From Bryum argenteum (Eukaryota > Streptophyta > Bryopsida > Bryales > Bryaceae): a DNA stretch of 64,000 nt. The translations under genes were made by a program, and so were the position numbers. Every line of letters begins with the position of its first letter. Within the stretch, counting starts at the first letter, position 1. Below the pieces are notes generated by a model. That model ran no database searches. It worked only from the letters and a program-made list of their open reading frames with translations, and was not told the origin of the DNA. This document shows positions 1 through 64,000 of this stretch, piece after piece. Where the stretch lies: positions 12,160,001 to 12,224,000 of the forward strand of contig CM073321.1 of NCBI GenBank assembly GCA_037043015.1. The letters run 5' to 3'.

Positions 1-450
1 GCTTGGCTCAGGTCACGCTGAAGCTACGACAGCTTCTCCTCCCTCTTCCGTACTCGGCATTTGCGGCTCGCAACTTCCAAGCATTATCGACTTTTAATTT
101 GCGCAAACGGATGTCTAGGGCACCTGTGCTGGCTTTGGTGGCGTCAAACTATGCTAGCAGTGCTTGTACGCAGAGAGTTAGGGCATTGGCATGTGCCTGT
201 AGCTGCTCCCGAGGCGACGTCTATGTTGCCTCTCCACATGACTGCGCTTCGAATTGGATTTAAGAGCGCTTGTTTGTATTGGGCATCGTAGTTGTCGGCA
301 CAGCCAACGCTGGCGGTGGTGGGTTGCCACCCAAATGTTGTTGGATGTCCGCGAACGTCATCAGCGGAGGCATCGACCGATGCTCCTTTAGGTAGGCCAA
401 TGTTTGATTAATGAAGGCACAAAGGAAGGGGCCATAGGGCTTGCAGACCA

Positions 451-930
451 CGGCTTGCGCTGGTAGTTTTTCAACTCCGGTCGCAGATTTTGCTCCATCA
501 TAAGCCCCCAGTTGATTTTAGCTCCGGCCTCTGTTTGCACTAGCAATTCTATTGTCTGCAGTGTGGTTGCAATTGATACGGAAGTTGATCTGGCTAAGTA
601 CTAGGGCTTGGGAAGTGTGGCGCCTACCTGCCGCACATCGAATCCCTTGCCTTGTTCAAGATTTACGTTTGGCAACCTCGCTCGCAAGTCGGGTTTCTCG
701 TACCCGCAATCCTCCATCCACCTTGTGAGTCCTGTTCCATCCCACCCATACTGCTGGAACAAATAATAGGGCGAGAATTGCACCTCCACGCCGTCTACGA
801 TGCCCGTTGGAAATGCATTTGCGTCGGCGTGCATCACCATGGTGTCGATAAACTGACGCCAACGGCCGATGTCTAGCTGCCAGAGGTGCACGTCGTCTTG
901 GTAGCGCTGAATGTCTCCCGCCGCAGCCTA
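451..930 (-). pseudogene. Unidentified coding remnant (WQLDIGRW / YGWDG motif)
   Basis: An open frame of 96 codons (891 to 601) reads as normal protein, with WQLDIGRWRQFID, a VQFSPYYLFQQYGWDGTGLT stretch and a charged GYEKPDLRARLP stretch. It ends at a stop just after TLPKP. A weaker reading continues past the stop toward 450 (INWGLMMEQNLRPELK), so the gene is probably interrupted. I do not recognise the family. Its place in mobile-element debris suggests a transposon gene. The plus-strand frames over the same bases look like shadows. Confidence 0.35.
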
Positions 931-969
931 CACACTGTCTATTCTAGAAATCCAATCCGTTGGGGAATG

Positions 970-1345
970 TAGGGACGTGAGCATAGAGCGTAGAGCGTAG
1001 AGCGGTGAGGTCCAAGGTGGTATGGTTGTTGAGGAACGTTTTTTTTTTCTTTTTGTTAGAGATAGGGACCCTATGACCATTAATTTTGGTGTTGAGAAAT
1101 TTTTTAAGGATTAGTTAAGTCCAATTCAGTACCCCAAATTCGTAGATTTAGATCCTATTTCCATGTAAATGTGTTGTTGGCTCTATTTTGTAATTCCTCA
1201 AATAAAAAATAATGACCTCTTATTTTATCGTCTTTCTAAATTAGGGTTGACATCATCGTTCGTAAACTTATCAAATAAGAGGTTGCTATTGTCAACTCTT
1301 GAGCAAGACGCTCAGCGTAGGTAGGATGAATGTTGATGGAGGGTT
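970..1345 (+). repeat. Composite repeat R1 (GAGCGTAGAGCG units, AT-rich body, TTAGGGTTGACATCATC)
   Basis: The stretch begins with short GAGCGTA / GAGCGGTGAG units, runs through about 230 bases of AT-rich DNA and reaches TTAGGGTTGACATCATC at about 1242. The same order recurs near 8120 and 39224 in the same orientation, which marks a dispersed repeat. No gene is visible. This copy lacks the tRNA-like unit that follows the other two. It lies just beyond the 3' end of locus A. Confidence 0.5.
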
Positions 1346-1484
1346 GTTGTAGAGATGAGCGTTGCGAGTCAATCGCTCTTTCAGACCTGCGATGCTAAAA
1401 GTACAAAGAAAGTCAGTACAATATATTTGTTAGTGCGGAAATCAAAGTTGAGAAAGACAATAGAAGATGGTATTACGCACCAAT

Positions 1485-2947
1485 GAACTTTTGTGGCTTC
1501 TTCACTCGCGGTTTGTTAGAGTCATAATCCGCGCATGGGGCTAATTCTTCACTTTCTTCATCACCGGGAGGACCATTCTTGTAATCCACTAGAACACCAT
1601 CAAAGATCTCTTCGTGAGGTTCCATAGCGATCAGGTGTTGATTTGAGCATGCGCAAGCAATTATAAATGCACCTAAAGATTTAGAAATTCACGTTAGAAA
1701 TGTGAAATGTGTAAACAAATTCTAAAGTAAACGTTACAAAAACATTAACTGTACTTGCGCTCCAGTCGGAGACAATACCTCCATCGTCCGTGAGGCAATC
1801 CACGAAACATTGAATGAAGAAGGGGTCCTTTTTACGTGAGCCTCGCCATGGCGTACCGTTCGGACGATAACGCAATGTCTCTCTGTCTGCAAAGTTACAG
1901 ACGTGGTCTTGCTTATCAAGAATGATCGCCACACCCGCGTATGCGTGTGCCACTTGCTGAGATTTGAACTTCAAAACAAACTGCTTATGAACATAGACCT
2001 TGATATTGAGGTTGTGAGTCTGCGAAACACAAGTATATATATATTAACATACAAGTAGATATGGCATTAATTAGGAATTGTAAAATTGAGAACTAAAAAT
2101 TGTTGCGTACCTCTTTTTGATGCGGTAGGGTAGAGGCCATAGGCAAGGGATTATATCCCCGCCAGTCTTGAACAACATGAAAATTATACATTGCAAACTC
2201 AGAATCGAGAGTACGCTCGATTCTACGATCTTTGGGACGCATCACAAGAATGGCTCCAACGACTGTCAAGTGATATGCGGCAAACATGAAGAGATTTTCA
2301 AAATAGTTTTCATCACATTTGTTCCAAGATGGAATCTCCGTAGGAGACACACCAGGCACAGGCAGGTTCTCTGGAGCGTCTGCAAAAATGAGATCAATCC
2401 TTAGATGCTTGGGATTATACTCCATCGCCGTACAAGGGTACTTCCGATCTTTTCCAATCTGAGATACAGGAGAATAATTAGATAATTGATACTAGAGTTA
2501 CAATTAAAGCATGTAAGTAAGGAGGACATAAATGACGAGTGTACGTAATAGTACCTTGTTAATCTGCTTGAAGATATCCAGAATTTGTAAATCCCATTTG
2601 TCAGTCGCCAGCGATTGATGAACTAAATCTCCGATGTTCCCCTTTTCGAGATACATAGGCAAGGTAACTGACATATTTGAGGACGAACTGCAACAAATGT
2701 GCTTCGGTTTTGAAATTGGAAGTTTTGCGAATTTGAACTGACTCAGGCGACGAGCAGAGTGGGGGGAGTTGTGAACGACACTGAAAGATTGAAGAGGAGA
2801 ACCCGCATTTGTAAGCCTACTTGCACAAATCTGAGTCAGTTGAGCAACGCGTCTTCCTGCGTTGATAGTCGCTCCTTTTGAAGCCTGAGTCAGATCAGGT
2901 TCTTCTGAACCTGCTGTCGGACCCTCTTTTTTTGATTGAGTGCCCAA
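1485..2947 (-). pseudogene. Locus A, C-terminal part: DNA methyltransferase-like module in four exons
   Basis: Exons run from 2947 down to 1485. The second (about 2465 to 2112) holds DLIFADAPE, which sits where N4/N6 adenine/cytosine methylases have DPPY, followed by a hydrophobic strand and GAILVMRPKD. The third holds GTPWRGSRKKDPFF and then VSDWSAST. A phase-1 intron splits the next glycine codon, and the last exon continues GAFIIACACSN and LIAMEPHEEIFDG. Together these give the motif-I SAM-binding pattern after motif IV, the beta-class order. DPPY is altered to DAPE, so catalysis is doubtful. Intron positions match locus C. It is probably the 3' half of the gene that begins near 8100; an insertion lies between. 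Confidence 0.6.
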
Positions 2948-2989
2948 AATGTTTAAATGCGCATAAAGAATAAGTTAAGTGTCTAGAAT

Positions 2990-5900
2990 CCGACCTAAGT
3001 ATGTGATAGGCCATATACTATAAGGCAAATAAGTTTAAAACATTTATACATTAACCTTAGAATGTAGTTTTGAATAAGAAGGATGGGTTCATGAACCCGT
3101 ACTCCGCACTCCAACAACAAGGACTTACTGTCAAAAGCCGGACAGGGTTTAAAGACGGCGGATGAAAGCCGGAGTGGGTGGAAGGACCATAATGACGCGG
3201 AGTGCCAAAGACGATTCCGTACGAGGACGGTCATGATGGCCGACGGACAGGTTATGATGGCCGGATTTGAATCCGACCTTCCCTATACAACGCGACTTGT
3301 CGGCTCTTGTTGTTACCTGCCTTCTCGCTTTCCTGCTTTCTCGCCTTGTTGCGATCCTGCTTTCTGCCTTCTTGCTTTCTGTCCTACTGTTCTGATCTGG
3401 CCCCTGGCCGATCTTAACGCAGCGACTTGTTACTTTTTGTCGTTTTTCTTCCCGATGGCAGGATCAGCATCTGCTTCCGCTCCGGCGCAGGAGGAGCTCA
3501 ACATCTCCATCAAGTTGGTGCTTCCGACCATTCCGGCCGAGGAAAAAGAGAAGAAGGCCTTGATCAAAGACCTCGATCGGATGGGACTTTCCGGCATGCT
3601 GGACACCTCGTGGGGAATGCACGATACGGGGATGGTGCCCGACATAAAGACCAGCGCACCGAACCAGTTTGAGGGGACGGTCAGAGGCAAACCACCGACC
3701 TGGACGGCCGATCATTGGAGGGCGGTTTACGGCCCGATCGGAAACAACGGATTAGAGTTATGCGGCCGGAAACACAAGTGGGCAAAGACGGCCTTTCACG
3801 AAAAGCCGCAGAAGAATAACGGATACGCGGTGGAGGACTGCAAGGATTCGAGGGAGTGCGCGGGCGTAATGTTTCTGGCGCCGATAATACATGCAGAAAA
3901 GCCGCACCGCATCACCATCCGGCTTGCCAACATCATCGTGGGCTCGCTTTGTGGAGAGCGGGAGGTGGATTGGAGGATCGTCATCCACTATTTAGTCGCC
4001 CGGCTCGCGGAGAATGTGGGTACGAGCCGGCCGAGCTCCATTACCCCCTTTCTTTACGACTTGTATACAAAAAGGAGGTTCTGATAGAGGATGAGGAGTC
4101 GGCGTACAAGATGTCGTTGGCGGCTTAAAACAACGGCGTCTTGAATCCGAGGAGGACGTAGACAACAAGGCCGTCTACTCGGATGAGGAAGAGGAGGCCG
4201 GATCCGAAGATAATCGTACTTCCGTCCCAGTCCCCCACTGAGCGTCCGACCTCGGTCGGAGTTCAAACCGACCGCGGCCAAACTTCCACAGCCAGAGACG
4301 ATTACGAGGTCACAGCGAATTGGACAACTCCGATCCAGCCTAACGACCCCCGCCTCCGTCCGGCCGTATCCTCCCCAAACCCGCCGGACCCGATGATGAG
4401 GGCATGGCATCATTTTACGGAGGCCCGCACCACTTATTTCCATTATCAGGAACTAATTGCAAGGATGTATAAGGAGTTTGGAGTGCAGACTTTAATGGAG
4501 GTGAAGACGAAGTGGGACTCCAAGCTGACCGAGGAGCGGTATCAGCAATTGGAGAGGCAAATCACGAAGCCTACAATCAACAATAGACGCTTGAGGGAGA
4601 TGGTCAAGAAAAGGGAAGAAGAGCTCGTGACCGACCCGCAAGCACTTCAATCCGCTTACGAGCAAGTGGTCAAACTCGTGGAGGTTTGTGAGGTTTTGGC
4701 CGAGGTCCTCCAAAAGGCAAACCTGTTCGAGGCCTGAATCTTGCAGTCGGAAGTCTTCAAGGGAGAGACTTTCCGCAAGTTCTTGCTTGCAGCGAATACT
4801 TACTCAACTATGATCAAGAAGAGCAACAACGAAGTGAAGGTGGTGCTGGATTCCCTCCGCAAATTGCGGGGATGGCTTCAACTCCAGCCTTTACAGGTAC
4901 GCCAGCGCAGAATCCGGTCGGGAAGGCCGAGCCGGTCGAAGACAGATGCAGGACATTCGAGTCCGGCCAAGAGCAAGGTGAGGATAGAGGAAATCGAAGC
5001 CGGCCCAGCTGATTCTCCGGCCAAGAATACCCGCTCAATGGCGAGGCGGCTTATGAATGAGGAATGAGAGAAATCCCCAGCCGCTCAAAAGCTCCACGAG
5101 ATCGGCATCAAAGTCTCGGAAGAAGAGGAATTGAAGAGCGGTGCTGATATGGACGAGGACAAGAGTGACAAGAAGTTCATAACCGACAGGGGCAAGAGAG
5201 TCAAGGCGGGCCGGATTGCAGCAACACCCCTGAAACGGCCGAAGCATGGAGTGAGCTCAAAGCCAAAGAGGTAGGACGGATTCCGAGTGCGTAAGTTTGA
5301 ATCCAGCCTAGAGTTAGGAAGTCGGATTAGAACAATAGGTAGGATCTTTTTAAAGAAAGTCGCGTTTTGCGGAGTAGGCCGTGTAGGTGGGCGCCGCAAT
5401 CTAGTTAGGTTTCTAAGTTGTTGACTTAGAAGTACTTATAGGTGAATGTTTGATCACCTACAACATCCCTTACTTGTTAATCAACAACCTCTTATGCGCA
5501 TATTCAGTGTGATCCTTGCTCTGTCTCCCTTTTGAGGTTGAGTGCTTAGAATTCGTAATCTATTGTTTCTGAGTTGTAAGTTGGGGGTTAGGAATCCGGA
5601 TCCCTTGTTAGATCGTATCTCTGGAATTGAGGTCAGGTTGGGCGTACTAGTGAGTGCCTTGGGTCTTAAACTAGTCTAGGTGTTTGAGAGAGGGAAACTG
5701 CTGTGGTAAACACCTTACCGTCTGGAAGGGTCTGGGAGTAGAGTGTGCGAGGCCAAATTACTATCCGACGTCCAACTGCTACAGACTTGGGTTCCTCTGT
5801 AGTCTCAGGAGACGGATCAAGAACAAGACGTGATCGGAATACGTGTAGACGTCCTCTAACCGGATTCGGATCTCTTAGAGTTTGTCATTGTAGTAAGTGC

Positions 5901-6110
5901 GATAGGGCAATCAGGACGGCCTGCGTGACCTGCTAATCCGGCCTTGTCGGATTAGTTGTGAGGACGTAATGCTTGCCTAGGTGCGGGTGTTTGTGTGAGT
6001 AGAGTTTAGATGTGGAAGTTTCCGCCACGGTAAACATAAGGGAAAGAGTCTTTGTGCATCCCATCTTGCAAAGGGATACCCTTGCAAAGCAAGGTTAAAC
6101 ATAAGTTTGG
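2990..6110 (+). mobile_element. Probable retroelement insertion splitting locus A
   Basis: This block is on the opposite strand to locus A and has a higher GC content than its flanks. It contains one long broken coding region (3455-5274) followed by about 830 bases with no gene (5275-6110), which carry TGGTAAACACC-like runs and no useful frame. I could not find matching terminal repeats or a clean target duplication by eye, so the limits are approximate. The call rests on the interruption of locus A and on the gag-like character of the coding region. Confidence 0.4.
3455..5274 (+). pseudogene. Gag-like protein, broken frame
   Basis: The best start is ATG at 3455 (MAGSASASAPAQEEL), not the upstream ATG at 3233, whose reading is low-complexity. 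The first part has a compact folded-looking segment (WTADHWRAVYGPIGNNG, then CGRKHKWAKTAFHEKP). The frame shifts near 4075. From 4183 one frame runs to 5274 with in-frame TGA stops at 4735 and 5065. It holds a coiled-coil stretch (LTEERYQQLERQITKP, MVKKREEELV) and a basic, acidic tail with SPAKNTRSMARR and TPLKRPKHGV. This resembles nucleic-acid-binding structural proteins of plant retroelements. No protease, reverse transcriptase or integrase motif is present. The family is not recognised. Confidence 0.45.
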
Positions 6111-6207
6111 GAATAGAACGGTTGGTGGTTGGCTGTCTTAGCAGTATTTTGTCTTGGTCACTTCACAGAATCCCTCGAACGATACACGAGTCACCTAAAC
6201 ACGGGTA

Positions 6208-8100
6208 TTACACTAATAAACGTGTAAGAGAAGACAACGTAGATACATGGCATCCGACACCTGCAATGTCTTGCGCGATGCAAGCGACTTCTTCGGATTC
6301 ATGTTCACGATCTACTACAAGGACCTCACCAACGTTGCGTTGCTTTTTGTTTGCTCGAGGTTTGGAGTTTGGAGCAGGTGAAGTAGGTGGAGAGGGTGAG
6401 ACAGGTGCGCTTGGTAAAATCGAGAGGTCGTCGTCGTCGTCCATCTCCATGGCTATAGTGCAAGGTGCGTTTGAACCGAGGTTTTCAAGAAGATGTTTCT
6501 CCCCCTTATGCACAAAGTTCTCCTCGCACTCAAGAAACCAACCGCCTGCCAGCAATTGTGAGCTTATGAACCGCCACTGTTGAGCTTCGGAGAAGATACT
6601 GCAGGGATCGTTTGTAACTGAAACGTCTTCGAACCCTACTAGAAAGGACCACGAAGCTAAAGCTATTTTAGCAACAAGCTCTTAATTTAAGTACCTCCAG
6701 TCAAGCGAACAATTGAAAATTAATAAAATCGAATGTATGGGAAATATTCCGTTAATAGTGATTAGCGGTTCGAAAGCACATCGGAATAAGAGTCGTCTAA
6801 CAGTAACTTTGTCACCACCAATCTTTTGGATATCTATGCCTTTGATGAACTTTGGGCGGCATTTGGAGAAAGGTAGTTGTTGAAAGCCTTATTCCATAAG
6901 AGCAACCTCCACTTCTCGACATACGCGGATGGATTGAGAACGGCATCAGACCACTGAATGCTGAGTTTGGCTTTCTCCACTAGAATTTGGAGTACACTGA
7001 CAAGGGATTGTTCCAACTGCAATGAAATAGAACTTGTAAGAAATAAAGACACTTACGAAGTAAGAAAGTGTGAATTCAGAAGTAAAGTGTAATTTACTTG
7101 TGTCCAAAGGGAAGTGCGACGGAGGATTGCAATCAAAGTCTTATCTTTCATTGGGCGATCTTCTGGGAAATGGTTTGATCGACGAACTTTATTTGGTGCG
7201 TTCCACAATTGCAGCCACTTTCCCTTGAAATAAAAATGAGCATTTGTAGTGGCTACCACGTGCAAACGCTCGATTGTCATGTTGGGTTTGAGGTTTTGAC
7301 TGTAGTGAGAATAAATCTGTACATGAGACAGATTTAAATTGCAACTTCTCTGTATCGTAACTGAGAACAAGTAGGTACATACTGAAAGTACAAAGATAGT
7401 AAAATATACTTCTTTTGGAAATACTTTCTTGAGTTTGTTATTAGCAACAACTACCATCTTGTCGAAATTTTTGCCACGAATTGATTTGATTCCTGCCTTA
7501 ATGGCATTATCCATGGCACTCTATACTCCTGGCTACGTTTGTTTCTCCTTGGGAACAGTGGCGTAGTAAGCAGTTTCTCCATCGTCCGATGCTTTCGCTA
7601 ACCTCCTCTGTACAAGAAATAAGTAAGAGTAAAAAATTTTGAAAAAATCAATACTACACATTACAGTGAAGCACATAAGTAATGAACTTACCGCATATAA
7701 AAATTCAACAAAGACGTCTACTGTAGCATGATACCAAATATCATTTTCTGCTTTGGCGTTCTTGCAGATTTTGTAATCCTCCGGAGTAATGAGATCCTTG
7801 AAATCTTCAAGTTTCAATTTACCAAACTTCTTCATGTATTGTAGTTTCGCACACAAACTGTCTTCGACATGGTCATGTCCGGTAAACCTATAAGGCGGAA
7901 TCACATACGAGAAATGTTATGTTTGAAGAACGTATAAAATAAAATGAATATAAGAGTTGACAGATAGAAATACTTGTCGATAAGGTGATGAAGATCAGGG
8001 TCCGACTGCAGCATCTTCTCAAATTCTTCATTTGCAACTTTCCATAGCGGATTTCCCACACTGCATCTCCTGCATCAACCGTTTTTTCCCTATCTTTCCT
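6208..8100 (-). pseudogene. Locus A, N-terminal and middle part: ParB-like end and helical region
   Basis: Read from 8100 down, fragments align in order with locus C: LWKVANEEFEKMLQSDPDLH matches its WSDHSRVINDEFKSKLKHDP. Then come FTGHDHVED where ParB-like proteins have a GxHR motif, and WYHATVDVFVEF. Clear splice signals follow: donor at 7691 (GTAAGT), acceptor near 7610, and a donor after SLWTQ near 7098 with its acceptor near 7020. The intron after SLWTQ matches the one after TFWAQ in locus C. An acidic linker (EMDDDDDLS) and a basic SKPRANKKQR follow at 6460-6350. One in-frame TAG occurs near 7532. The 5' end is missing. The methyltransferase-like half probably lies at 2947-1485. Confidence 0.5.
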
Positions 8101-8119
8101 ATCGAAAGAGAAACCCACC

Positions 8120-8600
8120 GGTGTGAGCGTTGAGCGGTGAGCGGTAAAATTGAGCGGTAAGAAAAAATAAAATAAAAATTTGATGGCCCTATTACCATGG
8201 AATGGGTGGTTCTGAAATTTTGAAATGGTTATTTTTAGGCATAAAAGTACCAAAAACCGTGGATATAGGTTCTTTATCCATTTCTTTTCATGGTATTGGG
8301 GTCCTACAATATTTCATAAATAATCCACATTTGTAAGTTTAAATAAAAGTTAATTAAATTAGGGCTGACATCATCATGTGTAACCCATACAATTCAAATC
8401 ATATACTGGCCCCGTTCACTCACAAATACAAAACTTGAACCAAAATTTTTGAAAGCCCATTAGGACATCAATAAATTTACTTTAATGATTTTAAAACTTA
8501 GAGTATAATTAGGGCTGACGTCATCAATTACCTATTACACTTGTCAGTATTATATGTAAACGCTTCGATTTATATAATCTGAAGTTTATAACTAGAAGTC
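8120..8600 (+). repeat. Composite repeat R2
   Basis: It starts with GAGCGTTGAGCGGTGAGCGG, passes through an AT-rich body and contains TTAGGGCTGACATCATC at about 8360 and a second TTAGGGCTGACGTCATC at about 8506. The order and orientation match the copy at 39224. It separates locus A from locus B and contains no gene. Confidence 0.55.
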
Positions 8601-8604
8601 GTCT

Positions 8605-8785
8605 TTCCGTGTCTCCTTGTAAGGTGTACTGAAAGACATTCACGTGGCATTGTAGTGGTCCGAGTTCGATTCTCCTCAGCCTTGTTTGAGCGTTGCATTG
8701 CGTCGTAAAGCAACTATCTTGAGCTATACGAATACTGAACCAGAGCCCCTACCAACATTGGCAAGATTCAATCACTTCAATGAAA
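8605..8785 (+). repeat. SINE-like unit with tRNA-type B box
   Basis: GGTCCGAGTTCGATTCTCC at about 8654 fits a polymerase III B box (T-arm). It is followed by TTGTTTGAGCGTTGCATTG and AGCAACTATCTTGAGCTA, shared with the unit at 39845. An A-box-like GTGGCATTGTAGTGG is close by. The spacing and missing acceptor stem exclude an intact tRNA. A tRNA-derived SINE is the simplest reading. Confidence 0.45.
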
Positions 8786-8863
8786 AATAAAGAAACCTTC
8801 TGAAACTTTTAGTTTCCATTGAGTTTAAAACTTAAACATTTACATGAGTAAATTACGAAATCG

Positions 8864-9780
8864 TTAAACGTTCATGATTAATTGGTAAACGTCATAGATA
8901 GATATAAAAACGTAAAATAAAACCACATGTATGACCAATGCCGTAGGGCAACTACAGAAATTGAAAACATGGTCCTCCTTGTAAGGAAGAATGGGCACAC
9001 CTGCATACTCTTTAGCAACCTGCCTGATGGTGAATCTCGTGGCGAAAGACTTCAAAACAAAGACCTTAATGTGGAAGTTGTGAGTCTGCGAAATTCAATC
9101 CATGAGAGAGATTTAAATAATTATGAACGATGATTTGAATACAAAATGAAGGCCATACCGTTTTCACGTGAGGAAGTGTCGAGGCCATTGGCATGGTATT
9201 ATATCCCCACCAATCTTGCACCATTCGGAAATCAAAAGCCTTTGACTTGGTTTCCATAGCTTTCTTGACTGGACGGTCCTTGGGATGCATTACAAGTATC
9301 GCACCCTCGTCTGTCAACTTGTAGAAAACAAAAAAGAACACACTCTCGAAGTAGCTTTTTTCTCGCTTGTTCCATGAAGGGATTTCGACGGGCGACACGT
9401 CCGACACGGGTAAGTGCTCGGGAACGTCTACGTAGATGAGATCAATACCGGGATGCGGGTGTTTCGTGCCCATCTCCTTACATGGGTACTTCATGTCCTT
9501 GCAAATCGTTGGAAATCACAATAAATTAGACATGTTATAAGCGATGTGTTTCAATCAAAATTTCGGAAAGAAAATAATGTAATGTAATATTTAAGACATC
9601 ATACCTTTCTGATGTGGTTGATGATGTCTAAGACTTACGTGTCTCAGTCTTTAGTTTCATGAGCGGCATTTTGAACAGAAGCTCCAATATCCCCTTTTTC
9701 CAAGTACATTGAGAGAGAAATAGTAATCTCAGAAGACAAGCAGTCTCCAACATGCTTCGTCATGGATGATAGTTAGCATC
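8864..9780 (-). pseudogene. Locus B: truncated methyltransferase-like fragment
   Basis: Closest relative in the window is locus A. From about 9770 down there is SLSMYLEKGDIG, then an exon from about 9498 with DLIYVDVPEHLPV, IPSWNKREKSYFES and GAILVMHPKDR, then a donor after STLPHVKT. The next exon, THNFHIKVFVLK, continues to KEDHVFNF and then diverges, so PWRG and motif I are missing. DPPY is replaced by DVPE. The upstream ParB-like part is also absent. A DUF7869 remnant starts in the opposite direction 60 bases away, so this may be one side of an internally deleted two-gene element. Confidence 0.55.
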
Positions 9781-9839
9781 AGAAAAGCCTAAACCCTAAA
9801 TACCACTATTCTCACAAGACCAAAGCTACAGATTCCTAC

Positions 9840-11342
9840 ATGAGGGTGCCTCTTGCAGTGACGGGAATGATTGCTCATGGTCATGGAGATGTTAAATATG
9901 CCCACTATGGCCTGGACACATTCGCAAGAAATTCCAACCATACTATTGGATCCATTGCAAAGTTGCTACATGATCTTGAGGAGGCTCCGAAGATTTCTCT
10001 CACAAGCTATTTTTGGAGGAAAATACTCAGACTCCTTTTACTAAAGCTTTTTTAAAGGGTTTGGAGATTTGTTTGGACTCCCTTCTTCCTCTACAAGAGG
10101 TGGTGATTCTTGCTAAACCCTTGCCTCCTATATTGGTTTTGCAGGTAGATAATGCTTCAGATGACAATAAAAATAGATACGTTTTTGCCTTTTGTTTGTT
10201 GCTTGTATACAAAGGCATTTTCCGTGAAGTGTTCATCAACTTTCTCATAGTAGGGCACACACATGAAGACATAGATGTGAAGTTAAAGGCAATTAACTTT
10301 CAACTATTCATAGACTTCCAAAATCTCTCATGGATTGTAAGACACACCTTGTGATTCTACATTTGATAGAAGAAGTTTCCAATTTTAACGAGTTTGTTGA
10401 AGGTTATTTAGAGAGTGGTGGTGATTTTTTAGAATTCACTCCAAATCCCAACAATTCAAATTGCTACTGATGGATGGCCACTGATGGAGTACAAGATTAT
10501 GTGCTCGGATAAGAAGTGGTTGCCTGTGCATGGCAACAGAATCCGGTTGTGGTCAAAGACAGAGGACGGGCAACCCATGGTTCCGAATAGTGAACCCTTT
10601 CTGGTTGAACCTCGTGCGCTGCACACACTCCATGAGATCAAGAAAGGGTTGTACGGATTTATTTCTCACTGGACCGGAATGGAAAACGATGATCTCTCCG
10701 GAGAATTTAGGAACAGGAATGATCCTTTAAAAGAGTATTGGAAGGATGTTCGATTAGCTCTTAATGCGGAACTTGAGCCTCGGAAAAGGTTACTACACGA
10801 ATTTTGGCCGGCTACGAGGGTACTTCACGACGAGCCGGATTGTAGGCTCAGAGATGGGAGGTTCCAAGAAGAGGATGCAGAGGATGAACCCATTGTTGGA
10901 AGTAGACGTGATTGTCGACGCGCTTCATTCCATGTAAATCGCGATACTTTTGCAGGGTATTTTGTTGTAGTTTGCCCTGGGGACAATGACTTGAGGCCAA
11001 TGTGGCTGATAGGGCGATAACCAACCCCAGTCCACATCCAAGTCATATGCCCATGATCGAGATTCAATAATCTAAGCCTGCAGCTTCTAAACGACACATT
11101 AATATGGAAACATATGAACCATGGGAGTGATGGGACACAGAAAAGGGAATTCTTGGCGCAAAGATCGGTCTATGAATCCAACTTGGTCTAGTACAAATTG
11201 TATCATGACAGCTTGGAAGCTACGTTTTCGGGAAGGAACTTTAGATCCAAAGGTGGTAATACCTAAGCCTCAAATTGACATCATCAAGGCATCTGTTCAA
11301 GTGACTCAGAACAAGACTCTTCTGCAGCAGAATGATGTGTAG
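9840..11342 (+). pseudogene. DUF7869 transposase-like gene, 5'-truncated
   Basis: It enters mid-protein at VTGMIAHGHGDVKYAHYGLD, preceded in intact relatives by the first acidic motif. QVDNASDDNKN is the second motif and VGHTHEDID the third. After a frame break near 10280 the C-terminal half resumes at 10470 (MEYKIMCSDKKWLPVHGNR) and contains a small beta-rich module, FAGYFVVVCPGDNDLRPMW. The remaining C terminus is readable to 11342 (AWKLRFREGTLDPK) after another break near 11020, matching AWK-like ends of the copies at 41 kb. The protein is predicted to be nuclear and DNA-acting. It is inactive here. Confidence 0.6.
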
Positions 11343-11990
11343 TTTAAGTATATAGTGGTTCGTTTTTTTTTTTGACGAAGGGATAGATTAGACTATGGAT
11401 TTCATTGGTTAGAGATAAATGATTAGTTCAGAGATATGTTAGTTGTTGTCGTTATAGAGTTTGGCATAGACTAAAATTTGCATATACAAATGTTTTTTAA
11501 TAGCTTGTGAATATTCTCATTATTATTCACATCGACATATCTAGAAGCGTAAGGGTTGGTTGTTACTATTTATAGCATAGTCACATCTCATTATTTGTTC
11601 CAATGTCTTTTATTGATTTTTTTTTTCCTTTTTAGAATAATAGAAAAAAGTTAGATGTTTCATACTAATGTTTAGGAACACCAGGTGTGGTTTGGAGTCG
11701 ATGGCCCTAGATTATTTTGATTGAAATGAAGAAATACAATGACAAATAGAGCAACTAAATAGTTTATAGTTTTGTTTTAATAGCATGTCTCAATTTAATG
11801 AACAAATTAAAAGTGTTATTCAAACACAGTTTCATAAATTTGCAAGTCTCATTTCAATGATATGTCTCAATTTAATGATATGTCTAAATTTAAGTAACCA
11901 ATTTACTGATTTAAAATTAGATGAGATTAAAATGACACTTAAACTTGTTTCATTTTAACAAATATGGCCTTGTATAATATAATGGCTGAC
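11343..11990. other. AT-rich spacer without a gene
   Basis: The stretch holds poly-T runs (11365, 11621) and repeated short runs of TCTCAATTTAATGA near 11790-11890. I see no open frame or RNA gene. It separates two DUF7869 remnants. Confidence 0.5.
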
Positions 11991-11999
11991 TCAATGGCT

Positions 12000-13060
12000 A
12001 CGTTTCTTTGTTGGAGGATGGCCTGCCGTTATCGAGAAAAGGGAGATCATCACCGGAACCGTGGCTCCAAAAAAACCTCACATTCATATTTTGCAGGCAA
12101 CAGCTACACTGAAGACCATTGTTGAAAACTTGACAGATCTTATGCGTCATCATATGCGGTCCATTCCTACGGGAGAGAAGGTAGTTTCAAAATTCTTACC
12201 ATCTTTGTATTTATGGAGAGACACATTACTTGAGCTAAATGCTAGCAACGCTTTGCAGGGACTGCAACCAATATCTCCATCCTCATTGAGTAGGATACAC
12301 CAGAATTTCTTCCCAGAGTTCTATGCTAAGCCGAAAGGTAACACCTTCGCACGTTGTGGCGAATGTGATAAACTCAAGCAACTCCGCGCATCTAGCACTC
12401 TTAGTAGCCGAGCATGGATTCTTCATGATGCAAGGTTGACTCGCCATATTGCATCACAAAGGGCCTAGAAAAATCTTTATTACAGCAATCAGACTCACTT
12501 AAAGAAGAACCCTGAATCCTTTCTCTACATGATTCATGATAAAGTAGATCACTCCAAGACCGCCTCTCTCTATTTCTCCCAGAAGGGTAAAAGTACCAAT
12601 TCATATATTAAGTTACGTGTTTCAATCACCGGCATATTTGCTCATGGTCATGATGACATACGCTACACGCATTACAATCTTGATATCTACCCTACAGACT
12701 CAAATCATACCATTAGTTTGTTTGCTCAACTTCTTCAAGATTTGAAGGCACCTCCAAAGTCCTCTTCGAGAAACTTATTTACTAGTGAAAGAAGTAGCTC
12801 TCTTGCTCAGGCTATCCTAGATGGAGCTGATATTTACTTGGACTCGTTAGGACTTGTCCCAGCTGATCCGATTGCAGCAAAATCTTTACCTCCTGTTCTT
12901 CAAATGCAACTAGATAGTGCAACTGGCGATAATAAAAAGGGTTTGTTTTTGAGTTTTTTTTGCTTCTTGTTTGCAAGGGTGTCTTCCGAGAGGTCTTCGT
13001 AAACTATCATTTGGTGGGTCATACTCATGAGGATATTGATGTCCTGTTTGGAACTCAGGA
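12000..13060 (+). pseudogene. DUF7869 transposase-like gene, interrupted
   Basis: Reading starts without an ATG near 12010 (PAVIEKREIITG) and continues through SPSSLSRIHQNFFPEF and a CGEC zinc-binding-like pair. The frame then has TAG at 12466 but goes on, with IHDKVDHSKTA (first acidic motif), GIFAHGHDDIRYTHYNLD and QLDSATGDNKK (second motif). A frameshift in a poly-T run near 12955 leads to VGHTHEDID (third motif) at about 13015. Coding then stops abruptly at 13060, where GC-rich DNA begins. A hAT element has probably inserted there. It is homologous along its length to the copies at 41 and 50 kb. Confidence 0.6.
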
Positions 13061-13063
13061 ATG

Positions 13064-13440
13064 TCACAGCGTCCGGACGTCCGGACATCCGGCGGACGTC
13101 CGTCAGACGTCGGGCAGGGGTCCGGAGACTGTTCGTGACTTATAAATTCTGGTCTTTTTACTAAGGGTAAATGACCATCGGGGTGCGTTCATTGGTCAAA
13201 CCACCCCGTGGACGGGTCCTCCAGCTCGCCGTCAGCCGACCGACCAGCGGTCGGCGAGGGCGACCAGCGATCGGCGAGGGCGACCCGCGGTCGGCCAACG
13301 GGTCTGGCTTTTGGTCCGACCGTCGGTCCGAGGTGACCGGCCTTTGGTCTGGCCGTCGGCCCGGCCGACCGGCCGTCGGCCGCTGCGGCCGGCCCTCGCC
13401 TCCGGCGACCGCCTGTGGCCGGATGGGCCTTTTCAGCATC
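13064..13440 (+). repeat. GC-rich low-complexity block at the hAT 5' side
   Basis: Repeated GTCCGGACGTCCGGAC and GCGGTCGGCGAGGGCGACC units make several long overlapping frames on both strands. These are compositional and not protein-like. The block abuts the broken DUF7869 gene and precedes the hAT coding region, so it may be the subterminal part of the hAT transposon. No terminal inverted repeat could be matched by eye. Confidence 0.4.
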
Positions 13441-13704
13441 CAACGGTTGTCGAGCATTTCAATTTCAAATTGCAAGGGTCATATTCAGAGTTGGATGGTA
13501 TATAAGAGAAGAGACATTGAGTCTCATTTCACTTCCAAATTTTGAACACTTTACAAGGGCTTTGAGCTGCATAATTCATTTTATGTGTACATTGCTTGGT
13601 AGGTATTGAGTTCGGAAGTGAGGATTTCCGTAAGGAACTCTTGCCATTTTTTCACGTCACGGTCCCACCACTCTTTATGACTTTGAGGCTTCCTATTTAT
13701 CAAA

Positions 13705-14614
13705 ATGGGCCCTGATCCATATGAGCCTTGGTTTAGAGACATCGAGAAGGAAGGCAAAGCGTCCGGATCCTTTATACAGTGCTCACTATGTCATGTAATA
13801 GTTTCTAAGAAGAAGAGTCGGAATTTGAGTCATTATGGGTACGAGAAGATTCCTGGACATAGGGATTCGAGTTCTGCCCTTTGCCCAAAGTTGCCTATGG
13901 AAATTAGGCAGTTATTTTTAAGATGTGGCGGGGAGTTCCCTCCATATAACGGAGAATTGGACGGATTTCTTGGTGAATGTTCTCTCACTCCATCCACGGA
14001 CGTCCCAGGTGCCTCAAAACATGACATTCCAGAAACCCCTAGGAGTGACTCTTGTGTAGGGTCCTCGCCACGCACCCCCATGAATTCAGAAAATCCTATG
14101 GTTGGAGCAACCTCAGCATCTTCCATCCTTTTGAGGGGAATTAAGGATATTCGCCCAATGTTTGGATCTATGAAGCAAACCAAGCAATCTTCAATTGAAG
14201 CTACTTTTGCAGAAGCGGATAGGCAAAAGTTGGATAAACTCTAGGCGAAATTTTTCTACGAAGCAAATATACCATTTTCTGTAGCCTGAAATGATGCATT
14301 CAAAGCTGCCGTCATGAAGACTGCTGGATTTTGAAAATCCTATGCTCCACCATCTTACCATGACATTCGGACAAGGTTGTTAGGAGAAGTAAAGACGGAG
14401 TTACAAAAGAAACTAGATAGTAGACGCTCGGAGAGCCTTCGGAAGTTTGGAGAAACTTTGACCATGGATGAATGGTCATCTGTGACTAGTCGCCCTTTGG
14501 TGTATGCAATGCTCGTGACTGAAGCTAGAGAGCTTTTTCTAGGTCCTGTGGATACTACTGGCATAGAAAAAAATAGCGGTGTACATGTCATCTCTCATGT
14601 TGAAGTACATAAAA
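13705..14614 (+). pseudogene. hAT transposase, 5' half (BED-like finger and DUF659-type region)
   Basis: ATG at 13705 opens a frame with a BED-like zinc finger (CSLCHVIVSKKK, then NLSHYGYEKIPGH). A low-complexity linker follows. The same frame continues past stops at 14242, 14287 and 14332 into ARFFYEANIPF-like sequence, YHDIRTRLLGEVKTELQKKL, and TLTMDEWSSVTSRPL with LGPVDTTG, a hallmark of plant hAT transposases (first catalytic Asp region). Coding breaks at 14614, exactly where the 25-bp inverted repeat of a second element starts. The rest of the transposase resumes at 25298. DNA-binding and catalytic roles are those of the family. This copy is dead. Confidence 0.7.
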
Positions 14615-14639
14615 AACACGCAATTAAGCAATTATGCAC
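14615..14639 (+). repeat. Left terminal inverted repeat
   Basis: A 25-bp sequence containing CACGCAATTAAGCAATTATG. Its exact reverse complement ends at 25297. Weaker similarity continues inside both ends (AGTGCA and ATGGC spaced alike). Confidence 0.8.
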
Positions 14640-15480
14640 TTTGCCAAGTGCACTCAATGGCATGTCAAAACAACAACATTTTCCTCCAAAATGAAAAAAA
14701 ACAACAAAAATTCCACACAAAAAAAAAATTTAAATGTGGAGGCACTAAACTTAAACTAACGAGAAATAGTATTTTTTTAATAACAAATTTGTTGCTAAAT
14801 CATGTTTTATTGCTTTGTAAATACTACCAAATTATTATATTCAAATATTGCCAACATCTATTTTATTATTTTGTGTACCATATAAATTTTTGGAATACAA
14901 ATCCCAATGGATCAATACGAAGGACAACGTCACGTCTTAGAGTGCAAAAATTGAAATTTAAAGAATTTCAAAGATTCAATTTTGTCCTTGAACTTCCTAT
15001 AGTGTTTCTTTTTAGATTCAATGCAATTTTGATTATGAACTTCTACGTTGTACATTGCTATATGACATTTATATACTATTTTTGGCATTTATACAATAGA
15101 CATACTTTATAAGAGATAAAAGGCCAACATGTGCTATTCAACGAGAAAATATGTAGCATCTCACTCTATATTATATGAAAATCCATACATAAAATTCATA
15201 AACGTACTTTAGGAACTGATAGTAAATACTATAATATAACATGCATAATACTATAACCAAACATCTCATACTTTACTCAAACATATCAATCAAACCTAAC
15301 ATGCCACCTAAACATCATATTGACTTGCTACTTATAAATCTCTGATGCTCTAATCATCCTCCTCCATTGTCCTACCGTCGCGCGCATAGGCCTCATGTAC
15401 CATACGATCCACCACCAAACGACACTGGGGATCAATAGAATCTTGAAGAAGATGGATGGACGCACTCTCTCGTGCGTGAA
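14640..15480. other. AT-rich subterminal region of the TIR element
   Basis: Poly-A and poly-T runs dominate. The only long plus frame (14579-15112) is AT-rich and lacks protein character. From 15361 the sequence becomes more balanced as it approaches the 3' end of the minus gene. Confidence 0.5.
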
Positions 15481-15483
15481 TCG

Positions 15484-16566
15484 CTACGGCTCACCGTGGC
15501 GAGTGTACCTTATGCCATCGGTGTTATAGTAGAAGCCGTCTCTAAATGTCATCATTGGTGCAAAGGCCTCGTTGAAAGCTATGGTGTCCGCTGATTCCGT
15601 AGATTGTGGAATGGATGGCACCATTGGTCTCGTTTGAATTGGAGTATCTAGAACCACCTCTGGTATCTCTGATCCTTCCTCAAAGCCATTAGGTTCCACA
15701 GACGAATGAAGCCCGTCGTCACATGAGTTATGATCAGGCGGTACATCTCGTAGTCGTCTTTCGCGCGGTGTCCGTACATTTGCTAATGTGTATGGTGCTG
15801 GAATAGAAGTATCCGCTTCATCTCCAAGCTCATCCTCGTCACTACCGCCTTCCTCTGAACCTATGTTCATCGGATCTTCACCCTCGGAAATGCCAACGCT
15901 GGTGCTCCTTGTTGCACCTGTCATCTCAGGGATCTGAAATTGTCCTTGGAAGTTGTCAAACAACTTTGTATACAAGAAGTTTAGCCTTTCCAGGCTATCG
16001 TCAATGACAATGATCTCCGATCCATGGAAACCTCCATGAAGGATTGTCGGAATGGCCGTTGTAATGTTATACGCATCCAAACCCCAACCAATTGGCAAAT
16101 ACGCATCCACCAGTCTAGAGAGCTCGGATGGCGATCGCTCGAGTCTATCACCCTCCGACGGTTGATGTGTCTCACTCCATTGATCGTGAAATACAAGTGG
16201 TAGTGGACGGTCCCCAGAAACATAATTCTGGTTGGGGGAAGTATCAACAGGGTGTTGCATATGAACAACAACACCTCCAAATGGTTCCACCGCTTGCTGT
16301 AACTGACCACCCTGTGTAAAGTTGAGGGCATACTGATCAACCGAGTTTGCGCCAAATGCCCAACATCCATGTCGTTGAGTGCCACCCTCGGGAAGTTTGA
16401 GCTTCGCGAACAACTCGGCATTAGCAAACACGGCTGGTGGTAACAGTAGAATACTGTTCCATCGTTCAACGCCTGTCATCCACGCTGACAATTGTGCAAT
16501 AACTTTGGTGAATCGCTTCTTCTTCCTGGGGACCGTCTCCATGCCTTCCCCACCACACGCCGACAA
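15484..16566 (-). CDS. ParB/methyltransferase-like gene of the TIR element, C-terminal segment
   Basis: A 360-codon frame in the same direction as the ParB-like segment upstream. It has FHDQWSETHQPSEGDR, then LVDAYLPIGWGLDAYN and HGSEIIVIDDSLERLNFLYT. The pattern of a strand ending in D, a glycine-rich turn, a helix and a second strand ending in acidic residues resembles motif I and the following strand of class I SAM methyltransferases, in the position that module takes in loci A, C and D. The catalytic motifs themselves are not recognisable. The rest is an acidic low-complexity tail (SEEGGSDEDELGDEAD). Its ATG is probably internal, since a frame break separates it from the segment ending near 16596. 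Confidence 0.4.
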   Translation of the reverse strand: MSACGGEGMETVPRKKKRFTKVIAQLSAWMTGVERWNSILLLPPAVFANAELFAKLKLPEGGTQRHGCWAFGANSVDQYALNFTQGGQLQQAVEPFGGVVVHMQHPVDTSPNQNYVSGDRPLPLVFHDQWSETHQPSEGDRLERSPSELSRLVDAYLPIGWGLDAYNITTAIPTILHGGFHGSEIIVIDDSLERLNFLYTKLFDNFQGQFQIPEMTGATRSTSVGISEGEDPMNIGSEEGGSDEDELGDEADTSIPAPYTLANVRTPRERRLRDVPPDHNSCDDGLHSSVEPNGFEEGSEIPEVVLDTPIQTRPMVPSIPQSTESADTIAFNEAFAPMMTFRDGFYYNTDGIRYTRHGEP

Positions 16567-16595
16567 TCAACAACCCACAAGTACGATTGTGTCAA

Positions 16596-17753
16596 TCACG
16601 GACATCGTGGATGAAATAATCCTTCCCAAGCTCGAACCATAAGATGATCTGGTGTACTGGTCTGAGTTGGCCTTCGAACTTGTAACACCCACTTCCATGT
16701 GACGGTAGTGGCACCACCTTCATCTGCTGATGCTTCCACTTCTCCATGTGTTCTTGTTGCAATGTCCTGATAGTGAACCTTGATGGAGGTGGGAATAAGT
16801 TCACTTATGTCTGCCAACTTGGACACCTTCTCTCGTGTAGGTTTAGCCCATGCGGCTTTTGTGTCTTTGGCCAAGTCCTTGCCAAATGCATCAATTTGCT
16901 CCTTGCCCCCGGGAAAATAATTCCGTACAGATATGTGGAAGAACTCTTCCATGGAATTAGGTGAGCACTCTTTGTTGGACACCATTAACCAACGAGTGAT
17001 ATTAGCGACCGCTTCTTGTCTCATGATCCGGTCAACTGCACCTGCAATAGTACGGGGATCCCTAGACGCATCCTTGATGGCGTGAAAGTAATATGATTGT
17101 CGAGGTCTGCGGTTGTCCTCCCCCACTGGCTTAGCTGCACAAGACTTGACTAGCCGTAGATAAGCAGACTGTGGAACCACATTGAGCGGCCTCAACCAAT
17201 TCATGGTCATTCGCTTCCGATGCTCCCGTACATCCACAGTAGGATCTAGGTTGTTCTTGTCTGCAAACGCCTTCCACTTCTTCTCCTCTTCCTTGCTATA
17301 AAAGAGATAGCCATCTTCGTAGTCCTTGCACACTTGAAGGATAGCTTCGTAACACTCGCGCCGAGGATTCCACGCATGAATGGTCAAGTCATGCATCTGC
17401 TTTGCCAACCTCTTGATTGTTATACCTTTGTTGCCCTCAACAAGGTTCTTCTGCACTGCATTAGCCGCACACACCAGAGCTTTAGCCCTGCGTTCATCGT
17501 CTGCACGAACCAAGCTATCAGGCTTCCCATACAACTCCCAAATCTCGCGTAGCTTTCTCAAGTCCTCATCCATGGTGGAATATTTTGTCCTATTCCATTC
17601 CTTCTTGTTGACCCGCGCGGACTTCGCTAGGTACAATGCAGGATCATCGTATATGGACAAATGTTGCCTCCCGCATTTCAAAGATGTTAACAAACTCAGC
17701 ATGTGAGAGTTTGTGTTGGGCAACCTCTTCCTTCGCAAAATTGCAGGCTGCAA
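16596..17753 (-). CDS. ParB/methyltransferase-like gene of the TIR element, middle segment
   Basis: This 385-codon frame overlaps the end of the ParB-like frame. The natural join lies near 17655, where YDDPALYLAKSARVNKKEW follows the ParB-like motif as VWNEDKPIIRRISTFYNK does in locus D. The body is helical and rich in Trp, Arg and Lys (KLREIWELYGKPDSL, RLAKQMHDLTIHAWN, YFHAIKDASRDPRTIAGAV, TRWLMVSNKECSPNSMEEFF). This corresponds to the helical middle region of loci A and C. Near 16700 another frame (GCYKFEGQLRPVHQII, LWFELGKDYFI) looks more protein-like than the annotated end, so a second frame break is likely. Exact function unknown. Confidence 0.45.
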   Translation of the reverse strand: MQPAILRRKRLPNTNSHMLSLLTSLKCGRQHLSIYDDPALYLAKSARVNKKEWNRTKYSTMDEDLRKLREIWELYGKPDSLVRADDERRAKALVCAANAVQKNLVEGNKGITIKRLAKQMHDLTIHAWNPRRECYEAILQVCKDYEDGYLFYSKEEEKKWKAFADKNNLDPTVDVREHRKRMTMNWLRPLNVVPQSAYLRLVKSCAAKPVGEDNRRPRQSYYFHAIKDASRDPRTIAGAVDRIMRQEAVANITRWLMVSNKECSPNSMEEFFHISVRNYFPGGKEQIDAFGKDLAKDTKAAWAKPTREKVSKLADISELIPTSIKVHYQDIATRTHGEVEASADEGGATTVTWKWVLQVRRPTQTSTPDHLMVRAWEGLFHPRCP

Positions 17754-19164
17754 CTATGTGTTGTCCATCCACTGGCTCCCAAATGATCCTCCCCTGAAGC
17801 CAACACAACTGAGAGTGTGTTGTACCGTGAATAGACGCTAATCCGTGTGTATCAAATATGCGTTGGAACTCTCGTTGTGCTCTTTCGAGGGGGAATGACA
17901 CCTCTTCTCGCCGAACCACACCATCGTCAGTAGTGACATCCACAATGTACTTGATCGGACGAAGAACCAACTTGCTCACACAAGTCTTGTTCTCTGGATG
18001 TCTCATAAAGTCATAAACCTCTCTAACTCTCTTTGCAGAGAGTACCCGATGGTTTGTCAAAGGACTCTCCACTTGGATAATCTTGTCGATCTTCACCTCG
18101 AATACAATGTCCCCCCATAGTGATCCTTTCGCAATTTCTGCTTGAGTAGGTATCGGTGCTAGGAACTTACTTGACGTTGAGGCCTCCAACGCCATCCTCG
18201 GTTCCGACTCTGAATCCTCTTCGTCCTGGTCCGATACTTCTTGAAACTCGTCCTCCACTGCCGATACATTCAATGAAGAACTCGGTACATAAGCAGATGC
18301 TCCATCTTTGGCCGGAAACCTCATGGTTGTAGACCCACTACCCCTACCACGTGCCCTCGATCCTCGTCCAGTTGACCTCGCACCACTTGTAGCCACATTC
18401 GACGATCGTCCACCTGAACCAGATGCTATGTCGCCTCTCTCACGTCGTGGCCGCTTTGAAGGACGTCCTCTTCCACATAGAGGAACACTTCCTACAGGCG
18501 GCTCAGTAGTCGCGATACGCTGGACGGGCACAGATTGTGCAATCTGCTGAAGTGGCTGGTAATCCAACTCACTTCCAATAACATAACTACGGTGAATTGG
18601 ATCCGTCTCTTCTGGTTCAGCTGGTGGACCTTGTGATGTTGCATGTGTTGGATCCGCCTCTAGTAATGCTTCGTACTTAATATGGGCATCCATAAGAACC
18701 ATTGCGCGTGCCACATCCTCCTGTGATAACCCTAGACAATGTGACATATGCTCCTGCCTCGCTGTACGTACTGCAGGAGCGATATTCAGCCAAAATTTCT
18801 GCAAGGTATTGAGAAATTTCACGGACCCAGAACTTGCAAGCAAAGATTCTGGAATGGATGCAAGAAGAAGTTGTCTCGACAGAGAAGTCTTCTGCATTGC
18901 TTCATCAGCATCTGGGACACACATCACATATATCATGTCAGACGATGGGCGGGTAGTAATTGCTTGAATCTCGCCAAAACGCTTGCCTAACGCTGACGTA
19001 CGGTCCCTTATTTTAAAAGGTTGGTGCGTCATCCACAAATAAGGCTTTGAGGGGTCCTCTTCTACAATCCACCATCCGTGCTTCTCCCATGTCTTGTCGA
19101 TTTTGCAGTTGGTTCCGACGTTGCGAGGCATGGCAACCTGATCATCATTGGAACACAATATCAT
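17644..19164 (-). CDS. ParB-like N-terminal segment of the TIR-element companion gene
   Basis: A 506-codon frame; MPRNVGTN (ATG about 19131) is an equally good start. Residues 1-170 are unassigned (TWEKHGWWIVEEDP, helical LSRQLLLASIPESLL). Then comes a basic AT-hook-like linker (GRGRPSKRPRRERGD, RGSRARGRG) and an acidic stretch. The C-terminal ~160 residues resemble the ParB N-terminal/nuclease-like fold: VFEVKIDKIIQVESP, a helix, LVLRPIKYIVDV, and WEPVDGQHIVAACNFAKEE, where VDGQH-xxAA matches the family's DGxHRxxAA except that H-R is H-I. In ParB relatives this fold binds or cleaves nucleic acid or CTP; which applies here is unknown. Confidence 0.5.
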   Translation of the reverse strand: MILCSNDDQVAMPRNVGTNCKIDKTWEKHGWWIVEEDPSKPYLWMTHQPFKIRDRTSALGKRFGEIQAITTRPSSDMIYVMCVPDADEAMQKTSLSRQLLLASIPESLLASSGSVKFLNTLQKFWLNIAPAVRTARQEHMSHCLGLSQEDVARAMVLMDAHIKYEALLEADPTHATSQGPPAEPEETDPIHRSYVIGSELDYQPLQQIAQSVPVQRIATTEPPVGSVPLCGRGRPSKRPRRERGDIASGSGGRSSNVATSGARSTGRGSRARGRGSGSTTMRFPAKDGASAYVPSSSLNVSAVEDEFQEVSDQDEEDSESEPRMALEASTSSKFLAPIPTQAEIAKGSLWGDIVFEVKIDKIIQVESPLTNHRVLSAKRVREVYDFMRHPENKTCVSKLVLRPIKYIVDVTTDDGVVRREEVSFPLERAQREFQRIFDTHGLASIHGTTHSQLCWLQGRIIWEPVDGQHIVAACNFAKEEVAQHKLSHAEFVNIFEMREATFVHIR

Positions 19165-20276
19165 AATGGTTAATATGGTGTAATTTAGAGTCTATTTGAC
19201 AATTGTTTTGATTTCTATTCAATAAAATATTGATAACTTATACCAAAATTCACCATCCGACCACATGGTTCATGTGAATATAGACAAACATAGGCCATTT
19301 TGTTTGTTTTGATTCTAATATGACTCCATGTGGAAGTTGTTTTATGATTGACGACTCTTTAGCCCCGAAAAGCCTAGGCCATTATTCTTCAAGAAACACT
19401 TCAAATCTGTCACTATCAAAAAGTGGCTTCAAAATCTAGTTTTAGAGTGAAATTTAAGACTTCTAATCCTAGAATCTTAAAATAAACATTGATATAAAGC
19501 CACCAAATTTTTTAGGCTACTATGCATCGGAAGGATTAAAATATTATAGCATTTGAAATCATAAGAATAATTCATTTGCTTAATTGTATTTAGTGGTCTA
19601 GCACACTTTAATTTCACTTGGCTTAAAAAAAATTCACTATACAAGGTCTAACTTCTTTAAAATCATGATTGGCATGATCATGTTGGTTACCTTAAAACCA
19701 ATTTCTAGACATGGAAAAGGTGTGTAGCATATTCAAAACAAATATACAAAGGATCGAGATTGAAATTATTTGACAAAATTTTATGCCACATTTTAATCTT
19801 TTGTGAACTCAAGATGCTTTAGAATGAAAATCCAATATGATTGATAAGAATTTATTTATCACATAGAATTTTCGCTAGAAAAAAAAAAAAATTTAAATGA
19901 AGATCTATAGGTTTTATGTAGAAAATAGTATTTTTTTTCTTTCCCTTGACCAAAATGTGTGAACACGTTTGACTGGGGTTAAATGCTCTTTTTACAGTGA
20001 AGACAATTTTAGAAATTTGGAATCGTAAAAGAAGGTAATATTTTTTAGTCTCAAACGACTGTATGTGAAAGATGTTAGTTCTACAATATCTACATTAATA
20101 TTTTTACTATCATGTGTTGCTAAATGTTTTCATTTTTCTTGTTCTTAAGCAAGTAACTATAATGTATGACGGGTATCAATATGGGCGGGTATCCCTCATA
20201 GGCGGGTATCAGACGTTTGAAATGGCTTTAATATAGTAAATGGGATGTTTATTGGAGTTCACTTGGTTGATTGTTT

Positions 20277-20304
20277 CAAGGGGTGTGCGCGCGCACACCC
20301 CTTG
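20277..20304. repeat. Perfect 28-bp palindrome
   Basis: CAAGGGGTGTGCGC joined directly to its reverse complement, with no spacer. The centre is an alternating GC tract. It could form a cruciform or mark the edge of a small nested element. Confidence 0.8.
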
Positions 20305-20656
20305 CAATCTCTACTAATTTTTTTATTATTTTTATTTTTAAAAGATTTTTAAATTTTTTTAGGGTTTAAGGTTTTAAGATTAGGATTTTGGTGGCTTTGG
20401 TGGCGGCTGCATGGCTGCAACAAAGACCACAAAGAGGATGAAGGGAGGAAGACGAAGATTTTAACATATCGAGTACAAAGTGGACAACTTGAATAGTAGC
20501 GTACCTGTACAAGAGCGAACAAGAACCCAAAATGCACGCCGCAACAGTAGCAACAATACCAATGATAGCAATGAGGAATAGCAACAAGATCAGCAAGTAG
20601 CAAGCATCGATTCGATAGCAACAAAGAAGCGCGATCCGGTACAATAGCAAAGAAAT

Positions 20657-20748
20657 GATTCGGTACTAGAGCAAGCAGCGATTCGGTACTAGAGCAAGCA
20701 GCGATTCGGTACTAGAGCAAGCAGCGATTCGGTACAACAGCAGCAAGC
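20657..20748 (+). repeat. 23-bp tandem repeat, about 4 units
   Basis: Units begin GATTCGGTACTAGAGCAAGC at 20657, 20680, 20703 and 20726. The last is imperfect. Confidence 0.85.
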
Positions 20749-20837
20749 GATAAGGAGAATCGGCAAAAAGATTTTTGGTTGCAACAAGTCACGAAACTCT
20801 CCTAGTGCTCTACAGATCGTCCTAGCAGCGTTCTTGA

Positions 20838-20985
20838 GAAACACGAGCAAGAGCGGAGGAGGAAGAAAAGGCAATAGCAACCTGCAGAAACACGAGCAAG
20901 AGCGGAGGAGGAAGAAACGGCAACAACGACCTTCAAAAACACGAGCAAGGGCGGAGGAGGAAGAAACGGCAAGTGTGCCAGAAGA
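20838..20985 (+). repeat. 49-bp tandem repeat, 3 units
   Basis: Units share ACACGAGCAAGAGCGGAGGA, beginning near 20841, 20890 and 20939. The open frame across them is repeat-driven. Confidence 0.8.
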
Positions 20986-21008
20986 TCAGAAGCGGGGAGG
21001 TCAGATGG

Positions 21009-21062
21009 AAAAAAAGAGAGGAGGTGGTAGAGGTGTTCGCCCGGGCACCTCTACCACCTCCT

Positions 21063-21107
<45 letters not shown>
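21009..21107. repeat. 27-bp-arm hairpin followed by poly-T
   Basis: Left arm 21009-21035 (purine-rich, containing GAGGTGGTAGAGGTG) pairs perfectly with 21046-21072 across a 10-base loop. A run of about 44 T follows. The loop region GTGTTCGCCCGGGCAC recalls the GC-rich centre of the palindrome at 20277. Confidence 0.8.
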
Positions 21108-21109
<2 letters not shown>

Positions 21110-21997
21110 GAAATAATGTCATTTTTTAGTTGAGGGATGTCTAATCAAAGGTATTTTTATTGCTGTATTATAGCAATTTTGTTGTATGTTAAGTTTTTTA
21201 AAAAACTTTCTATAATTATGAAAACAATTGAATGATTTTAGTAGAAGGCTAAATAATGTAATCTACAAGTTATTGTTTCACTAAATTCTTGAAATTTTGT
21301 TGTATGTTGTGAATCATTTTTTTAATTCTTAAAATTGACTGAAAATTAAATTTTTTTTTTTTTTTTTTCTTTCAAATTCCAAGATGACTCAAAATGTAAG
21401 TTACTAGTTGAATAATCTCTAACGCACAAGTGTTTGCATTGCTAAATTCCGGTTTATTTGTTGTATGTTTCCAGGTCTATATATTTTACATCTATTGAAG
21501 AGCATGTCTAAGAATGGACATGTGGTGTGAACACCACTTGGTTCTAAGCCCTATAAAGCTAACTCATTGAGGTGGGAATAATTTAGTTCCAATTTGATTT
21601 AATATTTTTTGTTCTTCTATAAAACTTTGTTCCTACTTGAGTGCAATTGAATCATTGATTGCAAGTTTTATTCAACTTTCAATTTTATAATGTAGTAGAA
21701 GTTAAAGTTAAAGTTTAAAATTACCATATTTTCCAAACAATAATATATTGCATTCATACAAGAACACATGATAATTCTATCCATCGCTATGATAATAGAT
21801 CATACAATGAATATTGCAAATATTATTTTTTCTTGCAAATTTAATTGAACCTATAAGTAAGTTGTAACTTTCTATAATCATTGTCATTGCAATAATTATT
21901 CCTTTATCCTAAACAATACCACCATCTTTGTGGTTTTATGCACGCTCAAAGCATGATGTAGGATTTATAATAGAAATTGCCATAGGTACAAAGTAAA

Positions 21998-24709
21998 TTG
22001 ACGCCATTTCATGTTGTCATTGTCTTTTTTTATTTCAATCAACGATTTTTAGCAATGTATTATGAAACGCAAACAATCCAATTCCTAAGGTGTAACATAG
22101 TCTTGGACAAGGTATCAAACATAGATGGGCTTATTCATGTCAGAGCGGCCCGACGTCCATATTCTATGCAAAATAGAAGAAGCAGAGATTCCAGGGAGAC
22201 ATCTTCTAGAGAAGGTATATCTACAAAGGTATCTCTTCTAAGCGTGCAAAGGGCAATAGGGCGAGGAGGATGCAAACAAAATTGTTTGAGAGACATTCAA
22301 GAACGGTATCTATTGGACATGCGTTATAATGCGTGGGCTTCTACTTATGCAATTCGAAGTACTTGGATGAGACAAATGCTGCTTTCTTTTTATACACGGA
22401 CGGAACGTTTCCAACGAGATAAATTTGTCACAAAGTTAGATGGCAAACAAGTTTGCAATGCTTGTTATGCTCTGGGCATTGGATATTCACAAAGACGGTT
22501 TAAACAACTGAAGAAGGAGTGTTTAATATATGGAAGAGTGGCAGCGATTCACGGTAACAGCCTTTCAAACCCGCTTCGGGAGAGCACTAGAATGTCAGCG
22601 GCAGAGGCCTCATTTAAATCATTTGTGGACGAAGCTGGTTGTCCTCAACCTCATCGTTCAATTTTTCGTAAGGATGACAACGAAGTGGTGCCTCTTATTC
22701 TCCTGCCCATGAATACTCAGAAGTCTGATATATTCAATTACGTGAACGAGGAGGTGAAGAGAGTTTGTAACGGAAAAACCATTTCAATTAGCTTGTTCCG
22801 GAGGATGTGGCGCATCAGATATCCTCACGTCCAGGTACCCCCATTCTCGAGGTTTTCAAAGTGTTATCACTGCTGGGAGTATAAATGTGCCATGGAGGGA
22901 ACCACGAATGCAGATGCTCGGATCAAAATAAAAGAGTTGTTTATGATGCATCTGCGTATTCAAATGGAGGAACGGAGGGATTATTGGATATTTAAGAGGT
23001 CGTGCTATATCAGCCCGGAGTTGTAAATGTGCATCATCGTTGATGGCATGGATCAAAACACTACCATGGTACCGAGAATGCGTCAAACCGTGAAGAACAT
23101 CGAGTATCGGTTTGTGAAGACCCATTTGTGTGGAGCCCTCGTACATGGGATTGGTTTATACTGCGATGTGTGGTTCGGCGCGCACCACAAACATGATAGC
23201 AACTAGGTGGTGAGCACATTGTTGCACGTGATAGGAGATGTGAAGAGGAGAAAACGCTTTTTGCCTCCAACATTACGTATCCAAGCGGATAACTGCACAC
23301 GAGAGAATAAAAACATTTACATGTTGGCTCTATGTGTTTCATTGGTGGGATTGGGTTTTTTTCAAGAGGTGGAGCTCTCTTTCCTTATAGTGGGCCATAC
23401 ACACGAAGATATCGACCAACGCTTTAGTTGTATATCTAATGTGTTGAAGAGGTCGGACATCGACTCATTGAAAGAAATGCTTAGTCTAATAGAACAAGGT
23501 ACATCCATAACAGAGGCGTTTGTTAGCGCCAGACTCTTAGAAAATGTGTGGGACTGGAAGTCCTTCATAACCCCTCACTTACTGACGGGTGGGGACTCTT
23601 TGGTTGGCATAACCTTTCCGCACCACATGCGATTCTATATGGACAATCGAGAGGGGGTCGGTAAGGTTCGAGTACAACACAAACATTATAGCAAGGATAA
23701 ATGGGGACCTGAGTTAGGGACAAAAACGTTGCAGTCGCTACCAAATAAAGAAGAACGACCATCGTTTGCAAAGGTGTTTGCAGCTGATGAAAGGGAGTTG
23801 AAGGCATTGGATGACTTTATTGCATACAAAGAAAGGTGCATTCAAAGATTCCAACATCCGGAAAAAAATGGTGAAGCGAAAAGAGAGGCCGAACATTTGA
23901 AACTATACCTAGCCGAATTTCCAAGCAAAGATCGTAGCAACGAGCATAGTTCTTCACAGCTTTGGCCTTCAGAGGTATTAGAGACATCACCTACTATAGA
24001 TGCATCAATAGATGTTATTGACGATCGAAATGAATCAAACCACGAGATTACTATTGTGGACCAAATAGTGGCGATGCTTCCAAATTCTGAGGCTAGAGGA
24101 TACTTTGGTCATCGAAGAGAGAGGCCACCTAACCAAGCAGTGCGTAGGGCACAAAGAACGGCTCGCAGTCACATCTTTGATGGAACCGAAGAAAGAGCGG
24201 TATCAGAAGGTACTGACGATCCTTTTCCCCAATTTGATCCTCAATCCGATATCCTTTCTGGACAATTTGTAGCCCTCAGTGTTGATCGTGCAGAAGTAGA
24301 CGAGGGTGTTCCATTTTATTTAGGGAAGGTGATTGAAGACGGAAAAGGCCGGAATAAAATCAAGATGAAAGTTTGTTGGTATTGGCCAATCATACGAGGG
24401 GGAGTTGTTGACGGACCGAGATCCTCTTTACAACGGTATGCAAACTGTTTGGATTCATTGTGGGAGCCATCTGGGGAGAATCACGATTGGATAGAGAAAG
24501 AGGCATGTATTTTTTCATGGGCGGACGAACCAGAAAGAATCATGTGTGGCCATAGTCAGGGGAGAAACCGCAATGTCTTTGGAGTGAAGGTTCCAAGCAA
24601 CATTTGCATTATCCAATCTGCGAAGGCCCACATATTAGAATATATCGCAATGCAAACCCAAGCTATCGACGATGACCGGTTGCAAGCCGCATTAGATATT
24701 AGTACGTAG
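21998..24709 (+). CDS. DUF7869 transposase-like gene of the TIR element
   Basis: One frame of about 900 codons with only two stops, TAA at 23024 and TAG at 23204. The true start may be later than 21998. Order: a zinc/HTH-like segment (VCNACYALGIGYSQRRFKQL), a second CYHCWEYKC pair, then three acidic motifs: IIVDGMDQNTT, QADNCTRENKN and VGHTHEDIDQRFS. Their spacing and context fit the Asp/Asp/Asp-Glu core of RNase-H-like transposases, which is my inference. A linker with acidic runs leads to a C-terminal beta-rich module (VPFYLGKVIEDGKG, KMKVCWYWPI) like BAH or Tudor readers. It is the most complete DUF7869 copy here and the likely mobiliser of the element. Function would need readthrough or the stops being errors. 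Confidence 0.65.
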
Positions 24710-25272
24710 TCCATGTGTTTTGTGTACACATGGTGTTTCTAAGTGTATATACGTACTAGATAGTACAAGATTGCAAGGATTATTTTCAGACGTGTTGTTG
24801 CGATGGACATATGGGTTGAATTTAGTTGTATTATCAGTTATAAACATAACTTGGTATACGTTTAGAATCTGTGTATTTAGATACTTTTCTACCACATATA
24901 TACAAAGCACAATATAGAGTATATTTTTATTAAATGTCCATTGGAACAATTTGGTGCCTACTTTTATTAACAGTTTGGTGCTCGCGTCATTTTGCTCACC
25001 AAAAATATATTAACTATAATCTACACAATTTGTAGCATATACTAAGCATTTCAAATATCCCTGGACAAAAATATTTGTATTATTCACATGGATTTATACC
25101 AAAAATATGTTCACAATGCCATTAGAAGTCTTTTTATATTACCACTTCTGACAATACACAATATTCTTTGCAAAACACCTTTTTTTCCAGAAAAAATCAA
25201 GTTTAAAAATAAAAAATCCATTTTTGCAAGCAATAGCCATCGTAGTACCGAAGTGCAATTTTAAATAGCCGG
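24710..25272. other. 3' flank inside the TIR element
   Basis: AT-rich, with no convincing frame. It ends at the right inverted repeat. Confidence 0.45.
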
Positions 25273-25297
25273 GTGCATAATTGCTTAATTGCGTGTT
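25273..25297 (-). repeat. Right terminal inverted repeat
   Basis: Exact reverse complement of 14615-14639, immediately followed by the resumed hAT coding sequence. Confidence 0.8.
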
Positions 25298-27295
25298 AAA
25301 AGAAGTTGAACTAGAGAAAATTGTCCAAGTATGCGCAGACAATGTTTCTGTAATGCTCAATGCCTCCAGAATAGTCCTTGAGAGATATCCGCACATTTTT
25401 ATGCAAGGGTGTGCGAGACATATAATGGACTTGTTGTTGGAGGATTGGGGAAAGGCTGGATGGATGGCAAAAACTTTGTTCATGGCTAATTGAATGTTCA
25501 AGTTTATCAAGAGGTAACAAATGCTCCTACCTGTGTTTTGTAAACACAAGGCGAAATTCAGCCTACTGATGCCTGGGAAAACAAGATTTTCTAGTCAATT
25601 CATAATGATAGATCGCTTGTTGGAGGTCAAGGAATGATTGGAGCAAGTTGTTGTCGACCCTATGTTCACAGCCTATGCCTCGAAGAAGAAGGTATCTGCT
25701 AGGGATAAGCTTATATTCTCCCGTAAGGTCAAGAAGGTGGTGTTGAGCGATGACTTTTGGGAGCAATGTAAAAGATTACGGGATATGGTTGCCCCCGTAG
25801 TCTACGCTCTGAAAGAATTCGACGGCAAGGCTCCTAGTACGGGCAAGTCTTGACATATCATGCGTGATCTTGAGAGACATGTCCATACTTTGCATGCACC
25901 GCCCATCTCATTGGAACCACTTGAGGTGGCCACCGCAAAAGAGGAGTTTTACCATCGGAAACGGCTCATGACAACTGATTTACATGGCGCGGCTGCACTT
26001 TAAATCCTTATTTACTACATGACCAAGAGTTAGCTGACGATCCCAATCTTACAACAGCTTGCAAGCGTGTTTGACAAAAACTATGTCCCGCGGAGGATTA
26101 TGCAGACGTGGTGAATGAATTTCTTGCGTTTCGAGTAAGGGGTCCACCATTCCATGACATGCTGGAGTCTAAGACTCAAAAAGTAGCTCCACATGCATGG
26201 AAGGAGTTTGAGGGTGCTTGTGCTAAGCTCCTCTCTCCAATTGCAAAGCGAATACTAGCGCAGACCGTGTTCTCGTCCGCTTGCGAACGCAACTGGAGTA
26301 GCTACTCTTATGTTCACGACAAGAAATGGAATTGGTTACTACCGGGGAGAGCTGATGGCTTGGTCTACATATATTCCAACTCGAAATTGCTTGCAAATGA
26401 TAAGTTGAGTGACGATGGGCGGTGGTATAGAGAGAACTTGGATTTAGAGGAAGATTAAGTACATGACAACGATGAGGAAGCTGTCGAGGACGAATCAGAG
26501 TCTGATGACAATGATGTTTTTGAATTTGGCGATGAAGATGATGATATGACTTTCTTCCCCGCTTCAAATGATGAAGATGCTCCAAATGTTCATGATGGTA
26601 ATGGTGATTTTATCGCTCATGGTCTTTCAGTGGATGATCTAGATGATGAGCAGCCGTTAGCCCGGTTAATGACACAAGGTGGCATGGAGAAATCAAATAA
26701 CGTCCTACCTGTTATCGCTACTGGTTTACGATTGGAAAAGGAGGCGATAGATGCGAAGACCACTGCGTGCAACACAACTGCGGGCACTATGAGCTCTGAT
26801 CCGGTCGCGGAGAATATTGCATCCGGTAGTAAGGATCAGGTATCTGATCAATGTGCTACTCCCCGCGCTTTATTTCAACCCTCTAATACAAGGGTTACGA
26901 CAACCTTGGAGAAATCGTCTAAGGGTTTAGTATCCCTTTCAAGAGCCAAATATGGGAGCATCTCTAGTGACTCTGATGTACCCTTGGGCAGGTATTTAAA
27001 GAATGCCAATGTTCTTCGTACTGCGACGGGGTTACAGCACATGCTTGGCACTTCCAAGTCGCATAAACGAAAATCTCTAACGGTTCCATTTGTTCCGCCT
27101 AAAAAACCAAAGATCCCTGTTAATCTCCTCGAATTTGATACTTGGCATAAGTATGGGAATATACAATGTCCAGAGTATAAACCCAAGATCAAAGAGGAGG
27201 TTCCAAGCGATTATGAATATGATCCTACGGGGTCTAGTGGAGCTGAAGTGAAGGGAGATAGCGATTATGAGCAATCCTCTGGTTCTGATAAGTAG
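25298..27295 (+). pseudogene. hAT transposase, 3' half with dimerisation region and acidic tail
   Basis: Coding resumes with LKEVELEKIVQVCADN, GCARHIMDLLLEDWGK and FSRKVKKVVLSDDFWEQCK. After breaks near 25490 and 25850, at 26108 comes the hAT C-terminal dimerisation hallmark: WKEFEGACAKLLSPIAKRIL, FSSACERNWSSYSYVHDKK and LVYIYSNSKLL. A TAA at 26456 is followed in the same frame by an acidic region and 250 more codons ending SGSDK, so one stop separates the tail. This tail has RKSLTVPFVPPKKPKIP, nuclear-localisation-like. Together with 13705-14614 it makes one transposase disrupted by the TIR element. Confidence 0.7.
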
Positions 27296-27358
27296 TTGGA
27301 TTTGGCATCTTTATGTAGTATAGGTTCATAGAACGTATACTTATTATAGAAATTGTAG

Positions 27359-27947
27359 CTATAGTTTATTGTAGTACTTTATTGTTATACTCCAAATGCA
27401 TTTGGAGATTCTATTGTGTACATGACTACATTTAATGTGTTGAAAAAAATTACATATATCTTTACATACTTGTCGCACGATGGTCTTCACTCTCAAGCAT
27501 AGAGAAGAAATGCACATTAAATCAGAAAGATTGCAACCCTTTACTTCAAAAATGAGGCCCCATGGATCAATGGTGGCAGTTTCATCATTTTTAAAACAAC
27601 ATCCATACAACCTAGAAAAAGCATATATATATATATATATATACGTGCAAACTTAAGGTCTAACAGCCGTTCTAACTTCAAACTGAAGATCCATCCGATT
27701 GACCAAACTGAGCTATACTACGAGTACGCGGTCTTTGACTTGGACGGGCAATCCGACCACCCTCTTCATACTCTGGATCGACGGCTGCAATTTCGCCTCT
27801 CATCTCCGCCTGCCAACTATCCTCCCCATCTGCTCCCAATTGCCTCTTCCGTTTTTTGCTAAGATCCACTTCTTTGTTACGTAAGATTTCCATGGCCTTT
27901 TCGATCTTTGCAACGACATCCAGTAGAACACCTTCGAACTCATTCAT
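27359..27947 (-). pseudogene. Possible C-terminal scrap of a methyltransferase-like gene
   Basis: From 27947 a minus frame reads NEFEGVLLDVVAKIEKAM and SKKRKRQLG. The beginning resembles HEEIFDGVLVDY, which follows motif I in locus A. It ends at QSDGSSV near 27680. Farther down, DPWGLIFEVKGCNLSDLM is seen. The upstream side is cut by an LTR-like repeat. The resemblance is short, so an unrelated origin is quite possible. Confidence 0.25.
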
Positions 27948-27989
27948 AAATAGAAGTTGTGTGTCTTTTGGGTTTAAATGACATTCTTC

Positions 27990-29346
27990 AGAGCCCCTCG
28001 GGACGTTGTGCTCGGGACGAACTTGGTGATATGCCTTACATGGTTAGAAACCTTGTTCAAGCATGCACCCATGGGTCCAAAAAACGCGCAACTGGGAGTT
28101 GTGAGTCAGGAGAGATGGCTCTCCAAAGTTGGAGCGCATTCCGGGACATTCCGGGACTTGAGAGTGTTGCCTTTCGGGACTCAATTCGTTGTCCTTCATG
28201 GATGGCGGCATGTTGCATGTCTTTGGAAAGCTATGGACAAGTGCTTTCCAAAATGCCAAGGCTCGTGAGCAAAAAAACAATGCTTTGGGAGATATGGCTT
28301 TCCAAAGCATCGGGACATTTGGGACCGGGACTGTTGCCACCCGCGACTCCCGAATGTTTTGAGGAGCATAGCTCCCTCATGGGAGCTCTAATTGGAACAA
28401 GGGAGGAGTCCTATCGACATCTACTAAAAAGACTACATGTTGAAAATGGGCTCGCACGTTCCATTTGAGTAACTAAGCTACGAGTTAGCCGAGAAGAAGT
28501 TGCGGCTCATTTATGAGGTTAAGGCAAAAATAGGTGGTCTTTCAAATAGAAAGTATGTCATGAAAGGCCCCTCAACACAAGAGGGGGGACCTACTGAATA
28601 CTCAAGAGGGTACTATGAGGAGGGGTGGTCTCCCTCCGCACTTGCACATGGTGCCATGAGGAGCCAAGGTGGCTCCAAAGGGTGAGGCTTGGGATGGAGC
28701 CTCACTCCCGCATCTTAGAGAAGATGGAGTGTGCTTTGGAGCATTTCTAAATACGGGGTCGGGAAGTGTCCCTGTACAAGTTAGTCCCCCCTGATAAGGA
28801 GTGATCGGGAATCCCTCAAAATGGTGAGGCATGGAAAAGAAGCCTCACTCCCACACCTTGGGCATTGTGGCATGCTCTTGAGCATCCCACAACATTGGGT
28901 TGGAAAGAGTCCCGCTCCAAACTAGTCCCCGGGAAAACTAGTGCCGGATTCTGGGAGGATTTCCGGCAAAGTCCCGAATGGGGTGAGAAACAAAAGTGGA
29001 AGGGGGACTAGTGGGAAGTTGGACAATGGATAAGGGCGGTTAGCTCCGGGGGTGATTAGTGTCATCCTTGGGAGCTTGGACAATTGTGGAAGGCCGCCCC
29101 GTGCCACCAAGTGGTACGCCCATGGGTTGGTGTGAGTTCCGGGTAATGAATATCGGATAATGATTTATGGAGTCAAGGTGGGTTGGACACCTTGACTTGG
29201 AATGGTGCTAACATTGTGTGTGTGGGACACCTGCAAGTGTTAGCTAAGTCGTGGGCGGTTGCAACCAACTAAGTGAAGCCGGGATTCCGCTACCAAGTAG
29301 GGCTCACTAAGAAACAAAAAAGAGTTGGAGTTATTTGGGCGCGACA
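27990..29346 (-). repeat. LTR-like repeat, minus orientation
   Basis: Its reverse complement starts TGTCGCGCCC and matches the copies at 37788 and 62057 along most of the length: CTTAGTGAGCC, CCTTGACTCCATAA, ACTAGTTTTCC and GGAGGCAACA-type segments in the same order. The TG start and about 1.4-kb length suit a plant retrotransposon LTR. The inner end diverges near 27990. Only one copy of the 33-bp unit found in tandem at 62264 is present. Confidence 0.65.
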
Positions 29347-30550
29347 CGGAATTCTCCCACTTGGATCCTTCATTGACACTATAACCACTTTAACAATCCT
29401 GAACCGGGTACTTGAGCAGCAGCCACCGACTCTGCGAGGGACTATGTTCCTACAATCGGATTTAGACCACACTTACACAAGACAACCCGGAAATCACACA
29501 AAAACAACAAGGATACATGGGGTTGAGATGCAAGTTAAACCTTTATTGACAGGAGCAGAAAATACAGAAAAGACCCAGAAAATTCCGTAGAAATTTCAAT
29601 AAGTATCCACGGCTCCCGGTTTTACCGGAAACCCTCATCAGATCCTTAATATCCGGAATCCGAGATTTTCGGAGTGAGTGGACTCAGCTAAGCAACTGCA
29701 TTTTTGTTTTTAATCTAAATATCTAATCCGACTACCTACTAAATTTCGCCCTCGTCTATCATTGGTCCAGTCGGAATGGAAAGCGGCGCAGCCTTCTTTG
29801 CTAACCCGAATCCCTAGTTCCCCGGGTTCGCTAACAGGAGTTCTCTCGGAGTCACTGTTGACTGCAGGGTCGCAATAAGGAGCTCATGCGACTAAGGCTT
29901 TGGGTAGGAGTCCGGTCTTCTCCCTCACCCGGTGTAGACTCCCTGGATCCTCTGTTGCCCCCCGGATTGATGTCTTCGGTCCCCACTTGGGTTGGAAACA
30001 GCAGGTTCGGATCCTCACTGCTCTCCATTGATCCAGAGGTGTCGGGTGGCCGAATGACAATTTGGCACAGGTCGGCCGGCTCCTGGATCTACACATCAGG
30101 GGATACCACTCCGGTACTCACAAGAACTGGAGTGCTAACGGGAGCTACCGGTTTGGAGGGCTTCACCACGTCCTCCGCTTTCTCCTCTTCTGCCCGCATC
30201 TCCTCCGGTTGTATCGCGGTTGCCTTCTCAGTACTCTCCTCTGGTACAATCGCTCCGATCTACTCTTGAGTTGAGAGTATTTTGTATGGATCCTCCGTCA
30301 TCTCCATAATCGGTTGTATAACCGGTTCTTACACCGAGTCTACTAACGGTTGAACTACTGGTTGCACAACCAGTTGTGCTACTCGTTGCATTTAGGGTTG
30401 CACTACCGGCTCCACCATTGGCTCTTCAACCGGTATCTTGACCTCTTCCTTCTGTGGATCGGTCGTGGTGTTTCCGGTGACGGCAAGTTCTCCTCGATCT
30501 TCCCGAGGACCGACAATGCCGACTCCTACCGGTTGAGCGGATTCCGCCTC
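29347..30550 (-). pseudogene. Degenerate retroelement internal region
   Basis: No long clean frame is seen. The composition, the CTCTCGGAGTCA block near 29845 and the GTT/GGT-rich pseudo-repeats (CCGGTTGTAC-type units 30300-30430) recall the 35.2-37.7 kb element. The plus frames 29886-30269 and 30350-30562 look like low-complexity shadows. It lies upstream of the minus-oriented LTR, which would fit a 3' LTR with decayed internal sequence. Confidence 0.3.
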
Positions 30551-30554
30551 TCTT

Positions 30555-31165
30555 TTGGCTGAGGTGACTACTCCGGTATCCCCCTCTCTGCGATACCGTG
30601 AATTGGTGGATCACAATAGCATTCCCTTGACAGAGGCCGAGGTCGAGGAGAAGTTAGACAGTCTTGTAAGCCAGGAGGCTGTTCACACTGGATCCCGGGT
30701 AGACGCGCTTTGTTTGAAGCCCAAGGAGAAGTCACCTCTGAACATTCCTCTTTGCAGTCTAAAAAGGCTGGCAGTTGTAAGACCAGCAATGAAGAATGAT
30801 ATTGAACTTCTTCAAAGTTGATTTGTCAATGGAGGATACATTGAAGGCGCGACTGTCTTCTACGTTGCATTAGAAGACGACAACTCTAAGTTCCATGACG
30901 TGACTGAGGATGACATGTCGTCATGGAGCGACCACTCGCGTGTTATTAACGATGAGTTCAAATCGAAACTAAAACATGATCCAGTTTTGCAACAGTTCTT
31001 GAACAAAATGTTTAATGTTTGGAAGAGGGCAATCACTGGTTGCAGGCTTGGCTACCAATCATCAACAGAAAGGACGCTCATGACATTGAGTGGCAGTTCT
31101 CCGTTGATTGTATCATTCTCGACGTCAAGGGTAGAGTTATAGACACGCTTTTGATGTTGTATAAT
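30555..31165 (+). pseudogene. Locus C, ParB-like module
   Basis: The frame from 30555 has LTEAEVEEKLDSLVSQEA and LNIPLCSLKRLAVVRPAMKN, a TGA at 30819, then FVNGGYIEGATVFYVALEDD and RVINDEFKSKLKHDPVLQQF. Near 31020 a shifted frame gives LEEGNHWLQAWLPIINRKD, which matches the ParB-type (D/E)GxHRxxAW signature with R replaced by W. It continues VDCIILDVKGRVID. Order and spacing agree with ParB N-terminal-like folds and with the companion gene of the TIR element. The first codons may belong to neighbouring retroelement DNA. Broken and probably inactive. Confidence 0.5.
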
Positions 31166-31309
31166 ATAAATCACTAAGTTTATACCTCCATAAGCCTTTC
31201 AACCATTTCAATTTGAAATTTAAGTCAATTCGTTTTCTCATTCATTGCTTGCCGTTGAATGGATTTTCAGACTCAATCAAAACAGCCATGTGAAGGAGAA
31301 TCTTGTGCA

Positions 31310-32964
31310 TAAGTGATATCGACTGTATGCAGTTGGAAAAAAGCCTCTTGAATATTTCAAGGGCTTGGTGTCAGAGGTTGATTATAACAAAGCAGAGACC
31401 AAAAGTGTTCGGACTTGGTTTTCGCTTACGGTTCCTGGGCTTACAAACTTCCTCTACCATGTTACTTATCACATATGAGTCCCTGCCAATATACACTTTT
31501 TTAACGCTTCTAATACACCTTTTTGGTGTAATGCAGAGTGAGATATCTGAGGCTGCTGATACTGCAGCAAAGAATTTGAGAAGATGTTTCCAAATAGGGA
31601 CGAATGGACAGGACAAGAGAATAACGATTACATCCACAAGCATGTAACAGCCAAGAGAGGTAGTTTAGAACGTGAGTTGAAGAAGCTACTTCCCATTTGT
31701 GATGAGAAGTATAAAGGTAAATTCATCGAGAAGGTGAAGGAGCATTACGAGACCTTCCATCCGCCCAAGATGCTCATCGAGAAGCTGTACGCATTTGCAA
31801 CCTTTGCAATAAATATCAACTCCAAGCTCACTTGGTTGGACATATGGAACTGGAAACCGAAGTCCAAGGAAGAATTGAAATTTCCAAAACAGAAGTTCTC
31901 CGATGAGCAATTCAATTCCTTCTTGAACAAAGCTACTTTCTGGGCACAGGTAAATGTCGGCAATTGAATTTGGAGCGTTGGAATGTCTGGCTTCGTATGG
32001 AATGTGGCTTTTCCTTTTCTTGCAGCTTTCGGAAGATTGTCAAACCCAAGTAGTTGGTGCTCTCAAGGCATTGAGGGTGGATGTAAATTACGAACCAGAG
32101 GAGCGAGACCAAATCATGCAAATCAAGGACTACGTTGAATAAATACGCTGCAGACTCTGAGTTACGGCATTCTACCGAGAATTCCGCCCGAAGGTAGATC
32201 CCAAAGACCCGAACTCAGTCGGCATCTACAAAGGCTACCAACCGGAGGACTAGCTTGGTTTCAAGGAGGCATGTTGTCGAGTGTTGTACCGCTACTTCAA
32301 GCACGTCTTGCTTGCAGCAAAAGCTGTGCCGAAGCTTCTCGTGTATTTTAAGAATTGGACTGATCCAACTCAAGACACATGCATGTACACAACAACAATT
32401 CAGACCATGTATGGGCGTCAGCATTTTGATTTTTGTGGTTGGTACTTGGACTGCCAGAGGAACAAGTGTCCGAGTTGGGAGGTGGATCAACTCAACAGCA
32501 TTGAACCTGTCTTCTTAAACATCAGCAAGGACGTGATGGACTTAGATGAAGTCGAGGATACCACTCCACCAGCGGTAGTGAATCCCAAGAAATCAAAGAA
32601 GCGCCTTAGAAAGGGTGAGTGTGAGGCTGATGTGCAAGCTCCGGCTCCATTATTTGCAACACCAGCACCTGCTATGGCTGCAGCAGTACCAGAGGCAACC
32701 CCAAGGACAAGAGTTGCACTTCACGAGGCAGATCATACTCAAAGCCAATTCGTATTCGGGTCCCACCCACCAGAGTCTGAAGTTGAAGAGGCCAACTTGC
32801 CATTGGTAGACCGCCGCCAACGAAGACTTCTGATCAACAATCTCGAAGATGATGAGGTCGCTTTAGCAGAGCGTCCACGTTGTGTGACGCCTGCCTACTT
32901 GCCTGGAGAGTCATCAAGGCAGAACGGCCGAAGCACGCCCGTAGCGAGTCACCTGCCCCCGTAA
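31310..32964 (+). pseudogene. Locus C, helical middle region and linker
   Basis: Exons are separated by recognisable introns. One exon (about 31326-31475) reads GKKPLEYFKGLVSEVDYNKA. An acceptor at 31533 opens the next, with MFPNRDEWTGQENNDYIHKH and LAFATFAININ-type helices to TFWAQ, whose donor GTAAAT is at 31949. The next acceptor is at 32024 (TTCTTGCAG). Following frames carry stops at 32140 and 32252, then VLYRYFKHVLLAAKAVPKLL, HFDFCGWYLDCQRNKC and a disordered linker with KKSKKRLRKGE. The WAQ intron falls at the same place as the WTQ intron of locus A. No catalytic motif is visible. Confidence 0.5.
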
Positions 32965-34222
32965 TGCAGCATTGCCCAAGCTCCATGGTGCGAATGATGG
33001 TCGATCCTCAGCAGGTGCGGATGAAATCAACATCTAAGTGCCTCATTGTCAACGATTCGATTGTGCGCTGGATGGAGTTGAGTATGATGAAGAAGCCATT
33101 TCAGAAAGAATACGACGACATGAAAGACTTTATAGATGAGGTACTACATCAAAGCCAAACTCATTGAACATGTTTCCAACTCAAGTTACTAACACTTCAA
33201 ATATGGGATTCAGGTGGTGCAGGGGAGGACTTTTTACAAGGATGGGAAGCTCATGAAGCCAGATAAAGAGCCTATTCGAGCTGTTGATCTGATTATTGCA
33301 GATTATCCAGACGGATTACGCGTGCCTGGTGTCTCTGATCCGCAACACGCAGTTCCAAACTGGAACATGGAGGACGTTTCCTTCCTGAAGAGTGTCATGC
33401 AATACTCAACGAGGTATGTGCATGACGATGCGGTGATGCTGCTCTTCTACTCGGACTCTTCGACGATAAAAAAGGAAATCATGACTTACTTCAAGAATTT
33501 CAAGCTAAAGGTGTTTGACGAATGGAACGGGTTTCAAACGTTACCTCTTGGGAGTCACGTTAATAAATCAAAAACAGTAAATTTTTAGTCGATCTTGAAT
33601 TCTGTTGAAGCGTTTACATCTTATTTTTTTCGTATATTAACTTGAAATATCGTATTCCAGACAAACATGTTCAAAGCTATTCTACTTGTCGGCTCTCTTG
33701 ACAAGAAGGTCTCCAATCAGCCAAAGCCACTTGAGATTAACCCAGATCAGTATGTACTTGATGTTGATATCAGCAATGACGATATGTTGTACAACCTTCA
33801 GGGAGTAGATGACATTGTGTGCAGAAATTTGGATGGGCGACCTTGGCGAGGTGCAAAGCAAAAGTCTACGCTTCTTTTGAATGCCTTAATTTACGGAATT
33901 TGCCCTCAAAATGGCACAATTGTGGACTTCAAAACTGGAGTTGGTAAGATTACTATACTTGTATCTATTTTATTCTATATGTCGTATTTACAGGACTGAA
34001 GTTTAGCGACGTTCTTCCATTGCAGGATCCTCCGTGATTGCTGCGATGACTCTCAATCGCAACATCTTTGCAATGGAGAGTGAATCCAAGCTTTTCGAGA
34101 AGATTTTCATTCCTCTTCAAGCTGCTCTGTCCGACACACCAAAATCTCCACAACCAGCATTAATACCAGATATGGAAGATTCACCTATTTCAGATGCGTC
34201 ATTCAAATCTTGCTGTAAGTAA
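32965..34222 (+). pseudogene. Locus C, methyltransferase-like module
   Basis: After an exon with KCLIVNDSIVRWMELS (donor near 33139, acceptor CAG at 33214), the next exon has AVDLIIADYPDGLRVPG in the DPPY position and DDAVMLLFYSD. An intron after NKSKT (GTAAAT at 33577) ends at CCAG 33660. The third exon has GRPWRGAKQKSTLLLNALIY and TIVDFKTGV. A phase-1 intron inside the next glycine codon (GTAAGA 33943 to GCAG 34025) leads to GSSVIAAMTLNRNIFAMESE. The order motif IV, PWRG, motif I is beta-class N4/N6 methylase-like. DPPY has become DYPD. All intron sites agree with locus A. Confidence 0.6.
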
Positions 34223-34498
34223 GTTTTTTTGAAGTCTGTAAATTTCATAGCTTAGTGATTCTGAATACTCATTAAAATCGTGTTATTTGCAGTTTAATAA
34301 GTCCGGCATTCATATTGAGAAAGCGGAGATTTCAGTCCACATTTCGAAGGACATAATATCTATAGATAAATAAAATTATCACAACACCAATGGAAGGAAA
34401 TAATCTCATGGAAATACATTGAAATGGATATAAACATCTTATTATAAATAGAGAAATCATGTTCAAAAGTAGTGTCATACTACTCTAATTTGCGTAGG

Positions 34499-35170
34499 CT
34501 ACATCGCAATGAGAAAGGGTGTACTATTGAAACTAATATGATCTAATATAACGTGAAAACTACCCATCGATAATTGAGTCCTTAATAATTGAAATTTGTA
34601 GCTCAAGTATGCACATCTTGGGATTAACGGTTTCAAGACAAAATCTTGGCTTCCAAGCTCTCGTATTCGCCCTACGAACGTAGGATCAATAGCAAATTCC
34701 TCGTGCAATTCTCCGTTATCTTCAAATCGATCCCCTTCACTTGGAGAGTACCTAGAAGTAGGCCAAAATCCATCCCTAAACATTCATGGAGCAGGGACGG
34801 GTAAATCTAAAGCCTCACGAACTGCTTTCCAAAAGTAAATGAATTGTTCATGATGTCTATGATAGTCGCCTATTTAATCAGCATCCGCCAAAGACTCCCA
34901 CAAGCTCATAAAACCACTAATTTCCTTTTGAATGTCTTCTATATTCTTCATTTCATTTGGAACTAGTAATGTTGGATCTCCAAGAGGAACCTGAGGTTGA
35001 CCATTTGGCATAACTTTCCTCAACCTAACCCCAACACTATCTTGAGGAAGCCACTCGCTATCCGTACACAGAATTTTGTAATGCATCAAAGGTCAGCCGG
35101 AAGCATCTTTAAAAAACCTAAATTGTTGGGCACTAGTATGCCCAGATAACGCCTCGTCGCCATTACAAAG
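34499..35170 (-). pseudogene. DUF7869 C-terminal fragment
   Basis: From 35165 down: GDEALSGHTSAQQFRFF, MHYKILCTDSEWLPQDSVGV and, past a stop at 34872, WPTSRYSPSEGDRFEDNGE. All have close counterparts in the copies at 41 and 50 kb (GHTKAQQFKFF, KYKVSCTGEDWLP). The acidic catalytic motifs lie upstream and are missing; retroelement-like DNA begins about 35215. It lies tail-to-tail with locus C. Confidence 0.6.
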
Positions 35171-35214
35171 GTAACCTTTGATGAACGTCTTGAAATCGGG
35201 AACTTACACAATTA

Positions 35215-36310
35215 AGTGAGGAATAACCCAGTTTTCGTTCGGATAACCCTTTTAGTTGGTAAAAGAGGGTTTCCAAGACAACAACCCCGGTATTCGTCCA
35301 CGGAGATCCTGTGAAGTGCAAGTCAAACAAGTCCCACCAGTTAGCCAACCCGGATTTGCACTATCCGGGTATTTCTTGATCGCCCACGTACCCTTTATCC
35401 TGTCCTAATGCGGCTGCTCGGATAGGAGAGGGAGGGGGTTTTTGGTTTAATTTAACCTCTGTATTCACTCAGAGGGATTTTCCCGGACTTAGTTAAGTGA
35501 TGGGATTAGGCCACTCTTTCTGTTGATTATTGTGACCGGAAAGGTCACCAGGTTCCTTCTCTCTTAACCTTGTTTAGGTACTTTCCTTACACCACCCTCT
35601 ACGCTCGAGACTCTAGCCCCGCACGTATGTCACTAAGGAAGTATCCGGTTCTCCTACTACCCGGTTATCAAGACTCACTATTCGAGGCAGTAGATCCCGG
35701 GTTACCGAAATGGGGTGGTGCGGCTAGCCCGCAGTTCACCGCTAACACCTACCGACGAGCCTGCCTCTCCGGGTTTCAGCAGTCCAGGGGAACTCAACGG
35801 AGAGTTCTCTCGGGAGTCAGTTGAGCGACAGGAATCCCTTTCTGGTCGCTGTGATCTTAGGTGCTGAAAGAACAAACCGGACTTTTCTCTCAGTGCGAGG
35901 TGTCGTTCACCAGCCGCACACCTCCCCTATCGGCCTCTCTGCCTTCTTTTCTCCTCTCCGTTCAACAGATGGAACCGCTCTCTCTTGCCCGGACAGCAAG
36001 GGCCCTCTGGACTCCGCAAAAACCCCAACCTGATATGCAAGACAGGAAACAAGGAAGCTTACAAAACAAGAGACGAGGGGGAAAAGAGGCGTCTTTGCGG
36101 CGGAATTAGGGTTTTGTGAAAGCACGGAAAAGACCCCGAGGAGTCTTCTTCCCTCGGCTAAGTAGTCGATCCTCCCTGGGAGAAGAGGACAAAACTCGAC
36201 GCTCGAGAATCTTTCTACATCTAACCCTGTCAGTCGTGCGCCGCTATTCTCCTACCCTCATTTAATACTACTTATGCTACCCAAGTCTGACTAGCCTCGG
36301 TCAGAGGTAT
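35215..36310 (-). other. Non-coding end of a retroelement
   Basis: GC-richer than its flanks, with no long frame. GAGTTCTCTCGGGAGTCA near 35800 recalls 29838-29860. It follows the minus-strand gag-like genes and may be their 3' untranslated region or LTR. No matching second terminal repeat was recognised. Confidence 0.3.
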
Positions 36311-36313
36311 CTG

Positions 36314-36928
36314 CTAATAATTACCTGGGCCTCGGTTGTCTCTCTTCCGCTTGGTTGACCGTGCAGCCTCGGGAGTCTTGGAGGTGCCAGCTACCTGAGC
36401 TTTTAATATGGGCTGGGAGGTGATTTCCTCCTCTTCTCCCGTCCTGCCAAGGGTCGGGAAAGATCCTTCGCCGTCCAGGATCTCCGTGTCTCCCAAAGGA
36501 ACTGGAATTGAGGCATCTGGCAATACCTCCCCGGTCTCCGGGATATCCACCAACTCCTCGTGGATGAGAGGGATGGTCTCGGAGGTTCGAGTTACCACGA
36601 GGGAGGCCTCATTGTCAGGGGGTTCTGACAGGAAGATTACTTCTCGACCGTGGGGCGGCAGGGGTACCCCCGGTCCCTGTCCGGGTTGCCGGGTGTTGGC
36701 CCCCACGACCTCCCCTGGTTGGATTGTGGCCTCCGGGATGGGAGTTGGGCTCTCATCCATGGAGTCCACAACCCAGTCCGGTGGGGCCGGTGAGGAAGCT
36801 CTCACCCCGTTATCTTCTTCCGCTCCCCGGGAAGCCTCTCCTTCCACAGGAGGTATTCCTCCCCTGGTCGCGTCTGCTCTTCCCTGGCTCTCTTTGTGGA
36901 GGGTCATCATGGTCCCCGGTCCTGTCAA
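36314..36928 (-). CDS. Gag-like acidic, Pro/Ser-rich protein segment
   Basis: A 204-codon frame with no folded domain: low complexity, rich in E, P, T and S, with repeated IPETGEVLPD-like phrases and a basic end (STKRKRDNRGPGN). It lies downstream of the coiled-coil frame 37732-37223 on the same strand, and a short broken stretch separates them, so they may be one protein. The plus frame 36408-37127 over the same bases is a codon shadow. Likely retroelement structural protein. Confidence 0.35.
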   Translation of the reverse strand: MTGPGTMMTLHKESQGRADATRGGIPPVEGEASRGAEEDNGVRASSPAPPDWVVDSMDESPTPIPEATIQPGEVVGANTRQPGQGPGVPLPPHGREVIFLSEPPDNEASLVVTRTSETIPLIHEELVDIPETGEVLPDASIPVPLGDTEILDGEGSFPTLGRTGEEEEITSQPILKAQVAGTSKTPEAARSTKRKRDNRGPGNY

Positions 36929-37222
36929 GGTCTTCTCCGGGCTTCAGACTGCTGACGGGACTACCTCCTCCATTGCTACCGGGTCGGTGGGTTCCTCCTC
37001 CTCTGCCACAACAGCTACGGTTGTCTCGAGGTTGGCCAGGGTAGGAGTGTTCTCTACTACCTCAAGTGGGGGTGCCTCTCCTGGAAAAGCCTTGGACATC
37101 TCCCCAATGAGGGTCCTCATCCCCTGAAGGGCTCTCTACATCCGTTCTGTGGCTTTCTTCATGTAAGCTGCCATCCTAGTCGGAATATCCAACGTGGATG
37201 CCTGGAATTGAGCGTCAAAAAG

Positions 37223-37732
37223 CTAGGCCTTAAGCTGGGCCTCTCCGGGTGCGTACAAGAATTTCCGGAGCCCAAAAAGGTGCTGCCGAGCATACCCTTG
37301 CTGCTTGGAAAGCTCCTCCTCCAACTGCTTCTTCTCCCGGTCTTGTCGTAGAATGATAAGTGACCCCTCGTTGATGCTTGTCTGGGCCTCTACAGTTTCC
37401 CGGACTAACTCCCGAATCATGTCTGGGTACCGCTCGATCAAGTTAGTCCGGAGTGCCACCGCTATCCCTCGCAGGGCCTTGTGCATCTGGATATGCTCCT
37501 GCGTGCATATCTGCAAAGCATGGGCGATGGGCTGCAGGGGGTCTTCCTCCGTAATCCGGAATGGGGGGACGGGTAGGCTCGGATCATACTCCGGCCTCTT
37601 CGGGGTGAAATCATCCCCCTCTGGCAACCGGGTTGCGTTGGATGGGGCCGCGTGTCCCTCTCCCCGAGTAGTGTGGACGAGGGAATGTTGACCCGTCGCA
37701 TCCTCTTCCTCTGACTCCGAGGTCTCCTCCAT
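37223..37732 (-). CDS. Gag-like coiled-coil protein
   Basis: A 169-codon frame starting METSESEEEDATGQ-like. A helical centre (DPLQPIAHALQICTQEHIQM, MIRELVRETVEAQ) is followed by a coiled coil (RQDREKKQLEEELSKQQGY). The start at 37732 is only 55 bases from the LTR-like repeat at 37788, which runs in the opposite direction, so the repeat probably inserted upstream of this gene. No enzyme motif. Family unrecognised. Confidence 0.4.
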   Translation of the reverse strand: MEETSESEEEDATGQHSLVHTTRGEGHAAPSNATRLPEGDDFTPKRPEYDPSLPVPPFRITEEDPLQPIAHALQICTQEHIQMHKALRGIAVALRTNLIERYPDMIRELVRETVEAQTSINEGSLIILRQDREKKQLEEELSKQQGYARQHLFGLRKFLYAPGEAQLKA

Positions 37733-37787
37733 AACCTTCCTCCCCTTCCTCCTAATGGCTCCATCCCCCGACGAGATAGTCCGCTCT

Positions 37788-39209
37788 TGTCGCGACCCTA
37801 ATTATTCCAACTCATTTTTTTCTTAGTGAGCCTTACTTGGTAGCGGAATCACGGCTCACTTAGTTGGTAGCAACCGGCCACGACTTTGCTAACACTTGCA
37901 TGTGCCCACACACACAATGTTAGCACCATTCTAAGTCAAGGTATCCAACCAACCTTGACTCCATAAGTCAATACCAGATACTCATTACCCCGAACTCCCA
38001 CCAACACCTGGGTATGTCGATCCGGAACTCCCACCAACACATGGGCATGCCACTTGGTGGCACGGGGCGGCCTTCCACAATTGTCCAAGCTCCCAAGGGT
38101 GACACTAATCACCCCCGGAGCTAACCGCCCTTATCCATTGTCCAACTTCCCACTAGTCCCCTTCCACTCTTGTTTCTCACCCCATTCAGGAATTTGCCGG
38201 AAACTGTCCCGGAATCCGGCACTAGTTTTCCTGGGGACTAGTTTGGAGCAGGACTCTTTCCAACCCAATGTTGTGGGATGCTCAACAGCATCCCACAATG
38301 CCCAAGGTATGGGAGTGAGGCTTCATTTCCATGCCTCACCCTTTTGAGCCATTCCTGGTTACTCCCGGGAACCGGCACTACTTATCACGGGGACTAACTT
38401 GGAGAGGGACACTTCCCAACCCCATGTTTAGAGATGCTCCAAAGCACTCTCCATTTTCCACAAGGTGCGGGAGTGAGGCCCTATCCCAAGCCTCACCCCT
38501 TGGAGCCACCCCGACTCCTCCTGGCACCATGTGCAAGTGAGGAGGGAGACCACCCCTCCTCATAGTACTCTCTGGAGTCTTCGGTAGGCCGCCAACTCTT
38601 GTGCTGAGGGGCCTTCCGTGACACAATTTCTTTTTGGGAGACCACCCGTTTTTGCCTTAGTCTCAAAAACGGGCCGTAACTTCTCCTCGGGCTAGCTCCT
38701 AGCTCACGTATCCAAAGGGGACAAACAAGCCCATTTTCGACATTTACGTTTTGAGTAGATATTGATAAACTACCTACTTGCCTCAATCGGATCTTCTCCA
38801 AGGGAGATATGCCCCTCTGAACATTCGGTGTCCCGGGAGGCAACATTCCCGAGTCCGGAATTCCCGACCACTTCGAGGAGCCATATTTCCTAGACTATTG
38901 CTTTGCTCATCATGAGCCTTAGCATTTCAAAGAGCCCTTGTCATTAGCTTTCCAGCAATATGCAACATGCCGCCCTCCACGAAGGTCGACACATTGAGTC
39001 CCAAAAGGCAACACTCCCGAGTCCCGGAGTGTCCCTGAACGCGCTCCAACTTTGGAGAGCCATATCTCATGATTCACAACTCCAAATCGCGCGTCTTTTG
39101 AACCCATGGGTGCGTGCTTAAACAAGGTTTTCAACCATGTAAGGCACACCACCAAGTTCGTCCCAAAGACAACGCTATTGCGTGCTGTTTGCTCGGGACT
39201 CTCCTTGGT
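37788..39209 (+). repeat. LTR-like repeat, plus orientation
   Basis: Begins TTGTCGCGACCC and matches 62057-63550 nearly throughout, including CTTAGTGAGCCTTACTTGG, two 33-bp units near 37997-38050 and GACTCTCCTTGGTCACC at the end. The end abuts composite repeat R3. It seems to be a solo copy, since no matching internal region is attached in its orientation. Confidence 0.65.
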
Positions 39210-39223
39210 CACCGGGGAACGTA

Positions 39224-39840
39224 GAGGCGTGAGCGTAGAGCTCAGAGCGGTGAGCGGTGAGCGTAGAGCGGTGACGGGACAATTTTGACTATTTTATAAC
39301 AATTTTTTTTCAAAGTAAAGTTCCCTATTACCACTTAATTTTGTACTGTACTATTTTTTAATGTCTACTTTTAGGGTTTAGGGTCTCTAATTCCGTGGTG
39401 TTAGGTCTTCTTTAAATGTTGGTCCCACCTTGCAAAAATATTTCATTTGTATTGTCTTGAAGAATTTATGTGAATATATTGAACGTAGGGCTGATGTCAT
39501 CATATTGATGAACGTGTAAATTGGAAACATGACTATTTAAAGGTTTAATTGAACATATGTTTTAGGTAATTCTAAAAATTGTTTTTGGGTTTAGGGTTTA
39601 GAGATAAATTAGGGCTCACGTCATCATGAAAATACAACAAAAATTCAACGAAAGCAAAGAACGCTAGAGATCTATACTAAATCCTTGGATAGTTGCCTCT
39701 TATGTAACGCGCTGCTCACACGAGCCCGGCGAGGAATACTGCGCATGTTGTGAAACAATATTGATAAAGGAAAAAATATAAATGACAATAAGATATATAA
39801 TTCAATTTTCAGTAATAGGAACTGTCTCATCGTTTAATCT
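39224..39840 (+). repeat. Composite repeat R3
   Basis: GAGCGTAGAGC and GAGCGGTGAGCGG units at 39230-39280, an AT-rich body, GTAGGGCTGATGTCATCA at about 39486 and TTAGGGCTCACGTCATCA at about 39608. Order and spacing match R2. A short TTTAGGGTTTAGAG run lies at 39592. Confidence 0.55.
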
Positions 39841-39844
39841 AATG

Positions 39845-39995
39845 TAGTGGACGGTTTAGACATAATGATGGCATAGCGGAGGTCCGGGTTCGATCCCCAT
39901 CGGGCTCGTTTGAGCATCGCGTTGTGCACAAGGCAGCTATCCTGAGCTAATAGGGAAAAACTAGAAGCTCCTATAGACATTGACAAATATAGAGT
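39845..39995 (+). repeat. SINE-like unit with perfect B box
   Basis: GGTTCGATCCC at about 39889 is an exact polymerase III B box. The tail CGTTTGAGCATCGCGTTGTG and GGCAGCTATCCTGAGCTAAT is shared with the unit at 8605, so both follow a composite repeat and move as one block. Confidence 0.5.
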
Positions 39996-40449
39996 AGCTG
40001 TGACCTATAAAAACTTGTATACGTTTTAGAATTTTAAATGTCATTTGAAATAGTGGGGTGTGACAAGTAAACCCAACATATAGATCGAGTACAGAATTGG
40101 ACATTGAAATTGTTCAATACGGTTGAAGATTTCGATACTGGCAAGCACACATATATGGAAAATAATGTAAATCATATGAAAGTAATGTGTTGTAAGGTAA
40201 GGCAACTCATGAGAGTTGGCCCTAACACGATATTCATTATTTTGAGAGTTAATAATCCTCTCAAAATGAAATTGAGAGGTTTTAGAATGATGTTTTGTTG
40301 TACACAAATAACTTAGAAAGTTATGATTCTTAAAGTTTCCGTTCAAATTATAGTATAATATGGGGGAAAGTTTGTGCACCGTGGAGTTTCTAAGCCGGAC
40401 TTCCAATTGATTAATATAAAGACCGGAGTAATTTTGAAATGGACACCAA

Positions 40450-40600
40450 GTCATGAGCTTAGTGGTTGGATGAGAAGGAGTCTCTGTATAACGCAGGTGG
40501 TCCGAGTTCGATTCCGATCGGACTCGTTTGAGCAGCTAAAATGTACACATGACTTCGTGCTGCTAAGTGAGCTTCAGCGGGCAAGAAAATATTTGCTACC
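40450..40600 (+). repeat. SINE-like unit with A and B boxes
   Basis: GAGCTTAGTGGTTGGATG (A-box-like) is followed 34 bases later by GGTCCGAGTTCGATTCC (B box) and CGGACTCGTTTGAGC. This is the best tRNA-like head in the window. No CCA-ready acceptor stem is present, so it is a tRNA-derived repeat. Confidence 0.5.
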
Positions 40601-40921
40601 AACCAACCACGTACCCTTAATTGTGACATGTATGACACACACAAACATCAGTGGTGCTAACCAGTACTACCTTTTATAACAAATTAAATACATGTTATCA
40701 TTTTTAATCACATAAATGAATCGACAAAAGTACTAAATGGAAAGAACAAATTAATACTATAATATAGTATAGAAATATATTTTCATAAATGCGTACAATG
40801 TATTTTTGATTTCTAATGAAACCCATTACACACAAACAAAGTGTTGCTCGAAGTGAGCTAAGTGACTTGAAAATATTCCATATTCCATTGATACTACCAA
40901 CATCCTAAACGACACATCCTT
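40600..40921. other. AT-rich spacer
   Basis: No gene, RNA gene or repeat was recognised before the duplicated segment begins. Confidence 0.4.
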
Positions 40922-41075
40922 GTAGATCATTTGGTCTAACATATCTTCTATATTTATAAATGCCTATAATGTTTTGAATTTGAAACAAAAGATTATTATT
41001 TCTAATTCGTAAGACAAAGCCATGACTACGTCGTTGTTACGATACACAAATATGATTGAAATACATATAAGACCT

Positions 41076-43491
41076 TCAAGCATTAGAAAATTCAACTATA
41101 GTATCGTGAATGACTTTAATTTGATCCACCGGAATTTTTAAAGTGCACTCGGTTGTATCCTTCTTGACCTTTGACTTCCATGAAGTCATCAATGAAGCTG
41201 TATTCTCCCACAAAAGAGATAGAGTATCGTCAACCTTCCAACGCAATCCTTTGACCGAATCCCATCCATTGTAGGTCTCTTGCACATCTCGATCCCTTGA
41301 TGTAGGCCGAAAGAATTGAATAAGGATGCAATTTGGCTGCTCGGGGTTTATGTTCGGATCTGACAACGCTCAAGCATTCCACACCGGTCGTGAGTCACCA
41401 TCAGCAGGCCGAATAGCAACAAAGTATCCTTCATAAACATCACGAGCTACACGAAAAGATGGTTGAGGGCGATCTCGGATCTCTCCAACATATGCTCCAT
41501 CTTCTCCAAACTCCTCACGAATTTCGCCATCTTCAGCAAATTGGTCCTCCAAAGTCGCATCTATTCTGGACAATGGCCAAAATCTACACATTCGATGGTT
41601 GAATGGGAACCTCTAGTCTTTGCCTTCACAAATACGCCAATAGAACACAAGATGTTCATAGCGTCTTCTATACTCTCGATTCTATCTTCATCGACATTGC
41701 CTCCCGAAAGATTGATAAATCCAAAATGCCCTTCACAATGTCCTCCACACCCCTCATTGCACGATGCGTCGTAGGAGTTGGATCACCACGTGGCCACAAA
41801 GAACGACCTTCCGAGTCCTCTCTCCACAACTTAATTCTGGTTGTATCATTTGACAACCAATCTTCTGCTGTGCACGAAACCTTGTCCTTCATCACAGGAC
41901 AACCTGTAGAATAAAGAAAAACTTGAATTGTTGTGCCTTCGTATGACCAACAAGTGCTTCCCTTCCATCCCTGATAAACCCATCTATAAATCCTTTAAAA
42001 TCCGGCACCTCTTCAACAAGGTGGGGGATGGCTGGAATAGATTCCACGTCCATGAAAGATTTCATGAGTAACGGAATAGTGGGGAAATTGTCTTTCCTCA
42101 ACAACATGCTCCACCTCCCAAACATTGCATCGATGTCATCATGCGTATGCCCAACCAACATGAAATTGACATATACCTCGCGGATGATCTTCTTCGCGAC
42201 AAGGAGAGATCAGAAACAGAGTACATATCTATTCTTGTTGTTCCCTGCTGCATTGTCCATCTGAACATTGAGAATTGGCGGAAGAGAAATCCCTCAAAGT
42301 GGAACAGCTGGTGCTGGACGGAGTAACGATACGCAAGTCTCCGCACCTTGGAGAACAACATCAAAGATAGGTGCCGACCTCGACCGAAGAAAAAGCTCCC
42401 TCGAAGAGTACTTTGGTGGCAACTCTATATCTCGGAGCAGCTTAGCAAAAGAGCCCACCGTGTAATTTGAATCGTGTGCGAAAATATCTAGACCGTAATG
42501 TGCGTAGCGTACATCTCCGTGGCCATGAGCGATCATTCCTGCGACGAATACTGGTAGCTTCATCAAACCATCGAGCTCCTTACTCTTGTGAGAAAAGACA
42601 GGGGAAGCGGTCTTCGCATGATCCACTTTGTCATGCATAATGGTCAAACACTCATGCGGGTAGGTTTTCGACCTATACCGTTTGCATTATATAACTCCCG
42701 ATGAGCACGGGTCGGCAGCCAAAGTGTACCTCGAGCTTCTTTGCCCAAAGTAGTGCTTGTTGCGACCCAGGAATAGAGCCACGACGGAGTGTGTGCAACC
42801 GATCACATTTGGAGCACCGAGCACAGTTATCCCCGAATTCTACTCAGAGAAGATGGTGAGACCATCTTCAAATTGAAGCCTTCGTTTGCGGCGTTGATTT
42901 CCGGGATGGTACTCTTCCATTTCCATGTAGCGGGAAGAATCATGGATACAACCTTCTCTCCAGATTTTAGTGTCCTCGTTTGGTGCGGCATGTGATCCGC
43001 AGAGTTCTCCAGGATGTAACGCAGGGTTGCAGTTGCCTGCGACGTGTGCTTGCGCGGTTTAAGCAAAGACGAATTTCCATGGGGATGCGCCATGACGCCA
43101 TCGGCCACGTACGTTTGAAACCGATGAAAGGTTGCCTCGGACACTCCAGCAATATGTCTCCACGCAGGCAAGCAAACATCGATTCCCTCAACCATGACCA
43201 CCCTCTTCCCGCCAAAGATTTCGATGAACTCCGCCTGTGAACGTCAAGCTTCATGTGAAACCCGAATCGGTAGGTTGTTCCACTATACATCCGCTCTCGG
43301 AAACATCGGATCTTGTCCCTCGGGAAGGGTGAACGCAGATTCGATGCAACATACTTTGCTTGAGACAGAATTGATAGACTCCACGAGTTAATAAGCCTTT
43401 GGATTTGACGGATGTTTCGGAGGCGGGTTCCTAGATGTATTGTTGTAACTCCGGCTACGCGATGATCGAGGTCTCGCAAGACGTGCAACAC
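41076..43491 (-). pseudogene. DUF7869 transposase-like gene, duplicate copy 1
   Basis: From 43491 down, the frames are scattered by short indels, but the full order is present: zinc/HTH-like region with EGIDVCLPAWRHIAGVSE, SPSSLSRIRG, MHDKVDHAKTA (first acidic motif), GMIAHGHGDVRYAHYGLD, NVQMDN-like second motif near 42250, VGHTHDDIDAMFGRWS (third), then the C-terminal module YEGYFVAIRPADGDSRPVW and IQFFRPTSRDRDVQETY, ending SWKSKVKKDTTECTLKIP. This copy keeps the C terminus that copy 2 has lost. The breaks coincide with CTG/CAG differences between copies, so they may be sequence errors. The palindrome array lies upstream. Confidence 0.6.
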
Positions 43492-43915
43492 GAGTCATGA
43501 TCGTGTCCTATCTCATGGTCTCGAGACTAGCCCCATTATAGAAGACTTTATCGATCGGCCACGCCCGACGAATATCTCCACTCATCCGCACCGCCGGCAT
43601 CAAGGGTCATCGAGATTTGAATCGCGACTCGGGAGTGCCCAAGTGGACCGTTGCTTCCGAAGACGAGATCGTAATCGATGCTCTCACAAAGGCCCTCCGC
43701 TACGGGCGACCCTCGTCACCGTAAAGGGTAATGAACTTTGTAGCCCAAAGACGCCGAGGATACCTTCACACATTGGAACGGCTTCCGGAACCTCGGATTG
43801 CTCGACAACCTCCTCATCGAGGAAAAATCACCAAGCAATTGAACATCTTGAGCACCATGGTAGAGTCTCAAATTAATCACGAACGCGACTTGAGGAATTG
43901 AAGAATATGTGGCGG

Positions 43916-44915
43916 TTCAACTCGACTCAAGTTGAATACAATTATGACAAAATCACATAGAATTAATTACACGTAGACAAGATGTTGGAATAAATTCTCC
44001 GCCAACTAAGATGTCTATGAATTCAAGTCGAATCGAGTCGAATGCCCACAAATAATTGAAGCGAATCTACTTCACGGAAATGTATATCTCTAAATATGTG
44101 CTAATTCGATTTAACTCGATTCGAGTTAAATACAAGTAGGGTGATTACAATATCACGTATTTGAGCCCGAGATCTACACCGATAACTTCGACAAGACTCT
44201 AGTAAAACACCGGAATTACCAAGATTATATACACCCATGGACAAACAAGAGGACAAAGTGGGTGATGACTAAATCGGGTCCATTGAATGTCAAGTCAAGT
44301 CATTTGAGTCCGTGACTTATATCGATACATGTAGATTACATCACGGAATATCTGAAAAATCACGCGATTAACTCGATTCGAGTTAAATCCAATAAAAACG
44401 ATGTGATTCCGGGAATGTTTGGCGGATATCCACAATGGGATTCAACTCGAGTCGAGTTGAATATCCGCACTATTATCGGAACATCCCATTATGACATTTG
44501 GTGATAACTATTTCAACTCGACTCGAGTTGAATGTGAAGACCCATGAATACGACATTTCGGATTCCATGAGATTCATTGATACATATAGATTGTATCACA
44601 TAATATCTCTGGGAATCCACATTTAACTCGATTCGAGTTTAATACAATTTGGGATGTAATGCTAGAATCGTTGCCTCGAGATCCGACCGAGATTCAACTC
44701 GACCCGTTGAATATCCGCACCATAAAGGGAACATCCCCTTCCGAAATTGGAAGATTTCCAATTCAACTCGATTCGAGTTGAATATCACCACCTATTACTA
44801 TAACATCCTAATTATGAAATTAGAATCGAATTACAATTTAACTCGACTCGAGTTGAAATTGAAACAGACCCTACATACTATGGCAATATAAATTCAACTC
44901 GAGTCGAGTTGAATG
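43916..44915. repeat. Palindrome array 1 (about 10 copies)
   Basis: The unit is TTCAACTCGANTCGAGTTGA or close variants (TTTAACTCG...AGTTAAA), an odd palindrome with a variable central base. Copies lie near 43916, 44109, 44368, 44440, 44512, 44620, 44692, 44762, 44837 and 44890. DNA between the copies is unrelated, and compensating changes keep the arms paired (C with G, T with A). It lies 5' of the DUF7869 gene. Confidence 0.85.
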
Positions 44916-45439
44916 TTTTAAATATAGAGCCCTGTCTTGAACACATTCACCCGGAAATATCGGCGGAATTCCCGGAACTCATAACTTGACTAAAAATCAA
45001 TGATACACAATGAATCACTGAAACACCGAGGAATTCAAGCACGCTCACCGCAAATTACAGATTTCGCGAGGAATACTAGGGCTCGCAATTGAAAAAAAGC
45101 ACGCACAACAATCAAAGAATTCGTATGCGAGAAGACAAACAATACAAGACGAGCAACTTTGATAACTCTGAAACACAATCAAAGTATAAGAGCATGCGCC
45201 TCTTCTACAATCAAAACCTCAAAATGGGAAACTACATTAAACGCAGTCAGCACCAACTCAAATACAATCTAAACACACACGCAACTTTGAACAAGAACAG
45301 CGGAACGAAATCAAACTAAGCGCACCTTCAGAGCACGGACGAGAGTGAGAGACATTAAAATGAAACATGAGGGACTGCGTTAGCACCCCAACCCGACCTC
45401 AACGATTGAATCGGTCGAGTATCCTCGACGCCCGATATC

Positions 45440-47743
45440 GTGCAAAAAGCCGACACTTTTTGTCGCAACCTGCATTTTGTCTTGATTGGTCTAGGTGAAG
45501 CTGGTTACAACCACATTATGGATGCATTTGCCACTGATAAAGTTGGAGGCTTTGCTCGAGTAATAATGGTTTGTCCCATGCACTCGAAGTTGCCGCGTCT
45601 GGTTTTGAGTGTTCTTTGTACTTGCGGATGTTTTGATTCTGCTTGGGTCAAACGACAATGGGACACTATAGACAGATTGTGGAAAGAAGAATGTTTGGAT
45701 GTTGTTGGACCGATTGTGGGTCATGCAAGCGATGGCGATAGTCGACGTAGACAATTAATGTTGGCTGATTATGTGAGCAATGAAGGATCCAGATTGCGAA
45801 TCCCATGGGATGGCTGGTTGTTTTCGGTACATCATGATGAGGAGGGACAGGTCCATGGCTTTCATGACCAAGACTTCATTCACAATGGTAAGAAGTTGAT
45901 CAATCCTTTAGAGAGTCCGATTAAAACTCTTCGGCTTGGAAGAGATGAGTGCTACTTTGATCACTTAGGGATGGTGTACCAGAAGTTTACGGTGGACGAG
46001 CATGGCTTGAACCGGGAAGACACCAAGCGAAGGGACCGGCAGAATTGGGCCTCAGCACAAAGAGTGTGCCAAGTGAAGGTAAGGAATTGCCTTCGTTCAC
46101 TAAGGGTGGCGGATGAGGTACATCACGAAAGGACACTAGCAACTGAGTTGTATTTGCAGATTTGCGGGGACTATATTGACATTTTCCTTTCAGCTAAACT
46201 TGACCTTAGAAGTCGTGTAGTCTTGGCTGCAAAAGTATCATTTTTCTTCAGAATTTGGAAGCTGTGGTTCAAGCATGGAGATCATGGGGTTCTAGGTAAT
46301 ACAGAACATGCTTTTCAACAAGAGTCCTTTGTTAGTCAGCAATGCTTTGTGGATGTTCAATTATCATGCCATTATGTTGTTTTTCTCATTTGTCTATTCA
46401 GGGACCAATATTCGCAATTTCCAGTCCCTTTGCACCTAACTGGGAGTGATGCTTGCGAAATTTTTTTCTCCAAAGTGGGTGGAATGGTCGGCACAGAACG
46501 CTGCTACGACTTCCACGAACTACTGAGATGCGCAAATACTCTGAACCAACTAGCTGCAGTTGAGTATGGGACTAATGGTCTCAAATTCAATCGACAACAC
46601 AACAAGATGGATTGTGTTTGGGCCAATCTTCATCCATTGGGAATAAATGAAACAGCTCCAAATCTAGGGGACTACACACTATTGGCAACTGATGAAATGG
46701 TGGTGGAAGCACTGAATGAGGGGTTGAAGGAGGCCCAAAAGATGTTGCGATCTTTGAATATGGCCCCGTCCACGCACGCGGCATCCAAGCACAAAAGGTG
46801 GTTCAACGAGCCTTGGGTATTTGAGAAGGCGGACCCAAAACACTTTGCTTTTGTCCCATCGCAGGTTCCAGTACCAGGTGAAGATGGTGACTTCGAGGTT
46901 CTGATGCACGCGGAAGAAGACGAGATTGTGGCAGCACAATTGGTGGATTCTGGTGGGCGGCCACCAATTGACGACGATGGCGACTATGACGACGGATTGG
47001 ACCCCTCTGTTGTGGCTGAAGAAGAAGCAAGGGACGCAATACAAACAATGTTGGATGACGTCGAACCACAAATGCAATCCATCCTCCGAATGGAGAAGGT
47101 ATGTCCGTATGTTGAGTACGACGGTAAGACAATCTTTAAAAGCACTTTGGTTTCGCAGTTGAATGGCAATCCCTTCTTGTCCAAAGATCGTCTAACAAGG
47201 GTAAGGAATTCTATATATTTTAACAATTCGGAAGAATATTTGGCCGCTGCAAATTCCGAGCATACTTGTCTGTTGGGTTTGGGATCTGATTGTGCAGTAT
47301 ATATGGTGCAACGAAGCACTACAAAAAAATCTACAGTTTCAAAGGCAGTTGGAAAAAGAGGTCGGGAAAATGGTCGCTCCGGCTATCAAGAGTCTAATAT
47401 TTACGATGGTGTGGACGAAGGGTGCTGGTTTTTGGGAAGAGTTCAAAAAATCAGAATAAAGAACGGGGGAAGGTGGGGTAAAAGTAGAGATCCTATAGAT
47501 CTACAAAACAGGCCTATTGGAAAGAAGACGACGACTGCCCCAACAATTCAGGTGAGGTTAAATTGGTTCTCACAATCCGGAGGGAATCTAAAGTACAGGT
47601 ATGACCTCTCTGATTTCAAGTGGGTCGACATTGACTCCATCATCTCTGTCGTAAATTTAACGTATAATCGTACGTCAAGACTGTTCTTGTTAGAACCTGC
47701 GGATTGGGCAAACCTAAATGATTTTGTCGCGTCCAACAAGTAG
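45440..47743 (+). CDS. Transposase-like protein, 767 codons, RNase-H-like (P/KDZ-type features)
   Basis: Intact long frame. The first 16 codons lie in the duplicated segment. True homology seems to start at GLGEAGYNHIMDAF, so the native N terminus is lost and the ATG is borrowed. Conserved-looking blocks: LSVLCTCGCFDSAWVKRQW, GPIVGHASDGDSRRRQLML (likely catalytic Asp) and GSDACEIFFSKVGGMVG, which resembles the D-x-x-E-x-FFS motif of P-like and KDZ-type transposases. The C terminus (GCWFLGRVQKIRI, IQVRLNWFSQ) is a BAH/Tudor-like module also seen in the DUF7869 proteins. Acidic linker at residues 490-540. The superfamily assignment is inference; the transposase identity is fairly firm. Confidence 0.6.
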   Translation: MQKADTFCRNLHFVLIGLGEAGYNHIMDAFATDKVGGFARVIMVCPMHSKLPRLVLSVLCTCGCFDSAWVKRQWDTIDRLWKEECLDVVGPIVGHASDGDSRRRQLMLADYVSNEGSRLRIPWDGWLFSVHHDEEGQVHGFHDQDFIHNGKKLINPLESPIKTLRLGRDECYFDHLGMVYQKFTVDEHGLNREDTKRRDRQNWASAQRVCQVKVRNCLRSLRVADEVHHERTLATELYLQICGDYIDIFLSAKLDLRSRVVLAAKVSFFFRIWKLWFKHGDHGVLGNTEHAFQQESFVSQQCFVDVQLSCHYVVFLICLFRDQYSQFPVPLHLTGSDACEIFFSKVGGMVGTERCYDFHELLRCANTLNQLAAVEYGTNGLKFNRQHNKMDCVWANLHPLGINETAPNLGDYTLLATDEMVVEALNEGLKEAQKMLRSLNMAPSTHAASKHKRWFNEPWVFEKADPKHFAFVPSQVPVPGEDGDFEVLMHAEEDEIVAAQLVDSGGRPPIDDDGDYDDGLDPSVVAEEEARDAIQTMLDDVEPQMQSILRMEKVCPYVEYDGKTIFKSTLVSQLNGNPFLSKDRLTRVRNSIYFNNSEEYLAAANSEHTCLLGLGSDCAVYMVQRSTTKKSTVSKAVGKRGRENGRSGYQESNIYDGVDEGCWFLGRVQKIRIKNGGRWGKSRDPIDLQNRPIGKKTTTAPTIQVRLNWFSQSGGNLKYRYDLSDFKWVDIDSIISVVNLTYNRTSRLFLLEPADWANLNDFVASNK

Positions 47744-49243
47744 TTGTTTTTAACGTTTTTTTAACGAAGTTCCCCAGTCCTGCTCTTCTGTGTTGTTTTT
47801 CCGTTTTTTCCTTAAAATACTGTTGTTATTGTCGCTCTCTCTTTTCTGGTTCCGCGGCAATCGCCATAGCGTCGTCGCTGTTCTGTCGTTGCTGTGGATT
47901 ATTGACAGCAGGAAAAGCGGAAGGGATTGGACAAACGAGGGTTTTGGGAGGGCATGCTTCGAAGACAAAGGTGGTCTGTATTGCATACGAACTAGGCCTC
48001 CATCGCTGACGCAATGAGGGACAGTCCCGAAAATGGAGCATTGATGGGACACTCTGGTAAAGTCTCACCGATCGATGAAAGGGCGATGTGGGAGTGGGAA
48101 GGAATTTGCCGAGGTCATGGAAGAGGATATGAGGAGTTTGACATCCTTATAGCCGGAATGGTTCGAGCTCATTGACAATATCTTCTGCATGGCGCGGTCT
48201 CCGAAACACTCACATACACCGGTTTTGGAGGGCACGCCAGTCTTGGGTACAGGGAGCATCCCCAGTATTAATTTTGCCTTAAATTTTTCTATTTTTCTTT
48301 CTCGCATTTTATCAGTGCTATATCTCGCATTTTCCCATTCCTCCAACTGATCGAGCGATTCTTACAGGGCATACCTCTTGATCATCAAGCATCCTGCAAA
48401 GCTACTACAGCTAGCTCTCATGCGCCTTAAGTTTCGAGTGAAGCACACTGCAATGTGCTAAGTGATCGCAACGTCTTTACTCATCTCACATCACAATTGT
48501 TAGCATTACATTGTGGAGCTCAATCAATTCTGAGTGAGTTATTGCAGCTGATTTCTGCTTAAACTGAAGGAGCCTTCGATGAAATTAGCCTATTGAATGT
48601 TTTCTAGCACTGTAAGAAAGGATGCCATGGCTATGAAGTCAATAAATTTTAAGTAGATTCTTGTCATTTCATGAATATGGGATGCTTCATCTGCGGTGTG
48701 CTTTCTCATGCTAGAACTGAAGCAGTCATTGGAATGGAGGGCAGGAGGCTTCGATGTAACTAATTGAATGTGTGGGCTGTTCTTGCCTTAATTTTTGCCA
48801 TAATTTATATGTGGCACTCCCAAGAGGGGGTCCATGTGGCACCCCAGAAGGGGTATTAATTAATTAATCTCAGAAATTCATCCAATGACACTATGCAGCA
48901 ACATCTCATACATCTCACTATGACAGGCATTTGGTGTCTGTAACATTGAGCTGGATTGTAGACTCTTAGTGCATGGCCTGAACTTTAAATTTTTGCATGC
49001 GGTTCTCCTTCTTTCTAACATTTAAGGTTACTGAAGTTTGAAAGGAGATTAAAAATAAAATAGGGCCATTGCAAACCTTGCTAAAATTTATTCAACCTAC
49101 CTCAACCCCTTGAGCTAATGCCCAATATTTCAAAATTATATAAGATAACGGGGTATGTAATTCCATGCTGAAAAAATAATAGCCACACCACAATACCCCT
49201 TTGCACGCACGTAGTTAAGGAAATCACCACTAAGTGTCCTCCC
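47744..49243. other. Spacer without a recognised gene
   Basis: Contains CT-rich then AT-rich DNA. Short frames at 47750-48346 lack protein character. GTGGCACTCCCAAGAGGGGG and GTGGCACCCCAGAAGGGG near 48811-48855 are a short direct repeat. I saw nothing else. Confidence 0.4.
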
Positions 49244-49359
49244 AGTGTAGATCATTTGGTCTACTATATCTTCTATATTTATAAATGCGTACAATCTTTT
49301 GAATTTGAAACAAAATATTATTATTTCTAAGTCGTAAGACAAAGCCATGAGAAAGCCAT

Positions 49360-50992
49360 GAAGCTGTATTCTCCCACAAAGGAGGTTGAGTATCGTCAAC
49401 CTTCCAACGCAATCCTTTGACTGAATCCCATCTATTGTAGGTCTCTTGCACATCTCGATTCCTTGATGTAGGCCGAAAGAATTGAATAAGGATACAGTTC
49501 GGATGCTCGGGGTTTATGTTCGGATCTGACAACGCTCGAGCATTCCACACTGGTCGTGAGTCACCATCAGCAGGCCGAATAGCAACAAAGTATCCTTCAT
49601 AAGCATTACGAGCTACACAAAAAGATGGTTGAGGGCGATCTCGGATCTCTCCAACATATGCCTCATCTTCTCCAAACTCCTCACGAAGTTCGCCATCTTG
49701 ACCAATTGGTCCTCCAAAGTCGCATCTATTCGGACAATGGCCAAAATCGGACATTCGGTGGTTGAATGGGAACCTCTAGTCTTTGCCTTTCACAAGCCGC
49801 GCCAATAGAACACAAGATGTTCATAGCGTCTTCTATACTCTCCAGTTCTATCTTCTTGGACATTGCCTCCCAAGATTTGATAAATCCAAAATGCCCTTCA
49901 CAATGTCCTCCACACCCCTCATTGCACGATGCGTCGTAGGAGTTGGATCAAAGACGTGGCCACAAAGAACGACCTTCCGAGTCCTCTCTCCACAACTTAA
50001 TTCCGGTTGTATCATTTGGCAACCAATCTTCTCCTGTGCACGAAACCTTGTACTTCATCACAGGACAACCTGTAGAATCCAAAAAAAACTTGAATTGTTG
50101 TGCCTTCGTATGACCAACAAGTGCTTCCCCTCCATCCCTGATAAACCCATCGATAAATCCTTTAAAATCCGGCACCTCTTCAACAAGCTGGGGGATGGCT
50201 GGAATAGATTCCACGTCCATGAAAGATTTCATGAGTAACGGAATAGTGGGGAAATTGTCTTTCCTCAACAGCATGCTCCACCTTCCAAACATTGCATCGA
50301 TGTCATCATAGGTATGTCCAACCAACATGAAATTCACATATACCTCGCGGAAGATCTTCTTCGCGACAAGGAGAGATCAGAAACAAAATACATATCTATT
50401 CTTGTTGTCCCCTGCTCCATTGTCCATCTGAACATTGAGAATTGGCGGAAGAGAAATCCCTCCAAGTGGAACAGCTGGTGCTGGACGGAGTGACGATACG
50501 CAAGTCTCCGCACCTTGGAGAACAGCATCAAAGATAGGTGCCGACCTCGACCAAGAAAAAAAGCTCCCTCGAAGAGTACTTTGGTGGCAACTCTATATCT
50601 CGGAGCGACTTAGCAAAAGAGCCCACCGTGTAATTTGAATCGTGTGCGAAAATATCTAGACCGTAATGTGCGTAGCGTACATCTCCGTGGCCATGAGCGA
50701 TCATTCCTGCGACGAATACTGGTAGCTTCATCAAACCATCGAGCTCCTTACTCTTGTGAGAAAAGACAGGGGAAGCGGTCTTCGCATGATCCACTTTGTC
50801 ATGCATAATGGTCAAACACTCATGCGGGTAGGTTTTCGACCTATACCTTGTTTGCATTATATAACTCCCGATGAGCACGGGCTGCAGCGAAGTGTACCTC
50901 GAGCTTCTTTGCCCAAAGTAGTGCTTGTTGCGACCCAGGAATAGAGCCACGACGGAGTGTGTGCAACCGATCACATTTGGAGCACCGAGCAC
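49360..50992 (-). pseudogene. DUF7869 duplicate copy 2, catalytic and C-terminal part
   Basis: From 50992 down: MHDKVDHAKTA, GMIAHGHGDVRYAHYGLD, a frame break near 50550, then QMDNGAGDNKN-type second motif near 50410, VGHTYDDIDAMFGRWS (the second H of HTHDDID is Y here) and GGEALVGHTKAQQFKFF. Another break near 49955 precedes the C-terminal module EGYFVAIRPADGDSRPVW and IQFFRPTSRNRD. The last ~40 residues are missing owing to the local deletion. Confidence 0.6.
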
Positions 50993-50994
50993 AG

Positions 50995-52038
50995 TTATCC
51001 CCGAATTCTACTCAGAGAAGATGGTGAGACCATCTTCAAATTGAAGCCTTCGTTTGCGGCGTTGATTTCCGGGATGGTACTCTTCCATTTCCATGTAGCG
51101 GGAAGAATCATGGATACAACCTTCTCTCCAGATTTTAGTGTCCTCGTTTGGTGCGGCATGTGATCCGCAGAGTTCTCCAGGATGTAACGCAGGGTTGCAG
51201 TTGCCTGCGACGTGTGCTTGCGCGGTTTAAGCAAAGACGAATTTCCATGGGGATGCGCCATGACGCCATCGGCCACGTACGTTTGAAACCGATGAAAGGT
51301 TGCCTCGGACACTCCAGCAATATGTCTCCACGCAGGCAAGCAAACATCGATTCCCTCAACCGTGACCACCCTCTTCCCGCGAGCATTTCGATGAACCTGC
51401 CTGTGAACGTCAAGCTTCATGTGAAACCTGAATTGGTAGGTTGTTCCACTATACATCCGCTCTCGGAAACATCGGATCTTGTCCCTCGGGAAGGGCTGAA
51501 CGCAGTTCCTGATGCAACATACTTTGCTTGAGACAGAATTGATAGACTCCTGAGTTAATAAGCCTTTGGATTTGACGGATGTTTCAGGAGGCGGGTTCCT
51601 AGATGTATTGTTGTAACTCCGGCTACGCGATGACTGAGGTCTCGCAAGACGTGCAACACGAGAGTCATGATCGTGTCCTATCTCATGGTCTCTGAGACTA
51701 GCCCCATTATAGAAGACTTTATCGATCGGCCACGCCCTGACAGAATATCTCCACTCATCTGGCACCGCTGTGGCATCAAGGGTCATCGAGATTTGAACTG
51801 CGACTCGGGAGTGCCCAAGTGGACCGTTGCTTCCGAAGACGAGATCGTAACTGATGCTCTCACAAAGGCCCTCCGCTACAGGGCGACCCTCGTCACCGTA
51901 AAGGGTAATGAACTTTGTAGCCCAAAGACGCCGAGGGATACCTTCACACATTGGAACGGCTTCCGGAACCTCGGATTGCTCGACAACCTCCTCATCAGAG
52001 GAAAAATCACCAAGCAATTGAACATCTTGAGCAGCCAT
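50995..52038 (-). CDS. DUF7869 duplicate copy 2, N-terminal region
   Basis: An intact 347-codon frame whose ATG (MAAQDVQLLGDFSS) is the best start for the duplicated gene. Residues 30-115 form a beta-rich segment (WATKFITLYGDEGRPV, PDEWRYSVRAWPIDKVFY) of unknown identity. A disordered Arg/Ser linker follows. Residues 190-347 hold a Cys/His-containing HTH-like region (CCIRNCVQPFPRDKIRCF, EGIDVCLPAWRHIAGVSE, SPSSLSRIRG) typical of the part before the catalytic core in DUF7869 proteins. In copy 1 the same region is broken by small indels. The upstream 1 kb carries palindrome array 2. Confidence 0.65.
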   Translation of the reverse strand: MAAQDVQLLGDFSSDEEVVEQSEVPEAVPMCEGIPRRLWATKFITLYGDEGRPVAEGLCESISYDLVFGSNGPLGHSRVAVQISMTLDATAVPDEWRYSVRAWPIDKVFYNGASLRDHEIGHDHDSRVARLARPQSSRSRSYNNTSRNPPPETSVKSKGLLTQESINSVSSKVCCIRNCVQPFPRDKIRCFRERMYSGTTYQFRFHMKLDVHRQVHRNARGKRVVTVEGIDVCLPAWRHIAGVSEATFHRFQTYVADGVMAHPHGNSSLLKPRKHTSQATATLRYILENSADHMPHQTRTLKSGEKVVSMILPATWKWKSTIPEINAANEGFNLKMVSPSSLSRIRG

Positions 52039-52096
52039 GGTAGAGTCTGCAAATTAATCACGAACGCGACTTGAGGAATTGAAGAATATGTGGCGG

Positions 52097-53094
52097 TTCA
52101 ACTCGACTCAAGTTGAATACAATTATGACAGAAATCACATAGAATTAATTACACGTAGACAAGATGTTGGAATAAATTCTCTGCCAACTAAGATGTCTAT
52201 GAATTCAAGTCGAATCGAGTCGAATGCCCACAAATAATTGAAGCGAATCTACTTCACGGAAATGTATATCTCTAAATATGTGCTAATTCTGATTTAACTC
52301 GATTCGAGTTAAATATCATTAGGGTGATTACAATATCACGTATTTGAGCCCGAGATCTACACCGATAACTTCGACAAGACTCTAGTAAAACACCGGAATT
52401 ACCAAGATTATATACACCCATGGACAAACAAGAGGACAGTGGGTGATGACTAAATCGGGTCCATTGAATGTCAAGTCAAGTCATTTTGAGTCCGTGACTT
52501 ATATCGATACATGTAGATTACATCACGGAATATCCGAAAAATCACGATTAACTCGATTGAGTTAAATCCAATAAAAACGATGTGATTCGGGGAATCTTTG
52601 GCGGATATCCACGTGGGATTCAACTCGAGTCGAGTTGAATATCCGCACTATTATCGGAACATCCCATTATGACATTTGGTGATAACTATTTCAACTCGAC
52701 TCGAGTTGAATGTGAAGACCCATGAATACGACATTTCGGATTCCATGAGATTCATTGATACATATAGATTGTATCACATAATATCCGGGAATCCACATTT
52801 AACTCGATTCGAGTTTAATACAATTTGGTGATGTAATGCTAGAATCATTGCCGAGATCCAAGACTTGAGATTCAACTCGACCCGAGTTGAATATCCGCAC
52901 CATAAAGGGAACATCCCCTTCAAAATTGGAAGATTTCCAATTCAACTCGATTCGAGTTGAATATCACCACCTATTACTATAACATCCTAATTATGAAATT
53001 AGAACTGAATTACAATTTAACTCGACTCGAGTTGAAATTGAACAGACCTACATACTATGGCAATATAAATTCAACTCGAGTCGAGTTGAATGTT
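52097..53094. repeat. Palindrome array 2 (about 10 copies)
   Basis: Positional twin of array 1. One copy is better preserved here (CAACTCGACCCGAGTTGAAT near 52873, shortened in copy 1), another is worse (ACTCGATTGAGTT near 52550). Confidence 0.85.
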
Positions 53095-54179
53095 TTAAAT
53101 ATAGAGCCCTGTGCTGAACACATTCACCCGGAAATATCGGCGGAATTCCCGGAACTCATAACCAGCTAAAAATCAATGATACACAGTAACTGCTGAAACA
53201 CTGAGGAATTCCGAAGCACGCTCACCTGCAAATTACAGATTTCGCGAGGAATACTAGGGCTCGCAATTGAAAAAAGCACGCACAACAATCAAAGAATTCG
53301 TATGCGAAAGACAAACAATACAAGACGAGCAACTTTGATAACTCAAACACAATCAAAGTATAAGAGCATGCGCCTCTTCTACAATACTGAAACCTCAAAA
53401 TGGGAAACTACATTAAACGCAGTCAGCACCAACTCAAATACAATCTAAACACACACGCAACTTTGAACAAGAACAGCGGAACGAAATCAAACTAAGCGCA
53501 CCTTCAGAGCATGGACGAGAGTGAGAGACATTAAAATGAAACATGAGGGACTGCGTTAGCACCCCAACCCGACCTCAACGATTGAATCGGTCGAGTATCC
53601 TCGACGCCCGATATCGTGCAAAAAGCCGACACTTTTTGTCGCAACCTGCATTTTGTCTTGATTCGGCTTTGAAATAGGATTCTACTTTTTAGTTTTGAAT
53701 TTTGAAAATATTCGGCGGCAAAGATGTTTCGGCGGGAAACTGATTTTGGAGGGAAACCCATTTGTAACTATGGATTTTTTATTTTTTACAAAGAAATGTG
53801 TTTTCATGTTTTCTCCATAAAATTAAACATTTAATACATATGTATGAGTTGTGGAAAAAAAATACAAATTCGTACTCATATATTTATTGAATAAGATATA
53901 ATAATTACAAAATTAGAGTAACTATAGTAATTGAGAACATTCCATTGACAATACTTTACTTAGTAACGCAAAATCAATGGAATCAAATATATGGTACACT
54001 ACTAATAAAAAATACCATAAAAAACATAGAATACTAACATAGAATAAAATCACTACAAATAAATGGGCATATGAATACATATAAATATACATCAATATAT
54101 ACATAATATGTTAAATACATAATATTTTAATTCATGTATATACAAGTACAAATGTATATGAATAGATAAATAAGTACGT

Positions 54180-55160
54180 ATATGTACATAGATACGGGTA
54201 TAGATGTTAAATACATAATATTTCAACTCAATGATGAATGATTATAAGATAAATTTGACTACGTATTGAGCATTTATTGTACTATCTTAATATAGAACAA
54301 TGAAAGCTCAATTATATGACCATGCGAGTTCAAATAGGTATACATAGATATATACCCGAGTACAAATGAATACTAACATAGATAAATAAGTACGTATATG
54401 TACATAGATATGGGTATAGATGTTAAATACATAATATTTCAACTCAGTTAGCTAATATGTTATAAGATAAATTTGAATATATGTTGAGCATTTATTGTGC
54501 TATCTTAATTTAGAGAAGGAAAGCCCAATTATATACGCTTACGAGTTCAAATATGTATATACATGAATATATAAATAAATTAATATACGTATATGGATAT
54601 ATACATACAAGTAAAATTGAATATGAAGACCTAAATAAGTACGTATGTATATACATAGACATTGGTACAAAACTTAACTTCATAGAATCTTAATTCAATT
54701 ATGTTTGATATTAAGATAAATTTGAATATATGTTGAGCATTTATTGTGCTATCTTAATTTAGAGAAGGAAAGCCCAATTATATGCGCATACGAGTTCAAA
54801 TATGTATATACATGAATATATAAATTAATTAACATACGTATATGGAGATATACATACAAGTAAAATTGAGTATGAAGACCTAAATAAGTACGTTTGTATA
54901 TACATAGACATTGGTACATAAGTTAACTTCATAGAATTTTAATTCAATTATGTTTGATATTAAGATAAATTTGAATATATGTTGAGCATATATTGTGCTA
55001 TCTTAATTTAGAGAAGGAAAGCCCAATTATATGCGCATACGAGTTCAAATATGTATATATATAATGAATCTATAAATGAATGTATTTATATATAAATAAA
55101 TATATGAATATATAAATATATAAATAAATTAACATACGTATATAGAGATATATATAAGGT
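54180..55160 (+). repeat. AT-rich tandem satellite, ~218-249-bp period, 4 units
   Basis: GATAAATTTGAATATATGTT recurs at 54466, 54715 and 54964, with a variant at 54248. The units share AGAGAAGGAAAGCCCAATTA and ACGAGTTCAAATATGTATAT. Period 249 between the last three. Confidence 0.8.
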
Positions 55161-55199
55161 TAAGTAGTCGATAATCTACTTCTAAAACATAATACCGTT

Positions 55200-55312
55200 G
55201 GACGATCTTTTGGTATGTATGATGTATGGCTATGGTATGAATGATGTACGTCGATGATATGTGTGATGTATGGCCATGATATGTGTGATGCATGTCTATA
55301 GTATACATGATG
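55200..55312 (+). repeat. Short tandem ATGATGTATGGCTATG-type repeat
   Basis: Imperfect units of about 25-28 bases (GATGTATGGCTATGGTATGA, GATGTATGGCCATGATATGT) in four copies. Confidence 0.6.
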
Positions 55313-56089
55313 TTTCTGAAAGATATCTTCTATCTATATACTCTCACAATCTTATTTATATTGTCCAATTCGTTCTCTCAAACCTTCCTACCTGATTATA
55401 TATCTATCCAATAATATTTTTAATATGTAGCTATTTATATTATTAATAAAATTTTATGTTGCACTAATATTAAAAATAAAACCAACAACAAAATAAGATG
55501 GTCACGAATAAAAATAATGAGCATGACAACATCTTAGAAATTGGTAGAGAGGGGATAATTTTTTAGCTTCCTTTTCGAGTGAATGATGACCTTATTGGAT
55601 TGGAGAATGTTAACTAATTGGGAAGTTGGATATGACATAATCAAAGTTGAATTAGTGCTTGGGTATTGCCAATTAAATAATGTATTTTTTTCCGAGTTTG
55701 TATCTTACTTCAATATAAAACTACACACAACTTTTTAGTAATTAAAACATGGTATTTTTGCTGACACGTTTTATCTAATACTACACATACTATTGTAAAG
55801 TGTTGTGGAGTCTTAAATTTTACGATACAGTACATATAGTGTTAGAATAGGCATTTATTGAACTTATCTTCTTTTCAAAAAACTTTAACTAGAAAAAAAA
55901 TCAAGAAATAAATGAAAAATATAATGGAATTTAGTGTAGTGTAGAGACGGGCAGACATGAAAAGGGCAAGAAATTGCTGCCCGAAGCAATATACGGTGGG
56001 GGCAGCGTGTAAGGCGGCCCGGGTAGGCAGGGGCAGTGTAGAAGGCGGCCGGGGCAAGATTACGGGCAGCGCGCTCGAATTATGGCCGG

Positions 56090-56534
56090 GAACGGAGAGC
56101 GGGGGGGGGGGCTAGGGTTTGGCCCCCATTGTATTCCTCTTCTTCCTCGCTCGTGCGCTGCGCTTGCTGAATTTGGCTGTCGGCGTTCTTGCATTCTTGC
56201 GTTAGTTGGTGTTTTCTTGCATTCTCGCTCGCGTAGTTCTGGCCTCCACAGTCGCTAGCTTGTGGCCTCGAAATTAGCTATCTCCTGGCCTCGAAGGTTG
56301 TGTTCGTTCATGTTTATATAGTCTCTTTTGTATCTACTCGCTCTTTTTGCTCTGCTTCTTGCTTCTTGCTCTGCTCCCCGACGCTTTTTGCTTCTCTTAG
56401 CTCTGCGCCTCGACCCTATTAGCTTAGAATCTGCTTTTAGATATATTCGCGGCATCAAGTGGGTGGCTCGTTTGACAGCGCTTTTGCAGCTTTGGCAGCG
56501 CTCACCAAAGTTCCTGGACTTCACAACCTTCTCT
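56090..56534 (+). promoter_or_regulatory. Probable 5' untranslated exon of locus D
   Basis: A GC- and CT-rich segment follows a run of G at 56100. No ATG-led frame looks coding. It ends at a strong donor, TTCTCT|GTAAGT, at 56534/56535. The matching acceptor is TTTGCTTCAG at 57115. The start of transcription cannot be set from sequence. Confidence 0.4.
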
Positions 56535-57115
56535 GTAAGTTAACTGCCAATGTTTGTAACTTTTGGTTTGCAATTTCAGTCTGTGGTGTTTGCAATTTGT
56601 GGTCATTTCTGTCAGTTTTTCGGACTTCAGGAGTTGAATTTTACTAGGTTTCGGGATCCTTGAAATTTGAGTGACTACATTGGAAAAGATGAGGAGGAAG
56701 TTTGAGTTTAGATGTCTGATTTAGGAAAGCAGAGGAAACTGGCCTATTGGAGCTGGTTCATAAAATTTCTGAACCCTGATTTTTAAGAGCAAATCTAGAA
56801 TGTGAATGTTGGAACAAAAGAGGTGGCTGTGTTTGAGCTGTTTAGGGTTGATTCGAGGAAGTTAATGAACTTGATGAATTTCGAATTGGTGAGAGTTGTC
56901 AATGAGGTTTTTCCCCAGTGATTTTAGATAATTAGAATGCTTGTGTTCACTACCAGAGCATCGGTTTGTGAATCAATTGCAATTGAATTGGTCTACTATG
57001 TGATTCTTTCATACTTGAATCTCCGTTAGTGTTGAGAATTTCACTTTGAATCAGTCATAGTAAAGTCTTTTGTTCTAATCATTCATTGTTTACAATTATT
57101 CATTGTTTGCTTCAG

Positions 57116-57190
57116 GAGTAGGACGAAGCCGAGGCTTGTCCAGTTTATTTCGGTATCCACAGTCTAGCAGGGAAGCAGACAACAAAATGG
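57116..57190 (+). CDS. Locus D exon 2 with the start codon
   Basis: This small exon lies between an acceptor (CAG at 57115) and a donor (GTGAGT at 57191). It ends ACAAAATGG. Splicing to the acceptor CATCAG at 58526 gives ATG-G|GA-GAA-AAT, that is M-G-E-N-P-K-E-R, in frame with exon 3. This fixes the start codon at 57187. Confidence 0.6.
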
Positions 57191-58526
57191 GTGAGTATTC
57201 AATATTTAACTCTCGCTGAATGTGACTAAGTTTCCGCGGAATAGTTTGGCATTGGATATATGTGCTCACATGTTCTTCAAAATACTAGTTTTGAACATAC
57301 TTAGCGTAGAGAACAATTGGATCGATTGAACCGTAGCGAGTTGTGTTGATGTTCGAAAGGTTCAATAAAGATAAGCAGTTCAAATGGACCGGAGTTGAAT
57401 TGGAAACACAGTTTTTTACCTTTGCATGCCACCGACATTATAGACTACAGTGAGATTCAACCCCGGCCGAGTTGAATTCTCGATCCATTCGTTTTTGGCG
57501 AGTTGAACAGTCCATCCAATTCGTTTCTGAGAGTTAAAACGCGAGTTCATAGACAAGGGGGAATTCAACTCGACCCGTGTTGAATCTGTGCCCTAGAATC
57601 CCTTTAACAGTGAATGATAGCTTAGGCTTGAACGATTCAACTCGATTCGAGTTGAATCCAGACAAGACAAGATATAAGGGTACTGATATACTTCCCCCAC
57701 ATGTGCTACTTACTCGCCGCAGCCCGAACAATTTAACTCGACTCGAGTTAAATCGATAAATTACTGTTATAGTGTTAGTAAAATATTCAACTCGATACGA
57801 GTTGAATTAATTTTGCGCATGTACTAAAAAAGACTATTAATCAACTCGACTCGAGTTGAATCGATATAATACGAGAAATATTATCAGTGTACATATTCAA
57901 CTCGACTCGAGTTGAATTATTGTAGAGCATAATAAAGCAGAAAAATAATCCAACTCGAATCGAGTTGAAATAGGAAGGAACTTATAATAATTTCATGCAG
58001 TTTAAAGAGATCCATAATAATCAACTCGAGTCGAGTTGAATTATTGGATGATAGAAATTACTTAAAACAGACGAGTATCCATTGGGTGAAAACCGACATG
58101 ACATACTCAACTAGACTAATGCACAATCCTCCTCATTTGAAATTGACAAAATACATGGGATGATACGAACACCTTGATTAGAGTTGAAATGATGAACTTT
58201 CGGTCTCAAGATTAATTCAACTCGAGTCGAGTTGAAAGTAACTAAGTTACGTATTGAGAAACCACAAAACGCCATGATGGATACTTTCAACTCGAATCGA
58301 GTTGAATCCCACTTCCTTGCTAATGATAATCGTAGACTAACGAGATAGAGATAGAATGCAATTTCAACTCGACTCGAGTTGAATAACACTTACTTGGACA
58401 AATTTGCTACCGATAATAGTAGACTAACGAGAAAAATTAGAATGCTATTTCAACTCGACTCGAGTTGAATACTAATCCTTGCAATTCGTATACATAAATA
58501 CTAAGTTTGCTTCTCTTTCTCATCAG
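57191..58526 (+). repeat. Locus D intron holding palindrome array 3 (about 13 copies)
   Basis: Copies lie near 57452 (weak), 57563, 57635, 57731, 57786, 57841, 57896, 57950, 58021, 58216, 58288, 58362 and 58450. Spacing is often about 55 bases (57731, 57786, 57841, 57896, 57950). The central base varies (C, T, G, A) while the arms stay AACTCGA/TCGAGTT. Confidence 0.85.
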
Positions 58527-59090
58527 GAGAAAATCCCAAGGAGAGGCTCTCAGCCTTCTTCAGTCTATATGTTCCTGAAAAAGATAGCGAGGTCGCAGCT
58601 CCCGAAATATTTGGCGACATGTGGGTGCACGAGAGCCCTACGGATGTCGAATGGTGGAGTATGCTCCTCGCACCCGCACATGGACAAGCTCATTGTCGTC
58701 ACCAAGTACAGGGGAGCAGAGTGCAACCTTCCTGTGAATTTGGAGGAGAACATCATCGATGTTGTCGTCCTCAACATGCACTGGATTTGCGTGACGTGCA
58801 TCGTGGACGACCCCAATAAGGACACGGCTGTAGACCAAGACTACAGGTTCACGTACATGATCGACACAACAAAGATGGATTTCGACATTTGGGCATATGT
58901 GGAGAGTATAAAAAATACTCCTTACGAACCCTTGGCGAAGAATGTCGAGCAACACATTCGCGAGTTTCGATTTACAACCGAAATCGGTGACCAGCAGCCA
59001 CCAAGTATTCTTGCGCCTCGTCTCCGATCACTCGTCACTGCCATGGTGAACTTCAAGGCAAAGCTGCAACGCAAGAAGATCCAAATGTAG
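58527..59090 (+). pseudogene. Locus D exon 3: unidentified N-terminal region
   Basis: Exon 3 reads KERLSAFFSLYVPEKDSE and PEIFGDMWVHESPTDVEWWS; a one-base frame break near 58675 then leads to MDKLIVVTKYRGAECNLP, VVVLNMHWICVTCIVDD and DIWAYVESIKNTPYEPLA, ending KAKLQRKKIQM with a stop at 59088. It is beta-rich and acidic; no family is recognised. Because the following ParB-like frame lies close by, the stop or the break may be an error or a missed splice. Confidence 0.45.
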
Positions 59091-59199
59091 CCCCTTCGTT
59101 TGATGCAGGAAGTAAGCATGCATAGCGGCGTACGAGTCCATCCTATATCGGACTCCCGAGGCGACGGGATCGAAGAGGCGCAAGGCAAATCCGTCCACG

Positions 59200-59950
59200 G
59201 CTCGGGGGGTCGACGCAAAAGAAGCTCAAATCAGTCACGAGGAAGAAGTCGACCCTGGCCGACTCCATTGAGATTGAACAAGCGAGCTTAGTGTTGGCCT
59301 TGACGGAAGTACCCATCGACAATGTAGACAAAGTTGTCGATTACAAGGAGTCCATGAATGCCTTCAAGAACTACTGGGGGCTTTGCCAAGACTCATACAT
59401 CTTCGGCTCAGATGTGACTTACGAGATTCCAATCGAGCGTCTATTTACCCCCCCCCAGCAGACCTGAACATCTGGAACCTTGAGCAGGAAAAAGTCAAGC
59501 ACACGATGCATTTCCTGATTGAGATGTGCGATAAGGACAAGAAGAACACCCTCTGCGTCTATCCAAAGGATCACTCGTTAAACCCGATCTTGGGAGGAGA
59601 TAAAGGACGAGGAGTTCTACATGGTCAACGGACAACATTGTGTCGAGGCATCCAAGCAGTTGCAAAACCGGCTCGATGTAGACGCTAGCATCAGGGATGC
59701 ATTCAAGACATGGGACTGCTTCGTGGTGTGGAACGAAGATAAGCCCATCATTCGGAGAATCTCCACGTTCTACAACAAGGTCAAACACTTCATGAATACA
59801 AATCCGACGTGGGCGACAAACATCATCGGGCGCGGGAGGCGTGGGAAAGCCTTGGTAGACCGAGAGAATCCGAAGGAGGTCATTGAGGTTGCGCGGGACC
59901 GTCACACGAGGCCCAACAAGGGCAAGAAACCCGCAAGGGACAATTTCAAC
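59200..59950 (+). pseudogene. Locus D ParB-like module
   Basis: Reading KKLKSVTRKKSTLADSIEIE, then LALTEVPIDNVDKVVDYKES, YIFGSDVTYEIPIERLFTPP, a frame break near 59455, EQEKVKHTMHFLIEMCDKD and LCVYPKDHSLNPIL. After a second break near 59600 comes EEFYMVNGQHCVEASKQL, the ParB-type VDGQHRxxA signature with N for D and C for R, followed by WDCFVVWNEDKPIIRRISTF and NTNPTWATNI. This order (strand, helix, LxVxP strand, NGQH helix) is the clearest ParB-like fold in the window. The exon ends at a donor GTATGT at 59951. Confidence 0.55.
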
Positions 59951-60095
59951 GTATGTGTACCTCCATTCAACTCAATTCGAGTTGAATACTATCCTACACT
60001 ACTAACGATGATTTTTAGATTTCATTCCCGCTGTAACCTATTTCAACTCGACTCGAGTTAAATATCTAACTCAATATCATACACGGTTGATACGA
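59951..60095 (+). repeat. Locus D intron with two palindromes
   Basis: TTCAACTCAATTCGAGTTGA at about 59967 and TTCAACTCGACTCGAGTTAA at about 60042. The donor GTATGT is at 59951; the acceptor is uncertain, near 60095. Confidence 0.65.
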
Positions 60096-61015
60096 GGAGT
60101 TCATGGAAGCTATCGGGACTAGATCTGCTCTCATCGACGTCAAGAACGCCCCCAGAGCAAAACAACTAGCAAGGCGGCGGAGAAACTCAACATCCAAAAT
60201 GAGCTAAAAATCATCATTGCTCCAAATGATGTCTCGACGTCCCAGTCTCGAGCTTATCTCATCCGCATCCCAAGGGGAGCCGATCGACCCGACACGGAAG
60301 GAAGATGAAGGAGTTGGGGAAATGGAAGTCCGATCATGGACACTCACCACCAGGGAGTTCTTCAAATGGATCGGAAACGTAGCTACGCCTGGATCAAGCG
60401 ATTAGCCGAGCATATCTTTGAATGCACCGAACCAAAAACGGCGACACCATCTACCCCAAAGTCACATTGAAGCGGATGAAGGGTGTGCTTGTAGATTGCT
60501 ACGACTCTTCACGACCGGGCCGAGCGCCGCAAGAGGAAGACCATCGTGAAGCGCGTGATTCACAAAGATGCGCCCGACTTAATCTTTGTTCAAAGACGAG
60601 TGGGGACTTCAAGAAGGAGAGCTGGAAGAAATTCAAGGCCGATTTTAAGATCACTCCAGCTACACTAAACGTTCTCATCACGAATCCCGGGGAATCCTTC
60701 TTCACGCTGGCGAAATTCCCCAGCAACAAGAACAAGTCCTTTGAGCAACTCTTGCCGTATGCAGCAGAGTTCTTGAGATGCTTCCTCGCCAACAAGGGGA
60801 AGTTCTAGGTTCCAAGGGGCGAAACAAACTTCAGGGCCTACAACCTGGAGGACAATGTTCTAGGGGAATGGCACGATGACTCTTGGAATGAACAGTCCGC
60901 TAAGAGAATCAAGGTCGGAATAATGGACTTCCGTAATATCCCCGGAGCACAGGAGGAATCAGCGTCATCGAGCTCGTCAAATGGGCTCCTACTTCTACAA
61001 CGTGCTCCAAGTCCT
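60096..61015 (+). pseudogene. Locus D helical middle region
   Basis: Several frames are needed. Readable pieces are FMEAIGTRSALIDVKNAP, WIKRLAEHIFECTEPK (shifted), WKKFKADFKITPATLNVLIT, FEQLLPYAAEFLRCFLANKG and, past TAG at 60806, LEDNVLGEWHDDSWNEQSAK. It occupies the place of the helical middle region of loci A and C. No motif is recognised. Confidence 0.4.
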
Positions 61016-61029
61016 AAAGTTTATCGCGG

Positions 61030-62056
61030 ACCTGTGTAAAATGAAATCCCCGTTTGGGTTTGGATCTGCGAAGTAAGGATGCTTTGGCGAAGATCAAGAA
61101 TCACCTCGATATTTGCGAGTTCGGAGCAAACTACAAGATAGAGTATGCGGAATATGTTCCGGCTACTTACGAGCGACTCGAGGATCAAACCTCGTCGAAG
61201 GCAAGGGCCAAGGATCATGTCCAGATCCTCTTCTTGTTTCGAAAATCTCAGAAGTTGAGGATTTCGAATCTCCCCAAGTTCTTCCAGGCCCCCGACACTC
61301 CACAGTTCAAGATCTGCGGGAGATACAACGAGCTCGAGTACCGTATTTATAATACGAGCACTGAGGATAGAGCTCTACATGAAGCTGCTTGATATCTTCT
61401 GCAAGGAAGGGGATGCGATCCTCAGTGTTTTTGGAGGCGGGAAGCTCTATTGTGCGGCCTGGGTAAGGATATCCTATGTATTTCAACTCGATTCGAGTTA
61501 AATAGTTCGCCATGACTCTGTTGCTTGCTATGCTAGTTGTATTTAAGTCGAGTCGAGTTCAGTGCGCACCTCGGTGACCAGGGATCGTTTTACACTAAGT
61601 TGAATTCTATTCAACTCGACTCGAGTTGAATGGATTACTAAGTATGCAACAAAATCATGTTCTTGCATGCGTTATTATATTTAACTCAACTCGAGTTAAA
61701 TTTGGTGTTTGATGGCACTTAGAGTTTATATTTGGTATTCAACTCGACTCGAGTTGAATGCACACAGCATAGTAGTCTGGTTGTGCTCTCACACGCCACC
61801 TCCATTTCAACTCGATTTGAGTTAAACTTTCACATGATTGACGTTGCATCTCTTGATGTGTCTACTTGCAGATGTGTTCGCTGATGAATTACACGATCAG
61901 CTCCAGCGAAGAGCACGATGAAGTTGTCAGACTTTCCTTGAATGTCTTCAACTTGGATCGTCGAGATTTCGAAGAAGGGTACCCGATCGACGAGGCTTCC
62001 TTATCCAGGGAGAGACTGGAAGCACCACTACCCCCCATGAAGACGGAGAAGGGGAA
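61030..62056 (+). pseudogene. Locus D methyltransferase-like module, cut by an LTR
   Basis: SKDALAKIKNHLDICEFGAN, YVPATYERLEDQ and HVQILFLFRKS stand where motif IV and its strand lie in loci A and C, although DPPY is not recognisable. A frame break near 61375 precedes MKLLDIFCKEGDAILSVFGG with GGKLYCAAW, a good match to the methylase L-x-x-GDxVLDxFxGxG motif I. A clean intron (GTAAGG 61463 to TTGCAG 61871) leads in phase 0 to MCSLMNYTISSSEEHDEVV. The last exon runs to 62056, where the LTR-like repeat begins; the frame then reads into the repeat and stops at 62121. Confidence 0.5.
61463..61871 (+). repeat. Locus D intron with six palindromes
   Basis: Copies near 61480, 61542 (divergent), 61608, 61680, 61738 and 61806, spaced 58-72 bases. 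They lie wholly inside an intron with GT-AG ends. Confidence 0.8.
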
Positions 62057-63550
62057 TGTCGCGACCCTAATAACTCCAACACATTTTTTTCTTAGTGAGC
62101 CTTACTTGGTAGCGGAATTATAGCTCACTTAGTTGGTAGCAACCGGCCACGACTTTGCTAACACTTGCATGTGCCCGCACACACAATGTTAGCACCATTC
62201 TAAGTCAAGGTGTCCAACCCACCTTGACTCCATAACTCATTACCGGATACTCATAACTCATTACCCGGAACTCCCACCAACACATGGGCATGCCAACCCG
62301 GAACTCCCACCAACACATGGGCATGCCAACCTGGAACTCCCACCAACACATGGGCATGCCAACCCGGAACTCCCACCAACACATGGGCATGCCACTTGGT
62401 GGCACGGGGCGGCCTTCCACAAATGTCCAAGCTCCCAAGGGTGCTACTAATCACCCCCGGAGCTAACCGCCCTTATCCATTGTCCAACTTCCCACTAGTC
62501 CCCCTTTCCACTCTTGTCTCTCACTTCATTTGGGACATTGCCGGAAATCCTCCCGGAATCCGGCACTAGTTTTCCTGGGGACTAGTTTGGAGCGGGACTC
62601 TCTCCAACCCGATGTTGCGGGATGCTCAAGAGCATCCCACAATGCCCAAGGTGTGGAAGTGAGGCTTCATTTCCATGCCTCACCCTTTTGAGCCATTCCC
62701 GGTTACTCCCGGGAACCGGCACTACTTATCACGGGGACTAACTTGGAGAGGGACACTTCCCAACCCCATGTTTAGAGATGCTCCAAAGCACTCTCCATTT
62801 TCCACAAGGTGCGGGAGTGAGGCCCCATCCCAAGCCTCACCACTTGGAGCCACCCCGGCTCCTCAAGGCACCATGTGCAAGTGAGGAGGCGACCACCCCT
62901 CCTCATATTACTCTCTGGAGTCTTCGGTAGGCCCCCCCTTCTTGTGTTGAGGGGCCTTCCGTGACACAATTTCTTTTTGGAAGACCACCCGTTTTTGCCT
63001 TAGTCTCAAAAACGGGCCATAACTTCTCCTCGGGCTAGCTCCTAGCTTAGGTATCCAAATGGGACGTGCGAGCCCATTTTCGACATCTACAATTTGAGTA
63101 CATATCGATGGACTACCTATTAGCCTCAATCGGGTCTGTCGTAAGGGAGATATGCCCCTCTGAACATTCGGTGTCCCGGGAGGCAACATTCCCGAGTCCC
63201 GAAGTCCCGACCACTGTGAGGAGCCATATCTCCTAAACTATTGCTTTGCTCATCATGAGCCTTAGCTACCTAGAAAGCCCTTGTCATTAGATTTCCAGCA
63301 ACATGCAACATGCCGCCCTCCACGAAGGTCGACACATTGAGTCCCGAAAGGCAACACTCCCGAGTCCCGGAGTGTCCCGGAACACGCTCCAACTTCGGAG
63401 AGCCATATCTCATGACTCACAACTCCAAATCGCGCGTTTCTTAGACCCATGGGTGCGTGCTTGAACAAGGTTTGCAACCATGTAAGGCACGCCACCAAGT
63501 TTGTCCCGAGCACGACGATATTGTGTGTTGTTTGCTCAGGACTCTCCTTG
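62057..63550 (+). repeat. LTR-like repeat inserted in locus D
   Basis: Begins ATGTCGCGACCC inside the last locus D exon and matches 37788-39209 to GACTCTCCTTGGTCACC at about 63555. An open frame follows downstream in the same direction, so this may be a 5' LTR. Confidence 0.65.
62264..62395 (+). repeat. 33-bp tandem repeat inside the LTR, 4 units
   Basis: CCCGGAACTCCCACCAACAC starts at 62264, 62297, 62330 and 62363. The copy at 37788 has about two units and the copy at 29346 one. Confidence 0.85.
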
Positions 63551-64000
63551 GTCACCTCACCTTGTCTCTTGCCAAGCCCGAGGCGTCACTCCCAGGGTCC
63601 TCTCGGCTCACCACGGTGTTCGGGCATCCTTTGGAAAGGGATGTGACAGGGAAGGGGAAGAAGAAGGTCAGGGGAGTAGAGTTACCTCTTGACTTGAATG
63701 ACCCAAGACCGATCGCAATCGGGTCAAGTGATGACGATGACGATCCTGTCCAGAATGTTGAGGCCTACGGTTCCCAACACCCGGTAACGCCCCTAACTGG
63801 ACGAGGCTCATCTTCTCATCTTCCTCATCCCCAGGAACAAGGCTTTTCGGATACCTCTCTTCGGGCTTCCACGCCATCGCCTCGGAAGAGGAAAAGAGAG
63901 TCACTATCCGTTGAAACTCTGATGGAGAAGCTCGTCAGAATGCAGGAGGAAGCGCAGGCGCGACAAAGGGCGGATGGTGAAGCAATGCTTGCTCAAGAGC
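63541..64000 (+). CDS. Partial gag-like protein leaving the window
   Basis: An open frame without a clear ATG (VFGHPLERDVTGKGKKKVRG, then IAIGSSDDDDDPVQ) leads to a basic stretch (SPRKRKRESLSVE) and a coiled-coil start (TLMEKLVRMQEEAQARQRAD). It follows the LTR-like repeat directly, in the place of a retroelement gag gene. The start could lie on another exon or be GTG/CTG-independent; the end is outside the window. Confidence 0.4.

Follow-up and report, generated by a model that had tools for sequence, protein, structure and literature searches.

The Sola superfamily of DNA transposons is said to have been described originally by Bao et al. in 2009. According to the part of PMC10741241 considered here, its members possess a DDD transposase, generate 4-bp target duplications and carry terminal inverted repeats (TIRs) of 11-1124 bp; sizes are mostly 2-9 kb with some over 15 kb, and the superfamily is present in the moss Physcomitrella. 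For Sola1-1_Ec32 of the brown alga Ectocarpus, the part of PMC12477816 considered here describes an element of 21.5 kb, in which a transposase gene is accompanied by an opposite-strand gene for a ParB-like/methyltransferase protein. This was the sole description of a link between ParB and transposons in eukaryotes found by our literature search, and others in print are possible.

Here, we analysed a window of 64,000 nucleotides from the moss Bryum argenteum (C1:12160001-12224000 of an assembly of 258.8 Mb in 25 contigs), in which a large transposon was observed within a hAT copy. With Sola in general, as far as covered by the same part of PMC10741241, this element shares the predicted DDD transposase, the 4-bp duplication, the TIR length (25 bp, within the range of 11-1124 bp) and the occurrence in a moss, whereas its full copies of 11.5-13.0 kb exceed the size of most Sola elements. 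With Sola1-1_Ec32, as described in that part of PMC12477816, it shares the layout of a transposase gene and an opposite-strand ParB-like gene, the transposases being compared by description only. The pairing observed here is, therefore, not unprecedented. Differences were also found. The Ectocarpus protein has 1104 amino acids and a methyltransferase domain recognised by the authors of PMC12477816, while the long homologues in the present genome have about 1200-1490 amino acids, their ParB fold is known from structure prediction only and the tail was not recognised as a known domain. Furthermore, in contrast to the Ectocarpus element, the present one resides in a host with plant-type TTTAGGG repeats.

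Results

The element extends from 14615 to 25297 (10,683 bp). Coordinates of all features are summarized in Table 1. Its TIRs are complementary at 25/25 positions, as the initial annotation had claimed, and the termini read AACACGC. A 23-nt TIR core was found at 2 places only in the window (≤3 mismatches; 0 expected in 100 shuffles). Genome-wide (≤2 mismatches), 173 forward and 178 reverse matches were obtained, 351 in total, versus 0 and 0 for the reversed-letter control. These shuffles and counts ruled out a chance inverted repeat, and further copies with the same ends are present in the genome. Using each end as query in DNA searches, 40 of 441 candidates were scored for the left and 40 of 328 for the right end. 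The 39 scored non-self copies start at query positions 101-116 on the left (window position 14615 is query 116) and finish at 593-611 on the right (25297 is query 598), and the same-ended copies among those scored showed 97-99% identity over approximately 590 bp. The element was probably active recently. Copies with both exact TIRs among the fetched loci gave 15 pairs, with full copies of 11.5-13.0 kb. Identical 4-bp flanks were observed for 14/15 true TIR pairs versus 5/210 mismatched pairs, which established the consistent target duplication that the initial annotation had proposed to look for. Shorter derivatives are present as well, for example one of 4,511 bp with the same ends and a target duplication. 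EnSpm/CACTA elements, with CACTR termini and duplications of 2-3 bp, do not fit the AACACGC termini and 4-bp duplications.

Table 1. Positions of the transposon parts, the target hAT copy and further DUF7869 remains in the window.
Feature	Position	Strand	Remarks
Left part of target hAT copy (stretch tested)	13701..14614	+
Left target duplication copy	14611..14614	.	4 bp, AAAA
Left TIR	14615..14639	+	25 bp; final bases open subterminal TGCACTT....AAGTGCA motif
ParB-like, putative accessory gene	15484..19164	-	open pieces 17644-19164, 16596-17753, 15484-16566; frame-broken
C-terminal region, putative methyltransferase-like	15484..16566	-
Predicted ParB/sulfiredoxin-fold domain stretch	17598..18108	-	homologous to P0078 residues 334-503; spans two open pieces
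Region between divergent genes	19165..22111	.	tandem repeats 20627-20751, 20837-20972
DUF7869 gene, putative transposase	22112..24706	+	5'-truncated, two in-frame stops; predicted catalytic core IVDGMD / IQADN / HEDID
Predicted DDD assignment of DUF7869 protein			D291/D294, D373, D413 equivalents
Right TIR	25273..25297	-	25 bp
Right target duplication copy	25298..25301	.	4 bp, AAAA
Right part of target hAT copy (stretch tested)	25302..26600	+	hAT dimerisation domain in frame 26108-26455
Second-lineage DUF7869 remains	9732-11008, 12004-13052, 34640-35227, 41079-43759, 49395-52008		tblastn

An insertion into a hAT gene had been proposed before, with a hAT frame expected to join across the element. 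The right flank matched Dimer_Tnp_hAT (E 5e-7) and the left flank DUF659 (E 1.5e-4, under its cut-off). Joined and with one AAAA removed, 4 bp being the sole removal length tried, the flanks aligned in one piece to 9/9 fetched hAT paralogues, all of which lack the element (92-94% over approximately 2.1 kb). The junction itself was gap-free in 9/9 paralogues, with 2-20 gap openings in the full alignments and a 1-nt gap 11 nt from the junction in paralogue L067. Thus, the insertion was confirmed at the DNA level. The expected frame was found closed in the window copy: the open frame through the insertion site has 400-973 codons in 8/9 paralogues and 215 in the ninth, and in the joined flanks of the window no open stretch exceeds 95 codons, showing that the target hAT gene is degenerate now. 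A hAT element with passenger genes was rejected, as the hAT domains lie in the flanks, a scan of five element frames revealed none, and the target duplications measure 4 bp, while hAT elements generate 8-bp ones. The element is a genuine cut-and-paste DNA transposon that jumped into another transposon.

Inside the element two divergent genes were found, in agreement with the two-gene transposon of the initial annotation. The plus-strand gene matched DUF7869 (E 8e-43). In its predicted model an RNase H-like core was seen, with conserved aspartates in the alignment as in a DDD transposase, and all 50 PDB rows shown were integrases or transposases. Based on this model, the protein looks like a DDD transposase, and it almost certainly carries out the cut-and-paste transposition. 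The DDE/D enzymes of mariner and retroviral integrase systems likewise have an RNase H-like core with acidic residues ending strands 1 and 4 and an acidic residue opening the helix after strand 5. However, their identity to the DUF7869 protein is only 8-13% in the structural rows shown, their systems have target duplications of a length other than 4 bp, and the window element, in contrast to them, carries an accessory gene. DUF7869 was found in 0/14 control genomes. Among bacterial and archaeal genomes one contig matched, CAILMA010000604.1 of an uncultured Bacteroidetes MAG (L086, 5162 bp), encoding a DUF7869 relative whose best segment (query residues 204-421) shows 30% identity; this contig may be misbinned eukaryotic DNA. 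In viral contigs, searched with one short pattern each, no relative of DUF7869 or the ParB-like protein was confirmed.

The minus-strand gene had been described as ParB-like with a methyltransferase-like tail. The first part is backed by predicted-structure comparison only, in which a ParB/sulfiredoxin fold was seen; on this basis the gene product contains a predicted domain of this fold. By sequence, nothing significant for ParB was found in Pfam, NCBIfam or PDB sequences, ParB/Noc/KorB and sulfiredoxin proteins showed no significant match, and the arginine of the ParB/sulfiredoxin motif is missing as judged by eye. The protein also differs from ParB in being a eukaryotic transposon gene product rather than that of a chromosome partition gene. 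For the tail no comparison backed the earlier description. No Pfam or NCBIfam family exceeded its cut-off, and hhalign against a shallow alignment of 4 sequences (E. coli YhdJ and the methylases of Gordonia phage Petra, Acinetobacter phage MD-2021a and Pseudanabaena phage Pan3) gave probabilities of 0.2% for the whole protein and 0.4% for the tail. A ParB-methylase fusion was sought in six phage records; the four proteins scanned all belong to the PF01555 methylases, with an additional LAGLIDADG domain in one, and showed no ParB domain at E ≤ 0.01. The ParB-like protein probably has a DNA-binding accessory role.

The window copy is defective, with a truncated transposase gene containing two stops and a frame-broken ParB gene. 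Two full copies, of 11.6 and 11.7 kb, were read, and relative to both the window copy lacks approximately 930 bp near 22122. The DUF7869 gene has thereby lost its 5' part, and codons 1-260 of the 1125-codon C5 frame have no counterpart in it. The ParB-like pieces match parts of residues 2-1369 of a 1402-codon open frame in another copy. The two full copies read are likewise frame-broken, and long open frames are present in other copies; interior indels are numerous, and assembly errors may account for some of them. Between the divergent genes a hairpin with perfect 27-nt arms and a 10-nt loop (21009-21072) adjoins a run of 41 T, and this region varies in length among copies.

Genome-wide, 76 ParB loci were obtained from 114 matches. 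Using 150 listed DUF7869 matches, a listed neighbour within 20 kb was found for 39 of the 76 loci (1.7 expected under random placement), with 37/76 having no listed neighbour. The orientation was divergent in 37 of the 39 pairs and convergent in 2. A second family has the same 25-bp TIR, 77% DNA identity in the best DUF7869 gene piece and long open frames for both genes (1402 codons ParB-like, 1125 codons DUF7869). In this family (L063/L064, C5:21304571-21318121) an extra TIR-like stretch was noticed inside the element, and the TIR-like GCGTGCAATTAAAGCAAT lies directly inside its left end. A further family (L077) encodes a protein 51% identical to P0078; with 400 bp from its 3' end as DNA query, 14 strong places were obtained. 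The ParB-type gene accompanies one DUF7869 lineage across several diverged families.

A second DUF7869 lineage left five remains in the window, detected by tblastn against the 980-codon frame of its member L085. No ParB match was found in 10 kb around L085, and outside the element the window has no second ParB match beside five further DUF7869 matches. The remnant at 12004-13052 ends shortly before the hAT copy, so that insertions may be nested three deep. In L085 (C1:10458000-10467999) dense direct and inverted repeats were observed at 4628-5165, directly upstream of the 980-codon frame, and could be subterminal transposase-binding repeats of the second lineage. With a 28-nt pattern for plant-type TTTAGGG repeats, 1221 overlapping matches were counted in the genome, versus 0 for the reversed control. 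Arrays of at least 4 units occur at many internal places, 997 of the 1221 matches are on one strand, and the first 100 matches listed are scattered over C1.

Discussion

The initial annotation knew of no DNA transposon superfamily that matches the gene pair. This view is weakened, as a predicted DDD transposase, 4-bp duplications and an opposite-strand ParB-like gene fit Sola in the described features of PMC10741241 and PMC12477816 considered here. By our analysis, the element most likely belongs to the Sola superfamily and would be Sola1-like, the reference Sola transposases being compared by description only. What the window holds is a large DNA transposon of the cut-and-paste kind, present here as a defective copy and probably of Sola type (Sola1-like). 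Alternatively, DUF7869 might define a separate DDD superfamily, which has the 4-bp duplication in common with Sola and acquired a similar accessory gene independently. The likeness to Sola is one of description rather than of transposase-to-transposase comparison, and our literature search found no paper using the name DUF7869, both of which leave room for this reading. Nevertheless, we regard it as unlikely, since the three Sola features taken from the considered part of PMC10741241 (DDD transposase, 4-bp duplication, TIR range) were all observed, and among the layouts described, the closest one found belongs to a Sola1 family (the considered part of PMC12477816). The broader proposal, in which DUF7869 transposons are a widespread eukaryotic superfamily in their own right and have retained, in this plant-type lineage and through several diverged families, a DNA clamp of ParB type, the methyltransferase tail of which has lost its catalytic motif, appears more doubtful still.

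As one pair of TIRs encloses both genes, the ParB-like protein might be taken for the recombinase and the DUF7869 protein for the passenger. The predicted DDD RNase H fold of the DUF7869 protein and the second DUF7869 lineage, without a ParB match around L085 or beside the five further matches in the window, make this highly improbable. That inverted repeats and hAT flanks reflect chance or an assembly artefact, for which the numerous interior indels between copies with their possible assembly errors might speak, is practically negligible in view of the TIR matches, the empty sites and the target duplications.

For the Sola-like transposon preferred here, the following mechanism can be proposed. 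The DUF7869 protein would bind the TIR and the subterminal TGCACTT/AAGTGCA motifs, excise the element and join it to a target staggered by 4 bp. The ParB-like protein would bind the element DNA as accessory factor, perhaps spreading along it, and might counter host silencing or help to gather the ends; its tail may descend from a DNA methyltransferase and have degenerated. With broken genes and both ends kept, the window copy would be mobile only in trans.

Through these results DUF7869, an uncharacterised Pfam domain, gains a likely function as a DDD transposase. The ParB-type accessory gene, known from algal transposons, here follows one lineage across several families, and the genome concerned carries telomere repeats of plant type. 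If DUF7869 transposons were indeed their own superfamily, the clamp would spread over the element DNA, shielding it or bridging its ends without methylation, and a ParB partition-like machine would have been reused by a eukaryotic transposon. What the ParB-like protein does becomes testable, since many copies are present and some of them have long open frames.
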